Below are positions 1-64,000 of a DNA stretch of 64,000 bases, piece by piece; the stretch's first letter is position 1, and every line of letters begins with the position of its first letter. Made by a program: the position numbers and the translations under genes. The stretch spans positions 25,003,106 to 25,067,105 of the forward strand of contig JASXTE010000001.1 of NCBI GenBank assembly GCA_030280995.1, in the 5' to 3' direction. The stretch is from Hemileia vastatrix (lineage: Eukaryota > Basidiomycota > Pucciniomycetes > Pucciniales > Zaghouaniaceae). The notes under the pieces were generated by a model. That model saw only the letters and a list, made by a program, of their open reading frames with translations. It was not told the origin of the DNA and ran no database searches.

Positions 1-978
1 TCTTTATGTCCTTACTTTAAAGAGATGGATGCAATTTTTGGAGAGTGAGCTGATGTTAATCCTGTAAACATGTTGGATGGAGAAGATCCTATCTCCAAAC
101 ATGATGTCGAAGCAAATCTTTTCCCATCCTCTTCCTCCACTCAAGCCTCCCCTCATTTGAATGAGACATATCTAAATAGCTTTTCTGTAGATCCTATAGG
201 TGATTTAACCCAACCAAATCTAACTCAGGTCTGTTTCTTTTTTCTTTTATCTTATCAATTCTATTTTTTATTTACTTATCTTTTTCTTATTTCTTAAAAG
301 GCTGATGAACAAACCCAGGATCCTCAATCAACTGAGTCTGAAGCTAGTGACAATGATGAGGAGGAAAATGCTACGTTGAACAAAAAGAGAAGGGCTTCAA
401 CTAGTCTAAATTTCCTCTCCCAAAGAAGACAAAAAAGTGATACTTCATCACAAACACATTTTTCTTCTATGGAAAAGTTTTTAGAGAAACGAGATGCTGG
501 TAAGTGATATCATACCTCTTATTACTTTACTCTGCTTTTCTTCTACTTTATGTTAATTTTTATTCTCACTCTAGAACAAGTGGAAATTTCTAAAGAGACT
601 CTGAGCTTTGAAAATAAGAAATACGAGCTCTCTTTAAGGAGGGATGACAGAGTACAAGATTTGGAAGAGAGGAAGTATGAGCTCTCCTTACAGAAGGATG
701 ATCGGATCCAAGATTTGGAGGAGAAGAAGTTTGAGCTCTCTTTACAGAAGGATGGTAGGGCCCAAGATTTGGAGGAGAAGAAGTTTGAGTTAACTCTTAG
801 TATTGAAAAATCCAAAAATAAGGAAAAAACACTCGAGCATCAAAACTTAATGGAACAGATGAAGTATAAGCATGATCTCCAAGAAAGTTCTAAAAAGAAA
901 GATTTCTTGATCAAATGCATTAAAGCAAACAAATCTGTTGAAGAAATAGAACGTTTAATGAAATTTTTTGTTGACTAG
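1..978 (+). pseudogene. Harbinger accessory protein (Myb/SANT-associated, NAM-like C-terminus), three exons, 5' cut
   Basis: Three exons read in one frame: 1-228, 301-499 and 575-978. The introns are 229-300 (72 nt, CAG|GT to AAG) and 500-574 (75 nt, GTAAGT to CTAG), and the phases match at both joins. The start lies before the window. The visible N-terminal part resembles the end of the Myb/SANT-like domain that Harbinger partners use to bind DNA and to carry the transposase into the nucleus. A TGA at 46-48 interrupts the frame. The middle is acidic with a basic KKRR patch. The C-terminus is a long charged coiled coil holding three 18-residue repeats. The pairing with the downstream transposase supports the assignment; no Myb motif can be checked here. 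Confidence 0.6.
619..780 (+). repeat. 54-bp coding tandem repeat, three copies
   Basis: Three consecutive 18-codon units each encode a K(Y/F)ELSL-type start followed by a QDLEE-type end. A fourth unit is begun (KFELTL) after 780. The units differ at a few positions, so they are old enough to have diverged. They lengthen the predicted coiled coil of the Harbinger accessory protein without breaking frame. Confidence 0.85.
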
Positions 979-1119
979 TTTCTTTTATTTCTTTCACACT
1001 TCATGTGTTCATATTTATTTGTACATAAATTTTACAATTATTTTCTGTATTTCTTGAAATATCGTATTTTCATGTTAAATATTCTTTTTTTAAATAAAAT
1101 TTTCAAGTCTCCTTTGAAA

Positions 1120-1540
1120 ATTTGACAATCCCCCACCCCTGGATTTTTTTGAAGTAAGGGGTGGGTATCACAAAAATTCTTTCATGTCATGAATCTTGAA
1201 AGTTTTATATGAAAATTTGGCTTTACTACCCCCTGCATTTTACTGGTATCCCAAAAATTCTTACATGTCAAGAATTTCACAAGTCTTATAAGAAATTTTG
1301 GCACAACCCCCCATGGATTTTATTGAAGTAAGGGACGGGTATCACAAAAATATTTACAAGTCAAAAAAATTCTATATCTGTTTAAAAAAATTGGCAATAC
1401 TCTCCCCTGCATTTTATTGAAGCAAGGGGTGGGTATCACCAAAATTTTTCTAAGTCATCAATTTCACATGTCAGATTTGAAAATTTGGCAATACCCCCCC
1501 CTTCATTTTATTGAAGTAAGGGGTGGAAGTCATCTAAATT
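1120..1540. repeat. 94-bp minisatellite, about 4.5 copies, each with a hairpin
   Basis: The segment GAAGTAAGGGGTGGG recurs at 1151, 1325, 1419 and 1513. The last two steps are 94 bp each and the first spans two units, one of them shortened. In each unit a CCCACCCC or CCCC(T/A) arm lies about 20 bp before a GGGGTGGG arm, so each unit can fold back. It lies between the accessory gene and the oxygenase. The rest of 979-1826 shows no gene I can support, apart from a short minus-strand frame at 1590-1733 that looks protein-like and could be a further exon of the oxygenase. Confidence 0.8.
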
Positions 1541-1826
1541 TAATATAATTACATAAATTATTAAATAAATATCTAATATATATCAATTTCCCTAGTTTAA
1601 AGTAATGACAATCCCTCAAGCCAAAATGCAGACCAAGTCGAGAAACAAAAGTTTGGGACTTTCCACAGGTATAGGCAAGAGGAACCCCATGAAACAAATA
1701 AATGTTATCATGATTACCTGTTATACAACACAAGGTCGATGGCTCATCACATTACTTGAGAAAATTGATATATAAAAAATATTTATTAAAAATTTATGAA
1801 AAAATATAAAATTTTTGATGACAACT

Positions 1827-2444
1827 CTAATCCCCATACTTTTTGGATCTAGATAAAGTTTTTTTAAATTGAATAACTTTACCTTCTTTCTTTACCTTAT
1901 TGATTCTTTGTATCAACTTATTACTGATTTGAAATGAGCAACCGAAATGAGTGAAATCTTGACAGGATTCCAAACCAGGAGGAGCTTTGGTCGTTTGATG
2001 ATTATCCTTAGAAGAATTCCAAATAGTTTCAATGATACCATTTCCCAAACCAAAATCAATGATGCACCGGTGGTCTGGAAAATTTAAACCATGCCCTTTG
2101 ATTTTAGCTGGAGATGGTATTGGGTGGCCAGTTATCGGATTGATATATGAGAATATTCCAAAAGTAAGAAAATTGGCATCATTCCTATCGATATGAATCC
2201 TATTGTGGAATCCAGAATGAGTGATAATAACATTAGAAAATAAAAGATATTCGTGACTGATATCTTCCCATTCGGAGTCACACCAATTCGGTATTCCAAC
2301 TTTGGTTGCAAGTTCATGATTTTCTTCAAATGCTTTATTACAGAGCTTGTTGAGTCGAAAAGCAAGAAAAGAGTCAAAGGAAGGTAGAATGTCCCATAAG
2401 TGAAAATCTTCATCTTTTTGAGCTTTAGTGATATTCTTGACCAA
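1827..2444 (-). CDS. Tet-like 2OG-Fe(II) oxygenase, N-terminally incomplete
   Basis: An uninterrupted frame of about 205 codons with the signature of the fungal Tet/JBP-like 2-oxoglutarate dioxygenases. The iron-binding HxD is H84-I-D86, shortly after THSGFHNR. The IDFGLGNGI.E..W segment is at about 128-141, a distal histidine is at 148 (NHQTT), and the C-terminal GCSFQIS is near 187-193. Known members oxidise 5-methylcytosine or are predicted to modify nucleic acids; the substrate of this one is unknown. The frame stays open upstream of 2444 through a TTG, back to a possible splice acceptor (TATCTAG) near 2482. Upstream exons were therefore lost or are unrecognised. No ATG start is visible. 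It lies inside the Harbinger element and reads the same way as the transposase. Confidence 0.65.
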   Translation of the reverse strand: MVKNITKAQKDEDFHLWDILPSFDSFLAFRLNKLCNKAFEENHELATKVGIPNWCDSEWEDISHEYLLFSNVIITHSGFHNRIHIDRNDANFLTFGIFSYINPITGHPIPSPAKIKGHGLNFPDHRCIIDFGLGNGIIETIWNSSKDNHQTTKAPPGLESCQDFTHFGCSFQISNKLIQRINKVKKEGKVIQFKKTLSRSKKYGD

Positions 2445-2533
2445 CGAATATATGCCTATATGATTGAAATGCCTAGATAATAATCATATAAGAGTTTCAG
2501 AATCCTTATCCTCTAAATATGCAAGATAAAAAT

Positions 2534-2885
2534 GTGAAATAAGACAAGTGAAATTTGGAAAAAAGGCTCAACTTCAAAGGTCAAAATCTCAGCAACCACT
2601 GAACCTAATTCAAACCTGTTTGTGGGAAATGAAAGATATGCTTGAGTAGAATCTTCAGTTAAAGGACATGTGATTTAAATAAACCTAACCCTAATTTGTT
2701 ACATAAAAAAATGAAATAAAAATTTAAATTGGGAAAAAAAAGGCTCAACTTTAACGGTCAATATCTCAGCAACCACTGAATCAAATTCAAATCTGTTTGC
2801 AGGAAATGAAAGGTAGCCTTCAGGAGAATCTTCAGTAAAAAGAACATTAGATTTGAATAAACCTAACCCTAATTCCGAGTCTGAT
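2534..2885. repeat. 177-bp direct duplication
   Basis: Two tandem copies, with GGCTCAACTT at 2565 and 2743 as matching landmarks. Each contains ATCTCAGCAACCACTGAA and ends in AAACCTAACCCTAATT. The copies are clearly diverged. No coding sense was found. It lies upstream of the oxygenase. Confidence 0.75.
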
Positions 2886-3719
2886 TTTCAAAATTTTACA
2901 AAAACTTGAAAAGTGGTAATGAAGATGAGATCAAAAGGAGTTTTATAAGTTCACTGTTATCCAGATAAGAGTCATACATATATTTAAGTATGAAGTTTTT
3001 ATAAAAGGAATGAGATATCATATAGGCATGAAAAAAAGGAGATGAAACTTACCTTGATTGAAAAGTAGGAAAAATAGAGTGAGAAAGATTGATGTTGGAA
3101 TTGTGGGGAAATTGAATATGGAGTAAGTGAAATGCATAAAGAATGTGCAATGTATGTGTTTCAATGAAATGGAGCCAAAAAAAAGTGAAATAAGGGAAAG
3201 GGGGGATAATGACAATGCCAAGGAGGGATGAAGAGTAGGGTGATGGAGCTAAAAAATAAAGTAAAGAGGGAGAGAAAAAAAAGGTTAATTATACCATTGA
3301 AATCCAAAATAACCACTTACAAAAAAAATTTAGACAAAAAAAATAAAATAAACAGAAAAAAACAAAAAAAATTATAATTAGTAATCAAAAAATCAAAAAA
3401 AAAAGAATAAAATGACTTACCTGGAGAGATGAGATGACAAAATGAATGAAACCAAATTGTTTGAGGGATGTTGGAGGAGAATAGGAAAAGGATATGAGGG
3501 ATGAATGAAAAAAAAAATCACTGACAAAATATGCAATTTCAGAAAATATGCAATTTCATGTTGAGCTGGTGAAAGAAAACCAATGAGCCATCCAAAAAAA
3601 AGATATTCACCGTAAATTCAAAAAAAAAAAAGAATATGCAACAAACCAAAATACAAAACCAAGTGATTAAAGTACACAAAGAGGACATTTGGAAAGTATG
3701 AAAACATAAAAATAAAAAA
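2886..3719. other. Non-coding stretch of the Harbinger element
   Basis: Purine-rich and A-rich sequence with no frame I can support. The short minus-strand frame near 3018-3221 has only hydrophobic low-complexity content and is not called. Confidence 0.5.
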
Positions 3720-5030
3720 TTAAAAGGGTGAAGAGAAATGTTGGAGAGTAATTGGCATTATAATGGGGCGTATGCCGGTTGATTGAATGATTTGTGAATC
3801 AAGTGAGGGGAGTGCCAGTGGTGGTTCAGGATCATCTTCTTCATAAAGCTCATTCCACTCATCCTTTAAATCAGCTAGAATATTGTGGAGTATTACGCAA
3901 GTCAAGATCCAATGATTTGCAGTTTTGATCTTCAATTTTTTTTGAAATTGGATTCTGAGCCCCCAAAGACTAGAAAATCGTCCCTTTAAAATACCTATAG
4001 CATGTTCAATTTGTACTCTTGATTGTGCAAGGTGATAATTAAATTTAGTTTTGGGGTCATTTTCTGAATTTGCACCATGGAAAGCAGGTATAATGTACTT
4101 TCGACTTGCATATGCTGAGTCTGCAAGGAGGTACTGAGATTCATCAAAGTATGAGTCAGGGGATTGAGAAATCCTCATTCTTTGGAAGACGGAAGAGTCA
4201 TGACATGATCCAGGGCAGCCACTGTGAAAAGCAATAAATTTTTTATTGACATCGCATACAAGTTGAACGGCAATAGAGTATCTAGAAAGAAGATAAAAAG
4301 TTAGATTGTGAAAGATGAGAACTTGGAGAAGATTTTGAAGAAACCTTTTTTTGCGATCAAAATAATGGTTGCCATCATGAGCAGGCTTTTGACTCAAAGG
4401 GATGGTTGTGCCATCAACAAAACCTATACAGCCAGGGAAACCTTCAGCTTGCATTACTTGAGAGGATTCAAGTCGCTGTTCTGGAGTTGGCCAAGCAAGA
4501 GTTTGAGACTTGAGGGAAAGGATAGCAATCATACAGCGCTTGGTGTATAATATCACGGTACCATATCCTATGTTAAAGAGATTATCCAAACGTCTTACGG
4601 CAGCACCATTTCCATTTGAGCCAAAGCGACATAGAGCAACAGCAAGTTGGATGGCAGGATTACGCTGTTTGTTATGAGAATTGTTATGGAAGATAGGATG
4701 ATTGGAGATGAGTTGATAAAGTTTGAAGAAAGAATCGGGAGAAGTTCTAAAAAGTTGTGTGAAGTTTAAATGAGGAATGTTGAGAATGGAGGCCAGATCA
4801 TATCAGGGATGATGATAAAGATTTGGCCCCCTAATGATGATGTAACGCTTTTTGGAAAGAAAACACATATAAGCTAAAGCATCTTCCAAATCAGAGTCAG
4901 ATTTATAGTAAAGAACTAAAAGAAAAGTGATAGCATTCATTGTTGAGTGAAGTAGCTTCCTAGTAGAGAGGTGTTTCATTGTTGTTGGTGGAAGGGTTAT
5001 GTGATGAGGGAAGTGGGAATTCACCGCCAA
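3720..5030 (-). pseudogene. PIF/Harbinger DDE transposase (DDE_Tnp_4 type), one intron, one nonsense codon
   Basis: It catalyses cut-and-paste transposition in the nucleus. The catalytic residues are visible in order: D in GFVDGTT, D in LLADSAYA, and E in VQIEHAIGILKG. A 63-nt intron (4282-4344, AG|GTTTC to TTTCTAG) is a multiple of three and stays open, so unspliced translation would insert 21 residues. Splicing restores the family motif DRKKRYSIAVQ. The N-terminal part (5030-4803) joins in frame across a single TGA at about 4801 to the rest. The frame from there to 3720 is clean. Apart from that stop the protein is near full length (about 415 codons). Confidence 0.85.
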
Positions 5031-5241
5031 ATGTGCAGTTGGGGTGTGTAGATAGAAAAAAAACTTAAGTGTTCGCCACCAAAATTAAGTAGCATAGAGT
5101 GAGGAAATACTTAAGGATGGCATCAGCAATTATAAGTCATGTGACTTTCTTAAAAATCCATCATGGATGAGATGAGTTTGGGATCAGGAATTAAGAATGG
5201 AAATTGGGGTATAAGAGGCGGGATAATGCATTATTGTGGAT

Positions 5242-5277
5242 TTCTTATCCACTAGCCCTGGGGCTAGTGGATAAGAA
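5242..5277. repeat. Perfect 17-bp inverted repeat around TG
   Basis: TTCTTATCCACTAGCCC, then TG, then its exact reverse complement. Flanking bases (ATTATTGTGGA to the left, TCCGCAATTAATAAT to the right) extend it imperfectly. It lies between the transposase start and the presumed right end of the Harbinger element. It could be part of the element's subterminal region or a small foldback insertion. Perfect arms suggest recent origin or conversion. Confidence 0.85.
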
Positions 5278-5369
5278 TCTTCCGCAATTAATAATGTCTG
5301 ATCCCGGGAAAAAAAATTCCTGATCCCTAATTGCGGATCCCTGAACATTGATACCCCCTATTTAGTCAG

Positions 5370-6824
5370 ATATTGGGAAAACACATTTCTATCTTTTATT
5401 TATTTAGCTCTGTGTGTTTTAATGTATTCTAGAGGAAAAAATTAAGAAATTTGATGGCTCAGTATGTTTTTTAGAAAAATTAAGTGTATTTAAAATAATC
5501 ATATGGCATAGTCAGAAAATGGAAAACTAAACCAAAGTAAGAATCAGGCCATGTGGCTTAAACTTTAAAATTAAAGATTCAAATTTTGGGTCAAATGGAT
5601 TTTTTGATAAAAATAGCCACTGATTTTATTTAATATTTTTTCCACAAAAAATTAATTAAATCATCAGACAGTTTAAAAGTAATTTTGAAATAAATAATAT
5701 TATTTTTGGTATTTCTAATGATCAAGTTCAATTCAACATTAACATTAAACTGTGTTTTATAAAAAAAATAAATTCAATTGATCAGATTCTTAAGCTTCCC
5801 TTTTTTGAATTTATATTATTTTTTCATTGAAATTTCAATATTACTTCAGCAAAAAATCTGTCAAGGGTCACTTTTGGTCTAGAAGCTTTGGTATGGTGTA
5901 ATATGAAGATTTTTAAGGATTATTGGACTCTCAACAGTTTGGTACGTATTTCTCAATCAAGTATTGTTTCTTTTACTCAATAATAAGAGGTAGATTAAAA
6001 TATTTATATAATTTATAGATTAGAATTACGTCCTTGTAAATACTAAAGATATAAAATATAAGAAATAAGTGTTTAACTTTTGTAGTTGTAGTAATAAGTG
6101 AGCTGGTAATATAGAATGATTAAAAGACAACAAAAAGAGAGGCCTTTTATAGGCAAAGGAGAGACAAAGCACGGCAATCAAATTCTAAAAACAGTAGGAA
6201 GAGAGAGAGAAAAGAACATTCCAGAAAGAGTATTTCAAATAATAAAGTTATTCTAAAAAGAAGGCGTCAAAAAAGATGTATTTACAGAGTATGTCAGAAA
6301 TACATCAATATTTAATATTTACTGTAAAAGTCAATCCTAAATAAGAAATTTGATTTTTTTGTATATATTTAATATTATTTGAATATTTAAATCTTATTTT
6401 ATCTTTATATTTATTTTTTAATATAAATTTTTATTTTTCCCAACCTGTCAAATGAGCACGGTGTTAGAGAAAAATACAAGGGACAAAATTATAATTATAA
6501 TTTTAATTATTTAATTAATTAATTATTTTAATTTGAACATTCTGTAATTAGTTAATTTATTATAACTAATTTTAATGTAAATAAAATAAAATAATAATTA
6601 AAAATGATAAGGTGCGGCTTCATCCAGTAAATAATTAATTATTTCACTGGGTAAGTCTAGTAGCCTGGCTGACAAAATCATTCATCCTTGGTTAAGGGTT
6701 CATGATGAGCTCAAAGTAAAGTTCAGTATCAGCTCATTATAAGTTCAGTATGAGTTCCATCTCAGTTCCATCTGACTTTAAGTTGAGGACTTGTTAGCAA
6801 GTCCCCCTCAAATATTACATGGTG
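5370..6824. mobile_element. CACTA-like element remnant (right end present), split by a solo LTR
   Basis: Sequence at 5370-5858 plus 6675-6824 is a diverged match, in the same order and orientation, to 41980-42587, the right arm of the complete element at 38000-42587. The right end has the palindrome GGACTTGTTAGCAAGTCC followed by AATATTACATGGTG. The left part is missing, perhaps lost at the Harbinger junction. No coding. Confidence 0.7.
5859..6674. mobile_element. Solo LTR, 816 bp, target duplication AAATC
   Basis: Starts TGTCAAGGG and ends GGCTGACA (TG...CA with a TGTCA/TGACA inverted end). It is flanked by AAATC at 5854-5858 and 6675-6679. Removing it joins the two halves of the CACTA-like remnant. 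It does not obviously match the other LTRs in the window, so the full element of this family lies elsewhere. Confidence 0.85.
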
Positions 6825-9800
6825 AATTGATTTTATGTTATAATATGTAATTTTTTAAATTGTTTTTATTTTATTTTATTCTATTTTAATACACTAATTT
6901 TATTTAATTTATTACCTCAAATTAAATTGTATTGTATTGTATTATATTGAGTTTTATTTGTTTATGTATCATATAATTTTATTTTATTGCACTTTATTAA
7001 ATTCCTTTTCAAAATATATAATAATGATTTATTTTTTTATCTCATTTTATACCAGTTGTATTTATCTTTTTTTAATTCTAGCTATTATAATCATCTATCT
7101 TTCTTTCTTATATTCAATTACATTATAATAAGTCTTAATGTCATTGAATTCATTTTACTAGATTTGATGGATGCTGATGTATAGCCATGTAGAAGCATTA
7201 AGTTGTTTGAAATTGGCCGTTGAAATCTGATGTACACCCATAGATCATAGTTCACAGGCAAAAAATTGGATGTGGTACTCTGATTTATGGCTGTAGATCA
7301 GAGTACACATGCATAAAAATGGTTGGTGAACTCTGACGTAAAGCTGTAGATCAGAGGTCACATGCTCAAAATTGAATGTGGTACTCTGATGTACGACTGT
7401 AGATCAGAGTACCACATGCATGAAATTGGGTTGTGAAGTCTGATTAATGGGTTTACATCAGAGTTCACCAACTCATTTTAAGAATTCAAAGACTTTTATT
7501 TGCACATTTAATATCATCTTTTAAAATAAAATAAGATAATAAAAACTAAATTAAGATGTAAGTTAATCAAATATACTAAAATAAAATAAGACAAAATTAA
7601 ATTAAATAGAATAATAGTGAGTGAAATGAAATGAAATGAAATATGATTTAATATAATACAGTATTATATAGTATGATAGAGTAAAATAAAGCAAAATCAG
7701 ATCAAATAAAATGAAGTAAATTAAATATTTTTTTAAAAGGAATCATAAAAATTAAAGAAAATTTTTAACTCATTAAGAAACATTATCAAAAAAATTAACT
7801 TTTTACATGAGCAAGGTTTTTTCAATGTAGTTCATATAATCTAGATAAACCAATGCATTAGAATATAAACTACGGACAGAACTTGAAGTCTGATAAGCTT
7901 TTTATCAATATATATAGGGGTAAATAAAATAATTCTTCATGAATAGGGCTCTTATAGCTCTCATTAAAAAAACTGAATACAAATGAGTTTAATAGGTCTT
8001 TTTATTCCCAGATACCTATGTACTTAAATTTAAAGCTTTTTATTTACACCATATACCAGTTTATTAATTTTTAAAACTTCTTTTAAAAATTCAAGGGAAT
8101 TAAATATGTTTAATGTTTAAGTTAACTTGAAGAATGCTCAGGATGAGATTTGCATTGGAATTTCAATCAGAGATCCATTTAGACCAAGATTAACCTTGTG
8201 ATAAGATATCAAAAAAATTATAAAGATATGATTCTATTAACTTAATGTTTTTGAAAAAAAAGTTACTTAGGCAATAGAAGGATGAAATTTAAAATAATAT
8301 ATTTTAAAAATGTATTTGAATTTATTAAAAATAAATTTATTTGATTTTTTGTATATGATTATATAAAAATTTAAAGTGGATGCTCAAATTTAAAGCATGT
8401 AAAAAAGTCTTGTATGAAATTTCAAGTGGAATTGTATGGAGATTATGAAAAACATCTGAAACTGAAAATCATTACACTATAGGAGATAAAAAATTAATAA
8501 CTTTATCACAAAACTCATGCTTAAATGTGTGGAATAACATTTAATTATTAATTTTATTTAATGTAAATGCCTTCTTCTAATTGTTAATAAATATCTTTGG
8601 GATTTTTGAGTTTTATTGTAGGTTTTTTTTTCTCAAAATGTTTTATAGATAATAAAATTTGAATGTTTTTTCAATGATATGTATAATTAATATTGTCATA
8701 AAATGAAATTATTGGAAAGAAGGAATGTGTTACTATGTATTGATTAATTTCAATATTTCATTACTTTTGATTCTTTCAATTTTATTATTGATATAAGTAG
8801 TAAGAACTTATGTATCTTGAATTACTGAAGATCTATAAAAAGCCTTAAACTAGAATTTAATTTAAGTTAGATTTAAAATGGAGTTATCCACTTTAGTATA
8901 ACAGGGTGAAGAATTTAAGGCCATAACTCAGTATTCATATGATTGAAATAAAGCTGCTTCTGTAGTAAGAAATATAAGATGAATGTGAATTCTGATGTTT
9001 GGTGATACAATAGCATCCATCCTCTTATTTCAATTTTTCTCAACCACTTTCTCTAATTTTCTCACTCTTACTAGCACCTTTATATGTGATCATATTTTCT
9101 CAAAAAATGTTTTTCTACCTTCCTTTCAACTTTCACTTTTCTCTCCTCCTTTTTCTTTCACTCCCTATCACACAAATCTTGACCTGTTTCTTTTTCCATA
9201 AATTTACTCTCCACTACTTCCAATACCCTTCAATAAAAAATTTAACCCATTCTTATCCCTTTTTCTATCCTCTGTTATATTTAAAGCCACTTTAAACCCA
9301 TTTTACTTCCCTCTTTACTCCTTTTTTCAACTCATATCTCCAATTTTTATCATTACCCTTTGCCTTTTGCTACACTTACCCTCTCATCGATCTGTTTTCA
9401 TTTCCTTCTCAAAATAATCCTCTTGTTTTCTATGAGCTATAACAGGCATAAATGTCTGAGGAAGTGATAAATAAGGATGGGAAGATGTGGAAAGGGGTAG
9501 GGTCGCTTTTAAAGAGTCAGAGAGCATTTGATGTCAGGAGAAAGGGTTTAAAATTTTGTAAATAATTGTGTTGAGAGAAAATAAAACAAATTTTTAACAG
9601 GGGAATAATATTAAAAATAATATTTTATGTAAGGCCAAAGGTAGGAATGGAGAGGTAATTAAAATTGTCCAAAAAATAAAATAATAATAAAACATGATAT
9701 ATATGTTATATAGCATCAAAACAGGAATGGAATCAACTCAAAAAAATATAAATCAAACAAAACATTTTTATACTATTCATTCTAATAAAATTTCATTTTA

Positions 9801-10511
9801 TGTCTTTCTTTTTTTATATTTTGAAGATAAAGGTTTAATATATTGAAAAAAATACTATTACATGCATATTTTATTTATTTATTGAATACAAAACAGAATA
9901 GATATTCATGTTAGAGTTTAATTTTATCACCAAAGTATTATTCTCTTCATTTTTGTAAGTGTTTTACATTTTTTGGATATTTTGAATATAAATAATGATT
10001 AATAAAATCTTTTTGAATAATTAAAATTAAATTTTTGTTTCAAATTCTTACTGGGAAAGTTTAATGAAAGATATTAATTCCCAAAATCTTTTTCTTGAAT
10101 GATTCACTATAGTTCCTCATAATTTCACCATTTATTAACAATTAAGTAAGATTATTTGAGAATTTAAGATCACTTTTATTTCAATTTAAGTTGGGGTGTG
10201 TCTATTTTTACATGAAACAAAGTATAAAATTATTTTAATTATTTTGTAGCTTTTCAGAATAGCTTAGCTGTGTGTAATGTGGATTTCTACATACCATTAC
10301 AAAATTATGTTTTTAATGATTCAACATTGTTTCAAAAAATGCTCACATGTACTTCAATAAATAATCAAGCTAGCTTCATCAGAGGTTCAATGTATTTTCA
10401 CACTTTATTCCTTATTGTTTCATCACTACCTCAATGTGTGATCAATTAGATATGAATTTAGGTTCAAGGTTGTGGACTTGCTAGCAAGTCTGCCCCCCAT
10501 ATTGTGTGGTG
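6825..10511. mobile_element. CACTA-like family element, right end at 10511, left end not found
   Basis: The right end has GGACTTGCTAGCAAGTC, GCCCCCC, ATATTGTGTGGTG. Its subterminal sequence (10380-10480) is the reverse complement of the left end of the element at 38000. Inside are a pyrimidine-rich block (9000-9400) resembling the reverse of the GA-rich block at 39300-39590, and long AT-rich non-coding stretches. I see no transposase. The left border could not be set; 6825 is only the end of the neighbouring remnant. Confidence 0.5.
7227..7480. repeat. 53-bp minisatellite, about 4.7 copies, with palindromic units
   Basis: Units start CTGAT or CTGAC at 7227, 7280, 7333, 7386 and 7440, giving steps of 53, 53, 53 and 54. 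Each unit carries GTACTCTGAT...ATCAGAGTAC-type arms around the unit junction, so neighbouring units can form hairpins. It lies near the left part of the CACTA-like element, where terminal and subterminal repeats usually bind transposase. Confidence 0.9.
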
Positions 10512-10532
10512 ATAGGGTTCAGATATGGGATT

Positions 10533-11247
10533 TGTCAGTGTATCTAGTATTTAAATATGATATAAAAGTATTTATTTATGGTCCTACTACTTATTGATAA
10601 ATGATTTAGTGATTAAACCTCAGGGGAAGACTAATAAAATAGTTATACTCAAATAAAACTCACAATACTTGGATTTAAATGCATGCTAGTGGTGGAAAAT
10701 AGATGAATAAAATATAGTTATAGCTTATATAAAGATAATATCAGTTTATAATGGCTTTATAATATATCTTTGAATAATAATAATTGTGTTATTATGTTTG
10801 TTTGAATTGTAGTAAGTGAATGATGATAAATAACTGTCAAAATCCCTTCTTACTTATACCCAAATCCACTGGAGTGCACAGACCTTCAATCCAGATGATG
10901 TCACTGCTATCCCCGGCAATTACAGCACTGTGAGGGCCCATCACCTCCCCATGGCGTCCACTTCAAGCAGATTCAACACCCAGACCTCCAGTAAGGACCA
11001 TCCATCACAATTAATAATAACACAGACCTATACCATATATAGAAAATCCAGATGAAAGCAGATACCATAAAGAAACAGGTAAAATAAACAATCAAAAAGA
11101 GATTTAATGAAACCAAAAGCATATAAAGGAAACAAATAAAATGTCCAAGCCCCCAATAACATCCCCAAGCATCCATATTAACCCAGCAATGACCTCCCAA
11201 CCCATAAATCAGTGAATATCCATCCAAGGAAGCAGATTAAGTTTTCC
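10533..11247 (-). repeat. 3' LTR of Gypsy-1, about 460 bp of U3 deleted
   Basis: It matches the 5' LTR from its TGTCAG end up to AGCAGATTAAGTT(T/G)TCCAAAC. The remaining 460 bp of the full LTR (counterpart 18452-18909) and any polypurine tract are absent. They are replaced by unrelated A/T-rich sequence at 11248-11403. The deletion removes the start of U3 at this end only. Confidence 0.85.
10973..11227 (-). other. 84-codon hydrophobic frame inside the LTR
   Basis: Starts MDGYS, is rich in Phe, Leu, Tyr and Trp, and ends YWRSGC. The same frame is intact in the other LTR of Gypsy-1 at 18174-18428. In the second copy (58349-58627) it is broken. It may be a chance frame in T-rich LTR DNA; the two LTRs share it by descent, so conservation between them is weak evidence. 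Confidence 0.25.
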
Positions 11248-11403
11248 AAACAAAAAAACAATAAAAAAATGTTAAGACATTTTAATTAAAAGTAAGGAGT
11301 GAAATAGAATAATAATTTTTTAAATTTTCTATAATACATATATACTGAATAAACAGTATTATTTTGATTTAAATTTTTTCAAGAGATTTTTAAGATCAGA
11401 GAT

Positions 11404-11685
11404 TTAATTATCTGGAATCCACTGGTCATATTCACTTGATTTATTTTTAAATCTCAATAGATACTCAACTCCCTTTTCTTTTGTAAGGTGTCTCTTTTTA
11501 AGTATCTTTTCAATTTCTGCTTTTTCAACTATTTCTTCAGGTTGCTGTTTATGCCTTCCTGATCTTCTTGGAAATAGAGCAGTATCATTAGAATGGTATG
11601 GTTTTATAAGAGAAATAGGAAATACTGGATGTTTTCTATCATATGGTACGTATAGAATAACCTCAACAGCATTATTACCAACCAT
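11404..11685 (-). pseudogene. Gypsy-1 chromodomain C-terminus of integrase
   Basis: Continues in frame after a TGA at 11704. The first half has the GPFxV-like linker and a basic HKQQPEE stretch. The second half fits a chromodomain: EIEKILKKR, then EYLLRFKNKS, then YDQWIP, close to the usual Y-L-(V/I)-K-W...W core, with F at the position often held by W. In chromoviruses this domain directs integration to chromatin with particular histone marks. The terminal stop follows DN at 11404. Confidence 0.8.
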
Positions 11686-11703
11686 CTTTTTAACTACAAA
11701 TGG

Positions 11704-12690
11704 TCAAATGAATGGATCCTTCAATTTAACATTACCATTTAAATTGAAATGTAGTGTTGAAATAAGGACTTCATCACCCTCTTTGAACATTTGTTCTTTA
11801 TGGGATTTATCCCATCTTTTCTTTTCATACTCAAACACCCTATTTATACATTCTTGAGCATGTTTTCTGCATAATTCCTGCATCTGAAGAAAAGATTTAG
11901 TACCTGGATGGATATCCAATCTAGGTAACTTATTAAGAGTTTTAGCAGGAGTATTAGGTACATAACCCAACCATAACTCAAATGGCTTTTTGCCAGTGAC
12001 AGAATGTACCGTACTATTGTATGCAAATTCTAAACCTGGGATAAGGGTTACCCAATCATGTGTGAATTTGTCATTGTCTTTAAAATTAAGACCAAAAGCA
12101 CAGTATCTTCTTATCATATCTTCTAAAGTTTGTATCATTCTTTCTGCTAGCCCATCAGTTTGTGGATGGTGTGCTGTAGAAAGTTTTAATTGACACCCTG
12201 AAACATCCATAAGTGATGTCCAGAACTCAGAAGTAAATTTAGGATCTCTGTCAGAAACTATTGCTTTGGGGAAACCTGCTATATTTAACATTTGTGTCCA
12301 CCATAAAAAAGCTAAGTCCTTTGCAGAAACCTCTTTATGAGTAGGAATAAATTTAAACATTTTTGTAAATCTATCATCAACTACCCAGCAGGAGTTATAA
12401 CTCTTATGTCCTGCTATTGGAAAACCTGTTACAAAGTCCATGTTAATAATTTCCCATGGAGCTTTTGGTTGCTCAATTTGTTGTAATAAACCAGCTCTTT
12501 TGCCTGTTAATCTTTTAGATTTTTGACAAGAATCGTATGTCTCAACATATTTTTGAACATCATCATACATGTTAATCCACCAAGCTGTGTTTTTTACTCT
12601 GGTTAATGTTTTATGGAAGTCAAAATGACCTTCTAATATATCATCATGACATATACTTAACGTTAACTCCTTCATTGAAGGGGTAATCAC
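11704..12690 (-). pseudogene. Gypsy-1 integrase core
   Basis: Zinc-binding N-terminus: the paired histidines in GHFDFHKT, and a C-terminal pair with C in DSCQK and S/T/C variation. The catalytic triad is visible: D in INMDFVTGF, D in IVSDRDPKF, and E in TDGLAERMIQTLE. The reading frame is shared with RT upstream and the chromodomain downstream. It is separated from RT by a TAA at 12754 and from the chromodomain by a TGA at 11704. The ATG used to begin this stretch is internal and not a real start. Confidence 0.9.
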
Positions 12691-12753
12691 AATTACATTA
12701 CTTAATTTTCTCCTGTAATATATAAAACCATCCTCAATGGAAAATTTTCCTTT

Positions 12754-15033
12754 TTATAATGCCTCTTTATACTTATTTGGTAATGTTTTTATTAAAACAT
12801 TCATTGAAGCATTAGATGGATCATTTAATATTGTAGTGAGTTTACTCAATTCAGGATCTGAATTATAATTATCAAGAATTGCTTGCATAAATTCATCTTC
12901 AAGATCTACAATATAAATGCCATAAATGTTAATAATCTCTGACTCAGGAACATAAGCAGGATTATAATCATTATTAGGAAGAGGTACTCTAGATAACAGA
13001 TCTACATTAGAGTGCAAGATTCCTGCTCTATGTGTAATAGTCATCCGTCCTCTGTATTCTTGTACAGCTAATTGCCATCTAAAAATGTGTCTATTAGGAG
13101 TTTTCATGTTTAAGAGTGACTTAACTGCATTACAGTCAGTTATTAACTCAAATTTTTGGTCTTCAAGGTAATAATGTAGCTTCTCAAGAGCCCATACTAC
13201 TGCCAAACATTCAAGTTGAGTAGCACCATATTTCAATTCACTACTTCTTAGAGTACGTGAAATATAGCATATTACTACTTCTGACATTTTCCCTTCAATA
13301 AGTTGTTTTTGATGCAAAGCAGCACCCAGACCAATAAAACTTGCATCTGTATATAATACAAAAGGTAATTGGAAATCTGGTAATCCCAAGATAGGAGCTG
13401 TCATTAAACATTCTTTCAACTTATCAAAAGCCTGTTGTCTTTCATTATTCCAAATGAAAACTTCTGATTTCTTTATCAGTGTGGTCAATGGTGCAGAAAT
13501 TGATTGGTAATTTTTTATATATTGTCTATAATAACCACACATGCCAAGAAATGATTGTACATCCTTTACATTTTGAGGAATGCCAATATTCTTTATTGCA
13601 GCCACTTTATTTTGGTCTACACATATTTGTAAGCCAGATACAATATGACCAAGCACTTTTAAAGATTCAAACCCAAATTTACATTTTTTCAATGCAAGGG
13701 TCATTTTTATTTCATCCATTTTTTGAAATACTTTCCTTAAATGGATTAAGTGTTCATCATATGTCTTAGAGAACACTATGATGTCATCAATGTATACCAT
13801 TGACCATCCCTCAATCATTTCATTATGGAATGTTATATCCATTAACTTCTGAAATACTGATGGAGCATTTTTTGGTCCAAATGGCATTCTGACATATTTA
13901 TAAATTTCCATGTGTGTTGTTATCAACAAAAAGTTCTGTGAATTCTTTTCAACAGGAATTTGATGGTACCCTTTATTTCCATCTAGGAAACTTATATATT
14001 TAGCACCTTTAAGGGTAGCATGTATAGAGGCGATCCTTGGCAAGGGATAAATATCATCTACTGTAAATGTATTTAATGCTTTATAATCACCGCACATTCT
14101 TGCTTTATCTTGTTCATAAGAAATAAGCACTGGTGATATTACACAATATTTTGGTGTAGTTTCAACCTTCTCAAGAATGTTCATTTTTAATAACATCTTA
14201 ATATTATCCTCTATGTCTTTCCTCTTCATTGGTGAAGCAGGGTATGGTTTCTTTTTAAGACTAGCAGGAATATTATCTATATTACAGGTTAAACTAATTT
14301 TCATTACATGATCTTTTACAAGGACAAGTTCATTTGTACCATGTGCAAAAGCCATTGGAAATGCTTTAATTAATTCCAAAATATTATTTTTCTCAGCTTC
14401 ACTTATCTGAGTGCCAAATGATGCTTTAGAAATTTCTGTTTCCAGAAGTTCCATCTCATTGGATTCTCTTCCTTTGCACGGAGAATTTGTTACTGACTCA
14501 ATGTGTAAGACTGTGTTAAAAGAATTTATTTTAAATTTTTTTTTACCATTCATGCCAATTGTAAAATTGTTATTAGCAGGGTCTAATTTTACACCAAATT
14601 TAGTCAGAATATCATTTCCAATGATAAAACAGTTACTACAGTTAGTATTATCCATTACTACAAAGTCACAAGTTACTCTTACATAACCATGTTGGTGTTT
14701 AAAGAAAACAGCAGCCTTGTATTTACCAATGGGGTGTAGCACTGATCCAAAACCTCTCCAATTTTTATTCTGAAGGGGTTCAAGCTTAGACTTATATTCA
14801 CTATCAATTTTCTGTAATGTATTAGAAGAAACAACAGAACCAGAAGCTCCTGTGTCCAATACTATATTAACATTTTCACTAGAAATGATAGCTGGAACCA
14901 TGATAGGTGTCATTTTAATGTTATCAGCTTGTATATCTTTAATGATTTCAGCATCTTCAAAATTCATTAAAGATTCATTTGAGTCTATATTTAATATTGG
15001 ATTTTCAAAGATGGATAAATAATCTTCCAACAT
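12754..15033 (-). pseudogene. Gypsy-1 protease, reverse transcriptase and RNase H
   Basis: An aspartic protease (DTGASGSVVS near residue 58) is followed by an RT with motif A D in SFLDGNKGYHQ, the RMPFGPKNAPSVFQ block and the YIDD catalytic box. RNase H has YTDASFIGLGAALHQ, the E in QLECLAVVW and the D in LITDCNAV. All key residues are intact over 759 codons. The stretch is in the same frame as gag, after a TAA at 15085. Family comparison with the copy at 62025-62030 shows GAT there, so the stop is a mutation, not a gag terminator. Confidence 0.95.
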
Positions 15034-15084
15034 ACAGACTTCATTTTCATCACTATATGAGATATTGCTATCATAATCACTTGA

Positions 15085-17226
15085 TTATTTACTTTTTTCA
15101 GTATCAGTTTCAGATTCACATTGATTTTCTACAATATTTATATTTTTCTCACATTTGTGACCTTTTACCCAAGGTTTGTTACACTTATAACAAGTATTTG
15201 TTTCATACTTTTTAGGTACTACAGGTGCAGTAGGTTTTTTCTGCTTCTCCTGAAGTGTTTTTGAATTCTGAGTTTTTACAGGTTCAATATTTTGTTTATA
15301 AGTGGAATACCTTGATTCATACTTATGGTTTAATAATATTTCATTGCAAATATTAATAAAGTCAGAATATTCAGTAACATTATTTGTTCTAGCTACAACA
15401 ATGTCTCTGACAGATATAGGTAATTTATATATTATCTTATCTTTCCATAAGTTAAAATCCATATTAGGCTCAATGGCTTTTAATATTTTATTCAAATTCA
15501 TTAAAAATACCATAGGTTTTTCACCATTCAACCGATTGTACCTAGTTTTCTCATAAAGTCTTTGCTGAGTAAGCCTGAATTTAGAACCTCCAAATTGTTT
15601 TTCAATAAGTTGTTTCCATTCAGCCTAAGAGTAATCTTTACCCTCACTCAAGACAGCTTCAAACCATAATAAAGCAACATCCTTAAATAAAGAAATTAAT
15701 TTTGATGTTATTTCTTCATCTGGTAACTTATATGAGAATTTCAAGTTGTCAATTCTTTGAATAAAATGTTGCCAATAAGAGCTGGCTTCCCCATCATAAG
15801 TTGGGTACTGATCTATCTTAGGACAGTTCCTCTGATTGGATTTTATTTCACTAATCTTAGGTAAATTCAACAACTCATTCACTTTTGATAAATGGTCTTG
15901 TATTTCTTCCTGTACGGATTCGTGACTTACATTTTCAGATTTGAAACTACCACCAGATGGATTTAATTGTGGTGGTACAGGGAAGGAATGAGATTCACTT
16001 TTGCAAATGAAAGGATTATTATCATAATGATTATACTTATGATTATCCTGGTTCATTAGTAGGTTGGCAGTTTCAATCTCAACTTTAGTTAATCTTTGTA
16101 GCAACTCAGAGACACTTTGATTTGTCTGGGCAAAAGATAACTTAGTTCTTGATTCAGTTTTTAAAAATTGTGTTTTATACAATTTTTCTAACTCACAGAA
16201 TTTGTTTGAAAGTTCACTATATTTGTTACTCAATGAATCATATTTAAGAGTGAGAGACAAATGTTCTTTCTCTAATTCTTTATTACGTGTTGCTAATTGA
16301 GAAATGTTTAATGTGAAGGATGAAATTGTATCACTAGTGAGCTTAACTGTCTGTTCCTTACAATCAGTCATTCTATTCCACAATGCTGAAACAATTCTAT
16401 GGACAGTTGGATTATTGTAAAAATATTCCATGTCTTCCTTTTCAATCCTCTCACTCTCCTGTGAACTTCTCATCTCACTAGTAGGTGGTTGCAACTGATG
16501 GTTAACTGTATTATCATTATAAATAGTACTGTTATTGTGGACAAAAGATAAGTCAGCTGTATCTACTCTAAAACCTAAATTTCTTGAATCCTCCTCTATT
16601 TTTTGCACAGATTTAACATCAATAGAATTACCTATATTGTAATTATCAGTATTGTGTTCAATCTGAGAGGGTAATCTACTTACCATGGGATAGATGCCAG
16701 TCCTGATTTTTGGTGCTTTTTTCCTTTGTAAGGGTGAGCTGAGGAAGTCAGATGAGGTGGTGGATCCCTGTTGCAACTGTGGCTGGTCCACTGTTGATGA
16801 AACCAGTCCCATTTCCATTTGTCTACCAGGATTTTCTCCTGGAAGTGAGTTGACCTGCCTTGGGTAGGGGGTTGCTGATTTGGCTGACTGGGCTGGCCTC
16901 CCTTAAACTCTGCCAATGCCTGATTCATCTGCTGAAACCCTACCTTGCAATTGTTTTGCAACTGCTCTACCTCTTTGAACATGAGTGATTTGGATTCTTC
17001 CAATTTCAGAACCTGTTTGGCCAGGTGGGACAGTTGATCCTGAAGAGGAGGAGACGTCTTTTTTATAGTTATCTTTTTTAAGAGGGTGTCCTTTTCCTCT
17101 ATACTCATGCTTTCTGCCTGGGGGTATTGTTGACCCTCCATGGTGATGTCCTGGAAAGTTTTTGTTAGCTTTAGACCTGGTATTATAAGCAGGCTTTTCA
17201 CTTACACTGTCCTGGGGAGCACTCAT
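15085..17226 (-). pseudogene. Gypsy-1 gag
   Basis: Starts ATG (MSAPQDSVSEKPAYNTRSK), the same as the copy at 59878. The order is a basic, Ser/Pro-rich N-terminus, a long coiled coil in the middle (about residues 220-300), a retrotransposon gag capsid region with YPTYDGEAS...WQHFIQRI, and a zinc knuckle of the form C-x2-C-x7-H-x-C (CYKCNKPWVKGHKC). Nonsense codons fall at 16903 (TAA), 15625 (TAG, W in the other copy) and 15085 (TAA). There is no frameshift across the whole region. Confidence 0.9.
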
Positions 17227-17718
17227 ATTGTTTAAAATGACAATATTTTACGTCTACAAAAGGAAAAACTGTATGGAATTAGTAGACAAAAGATATTAGC
17301 GATGTTATTACTAATAAAAAAGCAATGGAGCTTACCCTGAATTTATATCTTTATTTATTTAAATAAATTATAAGAAAATTCGAAAAATCTGTTAAAAATA
17401 TAATAATAAGTTCAACTAGACCTTTATAAGGGTGAATAAGTAGCTTACCAAGCTTTAACCAAATACCAATTTAATTGGGTGTTATATTGGTGTCCAAATA
17501 CCAAGTGAAATTCGGTTTATATTGGGTACAGTTACTACTGTAAATACCTAATTTTTATGATAAAAAATTAGTACAATTATTATAAGGATTCTTTTGTGAA
17601 GTCACTGAGTTATGATGACCCACCAATATGCAGTAGACCCAAATATTTGGTTGTTTTTGAGCTATACTAAGTAAAAATGACGTCCTAAGGCTTATACTAA
17701 AAAATCAACAATAATCAA
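17227..17718 (-). other. Gypsy-1 5' leader with a two-copy 36-bp repeat
   Basis: Untranslated leader between primer site and gag. It contains two diverged units of the type CCAAATACCAA...ATATTGG at about 17458-17530. The same pair is kept in the second copy at about 59574-59645, so the repeat is an old part of the family and could have a structural or packaging role. Nothing coding is seen. Confidence 0.6.
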
Positions 17719-17733
17719 GGAAAGACCCCCAAT
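17719..17733 (-). promoter_or_regulatory. Candidate primer binding site of Gypsy-1
   Basis: Two bases after the end of the 5' LTR on the minus strand the sequence is TGGGGGTCTTTCC, which could pair with a tRNA 3' end of the form GGAAAGACCCCCA. The second copy has TTTGGGGTCTTTCC at the same place (59370-59383). The tRNA species cannot be named from this alone. Confidence 0.65.
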
Positions 17734-18909
17734 TGTCAGTGTATCTAGTATTTAAGTATGATATAAAAGTATTTATTTATGGTCCTACTACTTATTGATA
17801 AATGATTTAGTGATTAAACCTCAGGGGAAGACTAATAAAATAGTTATACTCAAATAAAACTCACAATACTTGGATTTAAATGTGTGCTAGTGGTGGAAAA
17901 TAGATGAATAAAATATAGTTATAGCTTATATAAAGATAATATCAATTTATAATGGCTTTATAATATATCTTTGAATAATAATAATTGTGTTATTATGTTT
18001 GTTTGAATTGTAGTAAGTGAATGATGATAAATAACTGTCAAAATCCCTTCTTACTTATACCCAAATCCACTGGAGTGCACAGACCTTCAATCCAGATGAT
18101 GTCACTGCTATCCCCAGCAATTACAGCACTGTGAAGGCCCATCACCTCCCCATGGCTTCCACTTCAAGCAGATTCAACACCCAGACCTCCAGTAAGGACC
18201 ATCCATCACAATTAATAATAACACAGACCTATACCATATATAGAAAATCCAGATGAAAGCGGATACCATAAAGAAACAGGTAAAATAAACAATCAAAAAG
18301 AGATTTAATGAAACCAAAAGAATATAAAGGAAAAAAATAAAATGTCCAAGCCCCCAATAACATCCCCAAGCATCCATATTAACCCAGCAATGACCTCCCA
18401 ACCCATAAATACGTGAATATCCATCCAAGGAAGCAGATTAAGTTGTCCAAACTGAGTGTATGCGCCTGATATAGATGTTTATGCTTCTGTAGGTGCTGTT
18501 AATCCACTGATTTTGTCCATATGACCTAAAATAAGCAGAAAAACAAAGGTTATAGGCTATTAAGAGGCTAAAACCCACTTATAGACCTAAATATACATAA
18601 TATACTACATATTTCACTGAATATGAGATTTATGTATACATATAAGCTTATGTATGTCAATAATTACTTCATATCACTTAAGATAAGTATATTATGACTC
18701 CATTAACACCTTAATAAGTACTATTAGGCTATGTATAAGCTATTTAAACTACTATAAGTTATATAATAGTGTAATAAATATATATATATGTATAATAATC
18801 ATATATATAATTGTTTTAACCTTATTTTTAAGATATAAGCTTAATTTACTTAAGTTTATCTTATTTTAAGCATAAGAGATACTCAGTCCTAGGGATTTCT
18901 AGGCTGACA
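17734..18909 (-). repeat. 5' LTR of Gypsy-1, full length (1,176 bp)
   Basis: Bounded by TGTCAG and CTGACA. It is followed by the target duplication GGATT. It matches the truncated 3' LTR closely over 715 bp and the LTR at 57946-59368 with more differences, so Gypsy-1 inserted well after the two family copies split. It contains the hydrophobic frame at 18174-18428. Confidence 0.95.
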
Positions 18910-19013
18910 GGATTCACTAAAAGTCTTGAAATAGGGGTGCTAAGAGATTATAGCTAAATGTGAAAATTCTGACAATTTTAAAGTGTTTTAAAGGGATGAA
19001 ATGTTTTTTTTAT

Positions 19014-19196
19014 TGTTAATTTGTGTGATGTTTGATTATCATCTAATTTCAAGTCTACAGGATTTATATGCTTAGTTTGTCATGTTCCCTACTTCTCGGG
19101 CTAGAGAAAGTAGGGAACATGACATACTATGCATATTAAACCTGTAGACTCAAAATTAGATGATAGTCAAACATCACCCAACTTAAAAATTAACAA
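19014..19196. repeat. Long foldback palindrome, about 85-bp arms
   Basis: Left arm and right arm are near-perfect inverses around GGGCTA at about 19097. The inner 20 bases, CATGTTCCCTACTTCTC against GAGAAAGTAGGGAACATG, pair almost perfectly. Arms extend out through ATCATCTAATTT and AAATTAGATGAT to TGTTAATTT/AAAATTAACA. It looks like a foldback MITE. The stretch 18915-19013 beside it shows nothing I recognise. Confidence 0.85.
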
Positions 19197-19214
19197 CAAC
19201 AATGCATATAACAA

Positions 19215-19665
19215 TATCTACCATCTATATTTTACATGAAATTTTATAAATTTATAATAACCTTATAAATATAACACTTTTACAAAACATTTAATAAATT
19301 TATATAACATCTCATAAATATATCCTAATAGGGTACCATTGTAAAGGTCTCAACTTCAGGGACTTAAATATAACATCTGTTCACTAAAATAAAAAGCTTT
19401 ACAAAAACACAATATTCAATCATTTTTATAGTTTTTCTAAGTACAACTTCACTTTTGTATTTCTTTTCCTCAATATAAAGAACATCAATTCTACATCTCA
19501 AAACTTTAAAAAAAAAATTTTCAACAAGTCATTTTATATCAAGAAGACACTTTAGCTTAGTTGATTGTGAGCTTTTATTTAACTCAAAGGGACAGCGTTT
19601 TCTCAGGTTTATCCAACTCCATTGGATTCTGCTTACAGAAAGGCAACTTTAAGAGTCTTTCTACA
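19215..19665 (+). repeat. Inverted, truncated LTR of the Gypsy-2 family
   Basis: This is the reverse complement of the outer part of the Gypsy-2 LTR: it ends GCAACTTTAAGAGTCT...TCTACA at 19665, opposite to AGACTCTTAAAGTTGC at 19839. Its far end is lost beside the foldback palindrome. It is more diverged from the two Gypsy-2 LTRs than they are from each other, so it is an older insertion. It sits head to head with the Gypsy-2 LTR across only 164 bp. Confidence 0.8.
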
Positions 19666-19829
19666 GTGTCAAACATATCTTCACATAAGAAACAAGTTTA
19701 CCAGATCCAATCACACATCCATCATCATGGATATTTGTAATTTCATTAATTTAAAACAAACTCAATTTACATCACACAGTGAATATTTTGAAGCTTTAAG
19801 CAAATACTTTGATGTTATTGAACAAAAGG
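19666..19829 (+). pseudogene. Copia-B gag, first fragment
   Basis: Reads CQTYLHIRNKFT...SEYFEALSKYF and stops where Gypsy-2 inserts. The upstream residues in the same frame belong to the inverted LTR, so the real gag start is lost. Assigned as gag from its position and continuation at 32876; the sequence alone is not diagnostic. Confidence 0.55.
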
Positions 19830-20910
19830 TGTAGAATAGACTCTTAAAGTTGCCTTTCTGTAAGCAGAATCCAAAGGAGTTGGATAATCAGAGAAAACCC
19901 TGTCCCTCTAAATGAATTTGTGAGTTTTTAGATCAATAAGCTTAACAGTCTACTTGATAATAATAAAGATTGAAACCCTGTTTAATTAACGCTGGTTAGG
20001 ATGATTGAGAAGTTTTTCTGTGCAAAACAACTGAAATGCAACAATAAAGTTACACCAGATACAATATTTTAAAAGAAAGAAGATTTAATGTTTTTAGATT
20101 TTAATAATTTTTGAAAACAGATATTATAAATGAGTTCCTGGAGTTGAGACCTTTCTAATGATACCCTAAATGTTAATGTTTAAGAGTTGTTGAGTAAAAT
20201 ATTTAAAGTGTTATGTAAATTTGTTATTTTATAAGGGTATTAAAAATAATTAATTATTTTGTTGAAAAAAGAAAAATATGAATAATGGTTGTGATGATCA
20301 TGTATCTGTCTCTTCTAAGAGATCTCTTTATGATACTCTGAGATGCCCAATTTTGAGTCTGAAGTGTCCTTAAGTATAACTAGTCACATGCCTAATTTTC
20401 CCTTCCAGAGCACAGCCAGAGCTCTTCCGGAGCTTGTCCCAACCTCCAGACTCAATCTAGAGCCTTAAATCTATAATAAAAAATCTAGAAAACTTAAAAA
20501 TAATAGATCTACTTCTCATTAACATTCTTAACAATTTTTCGTAGTCTGCACAGCTTTATTCACCCCATGAAAAATTATCAAAGTTATGTAATTTTTGAAA
20601 AACGTAAATAATTTAATAAATCTTTAGAAATCAATTAAAAATATAAGAAAAATAGTAAAAATTCAGGAAAATTTCCCAAAGGTTCTTGAGTTTCTTGAAT
20701 CTCATTAAATTTAATTTTGAGGCAGTAAAAAATCATATGACCCGTGAAATTAATAATTCTGACCAAACATTCATATCTTGACTTTTTCAACTTCATTTTT
20801 TGTTAATAATAAAAAATTTTAAGCTAATCTGGCTACTCCAATCACCGTCCTATTCCCAATAAATATTCTAAATTGACTTTTAGAGCCGTACTAAGATTTG
20901 GAATGCCACA
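19830..20910 (-). repeat. 3' LTR of Gypsy-2 (1,081 bp)
   Basis: Matches 31774-32875 along its length with scattered substitutions and small gaps. The inner end reads GAATGCCACA where the 5' LTR has GAATTCTACA. The moderate divergence puts this insertion earlier than copia-D. Confidence 0.95.
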
Positions 20911-20920
20911 TCCTTCCTCC
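20911..20920 (-). promoter_or_regulatory. Polypurine tract of Gypsy-2
   Basis: On the minus strand GGAGGAAGGA lies directly against the TG start of the 3' LTR, as expected for the plus-strand primer. Confidence 0.8.
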
Positions 20921-21072
20921 AATGAAGAATGTCCTCATTCTTTGAATTTTGCATATTTGTTCAATATATAATCCTACTTTTATCTTCTCCATATTCATCT
21001 CTTCATCATTTCTTTGACATCCCACTCCAACTACATAAAATTATTTCTACTTTTATAAGTACCATCATTGGT

Positions 21073-21731
21073 ATGAAAGATCTTGCTGTACCATGCAACC
21101 TCTGCAAGAAATATGAAGTTCCTTTCTTGATGTCCTTTCCAAATCCTCCTGGAAGAACCGCTCGTGGTCTCTGTTGCTCCAAAAAGGTTAAATGCATCCA
21201 TCCAACTTCTAAACCATCTTTCAATCCTATTTCTGGCCCATCTACTGCTCCAGCTCCTATTTTATCTAAGAAAAGATTATCAAAAATACCTGTATTCTGG
21301 AAAAGTATCAAGGCTAAAATTATACCACCATCACCAACTTCATCTCTAATTCCTCCTTCTCAAGATCCTTCACCCATACTTCCAGTTTCTCCTTTTTCTT
21401 TTGCCCAGACTGTATTTCCTGGGTCCCAATGTAAGCCTTTTAATAATTATTTATCTAGTCCATGCTAATCCCAACAATGCCTTTCCATCTTTTAGCTGTT
21501 AACATCACCAATTCTGATGATGTAGGTTGATTCCAAATGGACTATATAAATCATTATCCTAAATTTCATAGATATCTTTTTCTTGACTTTACTGAAAATA
21601 TAAAGCAAAATATTTTATCCTACTTCCAAGACACTTCCGCCAATAATCATGAAGATTTAATGAAGAGAAGATTGTTGATGCAGAGTTTTGATGATGATGT
21701 AGAAAAATTCCAGCAAAATTATTTGTTTTAA
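21073..21731 (+). pseudogene. Gypsy-2 antisense gene A: cysteine-cluster protein, two exons
   Basis: I do not recognise this family. Exon 1 is 21073-21430, the intron is 21431-21495 (GTAAGC to TTTTAG, 65 nt, phase 1), and exon 2 is 21496-21731. The N-terminus has a cysteine cluster: CNLC at about residues 8-11, then PNPPGRTARG, then CCSKKVKC. The middle is Pro/Ser-rich and basic. Exon 2 encodes a helical tail with NILSYF and DLMKRRLLMQSF. One nonsense codon (TGA at 21528) lies in exon 2; without it the protein would be about 197 residues. The cluster resembles a fungal Zn(II)2-Cys6 pattern with one cysteine replaced by F. It is paralogous to gene B: same order of parts, same intron position and phase, both starting GTAAGCC. 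It lies against the 3' LTR, opposite to gag-pol. Confidence 0.6.
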
Positions 21732-22375
21732 TCTTATATTTTAGTGATTTAGTAAACATGAATCCTGATCTTTTCTTCATATTAAATCGTTTTAAATCAA
21801 TTTCTTCGCAAATTTTCATTTTGAAATAAAATCTATTTACCTCATGATGATTCCACTACTGAGAGAAAGGTTTGAATCCCTTCAGACTCCCCTATACCAG
21901 TCTCTACTAATATGCATTAAGAGAGTAGGCTCTACACCTACTGTTCTGAATACTTGATTCCATTCTCATCAAATGAGCCAAATACTCCTGATTCCATTCT
22001 CTTTGATTGAGCCAAATACTTGATCCAAATCTCTCCATAAGGTCCTCCAAGCTTCATACCATTTGGCCTATTCAAAGCACACTACTTTTCCAACTACCAT
22101 ATCCTCCTTCAAAAATTTCATCATCACAACATTCAAATAGACCACCCTTTTAATAATTCACCTTTTAAATAATAATAATCACCATATTTTCACCATTTTT
22201 AGCACCATAATTATCATTTATCATCCATAATTTCATCATCCATCACCTCCACAAAATTAACCACTACATTTTCCAAATGAAAAATACACCCTTTTCCAAA
22301 ATTTGAGTACCAGTGATAAATTAAATAATTTGTTGATCATTAATTGAATAGCCTTCATAGAAAAAATTTGCATTA
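21732..22375. other. Spacer between antisense genes A and B
   Basis: Sequence rich in C, T and A with repeated short words such as GATTCCATTCTC and CAAATACTTGAT. No coding frame I can support. Confidence 0.4.
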
Positions 22376-22615
22376 CCAGTTTATATGTCTTGGTGGAAAG
22401 TGATAAATTAAAATGAGTGCATAGAGTTGCATAGAATATTCCAGTTTAAGGTCATGGGGAACCCATCTTGTAAATCTTTTTAAATTTTCCAAATAACAAA
22501 TGAATTGCCAGTTTAATGTCATAGAGGACAAAGAATGAGTGATTTTCCAGTTTAGGGTCATAGTGGACCAAAGAATGATGAACTTTCCAGTTTAAGGTCA
22601 TGGTGGACCAAACTT
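22376..22615 (+). repeat. Tandem CCAGTTTAAGGTCAT units upstream of gene B
   Basis: CCAGTTTA followed by (A/G)(A/T/G)GTCAT(A/G)G(T/A/G)GGA recurs near 22376, 22441, 22508, 22547 and 22587. The last three are spaced 39-40 bp. A further copy stands alone at about 24459. The array lies just before antisense gene B, so it may be part of its promoter. Confidence 0.75.
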
Positions 22616-22730
22616 TTGATTGATTCCAACATCCTTTTCTATCCAGAGTTCATATCTTTCCACCAGTTCCTTTTCTCTCAATTTTCAGGCCATTATCCAG
22701 TGTTTCCATCCAATTTTTAATCCTATCAAG

Positions 22731-23766
22731 ATGACTCCATCCAGCTATGTTGATTCTCCTGATCATGCTTGAAATTACTGCTGTTTTACCCATCAAGAAT
22801 GTGTTTATACCTTCAACCCTAAGAAACACATCTATAACAGAGCATGTTCTGCCTGCTTCATTATAAAAAGAAAATGCTTCAGCTTGAAATATGGTTCCCT
22901 GCCAATTCCTGCTACCTCTTTTGCCTCCTTCTGTAATCCCAATCCAAAACCATCAACTCCTCCTCCTATTCCTTCTACTTCCAACAATCCAGCACCATTT
23001 ACCCCCTCTGCCTATCTAAAAGTCTCTCCTGACCAAAACACACTGGGTCCAGCTGCTCCTTCTCTTCAGTCTAGGCTTGCTTCTAATCCTCCTAGGACTC
23101 CAATCGCTCCAAGAGCCATGAGAAAAACTCCTTCAATTAAGCCAATCTTGGATCTTTCCTCTTCATCTTCTACCGATTCTCCTAGCCTTGTAAAATTTCA
23201 CAAGCCCAAAAGATCTAGAACCAACAGTTTTCCTTCTTCTCCTATCTCCAAAAAATCCTCTAAAAGACCCAGATCTAATATCAATCCTCCTTCAAAAATT
23301 ATCAACCCCTTCACATCTCTAAAAAAACCAATTCCTATTCCCAGTAAGCCTTTTAGACTCGATCTTGACAGTGTAGATAGTGGTTAGTATCCCTTTTATC
23401 TTGATTAATTCATAATTTAAAAAAATTGACTCTTGCTCCATAATTCCAGTGTCCAATGCTTTGCCCATTCATTCATCAGCGTATGAGCTTCCTTTACCTG
23501 GTCCTAGTTATCCCCAGGTCCCTATTCATCTAGTTGGACATCACCTTTCGCCTAATTTCAATAATATTTTAACTTATTTTCACCATTATCCTCCTTCCGA
23601 TCAAACTGAGGTATGGTTCAGAGAGCAAATTTTGAGGGATCAACTAAAAATAGCCAACTGGCTTCAAATTTCTCAATACCAACAAATTGATTCAGCTACC
23701 CAGATAATCGACGATTCAGCTCCAAATTCTTCATATAGAGCTTCACCCAAAAATAATTCTTCTTAA
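22731..23766 (+). pseudogene. Gypsy-2 antisense gene B: cysteine-cluster protein, two exons
   Basis: Paralogue of gene A. Exon 1 is 22731-23343 with a TGA at 22770-22772 close to the start. The intron is 23344-23449 (GTAAGCC to TTCCAG, 106 nt, phase 1) and exon 2 is 23450-23766. After the stop come CCFTHQEC, then NPKKHIYNRACSAC and KRKC, giving C-x2-C-x4-KRKC at the end as in zinc clusters. A long Pro/Ser/Lys-rich middle follows, with basic runs (KPKRSR, KKSSKRPR) that would suit a nuclear signal. Exon 2 carries NILTYF and WFREQILRDQLK, matching gene A. About 310 residues if the stop is ignored. Reading past the intron without splicing ends at a TAG at 23385. Confidence 0.6.
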
Positions 23767-24866
23767 ATTCAATTTATTCCAGTTAACTAGCTGTCCTGAA
23801 TGGAATATAAAATGAAACATAAAAAATAAATATACACTAAAAAAAACTATTCTAATTTTAATTTTAATTTATTATTATTTTATTTTATATATTTATTTAT
23901 TTATTTATTTTTTTTATTTTTCTATTTATTTTTTATTTTATTTTATTTTATGTAAATGATGAAAATAATAAAAGGTTATAAAAGATTTTTATGAAATAAA
24001 ATTTAAAATTCAATTTTAATAATATTTTTTTTTTAATTTTTTTAAAAGAGAAATGATAAACAAATTTGAAATATAAAATTTATGAAATGTATATATAATT
24101 TTAAAAGATACGCCCTGGCCAATCGATGATCCTTACCCTCAACATCATACCCACATCCAAGTGCAACTTGATGTGGTTACACAATTTTGAGAAATTGAAA
24201 ATACAAAATTAATAAATGAAAGTTTTGAAAAACAAAATTTTATGATAATGATCACTGGGTGGGCTCCCTCCAATTTGTAAAAATGATTGGAGACCACCAG
24301 TGATCCTTCTCTTTGGTAATAATTATATATTAAATAAAATTTGAAAAACAGAAAATAAAGAAATAATAAAAGGAAACAACAAATGAAAGATAAGAAAAAT
24401 CAAATAAATTTGTTCTTTGTTTCTATTGATCGGCTTCGTTAGGGTTGGTAGTGCTCCAGTTTAAAGTCTTAGTGGACTTTTTGTTATAAAAAGCAAAGCC
24501 AGGATTCAACTAGTAACAAAGAAAGAATTATAACGAACATTGTGGGGTAATTGTGTATAGAGCAGCCAGCCCATCAATTACCCCCAAAATTGCCAATATT
24601 TAATTCAGAAGGTTCCCCTGTGAACACATCTACCAAAAAAAAATTTATCATTCCAACATATATTTTCCCCATAATTTTTGTCGCTTTTAAGAGTTTTAAG
24701 AATTTTGAAACAAATGTCTTCATAAATGTCGTAGAATTTCATTAACGGTTTCATCTTCTAAACCAAGTAAAAAACAGTAATATTTTTAATAAGAAAGTAG
24801 TTTATCCTCATTCCGGAGTTAAGCTTTAAATTGATTGTAGAAAAATAGTTTACCCTCATTTCGGAG
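23767..24866. other. AT-rich convergent 3' region with hairpins
   Basis: Lies between the 3' end of antisense gene B and the end of pol. 23850-24010 is low-complexity TTTAT. A hairpin at 24152-24177 pairs CCACATC with GATGTGG. An imperfect hairpin at 24250-24306 pairs CACTGGGTGGGCTCC with GGAGACCACCAGTG. These may help end the two converging transcripts; that is inference. Two copies of a TTTA(T/C)CCTCATT(C/T)CGGAGTTAA unit lie at 24792-24872. Confidence 0.5.
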
Positions 24867-26180
24867 TTAACTTTTGGCACACCTGGTGCCCCTAGGATAG
24901 AACCGTTTGACTTGATTGGCTGCTACCCTCTTCTTTAAAACTACTCCATCCAATTCTTCCAAAACATATGAACCACCAGACACCTGTTCTCTGAATTTAT
25001 AAGGTCCATTCCACCTATCTGCAAACATCTTGCCCCATTGGCTTTCCAAACTCCTATTATACACCAAAACCATATCTCTAGTCTTCAAAGGTTTCCTGAG
25101 CCTGTGTGCTAATCTTTCATCCCAATACCTTACTGACTGATTTCTGATTTTAATCATTCTAGAATATGCCTTTCCTAAGTATTCTTCTTTCTTCTCCAGC
25201 TGCATCATTCTTGCACATAACAATTCTTCAGTAGTGTTAACAGTATCCCAATCTACTCCAAGATATGATTCAGCCTCTAAATCAACTGGTAAAACTGTGT
25301 TTTGTCCAAAAACTAGTTTTTAGGGTGAATATCCAATCGTCCTTTTGGCAGTTATTCTGTCAGCAAATAATACTAAGGGTAAATAGTGCCTCCATTTTTC
25401 ATCACTTGTTCCACACATTTTAACTAATGCATCCTTTATAATTTGATGCCCTCTTTCAACCATTTCTTCAGCTTCAGGATAATAAGGGGTTGCTACCCTA
25501 ACCTTCAATCTAACCTTTTATATAGCTTCCCTCAATTCTGCCCCAAATACAGTTCCACCATCAACCGTTACCAATTTCATAACCCCATATCTATACACCC
25601 AATCTTTCAACAAGAAATCTGCCACATTTTTGGAATTTAAATTAATAAGAGGCTCTGCCTCTACCCGACCAGATAAATCATCTCTGGCTTCAATTAAATT
25701 TTTATATCTCCCCTCTTTTATATGAACAGCATCCAAACTAACCCTACCAAAAAGAGTGTTTTCACCGGTCGCATGTCTAGGTTCTTTTGACCTTAGATAA
25801 CTCCTTCTTTGACATTCTTCACATGACTGAATACATTTCTTAACAGCCATCTTCATACCAGGCCACCAAAATCTATCAGTAATTCATTTATATGTCTTGC
25901 CCATTCCCCTATGACCAAGATCTTCATGCAGTGCTTTCATAACCTACTCTTTCCCTTTCTTTTGAGAAACTACTACTTGAGGATTTGGATACCTCCTTTT
26001 CATCAATCTTTGTCCAGATATATAAAATGCTGGGGTCTTTCTTTTGATAGCCATCCAGTCATCATCATCACATTCCTCTGGCCTTTCCAGAGTCAACAAA
26101 TATTTTACCAAAACATAATAAAACCCAGTCTGTCCCCAGACCTCATCTTTAAAATCCAATAATATAACATCCAAGGGCAC
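24867..26180 (-). pseudogene. Gypsy-2 integrase
   Basis: All parts share one frame. The zinc finger ends with CIQSCEECQ. The catalytic D is in SLDAVHIKEG, the second D in TVDGGTVFG, and the E in EEMVERGHQIIKDAL. The C-terminus has the usual YWDERLAHR and DRWNGPYKF blocks and ends at CAKS. Nonsense codons lie at 25944 (TAG), about 25883 (TGA), 25518 (TAA) and 25320 (TAA). Confidence 0.85.
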
Positions 26181-26228
26181 TTCCCTATCACCTATATCAC
26201 CTGCACTTGCAAGATCGATAAGCTTCTT

Positions 26229-27227
26229 TTATTGAGTATGATTGATAAACAAATAAAAACTGTCTTCTTTAAATTTAGAAACTTCAAATCTCTTTTGAAC
26301 CAAATTTTTATCAACCTCTTTACCATCCTTTTTAGTATCTCCTTCTTCATCATCATCGTCCAACCTCCACTTTACCAAATTTATATCTACACCCAACCTT
26401 TCTTTGACAGAATTTTCTAAACTTCCAACATATACACCATTAACCAATCTACTACCATCCCATACTATCACATCATTCTCATCCACATATACACTTTCCA
26501 CACTTTCATTATACTCATATCCCACATATTCATCCCACTTTATACAACCAGCCAGTTTAACCTCATGGGGGAGGTATGGAAAGTCTTCAGCTCCTTTAGT
26601 GCTGGCTTTAATAACAGATATATTTTCATCAAATTCTTCTGAGTCTGAATCCTCTTCAGTTGGTGGCCTTCTTGACAATCCATCTGGAATAGTAAATGTT
26701 TTTCCAGGCTTATGAACCAAATCAAATGAGAAATTCTGAATAAAAGCTACCCATCTAGTCATGGGAGCATTTGGTAAGCTTTGAGAATTGATCATCTGAA
26801 TTAAGAACTTTGCGTCCACTTGAAGTTCAAAGTGTTGTCCCCATAAAAAATTTTGCAATTTCTTCAAAATTTTTGCCACACCACAGAGTTCCAATTTCGG
26901 TTGAGAATATCTTGATTCCACCTCAGTAAAAACTACAGATTCATACCTGACTGGTCTAATATAACCAGCTTTATCCATCTGAGACAAGACCACCCCAGAA
27001 GCAATCTTACTTGAGTCAACTGCTAAATAAATCCTACCAGCATCTTTTCCATAATCCAACTTATGCAGGACAATATCTTCTCCAACCACCTTCTTCAACT
27101 TCACAAACGCCTTCTCACACTCTTCATCCCAATCCCAATCAGCATCCTTCCTAGTTAAACTTCTCAATGGAGCAGCCAATAAAGAGAAATCCCTAATAAA
27201 CATCCTAAAATAAACACATACTCCCAA
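26229..27227 (-). pseudogene. Gypsy-2 RNase H and connection
   Basis: Continues RT after a frameshift. FRMFIRDFSLLAAPL is the usual link between RT and RNase H. RNase H follows with D in LAVDSSKIASG, E in PKLELCGV and D in LQVDAKF. A long acidic connector (EEDSDSEEFDE, DDDDEEGD) leads to integrase. It ends at a TAA at 26229 and reads on in the same frame. Confidence 0.85.
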
Positions 27228-27239
27228 AAATCCTCTAAC

Positions 27240-28528
27240 TTAAGTAGTGTTTCTAGGTCTTGGCCAAGATTGAATTTTGTTGACTTTCTTCTTTGACATA
27301 ATTTGGCCTTCCCTACACACCACATGACCAAGAATCTCCAAAGCTGGAACACAAAAAAAAAATTAGAGCCAGAAATAGTTAAACCATCTTCTTCAATCCT
27401 AAACAACATCCTTTCCAAAGTTACTGCATACTCCCAAATAAACCTCGTAATACCTGGATTCTCTTCCAACACTTCATTATCATAATCAGTTGAAGGACAT
27501 TTAATTCCACCATCATCAATAAATATACCAGCATACTGTGGAATTTAATCTTGAAGAATCCAACCCATTTGTGCTTGATAAACATCAGCAGAATTAGTAG
27601 CACCTTGAGGTAATCTAGTCAGCTGTAACCGTCCAAGAGGAGTATAAAAAGTTGTCAGAGGTCTTGAATCCAGATGTAATTCTCTTTCATAATAGCCCCC
27701 CATAATATCACCCAAACCATAACACACTCTCCCAGAAAACGCTTCCACAAACTCCTCAGCACTAGGTGGTATACCAGCATCCTTTATTGTAACCCTATTT
27801 AATTCCCTGAGATCATGAACTACTCTAAGTTTGCCATTTGGTTTCTTGATACAAAATACCAGACTAGAATAACTTGATGATGATTGCTCATACAGTCCAG
27901 TGCAAATCCATTCTCTGACAACTTTGATATAAGCTTCTTTTAATGCAGCTGGAATTGGGATTGGTTTTTTCTGCCACAGTTCATGACATACCACAGGAAT
28001 CTTGTAAGGCTCCCCATAGGAATGCTTCAACACACCCCTATCCTCTTCTACAAAAGCAATGGCCTTCTCTTGCTTGACCATCACATCCAACAACAACTTC
28101 TTCTCTTCTCCAGACAACCAACCATCAGGTCCAAAATTAACAACACCTAATCTATCAAAAATGATTCTTGACATTTCAGAAAATTCAGGCAGATTCTTCA
28201 CCAAGGGACATTCATAAGGATCTCTTGATAGCCTTGGTCTTCTCAAAGGTTGATTGAATTCAGCAGGTAGCGGTTCATTAATTGGTTGGATTTTATTTTC
28301 TACTTTCTTATATTTTTCTGCTTCCATGTCTACATAAGCTTGAGGTAAAATATTAATTTTTGTATCGCCATTAAAAATTTCATCAAAGGAATTCCCTTCT
28401 TCATCAGAATAAGAATAAGAATAATCAGAAAAATGTTTTATTTCATTTTTAAATTTACCCTTCTTCACTTTTCCCTCGTCTAACTTTTCAACAAATTTTC
28501 CAACACCTTTAATTCCCTTATCCATCAT
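27240..28528 (-). pseudogene. Gypsy-2 reverse transcriptase
   Basis: RT blocks in order: PIPIPAALKE, FCIKKPNGKLRVVHDLRELN, motif A D in GLGDIMGGYYE, TRLPQGATNSADVYQ, and a catalytic box GIFIDDGG. The box is FIDD, not the usual YIDD/YVDD. A TAA at 27545 precedes the box. A ten-base A run at about 27351 (plus strand) marks a frameshift after TISGS. The start at 28528 is not supported by a promoter; it is only the first ATG after the spacer repeats, and this frame differs from that of gag. Confidence 0.85.
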
Positions 28529-28547
28529 AAATCCCCCGTAAAGAAAG

Positions 28548-28790
28548 TTGGCAGTTTATCCTCTTGTTGGAGGACCGTAATTGAATTATCACAAAAATTA
28601 TTTTTTTTTGTTTTAATTATACTAAGATTTTTTATAGAATTTTGATGAAATAATTGCAGTTTACCCTCTTGCTGGAGGTCCAGAATTGAATTATCACAAA
28701 AATTATTTTTTTGTGTTTTAATTATACTAAGATTTTTTATAGAATTTTGATGACCTAATTTCATTTTACCCTCTTGCTGGAGGTCAGAAA
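28548..28790 (-). repeat. 105-bp tandem repeat in the protease-RT spacer
   Basis: Two full units and part of a third; ATTATCACAAAAATTATTTTT recurs at a step of 105 bp. Each unit contains CC(T)CTTG(T/C)TGGAGG. On the minus strand the units stay open and would encode a repeated peptide containing HQNSIKNLSIIKT. The stretch 28792-29036 beside it is unassigned spacer. Confidence 0.85.
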
Positions 28791-29036
28791 ATCAACCATT
28801 CCAATTTTTATTCAACATAATATTTCCCATTTTCCCTCTTGATCCATTCTTGAACGTGATCAAAAATCTTGACAGAGAAGTGAGACAAACCAAAAATTTG
28901 AAAACATAATAACAATTTAACGTATTATTAACTGAAAATAATTGAGAATCCACTTGAATTATCTCCAGGTGAGCTGACCTATTACAATCCAGGATCTCAT
29001 CCTGGGGAGAGATTGCAACAATAAAGTGATCAGCCC

Positions 29037-29867
29037 CTACCACCCCAAAAAATGAGGGTCTTCATAATCCCCCTCTAAAAATATTTCACCAGAAGCTGTC
29101 CGTTTTATACACCGCTTCTTGGTGCATACACAACATTGACACATAGTGGTCACCCCAGGCCTAGTTTCCCAACCTTTATCTCCTGGGGGTGCTAGAGGCA
29201 TATGAAGCCTTCTCATATCATCCCCTGTAATCTCCAAACTAATACCTATACCAGATTGATAACCAATCCTGGCCTCAAAATCCATCAAAAAAGGACCACC
29301 AAGAACAGTTTTAACTGCCCCTCTGGCCACATAAAAGTGAACCTTACCAATAGATCCACAAATACCTAATTTGACATTCTCAGCCGTACCCATCAGATCT
29401 GTTGCATGCACTCCAATACCTCTGAGGTTTCCCCCAGTACCAGTTTTAATTGGCAAGCCTATATTTGTTGCTTGCTCTAAAGAAATCAAATTAATTTGAG
29501 ACCCTGAATCAACCAAGGCCTTTACCTCTTTACCATTAATAGTTACCACCAGGTAACCCAGGTGAGCAGAAAAATGTGTTTCAACATCCTCCCCAAACTT
29601 CTCAGCATTTTCACAAATATATTCCACCTCTCCAGCGGAAACCCGTCGCCTTATCAGATGCTTCTTCTGCTTCTCTGCAAGTGCCAGAATAATAGTGAAA
29701 AGCTCCCCCAAAGATAAGGGAATCTGAATTTGATTCACCCTATTCAAAATGTCTTCCATTTCATTTTCTTGACCAGATACTACTGGTCGCTTGTACTGGA
29801 CTTTCGATTTAATTACCTTGGCCCTGGGCACCTCTTGAGGACCCACATTGCCATCTTCACCCCCCAT
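29037..29867 (-). pseudogene. Gypsy-2 aspartic protease region
   Basis: Protease active site at VDSGSQINLIS, near residue 128, followed by a GxG region and VLGGPFL, the usual second half of retropepsins. It is in the same frame as gag, past a stop. Near the C-terminus a tight cysteine run (CQCCVCTKKRC) is notable; it could bind metal. It ends FLGW. Confidence 0.8.
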
Positions 29868-29921
29868 AATAACATCTTCACTACTGATAACCCTAGCTCC
29901 ATCACCAGCTTCTTTCTCTAA

Positions 29922-31598
29922 TCAAGATCCATCGCTAGTCTTTCTTTCTCCCTCCATTGGGATGGGACTGCTAAAACTTGGTCTGGGTAGTGACACCAAA
30001 GGTACGTCCTCCTCAGAATCCAAATCATCATCTGGCATAGGCTCACCATTTAAATCAAACTTGCCATAACTAGGAGGCCCCATATTGGCCATCCCCTTCT
30101 GTGTTCTATAAATTTTGTCCTTAGAGTAAGGTCTCAACTTTTTAATTGCCTTTCCAGGTTTAGCCTTTAGTTGGCTCTGTATGCTACTTTTAGCTTTAGT
30201 AGAAGCTGCTCTTCTAGCAGCATCGACATCATATTTGCCAGCCATACAGTTACCCTCCACTCTAACAACTGTTGCCAGCTCCAAACCACCAAAAGAAGTT
30301 GAAAATGTGGCCTTACTGACCTCTTTCTCTTTACCTTTATCAGCTTTACCACTGCTTTTACCATCACCATTTTTGCCACCCTTGGCATTATCATCATTGT
30401 CTTTTAATTCTTCAAATCGGGCTCTTCTTTCAGCCGCCATATTCCATCTAACCAAATCAGAAGGCACTTGTCCATTTCTGGACTTGATGAACAATCCATC
30501 AGGAAATTTATAGACCTTTCCATAAAATAACACTCTCCCAGCATCCAAATCTTTATCTAGAGTAAAACATACTCCAGCTCTGTGCCCCCTCCTATTACAA
30601 TAGGAGAACACCTTTGGCTCATCATATCCACCTCTATAACCACTACCACAATTACCATTCCCATTCTTCCTATTGCCAGAGAAGCGGTTCCCATTGCCAT
30701 TGCCATTAAAATTTTGACATTCATATCCTCTTGATTGATAGGAAGTAGACATCAATGAAGAAGCGATTGGGGCCTTATTAGCCTTCTGTGTCTCTTGGAC
30801 AAATATCTTCAATTGCTTTGTTAAATCGGCCAAGTGATTGACCATCTTGTTGTTCACGTTGCCTTCAACTTTTGCCACCGGTAGTCCCATCTGAGCCTTC
30901 TTGGCCTCTTGAGCTTTGACCATGATATCATTATTTTCTGACAAAACTTCACTAACCTTTCTGACACATTGAGTGCAGGACTCTTGATATTTTTACAAAG
31001 CCATTAATTTAAGATGAGCTTGAATATTCTCCTTAAGAATCTCTAAAGCCAGAAATTTTTGTTTTCCATTGGGTAGTTCCTTCATTAAGTCTTTTCTTGA
31101 GAGATCCTTCAAGATGTCCATTTGAATATCCCTACTGCAAGCTGACCAGAACAGATCCTTAGCTTGATTTTCATGAATCAATTTGTCCACCAAAATAAGA
31201 TATTCCACCACTTCATCAAACTCAACACATAGCTTCTTGAAGTCAGCCATGGAAGAAACACCCCCTTTTTCCTGCCAGTCACCAACAATTTTATTAAAGT
31301 CCAACATAGTAAATCTAACACCCCATCTATCAACCATAGCCTTTGAAAATGTTACCCAATCCTTGTCCTTGAAAGCCTGCATAGCAATGACCTCTTTTTC
31401 CACCTCCCTATCAGCAATAAAAAATCTAACCTGCTTCACCATGTTCACATGAGAAGCACCATCAACAGCAGCAGCAGCTTCATACCTGCAAATAAACCAT
31501 TTAACCTCCTCCCTATTAAACTTTGGGCCATCCCAAGAAACGATCCTGACAGAAGGAGTAAGAGGAAGAGAATAACCAGAAGCAGAAGAAGAAGACAT
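29922..31598 (-). pseudogene. Gypsy-2 gag
   Basis: Starts ATG (MSSSSASGYS). The capsid region (WDGPKFNREEVKWFICRYE, DWVTFSKAMVDRWG) reads to a TAA at 30993 and continues in frame from about 30944. An Asn/Gly-rich linker precedes a zinc knuckle, CNRRGHRAGVC. The first cysteine of the CCHC appears lost: the residue two before this C is F and the next is S. A long basic and acidic C-terminal part follows, ending at 29922. Confidence 0.8.
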
Positions 31599-31761
31599 CC
31601 CAATAAAGTAAGAAAAGTGTTTAAACTGTTAAAATAAGAAAGCCTCTTTCAGGATAAGATAAATAAATCGATAAGATTTTCAGTAAGCAAGTCTCTTGCA
31701 GGCTAAAAGTCTAAGTATAAATTAAGTTCTTTTAAGATCTAGAGAAATCAAACCCCACATT

Positions 31762-31773
31762 GGGCGTCACCAA
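31762..31773 (-). promoter_or_regulatory. Primer binding site of Gypsy-2
   Basis: On the minus strand TTGGTGACGCCC follows the LTR end CCTACA directly. It would pair with a tRNA 3' end GGGCGTCACCA. The exact tRNA is not identified. Confidence 0.75.
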
Positions 31774-32875
31774 TGTAGGATATACTCTTACAGTTTCCTT
31801 GCTGTAAGCAGAATCAGAAAAAGTTGGATAATCAGAGAAAACCCTGTCCCTCTAAATGAATTTGTGAGTTTTTAGATCAATAAGCTTAAAAGTCTACTTG
31901 ATAATAATAAAGATTGAATCCCTGTTTAATTAATGCTTGTTAGGATGATTGAGAAGTTCTTCTGTGCAAAACAACTGAAATGCAACAATAAAGTTACACC
32001 AGATACAATATTTTAAAAGAAAGAAGATTTAATGTTTTTAGATTTTAATAATTTTTGAAAACAGATACTATAAATAAGTCCCTGGAGTTGAGACCTTTCT
32101 AATGATACCCTAAATGTTAATTTTTAAGAGTTGTTGAGTAAAATATTTAAAGTGTTATGTAAATTTGTTATTTTATAAGGGTATTACAAATAATTAATTA
32201 TTTTGTTGACAAAAGAAAAATATGAATAATGGTTGTTATGACCATATATCTGTCTCCTCTAAGAGATCTCTGTATGATACTCTGAGATGCCCAATTTCGA
32301 GTTTGAAGTGTCCTTAAGTATACCTAGTCACGTGCCTAATTTTCCCTTCCGGAGCACAGCCAGAGCTCTTCCGGAGATTGTCTGGAGCTCGTCCAGAGCT
32401 TGTCCGGACCTCTGGACTCAATCTAGAACCATAAATCTATAATAAAAAATTTAAAAAAATTACACATGATAGAGCTACTTCTCTTTAATATTTCTAACTA
32501 TTTTTCGTAGTCTGCGCAGCTTTATTCATCCTGTGAAAAATCATCAAAGGTAAGTAATTTTTGAAAAACATAAATAATTTAATAAATCATTAGAAATCAA
32601 TTAAAAATATAAGAAAAATAGTAAAAATTCAGGGAAAATTCCCAAAGGTTCTTGAGCTTCTTGAATTTCATTAACTTTTATTTTGTAGCGGTAAAAAATC
32701 ATATGACCCGTGAAATTAATAATTCTGACCAAACATCACATCTTGACTTTTTCAACTTCATTTTTCGTTAATAATAAAATATTTTAAACTAATCCGGCTT
32801 CTCCAATCACCATCCTATTCCCAATAAATATTCTAAATTGACTTTTAGAGCCGTAATAAGATTTGGAATTCTACA
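31774..32875 (-). repeat. 5' LTR of Gypsy-2 (1,102 bp)
   Basis: Starts TGTAGGATATACTC and ends GGAATTCTACA on the plus strand. It is followed by the target duplication AAAGG. It contains a run of near-repeats of GGAGCTCGTCCAGAGC type (32372-32400), where the left LTR has fewer units. Confidence 0.95.
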
Positions 32876-33264
32876 AAAGGTATTGTTTTTTACTAAAAAA
32901 ATTCAAAGTTCTAATGTCTCATACTCTATTACTTTCATCCCTGAAAGACCTTTATGATGAAATTTGTGTTCCTCTGGATAACCATCCCGACTCAAAAGCA
33001 GTCAAATTTGAGGATTCCTGCAAGCTCATGATGACCTTAGCCCAGAGCAGAGCAGATTGGGAGACTTTCTCCTCAACTTCTACTTCTTCTTTGTCAACTG
33101 AACCCATTTTTAATGTGGCTGCTCATCCACAACATCAAACTAACTCTTACAGACCTCCTGGTGCTCAAAGACAATGTCATGAAGGCAAATTGACCACAAA
33201 TGCTTTTGCTCACTGTCCTTACATCCTTTACTCATCCAATTTTCCCAAAGACTCTACATTATGA
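32876..33264 (+). pseudogene. Copia-B gag, second fragment
   Basis: Continues gag after Gypsy-2: LLLSSLKDLYDEICVPLD, then LMMTLAQSRADWETF. A frameshift probably lies in the T/A runs at 32883-32895, because the frame across the insertion does not match. No zinc knuckle is recognisable. Confidence 0.6.
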
Positions 33265-33767
33265 GGGAGCATTCCATGGCTTTTGCATCTGAACAAAATG
33301 CAAAAAACAAACCAGTTTACATTTCTTACAAGAGACATCAACACAGGCAGATTAGAGCCAGAAATGTCCTGGTTGAAGCCAATGAAGTCACTATTTTTGA
33401 GGAAATTTTTGAGGCTTTGTATAAGCAAGTTGAGAATATTGATCTAAACAGTGCAGAATGTTCACCTGAAGCAGTTTCAGGAAATGTGGCAATCTTGTAT
33501 TCTGTAGAAACACACCATTTCACTGGCAATGTGAGCCTTCTCAGAAATTTCAAACTTCTTAAAAATCAAATACCAATCAAAGTAGTAGCTAATTGTCCTT
33601 TCTCATTTATTACTGGTATAGGGAACCTGAAAACAAGAGGAGATGGAAAAGTTGTCACCATTACCAATGTTTTTTACTTTCCAGATGTTAGAAATACCCA
33701 TCTTTCTCTTTTGATTTGGTGGATAGTGGTTTCTATTTTGGTTTATCTTCTGAAGATAAGAACTTAG
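33265..33767 (+). pseudogene. Copia-B protease, catalytic site destroyed
   Basis: ETHHFTGNVSLL lies where copia-D has DSGATHHVTGNMSNF. The catalytic aspartate and the SGA are replaced (YSVE). Downstream GIGNLKTRGDGK and FYFPDV match the copia protease C-terminus. The protein cannot be active. Confidence 0.7.
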
Positions 33768-34761
33768 AGATTTATTTTAAAGATGATTTAATTATGACAG
33801 GATTATTAGAAAGTACAAGGAGGCATTGGATCCTAGATGTAATCTGGTTTAGTTATTGAAATCCAAATGATGCTTCTCCTTACCATTATTCCTTGCATCC
33901 CTCTCTCTTGTGCACTGTAAAAAATAATGAGCATATCAACCAACCTCCAGCTGCAAAGGGCTCCCATATGGATTGAAATAGAAGACTTGGTCATATCAGT
34001 GAAAACACAATCAGAAATATCATCAAAACTGGAATCAGTAATGGATTTCCCCTTTCTGTGCCACTGGGTAAAATTGACTGTGAAGATTTTTTGATAGCAA
34101 AGAGTACCAGAAAGCCTTCAGCTACTTGAAAATAAAGATCCAAATAAATGATGAGCCTTATTTTTAGAGAGCTGGTTGGCCCTATGGATCCTACCATTCA
34201 TGGTGCTAGATGGGAAGCTATGTTCAGGGACAGTTCAACTTCTTATGGTGAAGTGTTTCTGTTCAATGCCTAATCTGAACCCACATCTGCTTTTGTTACC
34301 TTTTATAAAAATCTGGAAAATTTCACTGCTAAAAAGCTTCTAGCATTACAAACTGATGGGGGGAAATGCACAGATGGCAGATGGCCCAAATCCTGACTGA
34401 CATTGAAGCTACTCATGAGGTTAATTGTCCACACCACCATGAACAAAATGGATCAGCTGAACATTTCAACAGGACATTTGGAGATATTGCTAGGACTATT
34501 ATACTAGCAGGTGAACTACCTGAATGCTTATGGGGTCTGGCATATAGATGGGAAGCTCATGTTCATAATCAACTTCCCAATTTCAAGACTGGTGTCAAAA
34601 CTCCCCTAAAGCTCATGTACAACTGTGATTCAACTTACTCCAATCTCAGAATTTTTGGTGAAACATCTTTTGTCCTTATTCATAAAGAAACCCAATGCAA
34701 ACTGGGCCAACACTTCTTGGTTTTTAAGTGTGTAGGTTATTCTTTAAATAATTCAGGTTAG
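33768..34761 (+). pseudogene. Copia-B integrase, fragmented
   Basis: 33768-34360 holds broken remains of the zinc-binding domain and core, with stops in all frames. 34366-34761 is open: HHHEQNGSAEHFNRTFGDI carries the glutamate of the triad, followed by LWGLAYRWEAHVHNQLPN and LRIFGETSFV. This matches the copia-D integrase block by block. Confidence 0.75.
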
Positions 34762-35459
34762 AATTTTTGGCATCCAGAGTCAAATACTTTTTTAAAATCA
34801 GCTATCGATTTTTCCCTGGTGACCAAATTCCTTCTCACAAAGCTGCTTATCAACCACCACCATCTAAAGGCTCTTTTGAACATATCCTTAATTCTGTGAA
34901 GCTAGGTTATTTCAAGAATGAAAAAACTCTTATTTATCAAGAAAAAGCTGTGCATGACACTATAGAGAAAGGTTTGTCCCAATCATCCATTATACCATAA
35001 ACTCATTTGAAAGCCATTCTCTCACTGGAAAGTAGAAAGTGGGATCAAGCATGAAAAAAGGAACTATCAAACATGAAAGATATGGATGTGTGGTATGAGG
35101 AAAAACTTCCTCCTGGCACCAAATTAACCAATGCAAAATGGGTCTTCACAATAAAAAATCCTTTGTCCAAATCACCAACCTACAAAGCAAGATATGTGAT
35201 CAAAGGTTTTTTGCAGCAGTATGGTATTGATTTCACTGACACTTTTACTCCAACTGCAATTTTTGCTTCACAATACATTCTTCTCACACTGGTAGTTTAT
35301 CACAAATTTCCTGTCAAATCTTTTGATGTCACTGCTGCTTACCTTCACAGTCCAACTGACAAAGAAATTTGGGTCTGCCCTCCTGAAGGTTACCAGCTGC
35401 ATGAAATTGGAAATGAACTATGTTTAAAAAAGGCCCTATATAGCTCTAGACAAGCAGCA
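34762..35459 (+). pseudogene. Copia-B RT, N-terminal half
   Basis: DVWYEEKLPPG...KWVFTIKN and KARYVIKGFLQQYGIDF match the start of copia RT. The motif A region is SFDVTAAYLHSP. It ends KKALYSSRQAA at the copia-C insertion and resumes at 46461 with RFWWLHIASKL. Confidence 0.8.
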
Positions 35460-36358
35460 TGAAGAAGTTTTAGCACAGAGGAAGGCTAAACACAGGTTAA
35501 TCAGCAACTGTTCACCTTACAACAACAAGTAACTACAACAAAGCGTGTGCTAAAACTGGACAAAAGACTCTATTCTCCCCACACAGTGCAAAGACTGTCA
35601 GATGCGGCCAAAAGGGAAAGCAGTGGACAGGAAGAATCAGTGGAAGGGATAAAGAGAATAGAGAGAAAGAGAAAGAAAAAGATTTGGATATCATTGCAAA
35701 AACAAACATACCTAAACACAGGTTAATCAGCAACTGTGCACCTTACAACAACAAGTAACTACAACAAAGCGTGTGCTAAAACTATAAGGGACACAAGTGT
35801 GAGCTGCTGTGGTTAGGACTAAAATAATTAGAGAAAAGATAACAGAAAAGAAAAGGAAAGAACCTGGACAAAAGACTCTATTCTCCCCACACAGTGCAAA
35901 GACTGTCAGATGCGGCCAAAAGGGAAAGCAGTTGAAGGGATAAAGAGAATAGAGAGAAAGAGAAAGAAAAAGATTTGGATAGGGAAAACGGAAATGGCAA
36001 AGAGAGGGCTCATTGTATGACAAATTCCACCATCCAAAACAACAGAAACTAACACAACGTCGACAGAACTACTAAACTACAATACAGGAAAAGAGACAGG
36101 TTCACATCCAAGGAAAAAGTTCTCAGCCAAGGAAAAGATTCACACTCCAGGTAAAGAAACACGTCCTCGAGGTCCAGAATCAAGACATTTACTCCGGGTG
36201 GGAAAGAAATGTTGTTCTTGATGCTGGAGCTTGTATCTTTGAAGTTCCTCAGCGGAAAAGGTCAGGAAAAGAGGATATGAGCAAGGAGAATGACTTGAGA
36301 CAATGGTAAGAAGCTGGAGTGAGGAATGGGTCAGGTATTAGAGGCAGAAATTTCAACA
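35460..36358 (-). repeat. 3' LTR of copia-C with internal duplication
   Basis: Starts TGAAGAAGTTTTAGCAC and ends AAATTTCAACA on the plus strand. Two blocks are each present twice: CTAAACACAGGTTAATC... (35483, 35713) and ACAAAAGACTCTATTCTCC... (35560, 35868). The adjoining sequence on the inner side (minus strand AAGGGGAGG, 36359-36368) is the polypurine tract. Confidence 0.9.
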
Positions 36359-37996
36359 CCTCCCCTTAATACCAGACCCATGAGTTTGAGGAGATAAGAC
36401 AGCTTGACTTTTCCCAAAGATTTTGTAAGAAGATCAGCCACCATGTGTTCAGTTGAAATGTGTTGAAGCTGAAAATGATTTTTGTTGATGCTTTCAGTAA
36501 TCCAACAAAGTTGAGTGTCCACATGTTTTGATCTTTGACGGTATCTGAGTGAATACTTGCATTGTGAGATGGAACTGGCATTGTCAGCAAGGATTAAAGG
36601 TGAAGGTGATTTAGGAGTATTGAAGGAAGTAAGTAATTTAGTCAGCCAGATTGCTTCACATCCAGCATCCACAAGGCCTCTGAACTCAGCTTCAGTACTA
36701 GAGATAGTGCCAACTTGCTGCTTTTCAGAACTCCAGGAAATAGCTCCTCCATTGAGTATGGCAACATACCCTCCAGTTGAGCGCCTGTTATCAGGATCCC
36801 CAGCATAATCAGTGTCAGAGTAAATAAGAGGACAGAGTGATGGATGATTTGGAATTGGGCATTTTCCTCCAAAAGTGAGAGATGATGATGAGGTGGCACG
36901 CAGATATCTGAAAGTTTGTTTGACAGCAAGCCAGTGTTTGATACCTGGTTCAATGAGATGTTGAGATAATGCACCAACTGCAAAAGAGAGATCAGGTCTT
37001 GTTGCAACAGACAAATAGTTGAGTGCACCAATAGCAGAGCAGTAATTGATTTTCAGAGCATTGAATTCAGCAATTTCTTCACTAGTTGCTTTGACAGGAT
37101 AATCATTTGGGGATAAGGGAGAAAGACAGGGATTGCAGTTGGCCATATTCCAGTTGGACAAAACTTTTTCAGCATAAGAATCTTGTGATAAAGAAAGAGT
37201 ACGTGCTGTTCTGTTCCAGGTGAGACGCATTCCCAAAATCCAAGTGGCAGGACCAAGATCATCCATCTCAAATTCAGTTTTGATTTTGTCTTTGAACCAA
37301 AGAAAATGATCACCAGTAATGACCATATCATCAACATGAAGATAAATGATACAGATTTGTGATTTTTTTCTCCAAACATACACACACTGATCACACTTAA
37401 GGGGAGAGAAGTTGAGCTTGCACAAGTAGTCATTTATATGTGAATTCCAGCAAAAGGGGGCTTGTTTGATTCCATAAAGAGGACGCAAAAATTGGAAAAC
37501 TTTACCTTCATTTCCAGCAGTTAGTGTTCCTTCAGGCTGTTCCATATAAACAGTTTCATTTAGGTTTCCCTGGAGAAAAGCTGCCACTACATCCATTTGA
37601 TGAACATCCCAGTCAAAATAAGCTGCTAAAGAAAGAATGGTCCTGAGAGAGGTGATCCACCCAGTGGGTGCAAAAGTTTCATGATAATCTATTCCTAGGA
37701 TTTGAGAATATCCTTTTGCTACACAATGGGCTTTGAACTTTGAAACACCACCATCAGCATTAGGTTTAACCCTGAAAACCCACCTTCAGCCAATTACATT
37801 AGCTTTTTCAGGCCTGGGGACAATTTTCCAAGTGTTACAATGCTGATGTGCTTGATGTTCATGTTTCACAGCCTCTGCCCATTCTGCTGAATATTTGGAG
37901 TAGATTGCTTGCTTATAACACTGGGGTTCAGGAATTTCATGAGCTAGCAAGGGAGCTTCTAGAGAGAAAGCAAAAGCATTTGCTGCATATAACCTA
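36331..37996 (-). pseudogene. Copia-C reverse transcriptase and RNase H
   Basis: Continues from the linker at 42591 across the CACTA-like insertion. RT has KWKIVPRPEK-like start sequence, a nonsense TGA at about 37786 just before RWVF, MDVVAAFLQGNL, PLYGIKQAPFCW and the catalytic box YLHVDD. RNase H has YSDTDYAGD, SSTEAEF, ADNAS and KHVDTQ, with key residues intact. The last codons run into the LTR, ending SASNT at 36331. Confidence 0.9.
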
Positions 37997-38734
37997 AGAC
38001 ACCACGCAATATGGGGGGCGGACTTGCTAGCAAGTCCGCAACCTTGAACCCTAATTCATATCTTTTTCAGCACACATTGAGGTGGTGATGAAACAATCAT
38101 GAATAAATATTGAATTTACTTTGAAAACACCTTGAAACTGATTTGAAACTTTGTTGAATCACAGTTGATTAATAGTTCAAAAAATATTCACAGCAGGAAA
38201 AAAGTGTGCACTAGACATCTAGTGCTTTTTTTTGCTTCCAGAATTTATTCCTGGTAGAATTCCAAGTGTGACTTCCATCTGATACCTCCCTCCCCTAATT
38301 ATCTCTTATCTTCAATCTGACTTCCTATTCTACCCCCTTATCTCGTTGCTAACCTTACCATCTACTTACCCTTTCTACCCTATCCCTTCCCTTCACAGTG
38401 AGAAAACAACTCTCCTCTCCTTCCCCCCCCCTCACCTTTCTCTTCTCTTTATTTCTCACACCTCCCCCAGAACCTCACTCACCTTTCCCAGCCCACTGTC
38501 ATTATTTAGTTTTATTTTACTTTTTATTTTTTTCATTTTTCATGTTTCTTCCCTACAAATATCTTCCTTTCTCAACAATTGGCCACATTTTTTTAGTAAA
38601 CACAAGCAGCTCAAATTATGAAATATGTATTTAGTTACATTATTTACCATTTGGAATGGGTTATAATTCCTCAAAATTTTATTCCTTGTTATTTCTAATT
38701 TATACATATTAATTATTCTCAAGTTTATCAAAAG

Positions 38735-39330
38735 TTGGCTACTTCCCAAGCCCTTGCATGCCTCCCCAACACTTTTTTCACCTCTACAATCTCATCGCTC
38801 ACCTCCCCCAAAAAAAGCAAGGGACTGGGGAATGCTGGGGAAGGTGAGAGAGGGGCTTTACAGGGCTGGGAGAGGTTATAAAAGCCCTTAACCCACTTCA
38901 GAAAGGCTGGCAAAGGTGAGCGAGGGTCCTTAAAGGGCTAGGAGAGGTGATAAAAGCCTCTAACCTACTTAGTCTTTACAGCACCTTTTTCACATCTCCA
39001 GCCAAATTAAGGGACTGGGGAGGCTGGGGGAGGTGAGCGAGGGGCTTTAAAAGTCTGTGGTAGGTGATAAAAGCCTCTCAATCACTTCTCCCAGCCCTCC
39101 TTAGTCTTTAAAGAACCTCGCTCACATCTCCAGCCAAAGTAAGAGACTGGGGGAGGCTGGAGGAGGTGAGTGAAGGGCTTGGGAAGGTGAGAAATGGCTA
39201 GGGGAGGTAAGAGAGAGCTGGGGGATGTGGACAATAGACTGGGGAGGTGAGTAATAGTTTGAGAATGTGAGTGAAAGGCTGGTGAGGGCTAATGGAGGTG
39301 ATTGGGGTGAGTGAGGGGAATGGGAGGTGA
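38735..39330 (+). repeat. GGTGAG-rich subterminal repeats, possible G-quadruplex
   Basis: Diverged units of about 110-120 bp built on GGGACTGGGGAGGCTGGGG, GAGGTGAGCGAGGGGCTTTA and GGTGATAAAAGCC(T/C)(T/C)T. G-runs at 39003-39043 (GGG, GGGG, GGGGG, GGGG with short loops) fit a G-quadruplex on the plus strand. Inverted CT-rich counterparts precede it (38750-38810). Confidence 0.7.
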
Positions 39331-41979
39331 GAAAGAAGTTGCAAAAGGGGTGTAGTTGTGTTAAAAGTGAAAATAGAGTGGAGGGGAGTAGTGAGGAGGG
39401 CTTAAACTTAGATTTTGAAGCTTAAAGGGTGTAGCAAATGTATCAGGAGGGCAATAAAAGGGTGGGGAGTGGCAATAAAATTAAAAGAAATGACAAGGCA
39501 GAAAAAGTTGTGTGGAGAGATTGAGAGGTTGTCCATTGAGGTAGTGAAAAATGGAGTATGAACTTTGTTCTTCAGGCAAACATCAGAGTCCACCCCCTAA
39601 ATCTACAGCTCTATTCTGCCAATATGGAAAATGATTGATAATTATTTTTTATTTATATTTTTGAACTTAAACCTATATTTTATACGTCTTTATTTTTATT
39701 TTTGATTTACAATGCACTTTAAGACTAAGAAAATAATATAGTAAAATAATTGGTAATGAAATACTATTTTGCTTTTTTACACAAGAATTCAAAGAATTCT
39801 TCTGATAACTATACATGATATAAATAAATAATATAATAGGAAAATTGTAGCAAAAAGCTGAAAACTAGAACAAAACATTTAAAGAAATTTTAAACTATTG
39901 AACTTATGTATTTTATGAGTTTATTGTATTTATTTATAAATGTTATAGTAAAATATGTTGGTTAGATTAAAAATAGCTTTGAATTAAATTAAATAATTCA
40001 AGTAAAGGTTTAAGAAAAGATTTATCCACATATATAACCATTTAGGCTGATTTCTTAGTTTGTGATTGCTATATATAACTGGATAATTGACTGTAATAAC
40101 TGCAAATATAAAAAGTTTCAATAAATTATATACCTCAATATATTTATGATAATCTATCCAGTAACAGAAAAAACTATCTGAGTCCTTTCTTTTACTAATT
40201 TTTTTTCATTTCAATGACTATATACATTTTCAAAAAAATTATTTATCATGTTTTTGGTGGAACTTAGATTGAACTCACAATGCAATCTTGTTTCCAAGTG
40301 AGGTTCAAGATAATTTAAGCCATGAAAAAATTTATACTTTTTTAGAAGTTTTATTAATTACTTTTAAATATAAAAATAATTATATTTTTTATAAAAATAT
40401 TTTTATTAAATACTTTAAATTTCTTAAAATAAGTACAAATTAAGAATCATTTTTAGAAAATATTATATTAAAAATAGATTTAAGTTGATTATATATTATT
40501 ATGATATGATTTCTTTCCATATAACAGATTAAGAAACTACCTAAAAATCAATTTTATACAACTATATTATATAAAAAAGACATCAGCTCTTCTGCTTAGA
40601 TTTGAAGTACTTCAAAAAAACATTATTTTTACCTTAGGTACACATTATATAGAGTATTCAGAGCATCATATTAATTTTTCAGACTTATACATGTAAGTTG
40701 AAGGGAAGCCTCACAGGATAAAATTGGTCATTTTGTAAAAAAAAAAATAAGTAAATAACTTTTAAATCAATATATATTTTTATAAAAAGTCAAATTTTAA
40801 TATTTATGTTTTTCTTTAAATCTTTTACGAAGATTTGAAATTTTTCTATTTAAATTAATTTTTATAACAATATACTCATTCCAGTATTGCTTTGTGATAA
40901 GGCTAATTTCAAGAAAATTTTTAAATTCTTCTGTTTAAATAAAATATCAATGGGATTGTTTTTCATACACTTAGAAATTGAATAGAAACATCATATAAGA
41001 TCTACCAATCAGCATAAATATCATAATTCCAATAAATCATTGATAAATCTTGAACCCATATATTTAATTTTACAATTGTGTATAAGTGTTCAGTTGTGAA
41101 TTACTCCTATCAGAACTTTAATTCTAATGACTAAAAAAGTGTACCTGAAATGTTTCATTTAATTTATTTTTCAACACCATAGAATTGAAATTTTTTTCTT
41201 TTCATTTAAAACATGGAATAATATTATTTTTAATCAAAAGATGATTGCCTTTACAGCTGCTTTTCTACATGGGTATAATCTAAATTACCTATTGTGTCTT
41301 TTTTACAAAATGAATATCATATAATAGTTTTTCAATTTGAAGCTGATAGAATTATGAAAAAGTACCACTTTTAACTATTTAATTCAGTTCTTGAACAATA
41401 ATACAATCAAAATATTTACCTGAAGCACATTTTTTAACATGAGAACACTTTGAAAATTATATGGTGCTTATTCCCAAGTTGACACTGAAACTATCCCACA
41501 ATACAGCATTGAAGCAAAATCAAACCCTCAACTTAAAGTTTAAATAAATTTATACTACTTTGTTTTTATTATCTTTAAATTTTTACATCTAGCTTGAATT
41601 TTATTTTTTCATATGAAAAATTCATTAAGTAGTGATTAATTACTTCAACTCATGAGATTACTCTACCAAATAACCATATTTACATGGAATTTTGATGAAA
41701 TACTTCATGAAGAGTTCCAGAATATCATATATGTATTACATTGAATAAATTTATATTGCAAAAATTCTTAGTAGTTGAATATTCAATAGAAAAAAAAGAG
41801 CAAAAAGATATTTCCTTTTGATTTTAATCATCTTCTTGCATACAAAAATGTAAAAAACTGGATTAAAATTTACTTGTATAAGAATTATACTTCTTTCTAG
41901 ACATATAATTAAACAATTTATCAATTATTAGTGCTTAGTGGATAGAATCTATTAGAGGACTTCATTGAAACAGAAATTA
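39331..41979. other. AT-rich interior of the CACTA-like element
   Basis: About 2.6 kb with no open frame worth calling and no repeats I can define. The autonomous element that moves this family is not in the window. Confidence 0.6.
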
Positions 41980-42590
41980 GGAAAACATATTTCTATCTTT
42001 TATTTTATTTAATTATGAGTCTTTTCAGAGTATTCTAGAATAAAAACTTGAGAATTTTGATGGTTCAATATGTTTATTAAATAATTTCATTGAATAGAAA
42101 ATAATTAAATTGCATAATCAGAAATAATAAAAATACAAAAAAAAATCAGGTAATATGTTTTAAATTAAAAAATAAAAGCTTCAAATTCTTGGCTAAAAGG
42201 AGTTATCATTAAAAAGAACCACTGATCTTATTTTATATTTTTTCAAAAAAAAATAGAATAAAATAATTAGAGAGGTTAAAAGTGATGTTTTTAAAATAAA
42301 TAGTATAATTTTCAGTCTTTTTAATGATCAGGTGAAATTCCAAATGAAAATGAAAATGAGTTTTATGAAAAAAATTCTGTGAATGGATCAGATTATTAAT
42401 CTTCCCTTGTTATTATTTCTATAAATTATTCATTAAACTTTCACTATTATTCCAGCACAGACTCATCCAATTTTGGTTAAGAGCTCAAGATGAGTTCAAA
42501 GTAAAGTTCAGTCTGAGTTCAGTCTGAATTCCATCTGACTTCAAGATGAGGACTTGCTAGCAAGTCCCCCCCAAATATTGAGTGGTGAGA

Positions 42591-43906
42591 GGATCAGGAG
42601 AATCAGAGTAGGAATCATGTTGATAATGATCATAATAAATCTGACGTAAATGTTCAGGAGTGGATGTTTCAGCTGAAGAGTTGTCAGAATAACTGGGGGA
42701 TTGTGATGAGGGAACATAATCAGGATCTTCTGGATTTTCTGGCTCAATTGATGAATATGATGGATCAGATTGACTGGAATCTTCTTCATCTGGGACATTG
42801 GAATGAGGTAATCTTGTTAAGTGGCCAGGTGAAGGACAAGGAGTTGAATTGGAAGGTGTGCCTGACATGTGAAAATCAGAGGATGAAGAAGAAGAAGGAG
42901 AATTATCTTCAGAATGTACATTAGAGATGTTTCCTGAGGATGTATCAAGAGTTGGAGACTCAGAAGGAGATTGAGCTGGAGAAAAGGAAAGGCCAGGTGT
43001 TGGAAGTGGTTTACTGTCATGAATTTGATCTGGAATTTTCTTCATCATTTGTGACCATTGAGGGCGCTTAAATCTGGAGTCAAGAAAAGGGAAGAAATTT
43101 TCATTGAAGGCCACAGATTTGGAAATAACAATCTTTTAAAGCTCAAGGTCCCAAACACAATAATTTGTTGTTCCAACTTCATATCCAAGCATGACACACT
43201 TTCTAGCATTAGCTGAAAACTTTCCAGGACATTGATGTTTATCAAGGAAGGCATAGCAAGCACAACCAAAAACTCTGAGGTGTGAAACTCTGGGTTTGGA
43301 TTTATTCCAGGCTTCAAAAGGAGTTGATTTGTTTTGAAGAGCTTTGGTTGCTAATCTGTTTTCAAGATATACTGCTGTTTTGACTGCTTCAGACCATAGG
43401 TGAATTGGTGCATTAGAATGAAACATCATGGTTTTGGATTTTTCAGTGGTAATACGGTTTCCTCCCTCAGAAATTGGATTTTGTTGGGGAGTGTAAGGAG
43501 CCGTAACTTGAAGAGCAATGCCATGTTGTTTAAGAAAGTTGACCAGACTAGAGTTGATATACTCGCCACCACCGTCACAAACAAGCTTTTTGATTTTGAA
43601 GCCAGATTGCAGCTCTACAGATGCCTTATATTCCAAGAAATATTTGAATACTTGAGCTTTTGAGGAAAGAAGGTAAACATGACGGTATGAAGTGGCCTGA
43701 TCTGTGAACTTAAGGTAATACTGAGAACCATCAAAAGAAGGAGGCTGAATTTTCCCAGATAAATCCGTGTGGATAACTTCAAGAGGATTTTTGGCAACAG
43801 GCAACTGGCTAGGAAAGGAAGCATGGGTTTTTTTACCCAACACACACGGTTCACAAAAATGCATTTCAGAATCAGACAAACTAGAACTAGATACATCAGA
43901 TGCCAT
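42591..43906 (-). pseudogene. Copia-C integrase and Ser/Pro-rich linker
   Basis: Integrase core: D in IHTDLSGK, D in LVCDGGGEY, and E in QQNPISEGGNR, where the usual NGxxER is altered around the glutamate. LRVFGCACYAF closes the domain. After a TAA at about 43136 in the same frame, a Ser/Pro/Asp-rich linker (SPTLDTSSGN, SSSAETSTPEH) leads toward RT. It is cut at 42591 by the CACTA-like insertion. HFCEPCV at the start is the CxxC of the zinc finger. Confidence 0.85.
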
Positions 43907-44430
43907 TCCATTAAAAAGTTTTTGAATATATGGGGCGTAGGGATGTCCTAATCTGTTGTGCTAGAGAGTTAGAGACTGACTTGAAGCTTTTGCATAGAGA
44001 GCTGAGGAATTAGGGAGAGACATGCCTTGTTGAACCACAGAAACTTCAAATAATGAATTGGAGATGACTCCTCCCATATAATTCTTTCCATTACGTGAAA
44101 TAATGAAGTTTGATGTAGGATTAACTGGTGCAGGGATGAGAAGACAACCAGTTCTCCAAAGACGTCCCAGGAAGATGAGATTCCTTCCAAGATCAGGGAC
44201 ATAAAGAGCATCAGAAAAGAAAACTTTTCCTTCCATTACTCCAGAAGCAGCAACAGTTCCTTTTCCGGTTGCATAGATATATATCCCAATACCAGCAAGT
44301 TGAATTCAAATGTTGACAGGTTGAAAGCTGATAAAACTGTCTCTGTTGTTAAACATATGACAGCTGGCCCCAGAATCAATAATTGGAGAAAGGTTTAAGG
44401 AATGAGAAGCCATGGAAGCAGAAGTGTTGA
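43907..44430 (-). pseudogene. Copia-C protease and zinc-finger start
   Basis: Protease active site IIDSGASCHM at about 44360-44390. FFSDALYVPDLGRNL is the typical C-terminal block. The integrase zinc finger starts HNRLGHP just after an in-frame stop at about 43961. A further stop interrupts the stretch near 44308 (minus strand). Confidence 0.8.
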
Positions 44431-44562
44431 TAATGCAGTCATAATTTGATTTTTCAGACAAGCAAGCAACAGCTGTAAAAAGAAATTCTTCATCAGAAGG
44501 GAAGACAAAAGCACAATTGGCCGTGGCATCAGGTTGTTCTTCCTGAGGAGGGGGAACAGGAG

Positions 44563-45386
44563 TTACTTTGTTGGAATTGTCCTTTGATGGGGCAGCTGAG
44601 TTGGCTTGGTTCTTCTTGGGAAGGAGTTAAGGATGTTGAACAAAGCAATGATTATCATCATGTCCAACATTTTGACCATGAACAGAACATGAGAGTTTTC
44701 TGTGTGCCTTGGATTTGGATAACTTTGATGATTTGGCTGAGGCAGAATGAGCATTGACATTTGACATAGCATTGTGAAATTCATCAACAACTTTGTCATC
44801 AGCAGCGTAATCCAGGAAAGAAGATAAAACATCATCCAGATGCAGGTGATCAACTTCCTGTCTGTCTCTGGTGAGCAAACCACACCAATGTTTGTAGGAG
44901 GGTGGAAGAGTGGCAAAGAAGAGATAAATAAGAATTTCTTGGGGAATGATGAGCCCAGAGGGGATCATATGGAAGTTAATGCCTTTGAAAGCATCAACAT
45001 GAGTTTTGGGGTCTCCTCCTTCAGAAAGAGAAAGTGAGAAATCCGTGATCCAGCTTTATTGCTGGCATGTCTTCTTGCAAGAACTGACCACATTTGAGCA
45101 GAGGTGTGGCAAGTGTTAACCAGCTTCTTGTTAACATCATCCAATCTGGTGATGATTTCATACTTGCACCTGGTGTGATTTTTGATCCATAAACAAGTTG
45201 AGCTTTGATATCAGCGTCTGAAGGTGAACCATCATTGTGAGGAACAGGGGCAGGAACTTGTCCAGAAACAATGCCAAAAAGATCCAGAACTTCAAAGTGA
45301 AGACGCATAATGTGTTCCCAGGTGTCATAAGATTCATCAGTAAGAGGGGTGACCATAACCCTACTTGAATCCTGATTGGAGGCCAT
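44563..45386 (-). pseudogene. Copia-C gag
   Basis: Starts ATG at 45386 (MASNQDSSRV), followed by WEHIMRLHFEV as in copia gags. A frameshift at about 45165 moves the frame; beyond it KYEIITRLDD and TSAQMWSVL continue gag. The C-terminal part has LPPSYKHWCGLL and a knuckle-like CSVHGQNVGHDDNHC, ending at a stop near 44627. Confidence 0.8.
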
Positions 45387-45529
45387 GATTTGGTCGATTC
45401 AACAGCAAAGATTTGGAGAGAAAGAAGATGAGATGTGAAGAGGATGATCCAAAATCTGAGAGAAAAGGCTGTTTTATTGTCCAGTAAGCGGTTTTGTTGT
45501 AAGTATTCTTGAGAGAGGTTCTTTAGGCA

Positions 45530-45544
45530 GCTGGTCCCATAACC
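45530..45544 (-). promoter_or_regulatory. Copia-C half-tRNA primer site
   Basis: On the minus strand GGTTATGGGACCAG follows the LTR directly. GGTTATGGG is complementary to CCCATAAC(C), the anticodon loop of initiator methionine tRNA, as known for Drosophila copia. The same nine bases follow the other two copia 5' LTRs in this window. Confidence 0.8.
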
Positions 45545-46460
45545 TGAAGAAGTTTTAGCACAGAGGAAAGCTAAACACAGGTTAATCAGCAACTGTGCAC
45601 CTTACAACAACAAGTAACTACAACAAAGTGTGTTCTAAAACTGGACAAAAGACTCTATTCTCCCCACACAGTGCAAAGACTGTCAGATGCGGCCAAAAGG
45701 GAAAGCAGTGGACAGCAAGAAGCAGTGGAAGGGATAAAGAGAATAGAGAGAAAGAGAAAGAAAAAGATTTGGATATCATTGCAAAAACAAACATACCTAA
45801 ACACAGTTTAATCAGCAACTGTGCACCTTACAACAACAAGTAACTACAACAAAGCGTGTGCTAAAACTATAAGGGAAACAAGTGTGAGCTGCTGTGGTTA
45901 GGACTAAAATAATTAGAGAAAAGATAACAGAAAAGAAAAGGAAAGAACCTGGAAAAAAGACTCTATTCTCCCCACACAGTGCAAAGACTGTCAGATGCGG
46001 CCAAAAGGGAAAGCAGTGGACAGGAAGAAGCAGTGGAAGGGATAAAGAGAATAGAGAGAAAGAGAAAGAAAAAGATTTAAATAGGGAAAACGGAAATGGC
46101 AAAGAGAGGGCTCATTATATGACAAAGTCCACCATCCAAAACAACAGAAACTAACACAACGTCAACAGAGCTACTAAACTACAATACAGGAAAAGAGACA
46201 GGTTCACATCCAAGGAAAAAGTTCTCAGCCGAGGAAAAGATTCACACTCCAGGTAAAGAAACACATCCTCGAGGTCCAGAATCAATACATTGACTCTGGG
46301 TGGGAAAGAAATGTTGTTCTTGATGCTGGAGCTCGTATCTTTGAAGTTCCTCAGCGGAAAAGGTCAGGAAAAGAGGATATGAGCAAGGGGAATGACTTGA
46401 GACGATGGTAAGAAGCTGGAGTGAGGAATGGGTCAGGTATTAGAGGCAGAAATTTCAACA
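45545..46460 (-). repeat. 5' LTR of copia-C (916 bp)
   Basis: Close match to 35460-36358 (a few differences per 100 bp), with the same internal duplication. It is followed by the target duplication CAGCA. Confidence 0.95.
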
Positions 46461-46693
46461 CAGCAAGATTCTGGTGGCTTCATATAGCCAGCAAATTGGA
46501 TGCTCTGGGTAAGGCAAGTCAATATGATAAAATTTTCTTTGCTCTTAGAAAAAAAGGATGTATGGGTATGATTTGGATACATGTTGATGATGGTATAGTT
46601 ACAGGAAGTAGTGAAGAGTTGTTGAAGGAACTGGAGAATGGTTTGAATGGTGGTTTGAAGGTAAAGTGGAATGATAATGTGGATGGTATTGTA

Positions 46694-47790
46694 CAGTGCC
46701 TGGAAGAAAGTCTTTGGAATTTTTTATGCATAGCACCTTCCATTAACCACCACTTCATCCAGCCATCACTTGTTCACTATCACATCAAACACCTCAAGAC
46801 TTTATTTTTTGGTCTTTCACCTTCCCCTGTTTTATTTGGTATAGTATTTTTGTGTACTCTATCTCATTTGGGCAAGATAAGAACTAATTTATTTTGTTTA
46901 GTTTTTTTTTTACTTTTCCTTGCACTATGGTGACTTCTAGACCTGGAACAAAGCAACTTACAATAACAAAACTAGCTCAAATTGTTGGAATGGCTGAAGC
47001 AGGAATCACACCCATTAAAATTTCTAGAAAGCTAGGTGTTGCTGGCTCTACTGTTTGCTCAATATTGGAGAGATGGAGAGCTAGGGGAAATGTTGAAACT
47101 GCACCTGGTTCAGGTCATCCCCTCAAAACAAACTCAAGAGACATGCCTGAACTCAAATGACTCAGCCTCTCTAATTGAAAAGCCAAGCACCTATCCATAC
47201 TTCCAAGGTGTCTTCCAAGTTCTAAGCTGATTCAGGTATCTGAAAAATAGAAGACTGGCATGCTCAATCACCTGACCTGAACCCAATTGAAAATCTTTGG
47301 AGATGCCTCAAGGTGTGCATTCAAGAAGCTTATCAACCCAAAACTCCAACCAAAATGATTCAGAGTCTTGAATCATTATGGAACAACTTTCCGAAGGAGC
47401 CTCTTATTCACTTAGTTTCATCAATGCCTGCTTGTATGAAGGCTGTCACTGATGCAAATGGTGGATCCACCTGCTGGCAAATCTCAAATTTTTAGCTTGA
47501 TTTTTTTTCTTTTTTTATGCTTTGATGTTACAACTAGGGGTTATCTGAGTCTAGCTTTCTATATAAACAAGTCTCATTGCTTAGAAATGCCTACTTTCAA
47601 ATTTATGGAATCACCTTTTTTTACAAAATGAAACAAATATAAAAATATTGATTATTATGATTTTTAGTTGTGATATTTGTAATCTACACAACAACTTTGA
47701 CCTTAATGAGCAATCTTGTAGTGAAAATGAGAGTTGAGTGTATATTTTGTGAGGAAAACTTCAATCCCAAAGACTTTCTTCTGGGTACTG
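46694..47790 (+). mobile_element. Tc1/mariner element, internally deleted, TA duplication
   Basis: Inverted ends CAGTGCCTGGAAGAAAGTC (left) and CAGTACCCAGAAGAAAGTC (right, inverted) are each flanked by TA (46692-46693, 47791-47792). Removing the element restores D-G-I-V-G-V of copia-B RT without loss. At 1,097 bp it is shorter than usual for Tc1. Confidence 0.95.
46927..47490 (+). pseudogene. Tc1 transposase remnant, catalytic middle missing
   Basis: The N-terminus is kept: paired helix-turn-helix with KISRKLGVAGSTVCSILERW and the GSGHPLKT linker, from the ATG at 46927 to a TGA at 47158. The C-terminus is kept in another frame from about 47250: DWHAQSPDLNPIENLWRCLK, holding the last acidic residue of the DDE/D triad, and on to about 47490. 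The DNA between them is too short for the first two aspartates, so an internal deletion removed the catalytic core. Confidence 0.9.
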
Positions 47791-48757
47791 TAGGTGTTGC
47801 TATCAAAGAAGTTCCAGAAGTTTTTATCTGCACAATTTTCAGCTCATTGAAAAGATTCTTCAGAGTCATAACCCCTCTGGATTGACAACAATATCCCCCC
47901 TACCAACTAATCTAGAAATTAACACAGCCAAGGATGAAGAGGTAGCTATTGATATAACTAAATATCTCTCTATTCTAGGTGCTCTCAGTTATGTGGCAGT
48001 AGCAACTAGGCCAGATCTGTCCTTCCCTTTCAATTTTTTAGCATGATTCTCCTACAGACCTACAGCCACTCACTGGATTGCTCTGAAGCACCTGCTCAGA
48101 TATGTTCAACACACCACCAACCTCTGTCTTCACATTCAGCCTGACCTAAATTCCCCACTTGAACTTCTATCAATTTTTGATTCCACTTGGAATAACAAAT
48201 AATTCTCAAGGGCTCAAAGTGGACACCACCTGCTCCTTAACTCTTACCCTATTGTGTGGACCTCAAGATTCCAGTTGACAGTTAGCAATTCATCATGCAC
48301 TCCTGAATATGTAGCACTTGGTGGTGGTATGAAAGATGTCATTTGGATCTCAAAACTTCTCAAAGATATATTTCCTGATGTTCCCCCAATCAAAATCTGC
48401 TGTGACAACAAAGGAGCAATAGCCAATGCAAAAGACAATCCAGACAACAAGAGGACAAGGCATGTGGATAGGTGTTTCTACATTGTTAATGAGAAGCTCT
48501 TCCTAAAAAAAGCAACTTTGTAATGAGTCCCTACTGCTTAAATGCATGCAGATATACTCACACAATCACTGGGCCCATCTCTGACAATGCTTAGAAGGAA
48601 AGATTCCTGTGTGTGGTGATGGGGTTATATTTTCTTTTCTTTCTCTTTATTTTTGACTTATTTTATTTCAGTTCAATTCTTTTTATCTTTTTTTTGGAGT
48701 TGGTTATGTCTGAATGGGGGGATATCAGTAATATTTTATCATAACTAAGTGGGGGGA

Positions 48758-48870
48758 TGTTATGTCTCTAGGAATATGTACTTATTTATGTAGAGTATAT
48801 ATATTCTGTAGTCTCAGCATCTCCTGTTCTACGGTTCTTTCCGGAGTTCTACAGGCTGACACATTGCTAA
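48758..48870 (+). repeat. 3' LTR of copia-B (113 bp)
   Basis: Starts TGTTATGTCTCTAGG right after the polypurine run AAGTGGGGGGA and ends GACACATTGCTAA. It matches the LTR at 57501-57615. The short LTR is a family trait, like the 119-bp LTR of copia-D. Confidence 0.85.
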
Positions 48871-48886
48871 ATTTTCTCATTAATCC

Positions 48887-49005
48887 TGTAGATGTTTAAC
48901 ATCATAGACTTAACTAAGTACTCAACTACTAGACCTAATGTGTGTATATATGTGTGATGGGAACATAAGTAATACATTAGATTATTAGAATAAACCACCA
49001 TCTCA
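48887..49005 (+). repeat. 5' LTR of copia-D (119 bp)
   Basis: Starts TGTAGATG and ends ATCTCA. It is followed at once by GGTTATGGGC, the half-tRNA primer site (49006-49015). Confidence 0.95.
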
Positions 49006-49800
49006 GGTTATGGGCGTTTCCCGCTTACATTAAAAAAATAATTATTTTTTTTCCTTTTTTTTAAATCACTTTCTTTCAAAGCCGGGTGTCCTTACCTTAG
49101 GGGATTTGTCTTTTATTTTCTTTAATTTTTTTTTCTATTTTTTTTTCTCTTCTCGGCTCTCACTCTCAGCTTCTTTTTTCTTCTTGCTCTCTTTCTCTTC
49201 CTTTCTCTTTTTTTTCTTCCTTTTTTTCTTTTACTTTTTTTCTTTCTTCTTATATCATTTTTTCCGCAATAAACATATATAAAAATAAACAAATCAAATA
49301 CATAAAAATATAACATAACAATAAATAACTGAAATAAATAAAATAAAAAGAGATAAAATATAATACATAAAAGATAAAACATAACAATAAATAAATAAAA
49401 AAAATAAAATACATAAAATAAAATATAACAATAAATAGATAAATTACAAAAAGAGGCTTTGCCCGACATCATCAATAGATTAGGTTGATTTTAATAGCCT
49501 GAAATCAAGAGTGATAAACCCAATTTCTGTGGACGCACACGATTGCCAAAAATATTGATTGTGTAAAAAAAAAAGAAAAATAATAATAAAAAAATTAAAA
49601 ATAAATAATTTTTTTTTCTTCTTTTCCTTTTTTGTCTTCCGTTTTAATTTTTAGTTTTTTTTTCTTTCTTTACTTTTATCTTATTCTATATTTTTTCTTT
49701 TCATATTTTTTTTCTATTATTATTATTCATCTCATCTCTATATCTTCTTAAGTCTCGTCCATCATCGTCATCCAGACATAATAGAAGATTGACAGAAGGC
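49006..49800 (+). other. Copia-D leader, primer site and pyrimidine-rich tracts
   Basis: Begins with the primer site GGTTATGGGC (49006-49015). Long T/C-rich tracts lie at 49043-49250 and 49608-49720, with an A-rich block of AAATA repeats between (49270-49450). No gene. Such strand-biased tracts could serve as leader signals or simply be low complexity. Confidence 0.7.
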
Positions 49801-52800
49801 ATGCCAACTCCACCAGATGACCCTACGGCCAACAATAACGAGACTCGTGAACCATGTAGGATATCGACGTACACAGAAACTGGATGGGACAAGGATTATG
49901 CATTTGCTAAACTAACGAAGGCTAAATCATGGATTGATGCTACTCCAAAATTAAATTCGACTGGGGACAACTTTCAATTGTGGCTAATGAAGATACAAAA
50001 ATTACTTGGAAAAGTAATTAGAGACAAATACTATGCTGACAACCAAAAATGGAGAATAAATTTGCACAAGGATTATCTAGTTTGTGAAATATTAACTGAA
50101 TGCGTCAAAGATTCCACTCAAGAACTAATTTCTAATGGAAATTACCCGACAGCTTTTGACTTATTGGCCTTTTTGGTTACTCATTTTAATCAGAGCACTT
50201 GAATTCATCACATGAATTTATGGCAAGACACCTTATCTCTACGGTTGGCTGATTTTCCCTCAGGCGTGGAATTTACAAAAGCTATATATGAAAAATTTAG
50301 GACTATGCGGGCTTCAGGACTGGAATTGACAGTAGACAACATCATAGGTTTAATGCTTCAAAATCAAGCAAAGGGAGATCGCAGATTAGAAGACAACATT
50401 ATGAATCAAATTAGTACGCTGTATCGAGTCAATGAAATACTGTCATCAAAAGAAATTTCAAGAGTAATTATTGACTCACAAAGACAAGAATCATTGAAGA
50501 TCAAAACAGAAAAAGAAAAAGTTATAACTATCAACAAATCTACATTACAAAAAAGTGAAGGACCGGATTTAATTGAAGTTGATGCAATAAAACAAACACA
50601 ACAATCAGTTTGCTATCAATGTAACAGACCTGGACATTTTGCAGCCGACTGTCAATCTTCACAAAAACAATTTTCCTCATCTCATTCTCAACATACACCT
50701 TTGTATACAGCACATTATCCAATGCCTTTTTACCCCGCACTCACACCAAAAAATCCTTATCCCATATTTCCAAATTTTCTCTACCCACCTCCATTTCTGT
50801 GGCAACAACCACCACCACCTCAGAAACAACAACAAACTGATGAACGTAAAGCAGACTACTATAGACCTAATTACAACAAAGATAACAAAAATATAAAAAC
50901 ACGACTATTGGAAATTGACGATTCCAAGGAACCATGCGAGATTCATATTGAAAAGCTTTCAATTTCAGATGATGGACCTCTCCCAATCCTAGATAGCGGC
51001 GCTACTCATCACGTCACAGGCAATATGTCTAACTTTTCCCCATATGTTCCTCTAAAATTACATATACCCCTCAAAGTAGCAACTAATGGGAACAAAAATT
51101 TCATCACAGGAAAAGGTTCTTTGATCTTCCCCACGCCGAATGGGAATAGTGTCGAATTAAAAAAAATTTATTACTGTGAAAAAGCGAGTGGCACCCTTAT
51201 TTCACAAGCTTCACTTATATTGGCTGGGTGTAGGATATCTTTTTCTTCAAGAGACATGGATATATTTTCTAACGATAACATTCTAATGTTTACTGCAAAA
51301 TTCAACAACAGGAGCTGGACACTACCACAATCATTCCCAAGACATGTACTTAAAATAGTAATTGATAAAAGTCAACTTGTAGATAGCTGTTCTTACAAAA
51401 TTAAATTAAAATATTATCCACCTTATAAAGCTGAAAAAGTGAAACTTGACATAGATAAAGAAGAGTGTTTGAAATATTGGCATAGGATATTTGGACATTG
51501 AAGTTTGAGGAATATCAGAAAACTTTTCAAAAGGAAGTTTGGTGAAGGTATCCCAGAAGATTTACCAGCAGGCATGTTAGATTGTGAAGACTGTAAATTA
51601 GCTAAATCAAAATGTTCTGATCCCATAAATCCCTCAAATAGATTCCATCCTATTGGTGAAACTTTGACAGTTGACCTAATGGGTCCTTTTGAAGTAATGA
51701 CAACAAATAAAGGTAAGTATCTCTTAACTATGTTAGATGTTGGCTCTAGCTATGGTAACTTAGAAATAATTGAAACAAAAGATGAGGCTAATGATATAAT
51801 TAAGAATTACATTACGTGGTTACAAAAAAGAACAAATCTGACTGTAAAGACTCTAAAGAGCAATAACGGTGGTGAGTTTGTTAATAAACGTCTACAAGAA
51901 TGGTTATATCTACATGGTATAGAACATGAATATTCCTTACCTTATTATCACGAGCAGAATGGGGACATTGAACATTTTAACCAGACTATTTTTGATATGG
52001 GCAGAACAATTCTATTAGACAGCGGCTTACACAAATCTTTTTGGGGACCAGCTTTCAAATGGGTGGTATATACACACAATCGCTTACCAAATACATGCAG
52101 CAGTGACATGACTCCTTATGAAAAACTCTTGAAATCAAAGCCAAGACTCAATCACTTGCGTATTTTTGGTTCAATAGCATATGTACATGTACCAAAGGAA
52201 ACAAGAAAAAAGCTGGATAATAGAAGTAAGAAACGTCAAGTAATTGGTTATTTGCAACACTCAAAAGGTTGGTTATTTATAGAAATAGACACAGGCAAAC
52301 TAATTTCTTCAGCTTGGGCAACTTTTTCAGAAACTGCGCCTAAACCAAAAAATTACAAATTAGACAACACTAATAAAGAAAACAAAATGAGTTTAGATTT
52401 TATTGCTAACACACTGACTTTTAACGATTTCAGCACTGAAGAAGAAATAATTGAACAAGATCAACTAGTAAATAACATAGAAAAAAGCTGTAAAACTATA
52501 GCAAATAACTTACCAAACACTTTTTTACAGGCAATGAAGTCAAGTAACAAAAAGGAGTGGCTAGAAGCTTGCGAAGATGAAATGAAAAATCTATCAAGAA
52601 TGGATGTTTGGTTGGAAAGTTTACTTCTGGATGGGAAAAGAGTTACTGATGCTAAATGGGTTTTTGCTGAAAAATTAGACAACAATGGAAAACTGATAAA
52701 GAGAAAAGCCAGGTATGTTGCCAAGGGGTTTTCCCAAAAAGAGGGTATAGATTATGCAGAAACTTTTGCACCAACAGCTACTTTTACTTCCTTACGAATC

Positions 52801-54072
52801 TTACTAACAATGGCTGCATCTTACAACTGGCCAGTTCACAGTTTTGATGTAGTTGCAGCATATCTAAATTCACCAATAGATGAAGATTTGTGGGTGAAAG
52901 CACCACCAGGTTTTGGAAGAGAGGAAGGCAAATTTTTCAAATTAAAAAAAGCTTTGTATGGCACAAAGCAAGCGGCAAGGTGTTGGTGGAAACATTTAGA
53001 GTCAAAATTATGTTCAATGAATTATATTCCAAGCTACTACGACAGCTCTTTATACATACTTCAAGATCAAGCAAATGATGGCATCTTATGGATTCATGTA
53101 GATGATGGAGTTATAACAGGTTCAAGCAAGGAAATATTGAAAAGTTTTCAAAAACAACTATCAGAATTAGTTACAATAAAATGGGAAGAAGAATTAAATA
53201 ACATTGTTGGGGTTAAAGTAGTACGTAAACAAAGTGGTTTCATTCTTTCACAACAATTACTGATTAACAAGATTGCTGACCGTTTTGAAGGAGAACCAAT
53301 TAGAAAATCAACAGTATTACCTAAAGATTGTAAGCTATCGAAAGGTACTGGAGAAAAATTAAAGAATACTGAATTTTTAAGTTTGATAGGCTCATTGAAC
53401 TATTTAGCTGTTGCAACTAGGCCTGACATTTCTTTTGCAGTAAACTACCTAGCAAGATATGCTAATCATCCAAATGAGCAACATTGGGAGGCATTAACGC
53501 ATTTAATTCAATATGTACTCACAACTAAAGACTGTATGTTCCATATTTTTCCAGACAAAAGAAAAGAACTAGACGCATATGGCAATGCAAACTGGAATGA
53601 TGATCTAGCCAGATGTACAAATGGAGGACTTATATGCCACATGGGAGTACCTGTAAATTGGACATCTAAACAACAACAATTAGTGGCCTTGTCTACTTGC
53701 AAATCTGAACTAGCGGCTTTAGCAGCAATAACAAAAACAGCAATGTGGATAAAGAATATGCTAGAGGACATGACAGGTAATGAGATTATAACAACACTAC
53801 ATTGTGATAATGAATCTACTATTAAAGTAGCAGCTGATCAACCATCGAACAAGAGAATTCGGCACATGGAAAGGAATTTTTTCTATGTTAATTCCCAACT
53901 ACATAAGAAGAGGGCTGCAATAAAATGGATTGGAACAAAAGAACAAAAGGCTGATATAATGACAAAAAACCTAGGTCCTAATTTAGTAGAAAAATCTAGA
54001 CAACTAATCAATGTTTACAGTAGTTTTTTAGGATGGCGGAATGTAGTTGAGCAGGGGGGTGTAGATGTTTAA
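49801..54072 (+). pseudogene. Copia-D gag-pol polyprotein, one frame, two nonsense codons
   Basis: Start ATG at 49801 (MPTPPDD). Gag carries a perfect CCHC knuckle, CYQCNRPGHFAADC, at 50611-50652. Protease DSGATHH is at 50992. Integrase zinc finger (H...H, CEDC) lies about 51480-51600, core D at 51673-51675, and E in GDIEHFNQ at 51970. RT has ARYVAKGFSQ, HSFDVVAAYLNSP, LYGTKQAARCWW and the box WIHVDD at 53095-53106. RNase H follows and the frame ends at 54072 just before the 3' LTR. Breaks: TGA at 50200-50202 and TGA at 51499-51501. Two catalytic aspartates are N: integrase S-N-N-G-G-E (51862-51864) and RNase H GNANW (53584-53586). The whole is 1,424 codons with no frameshift. Confidence 0.93.
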
Positions 54073-54178
54073 CATCATAGACTTAACTAAGTACTCAACT
54101 ACTAGACCTAACGTGTGTATATATGTGTGATGGGAACATAAGTAATACATTAGATTATTAGAATAAACCACCATCTCA
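54060..54178 (+). repeat. 3' LTR of copia-D (119 bp)
   Basis: Identical to the 5' LTR except at one CpG site. Preceded by the polypurine run ending 54059. Confidence 0.95.
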
Positions 54179-54183
54179 AATCC

Positions 54184-54442
54184 TACTTATTTAAGCTATG
54201 TGATAATCTTCGTGAGATATTGATCCACAACACTAGCAAGTAAAATATAAAAAATAATGTAAGAGAATATTTCTAACCTGTAATGAACCAAAGCCTTGGT
54301 TGGAGAAATATTCTTCAATCTAAATACACTGTTTATATATACAACAGATTCCAAATATACCTTTCATGTACTTTTTCATATTAGGGATTAATCTCATTAA
54401 CTTTAATCTTTGTCATGACAAATCTGTATAAGAAGACTATCC
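54184..54442. other. Unassigned sequence beyond copia-D
   Basis: No frame or repeat recognised. It continues the site into which copia-D inserted. Confidence 0.4.
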
Positions 54443-54785
54443 GTGGCAAAAAGGACCATCTTTTCTGCTGCTTCGGAGACCACCTTTCTATTTTTACTCT
54501 CACTTGAGCATTTGCGCCTTAAACAGTTACCAGAACAATAACGCTAACGAACTTCAAGAATGAGAAGAAGTAATGGTATTCTATCGCTAACCCGCATTGA
54601 ATTAAATAGTGATAGGAATCTAACACTAACCTTTACGGTAGGGAAAAGCAAGGGTAATCTAACACATTATCATCAGTGGTGGTGAGTCACAAGCGAGAGA
54701 GACTGCTAACTTAATAGGGAGAAAAGACTAAAAATAGAAAGGTGGTCTCCGTTGCAACTCAAAAAGGTGGCCCCTTTTGTAGAGA
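54443..54785. mobile_element. MITE-like element with inverted repeats of about 50 bp
   Basis: GGAGACCACCTTTCTATTTTT at 54474 is inverted at 54733-54753 (AAAAATAGAAAGGTGGTCTCC). Outward the arms continue as AAAAAGGACCATCTTTT and AAAAAGGTGGCCCCTTTT. No target duplication was fixed and no gene is inside. The rest to 55075 shows nothing I recognise. Confidence 0.6.
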
Positions 54786-55075
54786 CTGATGCCTTGCAGA
54801 ACCAGGAAAAGATCTCCGGTGCACTCGGAGGCTACACTATATACTGATGGGAGACTAGCTAAGTACATAGTATGGTAACACCATAACACCTTTAAGGCCT
54901 TTCAAAAAAAATTGCAAAACCACCACGATTTATGAAATGTGCTGTACTCATCTGCAGTGCTTTTTTTCACCTGTAATTCGACGTTGGTTCGCTCTATTTG
55001 TAGGACTAGCCAGAGTGGATGCCTGACTGATGCCGGGGAGCATCAGGAAAAGTCCTAATATTTTTAGCTATCAGT

Positions 55076-55941
55076 CTTTTTTTTTTTTTTATTTCATACA
55101 ATCTCACCCGACAAGGGGCATGAAGGATAGGTGAAGCTAGTAAGATTATGTACAAGTTTATTATGGACGAATACGATGGTTGGTAAATGGGCATTAAAGT
55201 AGGAATAACTAATGTATTTATTGGGTGAGCGGAAGGTTATTGGGAAATCTTTGAGTGTTAGTTAGGAAAAAAGCTACTTGTGAGATGATAGGGGAAGGGG
55301 AAAGCAAAGTAGATGTGGTAAATGAAAGTTTGTGCTCCTTGGCAGCATTAAAAAGATCTTTACGCAACTCCGCATGAGCAGGGCAGAAGAGTAATACATG
55401 CTCAGGAGTGTCGTGAGCATTAAGGGAGCACATGGGGCATACTGGGGAGTCAGAGGCTTTAAATTTAAAGAGGTATTTTTTGAGGGGGGAGTGACCAGAG
55501 CGGCACTGCTCGAAAGCGGTAGCTTGCGCTCTGGGGAGGGAGGAGAGGTTACTGAAAATGAGGTGCGGGTTGAACTTGCCTCTCAGTTTCCGTAGGGTGT
55601 TTTTGCTGGGGGGAGAGAGAAGCAGAGATTTAGAATAGGATTTCAAGTGGGATTTCAAAGAAGAAATGGAGGGGGGAGGATGGTGAAAAGTGGTGTAAGA
55701 CTTAGCAGCATTTGACATGTGGTGGGAGCCATTGGCTAGAAGGTCAACAATCTCATTTCCCAAGATTCCACTGTGGCCTGGGCACCAGTGAAGCTTGAGT
55801 ATGAGATCTGGGTTTGCTTTTCGAAGTTGGCTTATCGTGGCTACTATGGACGTAAGAATAGGTGAGTTGAAGGTGGAGGGGGAGGGGGAAGTTAAGAGTT
55901 TAATCACTGCTTGGTTGTCAGTGAAGCTATCAGTCTTGTAT
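55076..55941 (-). mobile_element. 5'-truncated LINE, Tad/I-like, with poly(A) tail
   Basis: A run of about 14 T at 55077-55090 is the poly(A) tail on the minus strand. Above it is a short 3' UTR, then the RNase H and zinc-knuckle end of ORF2. The 5' side ends at the MITE at 55942. A second short copy of this 3' UTR (CATACAATCTCACCC(A/G)AC) lies at about 57182. Confidence 0.8.
55218..55941 (-). pseudogene. LINE ORF2 C-terminus: RNase H and zinc knuckle
   Basis: RNase H motifs are D in DSFTDNQAVIKLL and the D in NEIVDLLAN after LHWCPGHSG. The C-terminal part has CPMC...HDTPEHVLLFC, the C-x2-C-x(n)-H-x4-C type knuckle found after RNase H in Tad-like and I-like LINEs. The frame is clean to its TAA near 55218. 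The first codons toward 56039 are MITE sequence, so translation from there is not real. Confidence 0.85.
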
Positions 55942-56228
55942 ACAGTCAAACCCCTAAACATTGAGACGAAAATGAAATTTTTTGAAATTTCATTCACAGC
56001 CCAAAAGTTGAGCTGCAGTGTTTTTTTGACATCTACCATTCATTTTGTGGCAATCGCGCTGATTTCTCTGTTGTTTCTCCGCTCTTCATCATCTGAGTTG
56101 AAAGTGAAGTCAACCTAATTGTCATAAATTGAACTGATTCTGTCAAGAAGTTCTGCAACTCAACTTTTGGGCTGTCAAAAAAATTTCTAAAATTTCACTT
56201 TAGTCTCAATGTTTACGGGTTTGACTGT
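55942..56228. mobile_element. MITE of Tc1/mariner type, 287 bp
   Basis: Inverted ends ACAGTCAAACCCCTAAACAT and, inverted, ACAGTCAAACCCGTAAACAT, continuing to TGAGAC and through AGCCCAAAAGTTGAG for about 75 bp. A TA precedes the CAGTC start; the other side has TG, so the duplication may be mutated. Inside there is no gene. Confidence 0.75.
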
Positions 56229-56539
56229 GTTCCTTAATTTGTTTCATGCTCTTTCCCCGATGTTAAAGATGCTACTAGTTTGACGCACGTCATTCTACAG
56301 GAGTCGGTGTCTATTATAAAATCTAACCAGTGCACATCCGGTGATAGATAAGGATACTTATGACTCTATAATGATCTACGACACGATTATCACCTGGAAA
56401 ACCAACTTCATTGACGAAATAAGAGTTGGTTTACGGGATGCGAAACTCCGAGTGCAAGTAAAAATCTACATAAAGGCAGCTTCTTTTTGTTGGATCGCTC
56501 ACTTACTTGTGAATTCCTGACTTATAATCATCAGCCAAG
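56229..56539 (+). promoter_or_regulatory. Upstream region of the secreted-protein gene
   Basis: Less AT-rich than its surroundings and free of recognised repeats. TATA-like words are TATTATAAAA at about 56312 and ACATAAAGG at about 56470, the latter 70 bp before the start codon. Promoter function is inferred only from position. Confidence 0.35.
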
Positions 56540-57049
56540 ATGAAATTCTCCAACAATATTTTTCAAGCCTTGATTTTATTCATCTCTCTCAGTTTGTATT
56601 ATTGTCAAGACTGTAAACAAACTCGTGGTACCCATGCCGATGGTTGTAGAAATATGTATATCTGCAATTCCTAAGACGGTGTTACTGACCAACATTATCT
56701 CTACAGATGTCTACATTTGCATTAGGTCGAAAGACTCCCAAGAAAATTCACAGGTGTGCGCCCGTGTTTTCGATGTTACAGCCTGCGATGGGGAAATCGT
56801 TAAATCCGCGCCGGATTATATCTACAAAGCCTGTTACAACGGTATGTTGAATGAAATAGACTAGAATCGAGGAGCGAAAATGTTAATGTGTATATTTTTG
56901 TTTCGTTTTATCCTCAAGATGTCTCTAAGGGGATATGTAGAGAAAGTAGAGGTAGTAATGTGACAAATGGTTGTAAACCGCTTAAGCCTTTCTCCAAAGA
57001 AGTGGACAATAACGGCTTTAAATTTAATTCAAGTAAGTCCGATTTCTAA
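56540..57049 (+). CDS. Small secreted cysteine-rich protein (candidate effector), three exons
   Basis: I do not recognise the family. Start ATG at 56540: Lys then a hydrophobic run (IFQALILFISLSL), a clear signal peptide with cleavage near residue 20-23. Intron 2 is 56842-56918 (GTATGT to CTCAAG, 77 nt, phase 1). Intron 1 ends at CTACAG, 56706, preceded by a branch-like TACTGAC. Its donor is less certain; GTAAAC at 56613 gives a 94-nt intron in the right phase, and GTs at 56628, 56643 or 56646 also fit. With the first choice the exons sum to 339 nt, or 112 residues. After the signal there are six cysteines (in YIC, QVC, TAC, KAC, GIC, NGC), enough for three disulfides. The stop is TAA at 57047. 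Without splicing a TAA at 56672 ends the frame. Confidence 0.6.
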
Positions 57050-57500
57050 ACCTGGAGAAGTTCACCCATCTACTGAGTTATCATACTAATGAGATTCTGC
57101 ACTACTGTAGTGGCTAGCTGTCCACGTCATTAACAGTAAAGGGTAAAGTTTACCGGGTTGCACCCCCATGGTATTTTTTTCCTACATACAATCTCACCCA
57201 ACGAGAGACATGGAGGGAGGCAGCAAATTAGGGGAAACTTGTGAGGTTAAGGGTGGAGGAGAGAGTAGTGCCGAGGTTGTGCAGTAGATTTTTGTTATGT
57301 ACATAGTTATGTCTTAGCTAGTTTCCATATATAAACCTGTGAGAATTGCGTCTGTACCTTTTTCTCCGCTTCCACTCGGAGTAGAGTTACTGACGCGGTT
57401 CTTATAATTTTATGCCCTTTGGCAATCTCAAATTATTAACGGTTTTGCAGAGTGAAGTGTTATCTTGCAATTTAAACTGTCATCAAACAATGCTACTAAG
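57050..57500. other. Unassigned, with a LINE 3' UTR scrap
   Basis: 57176-57240 resembles the 3' UTR of the LINE at 55076 (CATACAATCTCACCC, then GACATGGAGG). 57295-57490 has an LTR-like look (TGTTATGTACATAG, CATATATAAACC as a TATA) but I could not find both ends. No gene seen. Confidence 0.4.
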
Positions 57501-57945
57501 TGTTAAGTCACTAGGACTATGTACTTGGTTATGTGTGAATGTATATAGTCTGGAGTCACAGCGTCTCCTGTTCTCCAGTTCTTTCTGGAGTTCTACAGGC
57601 TGACACTATGCTACAGGTTATGGGCTGTATCTGTGGGAATTGAAATGTTAGCTGTAAAAAACTCAACAATGTTAGAGACACTAGGAACATTAGTAGCCAA
57701 AAGACCCCCAGTGCATCTCTGAAAAAGACTCATCTATTTCTTGCGCTGGTAAAAAAAAAAATACCCAAATCCATTGCACCATCTCCAACCAAGAGCTATG
57801 AAGCCTCAATATCAACCCCTTTGACCCCCCTCTTACCCCTCTTCCTCTAGCTTCACTAGTAATTAGCCTACCACCTCAGCAACACTGGCCACACCTGATA
57901 ACCCTACCCCTATACCCCCACCCACCAAATCAATAGAATACTACC
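57501..57945 (+). mobile_element. Copia (copia-B family) 5' LTR, primer site and leader, truncated by Gypsy
   Basis: LTR 57501-57615 starts TGTTAAGTCACTAGG and ends GCTACA, matching the copia-B 3' LTR. GGTTATGGGC (57616-57625) is the half-tRNA primer site. The following 320 bp would be leader and gag start, cut at 57945 by the Gypsy-1-family copy. The rest of the element would lie beyond the window. Confidence 0.8.
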
Positions 57946-59368
57946 TGTCAGCCTAGGTATCCCCAGGACTGAGTATTTCTTATGTTTAAAATAAGATAAC
58001 CTTAGTTACATTAAGCTTATATTTTAAAGATAAGGTTTAAATACTTATATATATGGTTATAATACATATATATATATTTATTACACCATTATATGACTTA
58101 TAGTAGTTTAAATAGCTTATACATAGCCTAACAGTACTTATTAAGGTGTAAATGGAGTCATACTATACTTATCTTAAGTGATATTAAGTAATTATAGACA
58201 TACATAAGCTTATATGTATACATAAACCTCATATTCAGTGAAATATGTAGTTATATTATGTACATTTATGTCTATAAGTGGGTTTTAAACTCTTAATAGC
58301 CTATAACCTTTGTTTTTCTGCTTATTTTAGGTCATATTAACGTATTCAGTGGACTCACAATGCCTAAAAAAGCATATACATCTATTTCAGGCGCATATAT
58401 CAAGTTTGGACAACTTAATCTGCTTCCTTGGATGGATTTTTCACAGATTTATGGGTTGGGAGATCATTACTGGGTTAATATGGATGCTTGGGAAGTTAAT
58501 TTGGCTCCTTAATATGCTTTGGGTTTCATTATATTCCCTTTGGATGAGTTATTTTACCTGTTTCTTTATTGTATCCGCTTTTATCTGTTTATTCTGTTTA
58601 TGGTATGGGTCTCACTACGCAATATAGGGGGTGGACTTGCTAGCAAGTCCTCAACCTGAACTGAGATGGAACTCAGATGGAACTCAGACTGAACTCATAC
58701 TGAACCCAAACTGAACTCTACTTGAACACCCACCTAAAACTGTTCTGCTGAGTGGTGTTCATTCCTGATTGTATGGTTCCTTTATCAATAGCTCAATGTG
58801 TGTTCAATCTGTTGTGAGTTTGGGTCCAAGGTTGCGGACTCACTAGCAAGTCCGCCCCCCATATTGTGTGGTGTCTGTGGTATCATTAATTGTGATGGAG
58901 GGTACTTACTGGAGGTCTGGGTGTTGAATCTGCTTGAAGTGGACACCATGGGGAGGTGATGGGCCCTCACAGTGCTGTAATTTCTGGGGATAGCAGTGAC
59001 ATCATCTGGATTGAAGGTCTGTGCACTCCAGTGGATTTTGGTATAAGTAACGGAGCTTTTGACAGGTTATTAGACATCAATTACTTACTACGCTTCAATA
59101 AAGTATTATAACACAATTATTATCATATAGAAATATATTATAAAGCATCTATAAATTGATATTATCTTTATATAAGCTATAACTATATTTTATTTATCTA
59201 TTTTCCACAACTAGCACACATATAAATCCAAGTATTGTGAGTTTCTATTGAGAATAACTATTTTATTAGTCTTTTAATGAGGTTTAATCACTAAATCATT
59301 TATTAATCAGTAGTTGGAACATTAATATTTATTATTAAATCATACTTAGATACTAGCATACACTGACA
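57946..59368 (+). repeat. 5' LTR of the second Gypsy-1 copy, with a MITE inside
   Basis: Starts TGTCAGCCTAGG and ends ACACTGACA. Without the 264 bp of MITE and duplicated TCT it is 1,159 bp, close to the 1,176 bp of Gypsy-1. The primer site TTTGGGGTCTTTCC follows at 59370-59383. Confidence 0.93.
58613..58873. mobile_element. CACTA-like MITE, 261 bp, target duplication TCT
   Basis: Starts CACTACGCAATATAGGGGG and ends CCCCCCATATTGTGTGGTG. Each end has the palindrome, GGACTTGCTAGCAAGTCC at the left and GGACTCACTAGCAAGTCC at the right. TCT flanks both sides (58610-58612, 58874-58876). It is little more than two fused ends of the large family (its left end resembles the right end of the element at 38000). 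Removing it restores the LTR. Confidence 0.95.
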
Positions 59369-59877
59369 ATTTGGGGTCTTTCCTTAATTATTACTGATTA
59401 TTTAGTATAAGCCTTAGGACATGATTTTTACTCTAGTATATCTCAAACAAACCAAGTATTTGGGTCTGCTGCACATTAGTGGGTCATCATAACTCAGTGA
59501 TTGCAGAAAAGAACCCTTATAATAATTTTACTAATTTTTTATAATAAAAATTAGGTATTTACAGTAGTAACTGTATCCAATATAAACCCAATTTCACTTG
59601 GTATTTAGTCACCAATATAACACCAAATTAAATTGGTATTTAGTTAAAGCTTGGAAAGCTAATTATTCACCCTTATAAAGGTCTAGTTAAAATTATTGTT
59701 TTATTTTTAACAGATTTTTTTGAATTTTCCTTATATTTTATTTAAATAAATAAAGATATAAATTCAGGGTAAGCTCCAGTGCTTTTATTAGTAATTGTAT
59801 TGCTAATAATTTTTATATACTAATTAACATATAGGTTTTCCCTTTTGTAGACATAAAATATTGTTATTCTAATCAAT
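59369..59877 (+). other. Primer site and leader of the second Gypsy-1 copy
   Basis: Holds TTTGGGGTCTTTCC at 59370 and the two-copy 36-bp repeat (ATCCAATATAAACCCAA... and CACCAATATAACACC...) at 59574-59645, also found in Gypsy-1. Non-coding. Confidence 0.65.
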
Positions 59878-62073
59878 ATGAGTGCTCCCCAGGACAATGT
59901 AAGTGAAAAACCTGCTTATAATACCAGGTCTAAAGCTAATAAAAACATTGCTCCAGGACATAACCATGGAGGGTCAATCATACCCCCAACCAGAGCAAAT
60001 GAGCATAGAGTAAAAGGATGCCCTCTTAAAAAAGATTACAATAAAAAATATGTCTCCTCCTCTTCAGGATCAACTGTCCCATCTTGCAAAACAGGTCCTG
60101 AAGTTGGAGGAATCAAAGTCTCTCATGCTAAAGGAGGTAGAGCAGCTACAAAACAACTACAAGGCAGGTTTCCAACAGATGAATCAAACCTTGGCAGAGC
60201 TAAAGGTAGGCCAGCCAAGTCAGCGTCCCCCTACCCAAGGAGGGTCACATCACTCCCAGGAGAAAATCCTGGTAGAGAAATGGAAGTGGGATTGGTTCCA
60301 CCAACAATGTTCCAGTCACAACTGCAACAGGGATCCTCCTCCTCATCAGACTTCCTCAGCTCACCCCTACAAAGGAAAGCAAAAACACCAAAAATCAGGA
60401 CTGGCACCTATCCCGTGGTAAGTAGATTACCCTCTCAGATTGAACACAATAATGATGATTACAATATAGGTAATATTATTGATGTTAAATCTGTACAGAG
60501 AATTGAGGAGGACTTGAGAAAATTAGGTTTTGATGTAAATACACCTGACTTATCTTTTGTCAATAACAACAGTACTATTTATAATAATAATAATGTTAAT
60601 CCTCAGTTGCCACCACTTATTAGTGAGATGAGAAGTTCACAAGATAGTGAAATAATTGAGAAGGAAAACATGGAGTATTTTAATAATAACCCAACTGTCC
60701 ATAGAATTGTTTCAGAATTGTGGAATAGAATGACTGATTGTGAGGAACAGACAGTTAAGCTCACAAGTGATACAATTTTTTCCTTAACATTGAATATTTC
60801 TCAACTAGAAACAAGAAATAAAGAATTAGAGAATGAACATCTGTCTCTAACTCTGAAGTATGATTCATTGAGTAATAAATATAGTGAACTTTCAAACAAA
60901 TTCTGTGAGTTAGAAAAGTTGTATGAAGCACATTTATTGAAAACTGAATCAAAAGCAAAGTTATCTTTTTCACAAAGAAATCAGAGTGTCTCTGATCTGT
61001 TACAAAAATTAACTAAAGTTGAGATTGAAACTGCTAATCTACTAATGAATCAGGATAATCATAAGTATACTCAGTATAATAATAATCCTTTCATTGGCAA
61101 AAATGAATCTCAATCATTCCCCATACCACCACAAGTAAAACCATCTGGTAGTAGTGTCAAATCTGAGAAAACAAATGTAAGTCACAAATCTGTGCAAGAG
61201 GAGATACAAGACTATTTATCCAGAGTAAATGAGTTATTGAATTTACCTAGGATTAGTGAAACAAAATCCAATCAGAAGATCTTGCCTATGATAGATCAGT
61301 ACCCAACTTATGATGGGGAAGCCAGCTCTGATTGGCAACATTTTATCCAAAGAATTGAAAACTTAAAATTCTCATATAAGTTACCAGATGAAGAAATAAC
61401 ATCAAAATTAATTAATTTATTTAAGGATGTTGCTTTATTATGGTTTGAAGCTGAATTAAGTGAGGGTAATGATTACTCTTGGGCTGAATGGAAACAACTA
61501 ATTGAAAGACAATTTGGAGGTTCTAAATTCAGGCTCACTCAGCAAAGAATATATGAGAAAACTAGGTACAATCCGTTGAATGGTGAAAAACCTATGGTAT
61601 TTTTAATGAATTTGAATAAAATATTAAAATCCATTGAGCCAAACATGGATTTTAACTTATGGAAAGATAAGATAATATATAAATTAACTATACCTGTCAG
61701 AGACATTGTTGTAGCTAGAACAATTAATGTTAATGAATATTCTGAATTTATTTATATTTGTGATGAAATATTGTTAAAACATAAGTATGAAGCAAGTTAT
61801 ACCACTTATAAACAACATATTGAACCTGTAAAAACTCAGAATTAAAAAACACTTCAGGAGAAGCAGAAAAAACCTACTGCACCTGTAGTACCTAAAAAGT
61901 ATGAAACTAATACTTCTTATAAGTGTAATAAGCCTTGGACTAAAGGTCACAAATTTGAGAAAAACATAAATATTGTTGAAAATCAACATGAATCTGAAAT
62001 TGAAACAGAAAAAAGTAAAGATTCAAGTGATTATGACAGTAATATCTCATATAGTGATGAAAATGAAGTCTGT
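59878..62073 (+). pseudogene. Gag of the second Gypsy-1 copy
   Basis: ATG at 59878 (MSAPQDNVSEKPAYN) opens 655 codons without a stop, longer than any gag stretch in Gypsy-1. A TAA at 61843-61845 stands where Gypsy-1 has TCA. After it the knuckle region reads with the first cysteine changed (TSYKCNKPWTKGHKF), so both outer cysteines of the zinc knuckle are lost (S and F). It then runs on in frame into protease. Confidence 0.9.
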
Positions 62074-64000
62074 ATGTTGAAAGATGATTTTTCCATCTTT
62101 GAAAACCCAATATTAAATATGGACTTAAATGAATCTATAATGAATTTTGAGGATGCTGAAATCATTAAAGATATACAAGCTGATAACTTAAGGATGAAAC
62201 CTATCATGGTTCCAGATATCATTTCTAGTGAAAATTTTAATATAGTATTGGACACAGGAGCTGGTGGTTCTGTTTTTTCTACAAATACATTACAGAAAAT
62301 TGATAGTGAGTATAAGTCAAAGATTGAACCTCTTCAAAGTAAAAATTGGAGAAGTTTTGAATCAGTACTACACCCCATCGGTAGATAAAAAGCTGCTGTT
62401 TATTTTAAACATCAACATGGTTATGTAAGAGTAACTTGTGACTTTGCAGTAATTGATAATACTAATTTTAGTAACTGTTTTATGATTGGAAATGACATTC
62501 TGACCAAGTTTAGTGTGAAATTAGACCCTGCTAATAAGAATTTTACAATTGGCATGAATGGTAAAAAAAAATTTAAAATAAATTCATTTAACACAGTCTT
62601 ACACATTGAGTCAGTGATTAATATTCCATGTAAAGGTAGAGAATCCAATGAGATGGAACTTCAGGAAACAGAAATTTCAAAAGCATCATTTGGCACTCAG
62701 ATAAGTGAAGCTGAGAAGAAAAATATTTTGGACTTAATTAAAGCATTTCCAATGGCTTTTGCACATGGTACAAATGAACTTGGCCTTGTAAAGATCATGA
62801 GATGAAAATTAGTTTAACCTGTGATATGGATAATATTCCTGCTTTTATTGAAAAGAAACCATACCATGCTTCACCAATGAAGAGGAAAGACATTGAGGAT
62901 AATATTAAGATTTTATTAAAAATGAAAATTCTTGAGAAGGTTGAAACTACTCCAAAATATTGTGTAATATCACCAGTTCTAATTTCTTATAAAAAAGATA
63001 AATCAAGACTGTGCAGTGATTATAGAGCATTAAATACATTTACAGTAGATGATATTTATCCCTTGCCAAGGATTGCCTCTATACATGCTACCCTTAAAGG
63101 TGCTAAGTATATAAGTTGCCTAGTTGGAAATAAAGGGTACCATCAAATTCCTGTAGAAAATGATTCACAGAACTTTTTTTTGATAACAACACATATGGGA
63201 ATAAATAAATATGTCAGAATGCCATTTGGACCAAAAAATGCTCCATCAGTATTTCAGAAGTTAATGGATATAAAATTCCATAATGAAATGATTGAGGGAT
63301 GGTTAATGGTATACATTGATGACATCATAGTGTTCTCTAAGACATATGATGAACACTTAATCCATTTAAAGAAGGTGTTTCAAAAAATGGATGAAATAAA
63401 AATGACCCTTGCATTGAAAAAATGTAAATTTTTCTTTGAGTCTTTAAAAATGCTTGGTCATATTGTATCTGGCTTACAAATATGCGTAGAACAAAATAAG
63501 GTGGCTGCAATCATGAATATTGGAATTCCTCAAAATGTAAATGATGTACAATCTTTTCTTGGTATGTGTGGTTATTTTAGACAATATATAAAAAACTACC
63601 AATTAATTGCTGCACCATTGACCACACTGATAAAGAAATAAGAAGCCTTTATTTGGAATAATGAAAGACAACAGGCTTTTGATAAGTTTAAAGAATGTTT
63701 AATGACAGCTCCTATCTTGGGATTACCAGATTTCAATTACCTTTTGTATTATATACAGATGCAAGCTCTATTGGTCTGGGTGCTGCTTTGCATCAAAAAC
63801 AACTTATTGAAGGGAAAATGTCAGAAGTAGTACTTTTCTATATTTCACGTACTCTAAGAAGTAGTGAATTGAAATATGGTGCTACTTAACTTGAATGTTT
63901 GGCAGTAGTATGGGCTCTTGAGAAGCTACATTATTACCTTGAAGACCAAAAATTTAAGTTAATAACTGACTGTAGTGCATTAAGTCCTTCTTAAACATGA
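62074..64000 (+). pseudogene. Protease, RT and RNase H start of the second Gypsy-1 copy
   Basis: Protease DTGAGGSVFS is at 62249-62278. Stop TAA at 62386. A base lost at about 62794 shifts frame. RT from 62802 has PKYCVISPV, then YISCLVGNKGYHQ, where the catalytic aspartate of motif A is V (Gypsy-1 has SFLDGNKG). YIDDIIVFS is intact. Stop TAA at 63639, another base lost at about 63731, then YTDASSIGLGAAL of RNase H, TAA at 63887, and the window end. Confidence 0.9.

What the first reader, a model, noticed from the sequence alone, without database searches (positions are those of the whole stretch)
21073..23766. Two paralogous, spliced, antisense genes inside a Ty3/Gypsy element
Between pol and the 3' LTR of Gypsy-2, on the strand opposite gag-pol, are two tandem genes. 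Seen directly: both have an N-terminal cysteine cluster ending in C-x2-C or CC followed by K-x-(K/R)-C, a Pro/Ser-rich basic middle, and a C-terminal NIL(S/T)YF helix. Both have a phase-1 intron whose donor is GTAAGCC at the matching position. Matching introns in paralogues are strong evidence that these were genes. Inference: nuclear zinc-cluster-like proteins carried by the element, perhaps as regulators. I know of antisense ORFs in some plant retroelements but not of this type in fungi.
Basis: partly seen in the sequence, partly recalled or inferred. Interest (0 to 1): 0.85.

Follow-up and report, generated by a model that had tools for sequence, protein, structure and literature searches.

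The report
Antisense zinc-cluster genes in rust retrotransposon
A family of jumping genes in a rust fungus carries, on the opposite strand, extra intron-containing genes for small zinc-cluster proteins that evolution has kept working, probably to regulate the jumping gene itself.

Summary
The window's element is a Ty3/Gypsy retrotransposon (LTRs 19830-20910, 31774-32875; duplication AAAGG) with two antisense genes between integrase and 3' LTR; both copies here carry an in-frame stop. In 20 relatives of the same subfamily the LTR directly precedes gene A in 18 and integrase is seen beyond gene B in 14. Between subfamilies the predicted frames have the lowest dN/dS: A exon 1 0.18-0.27, A exon 2 in the spliced frame 0.07-0.13, B zinc region 0.06 against one comparison copy. 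A young subfamily (40 of 40 scored places at 99-100%) keeps gene A open, intron included, in 13 of 15 copies; its product passes Pfam's Zn_clus cut-off with the two CX2CX6C halves in swapped order. A same-strand 22-nt stem-loop repeat with covariation lies beside the genes. Plant Retand/Grande elements carry unrelated antisense genes at this place; seven literature searches showed no fungal case. Best reading: element-encoded nucleic-acid-binding regulators whose introns survive because they are antisense to the genomic RNA. The regulatory role is inferred; A-B paralogy is probable, not proven.

The parts
19830..20910 (-). 3' LTR of the Gypsy element
   Evidence: 91.3% identical to the other LTR; ends and 5-bp duplication AAAGG at 19825-19829 and 32876-32880 read by eye from the printout
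20911..20923 (-). probable polypurine tract (sense strand), directly before the 3' LTR
   Evidence: sequence reading
21073..21430 (+). gene A exon 1: zinc cluster plus basic Pro/Ser-rich middle
   Evidence: dN/dS 0.18-0.27 between subfamilies, the lowest of the six frames; Pfam Zn_clus for the young-subfamily homologue, none for the window copy
21431..21495 (+). gene A intron, phase 1 (GTAAGC...TTAG)
   Evidence: same place in other subfamilies with different length and sequence
21496..21731 (+). gene A exon 2: predicted helical hairpin; in-frame stop at 21528-21530 in this copy
   Evidence: dN/dS 0.07-0.13 in the spliced frame; single-sequence model of 21531-21728, mean pLDDT 82
22441..22607 (+). 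four copies of the CCAGTTTANNGTC...GGAC stem-loop repeat before gene B
22731..23343 (+). gene B exon 1: zinc cluster, Pro/Ser-rich basic middle; in-frame stop at 22770-22772 in this copy
   Evidence: dN/dS 0.06 in the zinc region and 0.44 in the rest, against the one F3 copy L032
23344..23449 (+). gene B intron (alternative phase-1 donor at 23383)
23450..23766 (+). gene B exon 2
   Evidence: dN/dS 0.26 over 72 codons against L032, protein-guided alignment without frame controls
24456..24477 (+). single copy of the stem-loop repeat near the end of pol, also present in F2 (L029 654)
24867..25883 (-). integrase (several reading-frame pieces)
   Evidence: Pfam Integrase_H2C2 36.5 bits in 25521-25883; rve below cut-off; no match for the other pieces
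26229..28555 (-). RNase H and reverse transcriptase pieces of pol
   Evidence: Pfam RT_RNaseH; RVT_1 below cut-off; rust RT relatives
29037..30992 (-). aspartic protease and gag pieces
   Evidence: Pfam Asp_protease_2 and RVP for the protease; gag named by position only
31774..32875 (-). 5' LTR of the Gypsy element

Best explanation
Genes A and B are accessory genes of this Gypsy lineage, encoded antisense between pol and the 3' LTR and kept by selection while the elements spread. SHOWN: the layout in F1 copies and in one F2 and one F3 element; purifying selection strongest in the predicted frames; an intron at the same position across A subfamilies; open copies of A in a recently amplified subfamily; a zinc-cluster match for A. 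INFERRED: each gene is transcribed from its own promoter (A's next to the polypurine tract and 3' LTR) and spliced; the products are nuclear and bind nucleic acid through a Zn2Cys6-like cluster with its halves in swapped order, and may pair through the helical exon 2 domain; they regulate the element, perhaps through the same-strand stem-loop repeats. The intron survives retrotransposition because the sense genomic RNA carries it in reverse complement, which the spliceosome does not remove.
For: Collinear copies: LTR before A in 18 of 20, integrase in 14 of 20. Selection with frame controls: A exon 1 F1-F3 0.23 (net 0.18), F1-F2 0.18, F2-F3 0.27, the other two forward frames 0.80-1.21; A exon 2 in the spliced frame 0.13 (net 0.08), 0.07, 0.11, the other forward frames 0.81-6.0. 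Codon bootstrap of both exons: pN/pS 0.32-0.40 in five pairs, 95% limits 0.25-0.51; +1 frame 0.82-2.12. B: 0.06 and 0.44. gag-pol yardstick 0.05-0.31. Young subfamily: 40 of 40 scored places at 99-100%, 13 of 15 copies read open. Zn_clus 25.8 bits against cut-off 21. Stem-loop repeat: 39 instances in five element stretches, all on one strand, 0 in the rest of the window; covariation score reached by 0 of 500 shuffles. Plant parallel: antisense ORFs with predicted DNA binding and repeat arrays at the same place (PMC11963269: abstract, background and found passages read).
Against: No expression or splicing data. No link shown between the proteins and the repeats. B gives no Pfam match, is absent from the one F2 element examined and was not found in L033; its test rests on one F3 copy, and in the rest of B exon 1 one reverse frame is nearly as low (0.50 against 0.44). 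Within F1 the ratios are 0.93 and 0.74 for A, so the copies themselves decay neutrally or nearly so. Three of four F3 stretches read (L030, L031, L032) showed no pol. In F3, GT at the A donor is kept in 7 of 16 copies. No homologue in the protein database, although it holds rust RT relatives.
Confidence: 0.6

Rival explanations
1. Captured host genes: A and B are copies of a host transcription factor picked up by chance and carried as passengers, without a role for the element.
For: Zn_clus is described by Pfam as a fungal domain and is common in host regulators (recalled); the introns are like those of host genes.
Against: Selection between subfamilies in the range of gag-pol and open A in 13 of 15 young copies are not expected of passengers. 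No host single-copy homologue was seen, but the searches list only 40 places each and could not show one behind hundreds of element copies.
Confidence: 0.12
2. Antisense genes act as self-restraint: their product or antisense RNA lowers the element's own expression (copy-number control), as HTLV-1 HBZ does for its provirus or Ty1 p22 for Ty1 (both recalled).
For: Antisense, next to the 3' LTR, intron-bearing, with a DNA-binding-type domain.
Against: The protein sequence itself is under selection, so antisense RNA alone is not enough; direction of regulation untested.
Confidence: 0.35
3. The stem-loop repeats are sense-RNA packaging or Gag-binding sites and have nothing to do with A and B.
For: Paired columns covary with different letters, as an RNA stem does; copies also lie inside pol; three A-C mismatches become G-U pairs on the sense strand (listing).
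Against: Repeats are densest beside gene A or B, and none lies in the rest of the window, which holds other Gypsy elements.
Confidence: 0.4
4. Chance open frames in repetitive DNA, no real genes.
For: The window copies carry stops; within-subfamily variation alone shows no selection.
Against: Frame-dependent selection between subfamilies, conserved intron position, open young copies, zinc-cluster match.
Confidence: 0.02

Closest known systems
Plant Retand-lineage Gypsy elements with antisense TRP28 ORFs (PMC11963269; abstract, background section and found passages read)
   Same: antisense ORFs between pol and 3' LTR in nearly all clusters, predicted DNA binding, tandem repeat arrays in the same region in about half
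   Different: plants; the domain is TRP28 (PF04195), not found here; the word intron does not occur in that paper's main text
Maize Grande accessory gene (title seen in the reference list of PMC11963269, and one line in its background; the paper itself not read)
   Same: accessory gene in the 3' internal region, antisense, nuclear protein, own promoter
   Different: no zinc cluster mentioned in what I saw; plant element
HTLV-1 HBZ (named in the background of PMC11963269; details recalled)
   Same: antisense gene of a retroelement with a nuclear product; spliced and read from the 3' LTR side (recalled)
   Different: bZIP protein (recalled), not a zinc cluster; retrovirus
Fungal Zn(II)2Cys6 factors such as PPR1 and GAL4
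   Same: CX2CX6C-X12-CX2CX6C fits the family spacing (recalled consensus); Zn_clus above cut-off; best PDB sequence match PPR1, E 0.0079, GAL4 only at E 0.36 or worse
   Different: the basic half that resembles the first half of Gal4 comes second (residues 31-45 match profile 1-15); about 200 residues and carried by a retrotransposon

Membership tests
Ty3/Gypsy LTR retrotransposon | two LTRs with target-site duplication | tested here: met
   LTRs 91.3% identical; AAAGG on both sides (printout)
Ty3/Gypsy LTR retrotransposon | protease, RT, RNase H, integrase in that order | tested here: met
   Pfam matches in order on the - strand; RVT_1 and rve below cut-off in this decayed copy
Zn(II)2Cys6 binuclear cluster (PF00172) | six cysteines with CX2CX6CX5-12CX2CX6-8C spacing (recalled) | tested here: met
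   gene A, young subfamily: CX2CX6CX12CX2CX6C. Gene B has X14 between the halves, outside the range
Zn(II)2Cys6 binuclear cluster (PF00172) | Pfam gathering score | tested here: met
   gene A of the young subfamily 25.8 against 21. Window copy of A and gene B: no match
Zn(II)2Cys6 binuclear cluster (PF00172) | basic half first | tested here: not met
   the second half matches profile positions 1-15; the first half alone gives no match
Zn(II)2Cys6 binuclear cluster (PF00172) | binds zinc and DNA | not testable with these tools
   needs purified protein
Retand/Grande-type antisense accessory gene | antisense gene between pol and 3' LTR | tested here: met
   F1; F2 L011/L029; F3 L033. Not shown for F3 L030, L031, L032, where no pol was recognised
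Retand antisense TRP28 gene | TRP28 domain PF04195 | tested here: not met
   no such match for the A and B pieces scanned
Retand/Grande-type antisense accessory gene | own promoter, nuclear product | not testable with these tools
   no RNA or protein data

The most novel reading that the evidence does not exclude
A two-part control circuit carried by a fungal retrotransposon: self-encoded, antisense, intron-bearing, order-swapped zinc-cluster proteins plus a dispersed same-strand array of covarying stem-loop sites that they recognise, in DNA or in the genomic RNA. The proteins would couple antisense expression to transcription, export or packaging of the sense genome.
Probability: 0.3. Interest if true: 0.88.

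Novelty: new variant of a known kind. Interest (0 to 1): 0.72.

Why it matters
If true, fungal Gypsy elements have independently evolved the antisense accessory gene known from plant Retand/Grande elements and from HTLV-1, here with a fungal zinc-cluster domain in swapped order. It offers a testable system for how a retroelement regulates itself in large, repeat-rich rust genomes, and a clear case of why a retroelement gene can keep an intron: it lies antisense to the genomic RNA.

Tried and rejected
Within-subfamily codon tests were uninformative: F1 copies differ mostly by singletons, as expected of decay after one burst; taken alone they show no selection. Protein database searches with B exon 1 (0 of 148 candidates at E 0.1) and with an alignment of six A exon 1 sequences (0 of 2199 at E 0.01) found nothing; the RT control found 114 proteins at E 1e-20 among 1435 candidates, those with a named organism mostly rust. 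Rfam: no match up to E 0.1 in 20905-24866. Foldseek of the exon 2 model: 0 matches at E 0.001. A first idea that pol-internal repeats lie in different reading frames was wrong: the three in the window share one frame, so protein-level constraint could explain those three. Literature searches for a fungal or rust antisense LTR-retrotransposon gene found none (listings only, apart from passages of PMC12210899, whose main text does not hold 'antisense'). What was left out of counts: of the places listed, 20 of the 39 F1 places other than the window, 15 of 40 F2 places and 16 of 40 F3 places were read. L017 and L018 look like one insertion in two contigs; L018 was dropped before the counts but is a row. 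L011 and L019, whose F1 gene A is partly deleted, were dropped from gene A counts; L019 and L017 from B exon 2.

Full report
What is there. The element in the window runs on the minus strand from a 5' LTR (31774-32875) through gag, protease, RT, RNase H and integrase pieces to a 3' LTR (19830-20910). The LTRs are 91.3% identical and flanked by AAAGG on both sides (printout), so this is an old insertion with both ends present. Between integrase (ends 24867) and the 3' LTR lie about 4 kb holding genes A and B on the plus strand. The genome is 747.6 Mb in 791 contigs.

The window copy is dead. A has an in-frame stop in exon 2 and B at codon 14. Other F1 copies (the window's subfamily) are mostly broken too: by my reading A is open in both exons with ATG and GT-AG in 2 of 17 copies, and B in 2 of 20 rows besides the window.

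The arrangement is a property of the element. In 20 fetched F1 copies (of 39 other places) the LTR stands directly before gene A in 18, and integrase is found beyond gene B in 14, in one of these only 97 bases of it. A diverged subfamily, F2, read in one element (L011/L029), has LTR, gene A, a repeat array and then gag-pol in opposite orientation, but no gene B. F3 is old: L033 has A and, in the same layout, pol; L032 has A and B but no pol was recognised in its 8 kb; in L030 and L031, downstream of two further A copies, no pol was recognised either. So the layout is well shown in F1 and seen once each in F2 and F3.

Selection. Codon counts on nucleotide alignments, with all six frames as controls, give the lowest ratios in the predicted frames. 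A exon 1: F1-F3 0.23 (net of within-group 0.18), F1-F2 0.18, F2-F3 0.27; the other two forward frames 0.80-1.21. A exon 2 in the frame that the phase-1 splice predicts: 0.13 (net 0.08), 0.07 and 0.11; other forward frames 0.81-6.0. The reverse frame that shares third codon positions is also low (0.41-0.49 in exon 1, 0.29-0.44 in exon 2), as expected of a shadow; the other reverse frames give 0.57-3.9. Synonymous divergence is saturated, so uncorrected ratios with a codon bootstrap are safer: exon 1 0.43-0.51, exon 2 0.19-0.25, both together 0.32-0.40 in five pairs, upper limits for both together at most 0.51, against 0.82-2.12 in the +1 frame. Gene B against the single F3 copy L032: 0.06 in codons 1-76 (61 usable on average; other forward frames 0.61 and 1.28, shadow frame 0.22) and 0.44 in the rest of exon 1 (others 0.97-1.12, shadow frame 0.50). 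A protein-guided count gives 0.05-0.31 for gag-pol. Within F1 the ratios are 0.93 (A exon 1) and 0.74 (A exon 2); within F3 0.65 and 0.53. This fits decay after insertion with selection on the spreading lineages.

Intron. ATG, donor and acceptor positions align across subfamilies although intron length changes (65 nt in the window, 85 nt in F2) and intron sequence hardly aligns. GT at the A donor is kept in 15 of 18 F1 rows including the window and in 7 of 16 F3 copies; all 15 F2 copies read keep the signals. An antisense intron is not removed from the sense genomic RNA, so it can persist through retrotransposition; this is inference from established splicing biology.

A young subfamily carries the gene intact. 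The F2 query found 40 of 40 scored places at 99-100% identity, out of 1503 first-look candidates. Of 15 F2 copies read (14 fetched plus the one in L011), 13 are open in both exons.

Protein A. In F2 the first exon reads CX2CX6C-X12-CX2CX6C. Pfam Zn_clus scores 25.8 bits against a cut-off of 21. The second half alone scores 22.1 and matches the start of the profile; the first half alone matches nothing. In PPR1 and GAL4 this basic half is the first one (PDB alignments; E 0.0079 and 0.36). So the order is swapped. Exon 2 is predicted as two long helices (pLDDT 82, single sequence), without a structural relative at E 0.001. B has CX2CX6C-X14-CX2CX6C in many F1 copies and no Pfam match. HHalign pairs the two clusters in register (E 0.0033, probability 9.8%) and the NIL(S/T)YF segment of exon 2 (E 0.029, probability 1.7%); mismatched exons give E 0.23 and 0.93. 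Paralogy is probable because layout, intron phase and both weak matches agree.

A second feature. CCAGTTTANNGTCNTNGTGGAC and its CTC...GAG variant recur through the element: 39 instances in five element stretches from F1, F2 and F3, all on the plus strand, and none in the rest of the window. F2 has 12 (up to 3 mismatches) in an array after gene A, with near-invariant cores and variable spacers. Two column pairs covary (inner pair G-C 20, C-G 17, other 2). On 30 distinct instances the covariation score is 0.36 against 0.11 in shuffles (0 of 500 as high) and 0-0.21 for slid partners; two of the five measures (pairs changed on both sides, further pair types) do not exceed shuffles. Much of the inner covariation is one split between two classes; the outer pair varies within a class, with 11 of 30 unpaired. 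This is a stem-loop or a palindromic site. Whether A or B binds it is unknown.

Comparison and verdict. The nearest published systems are plant Retand and Grande elements (PMC11963269: abstract, background and passages), with antisense, putatively DNA-binding accessory genes and repeat arrays at the same place. The domain and the host kingdom differ. Seven literature searches showed no fungal case (mostly listings, and a library of open-licence papers only). I therefore rate it a new variant of a known kind. Coding status of A is close to certain and of B likely; the regulatory mechanism is an inference.

Noticed in passing
window 22508, 22547, 22587, 24456, 24797, 24845, 26552, 28551, 28656 (+ strand starts); L011 8890-9630: Same-strand stem-loop repeat with covarying stem, in arrays beside gene A/B and singly in pol; none by the same pattern in the rest of the window.
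   Followed up: partly
window 24143-24199 and 24544-24585; L029 about 370-430 and 745-787: Blocks with hairpin potential between gene B and pol that read letter-identical by eye between F1 and F2 although surrounding DNA diverges; the region folds better than shuffles, z -2.55; no Rfam match.
   Followed up: partly
window 24867-30992 and 21073-21731 against L011/L029: F1-F2 synonymous divergence differs along the element: RT 0.39, protease 0.44, integrase middle 0.58, gag 0.62, RNase H 0.80, integrase end 0.98, gene A 2.0-2.9; perhaps recombination between subfamilies.
   Followed up: no
window 28551-28760: 105-nt tandem repeat in the pol linker between protease and RT; each unit begins with the pol-type stem-loop motif and encodes LQQE(D/G)KL.
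   Followed up: no
window 10532-18356 and 57944-63979: Another LTR element (Gypsy-1) and an inverted relative of it in the same window; none of the stem-loop motifs lie there.
   Followed up: no
L030 (reverse strand, from 1062): A 357-aa open frame that looks like a Harbinger-type transposase by memory only.
   Followed up: no
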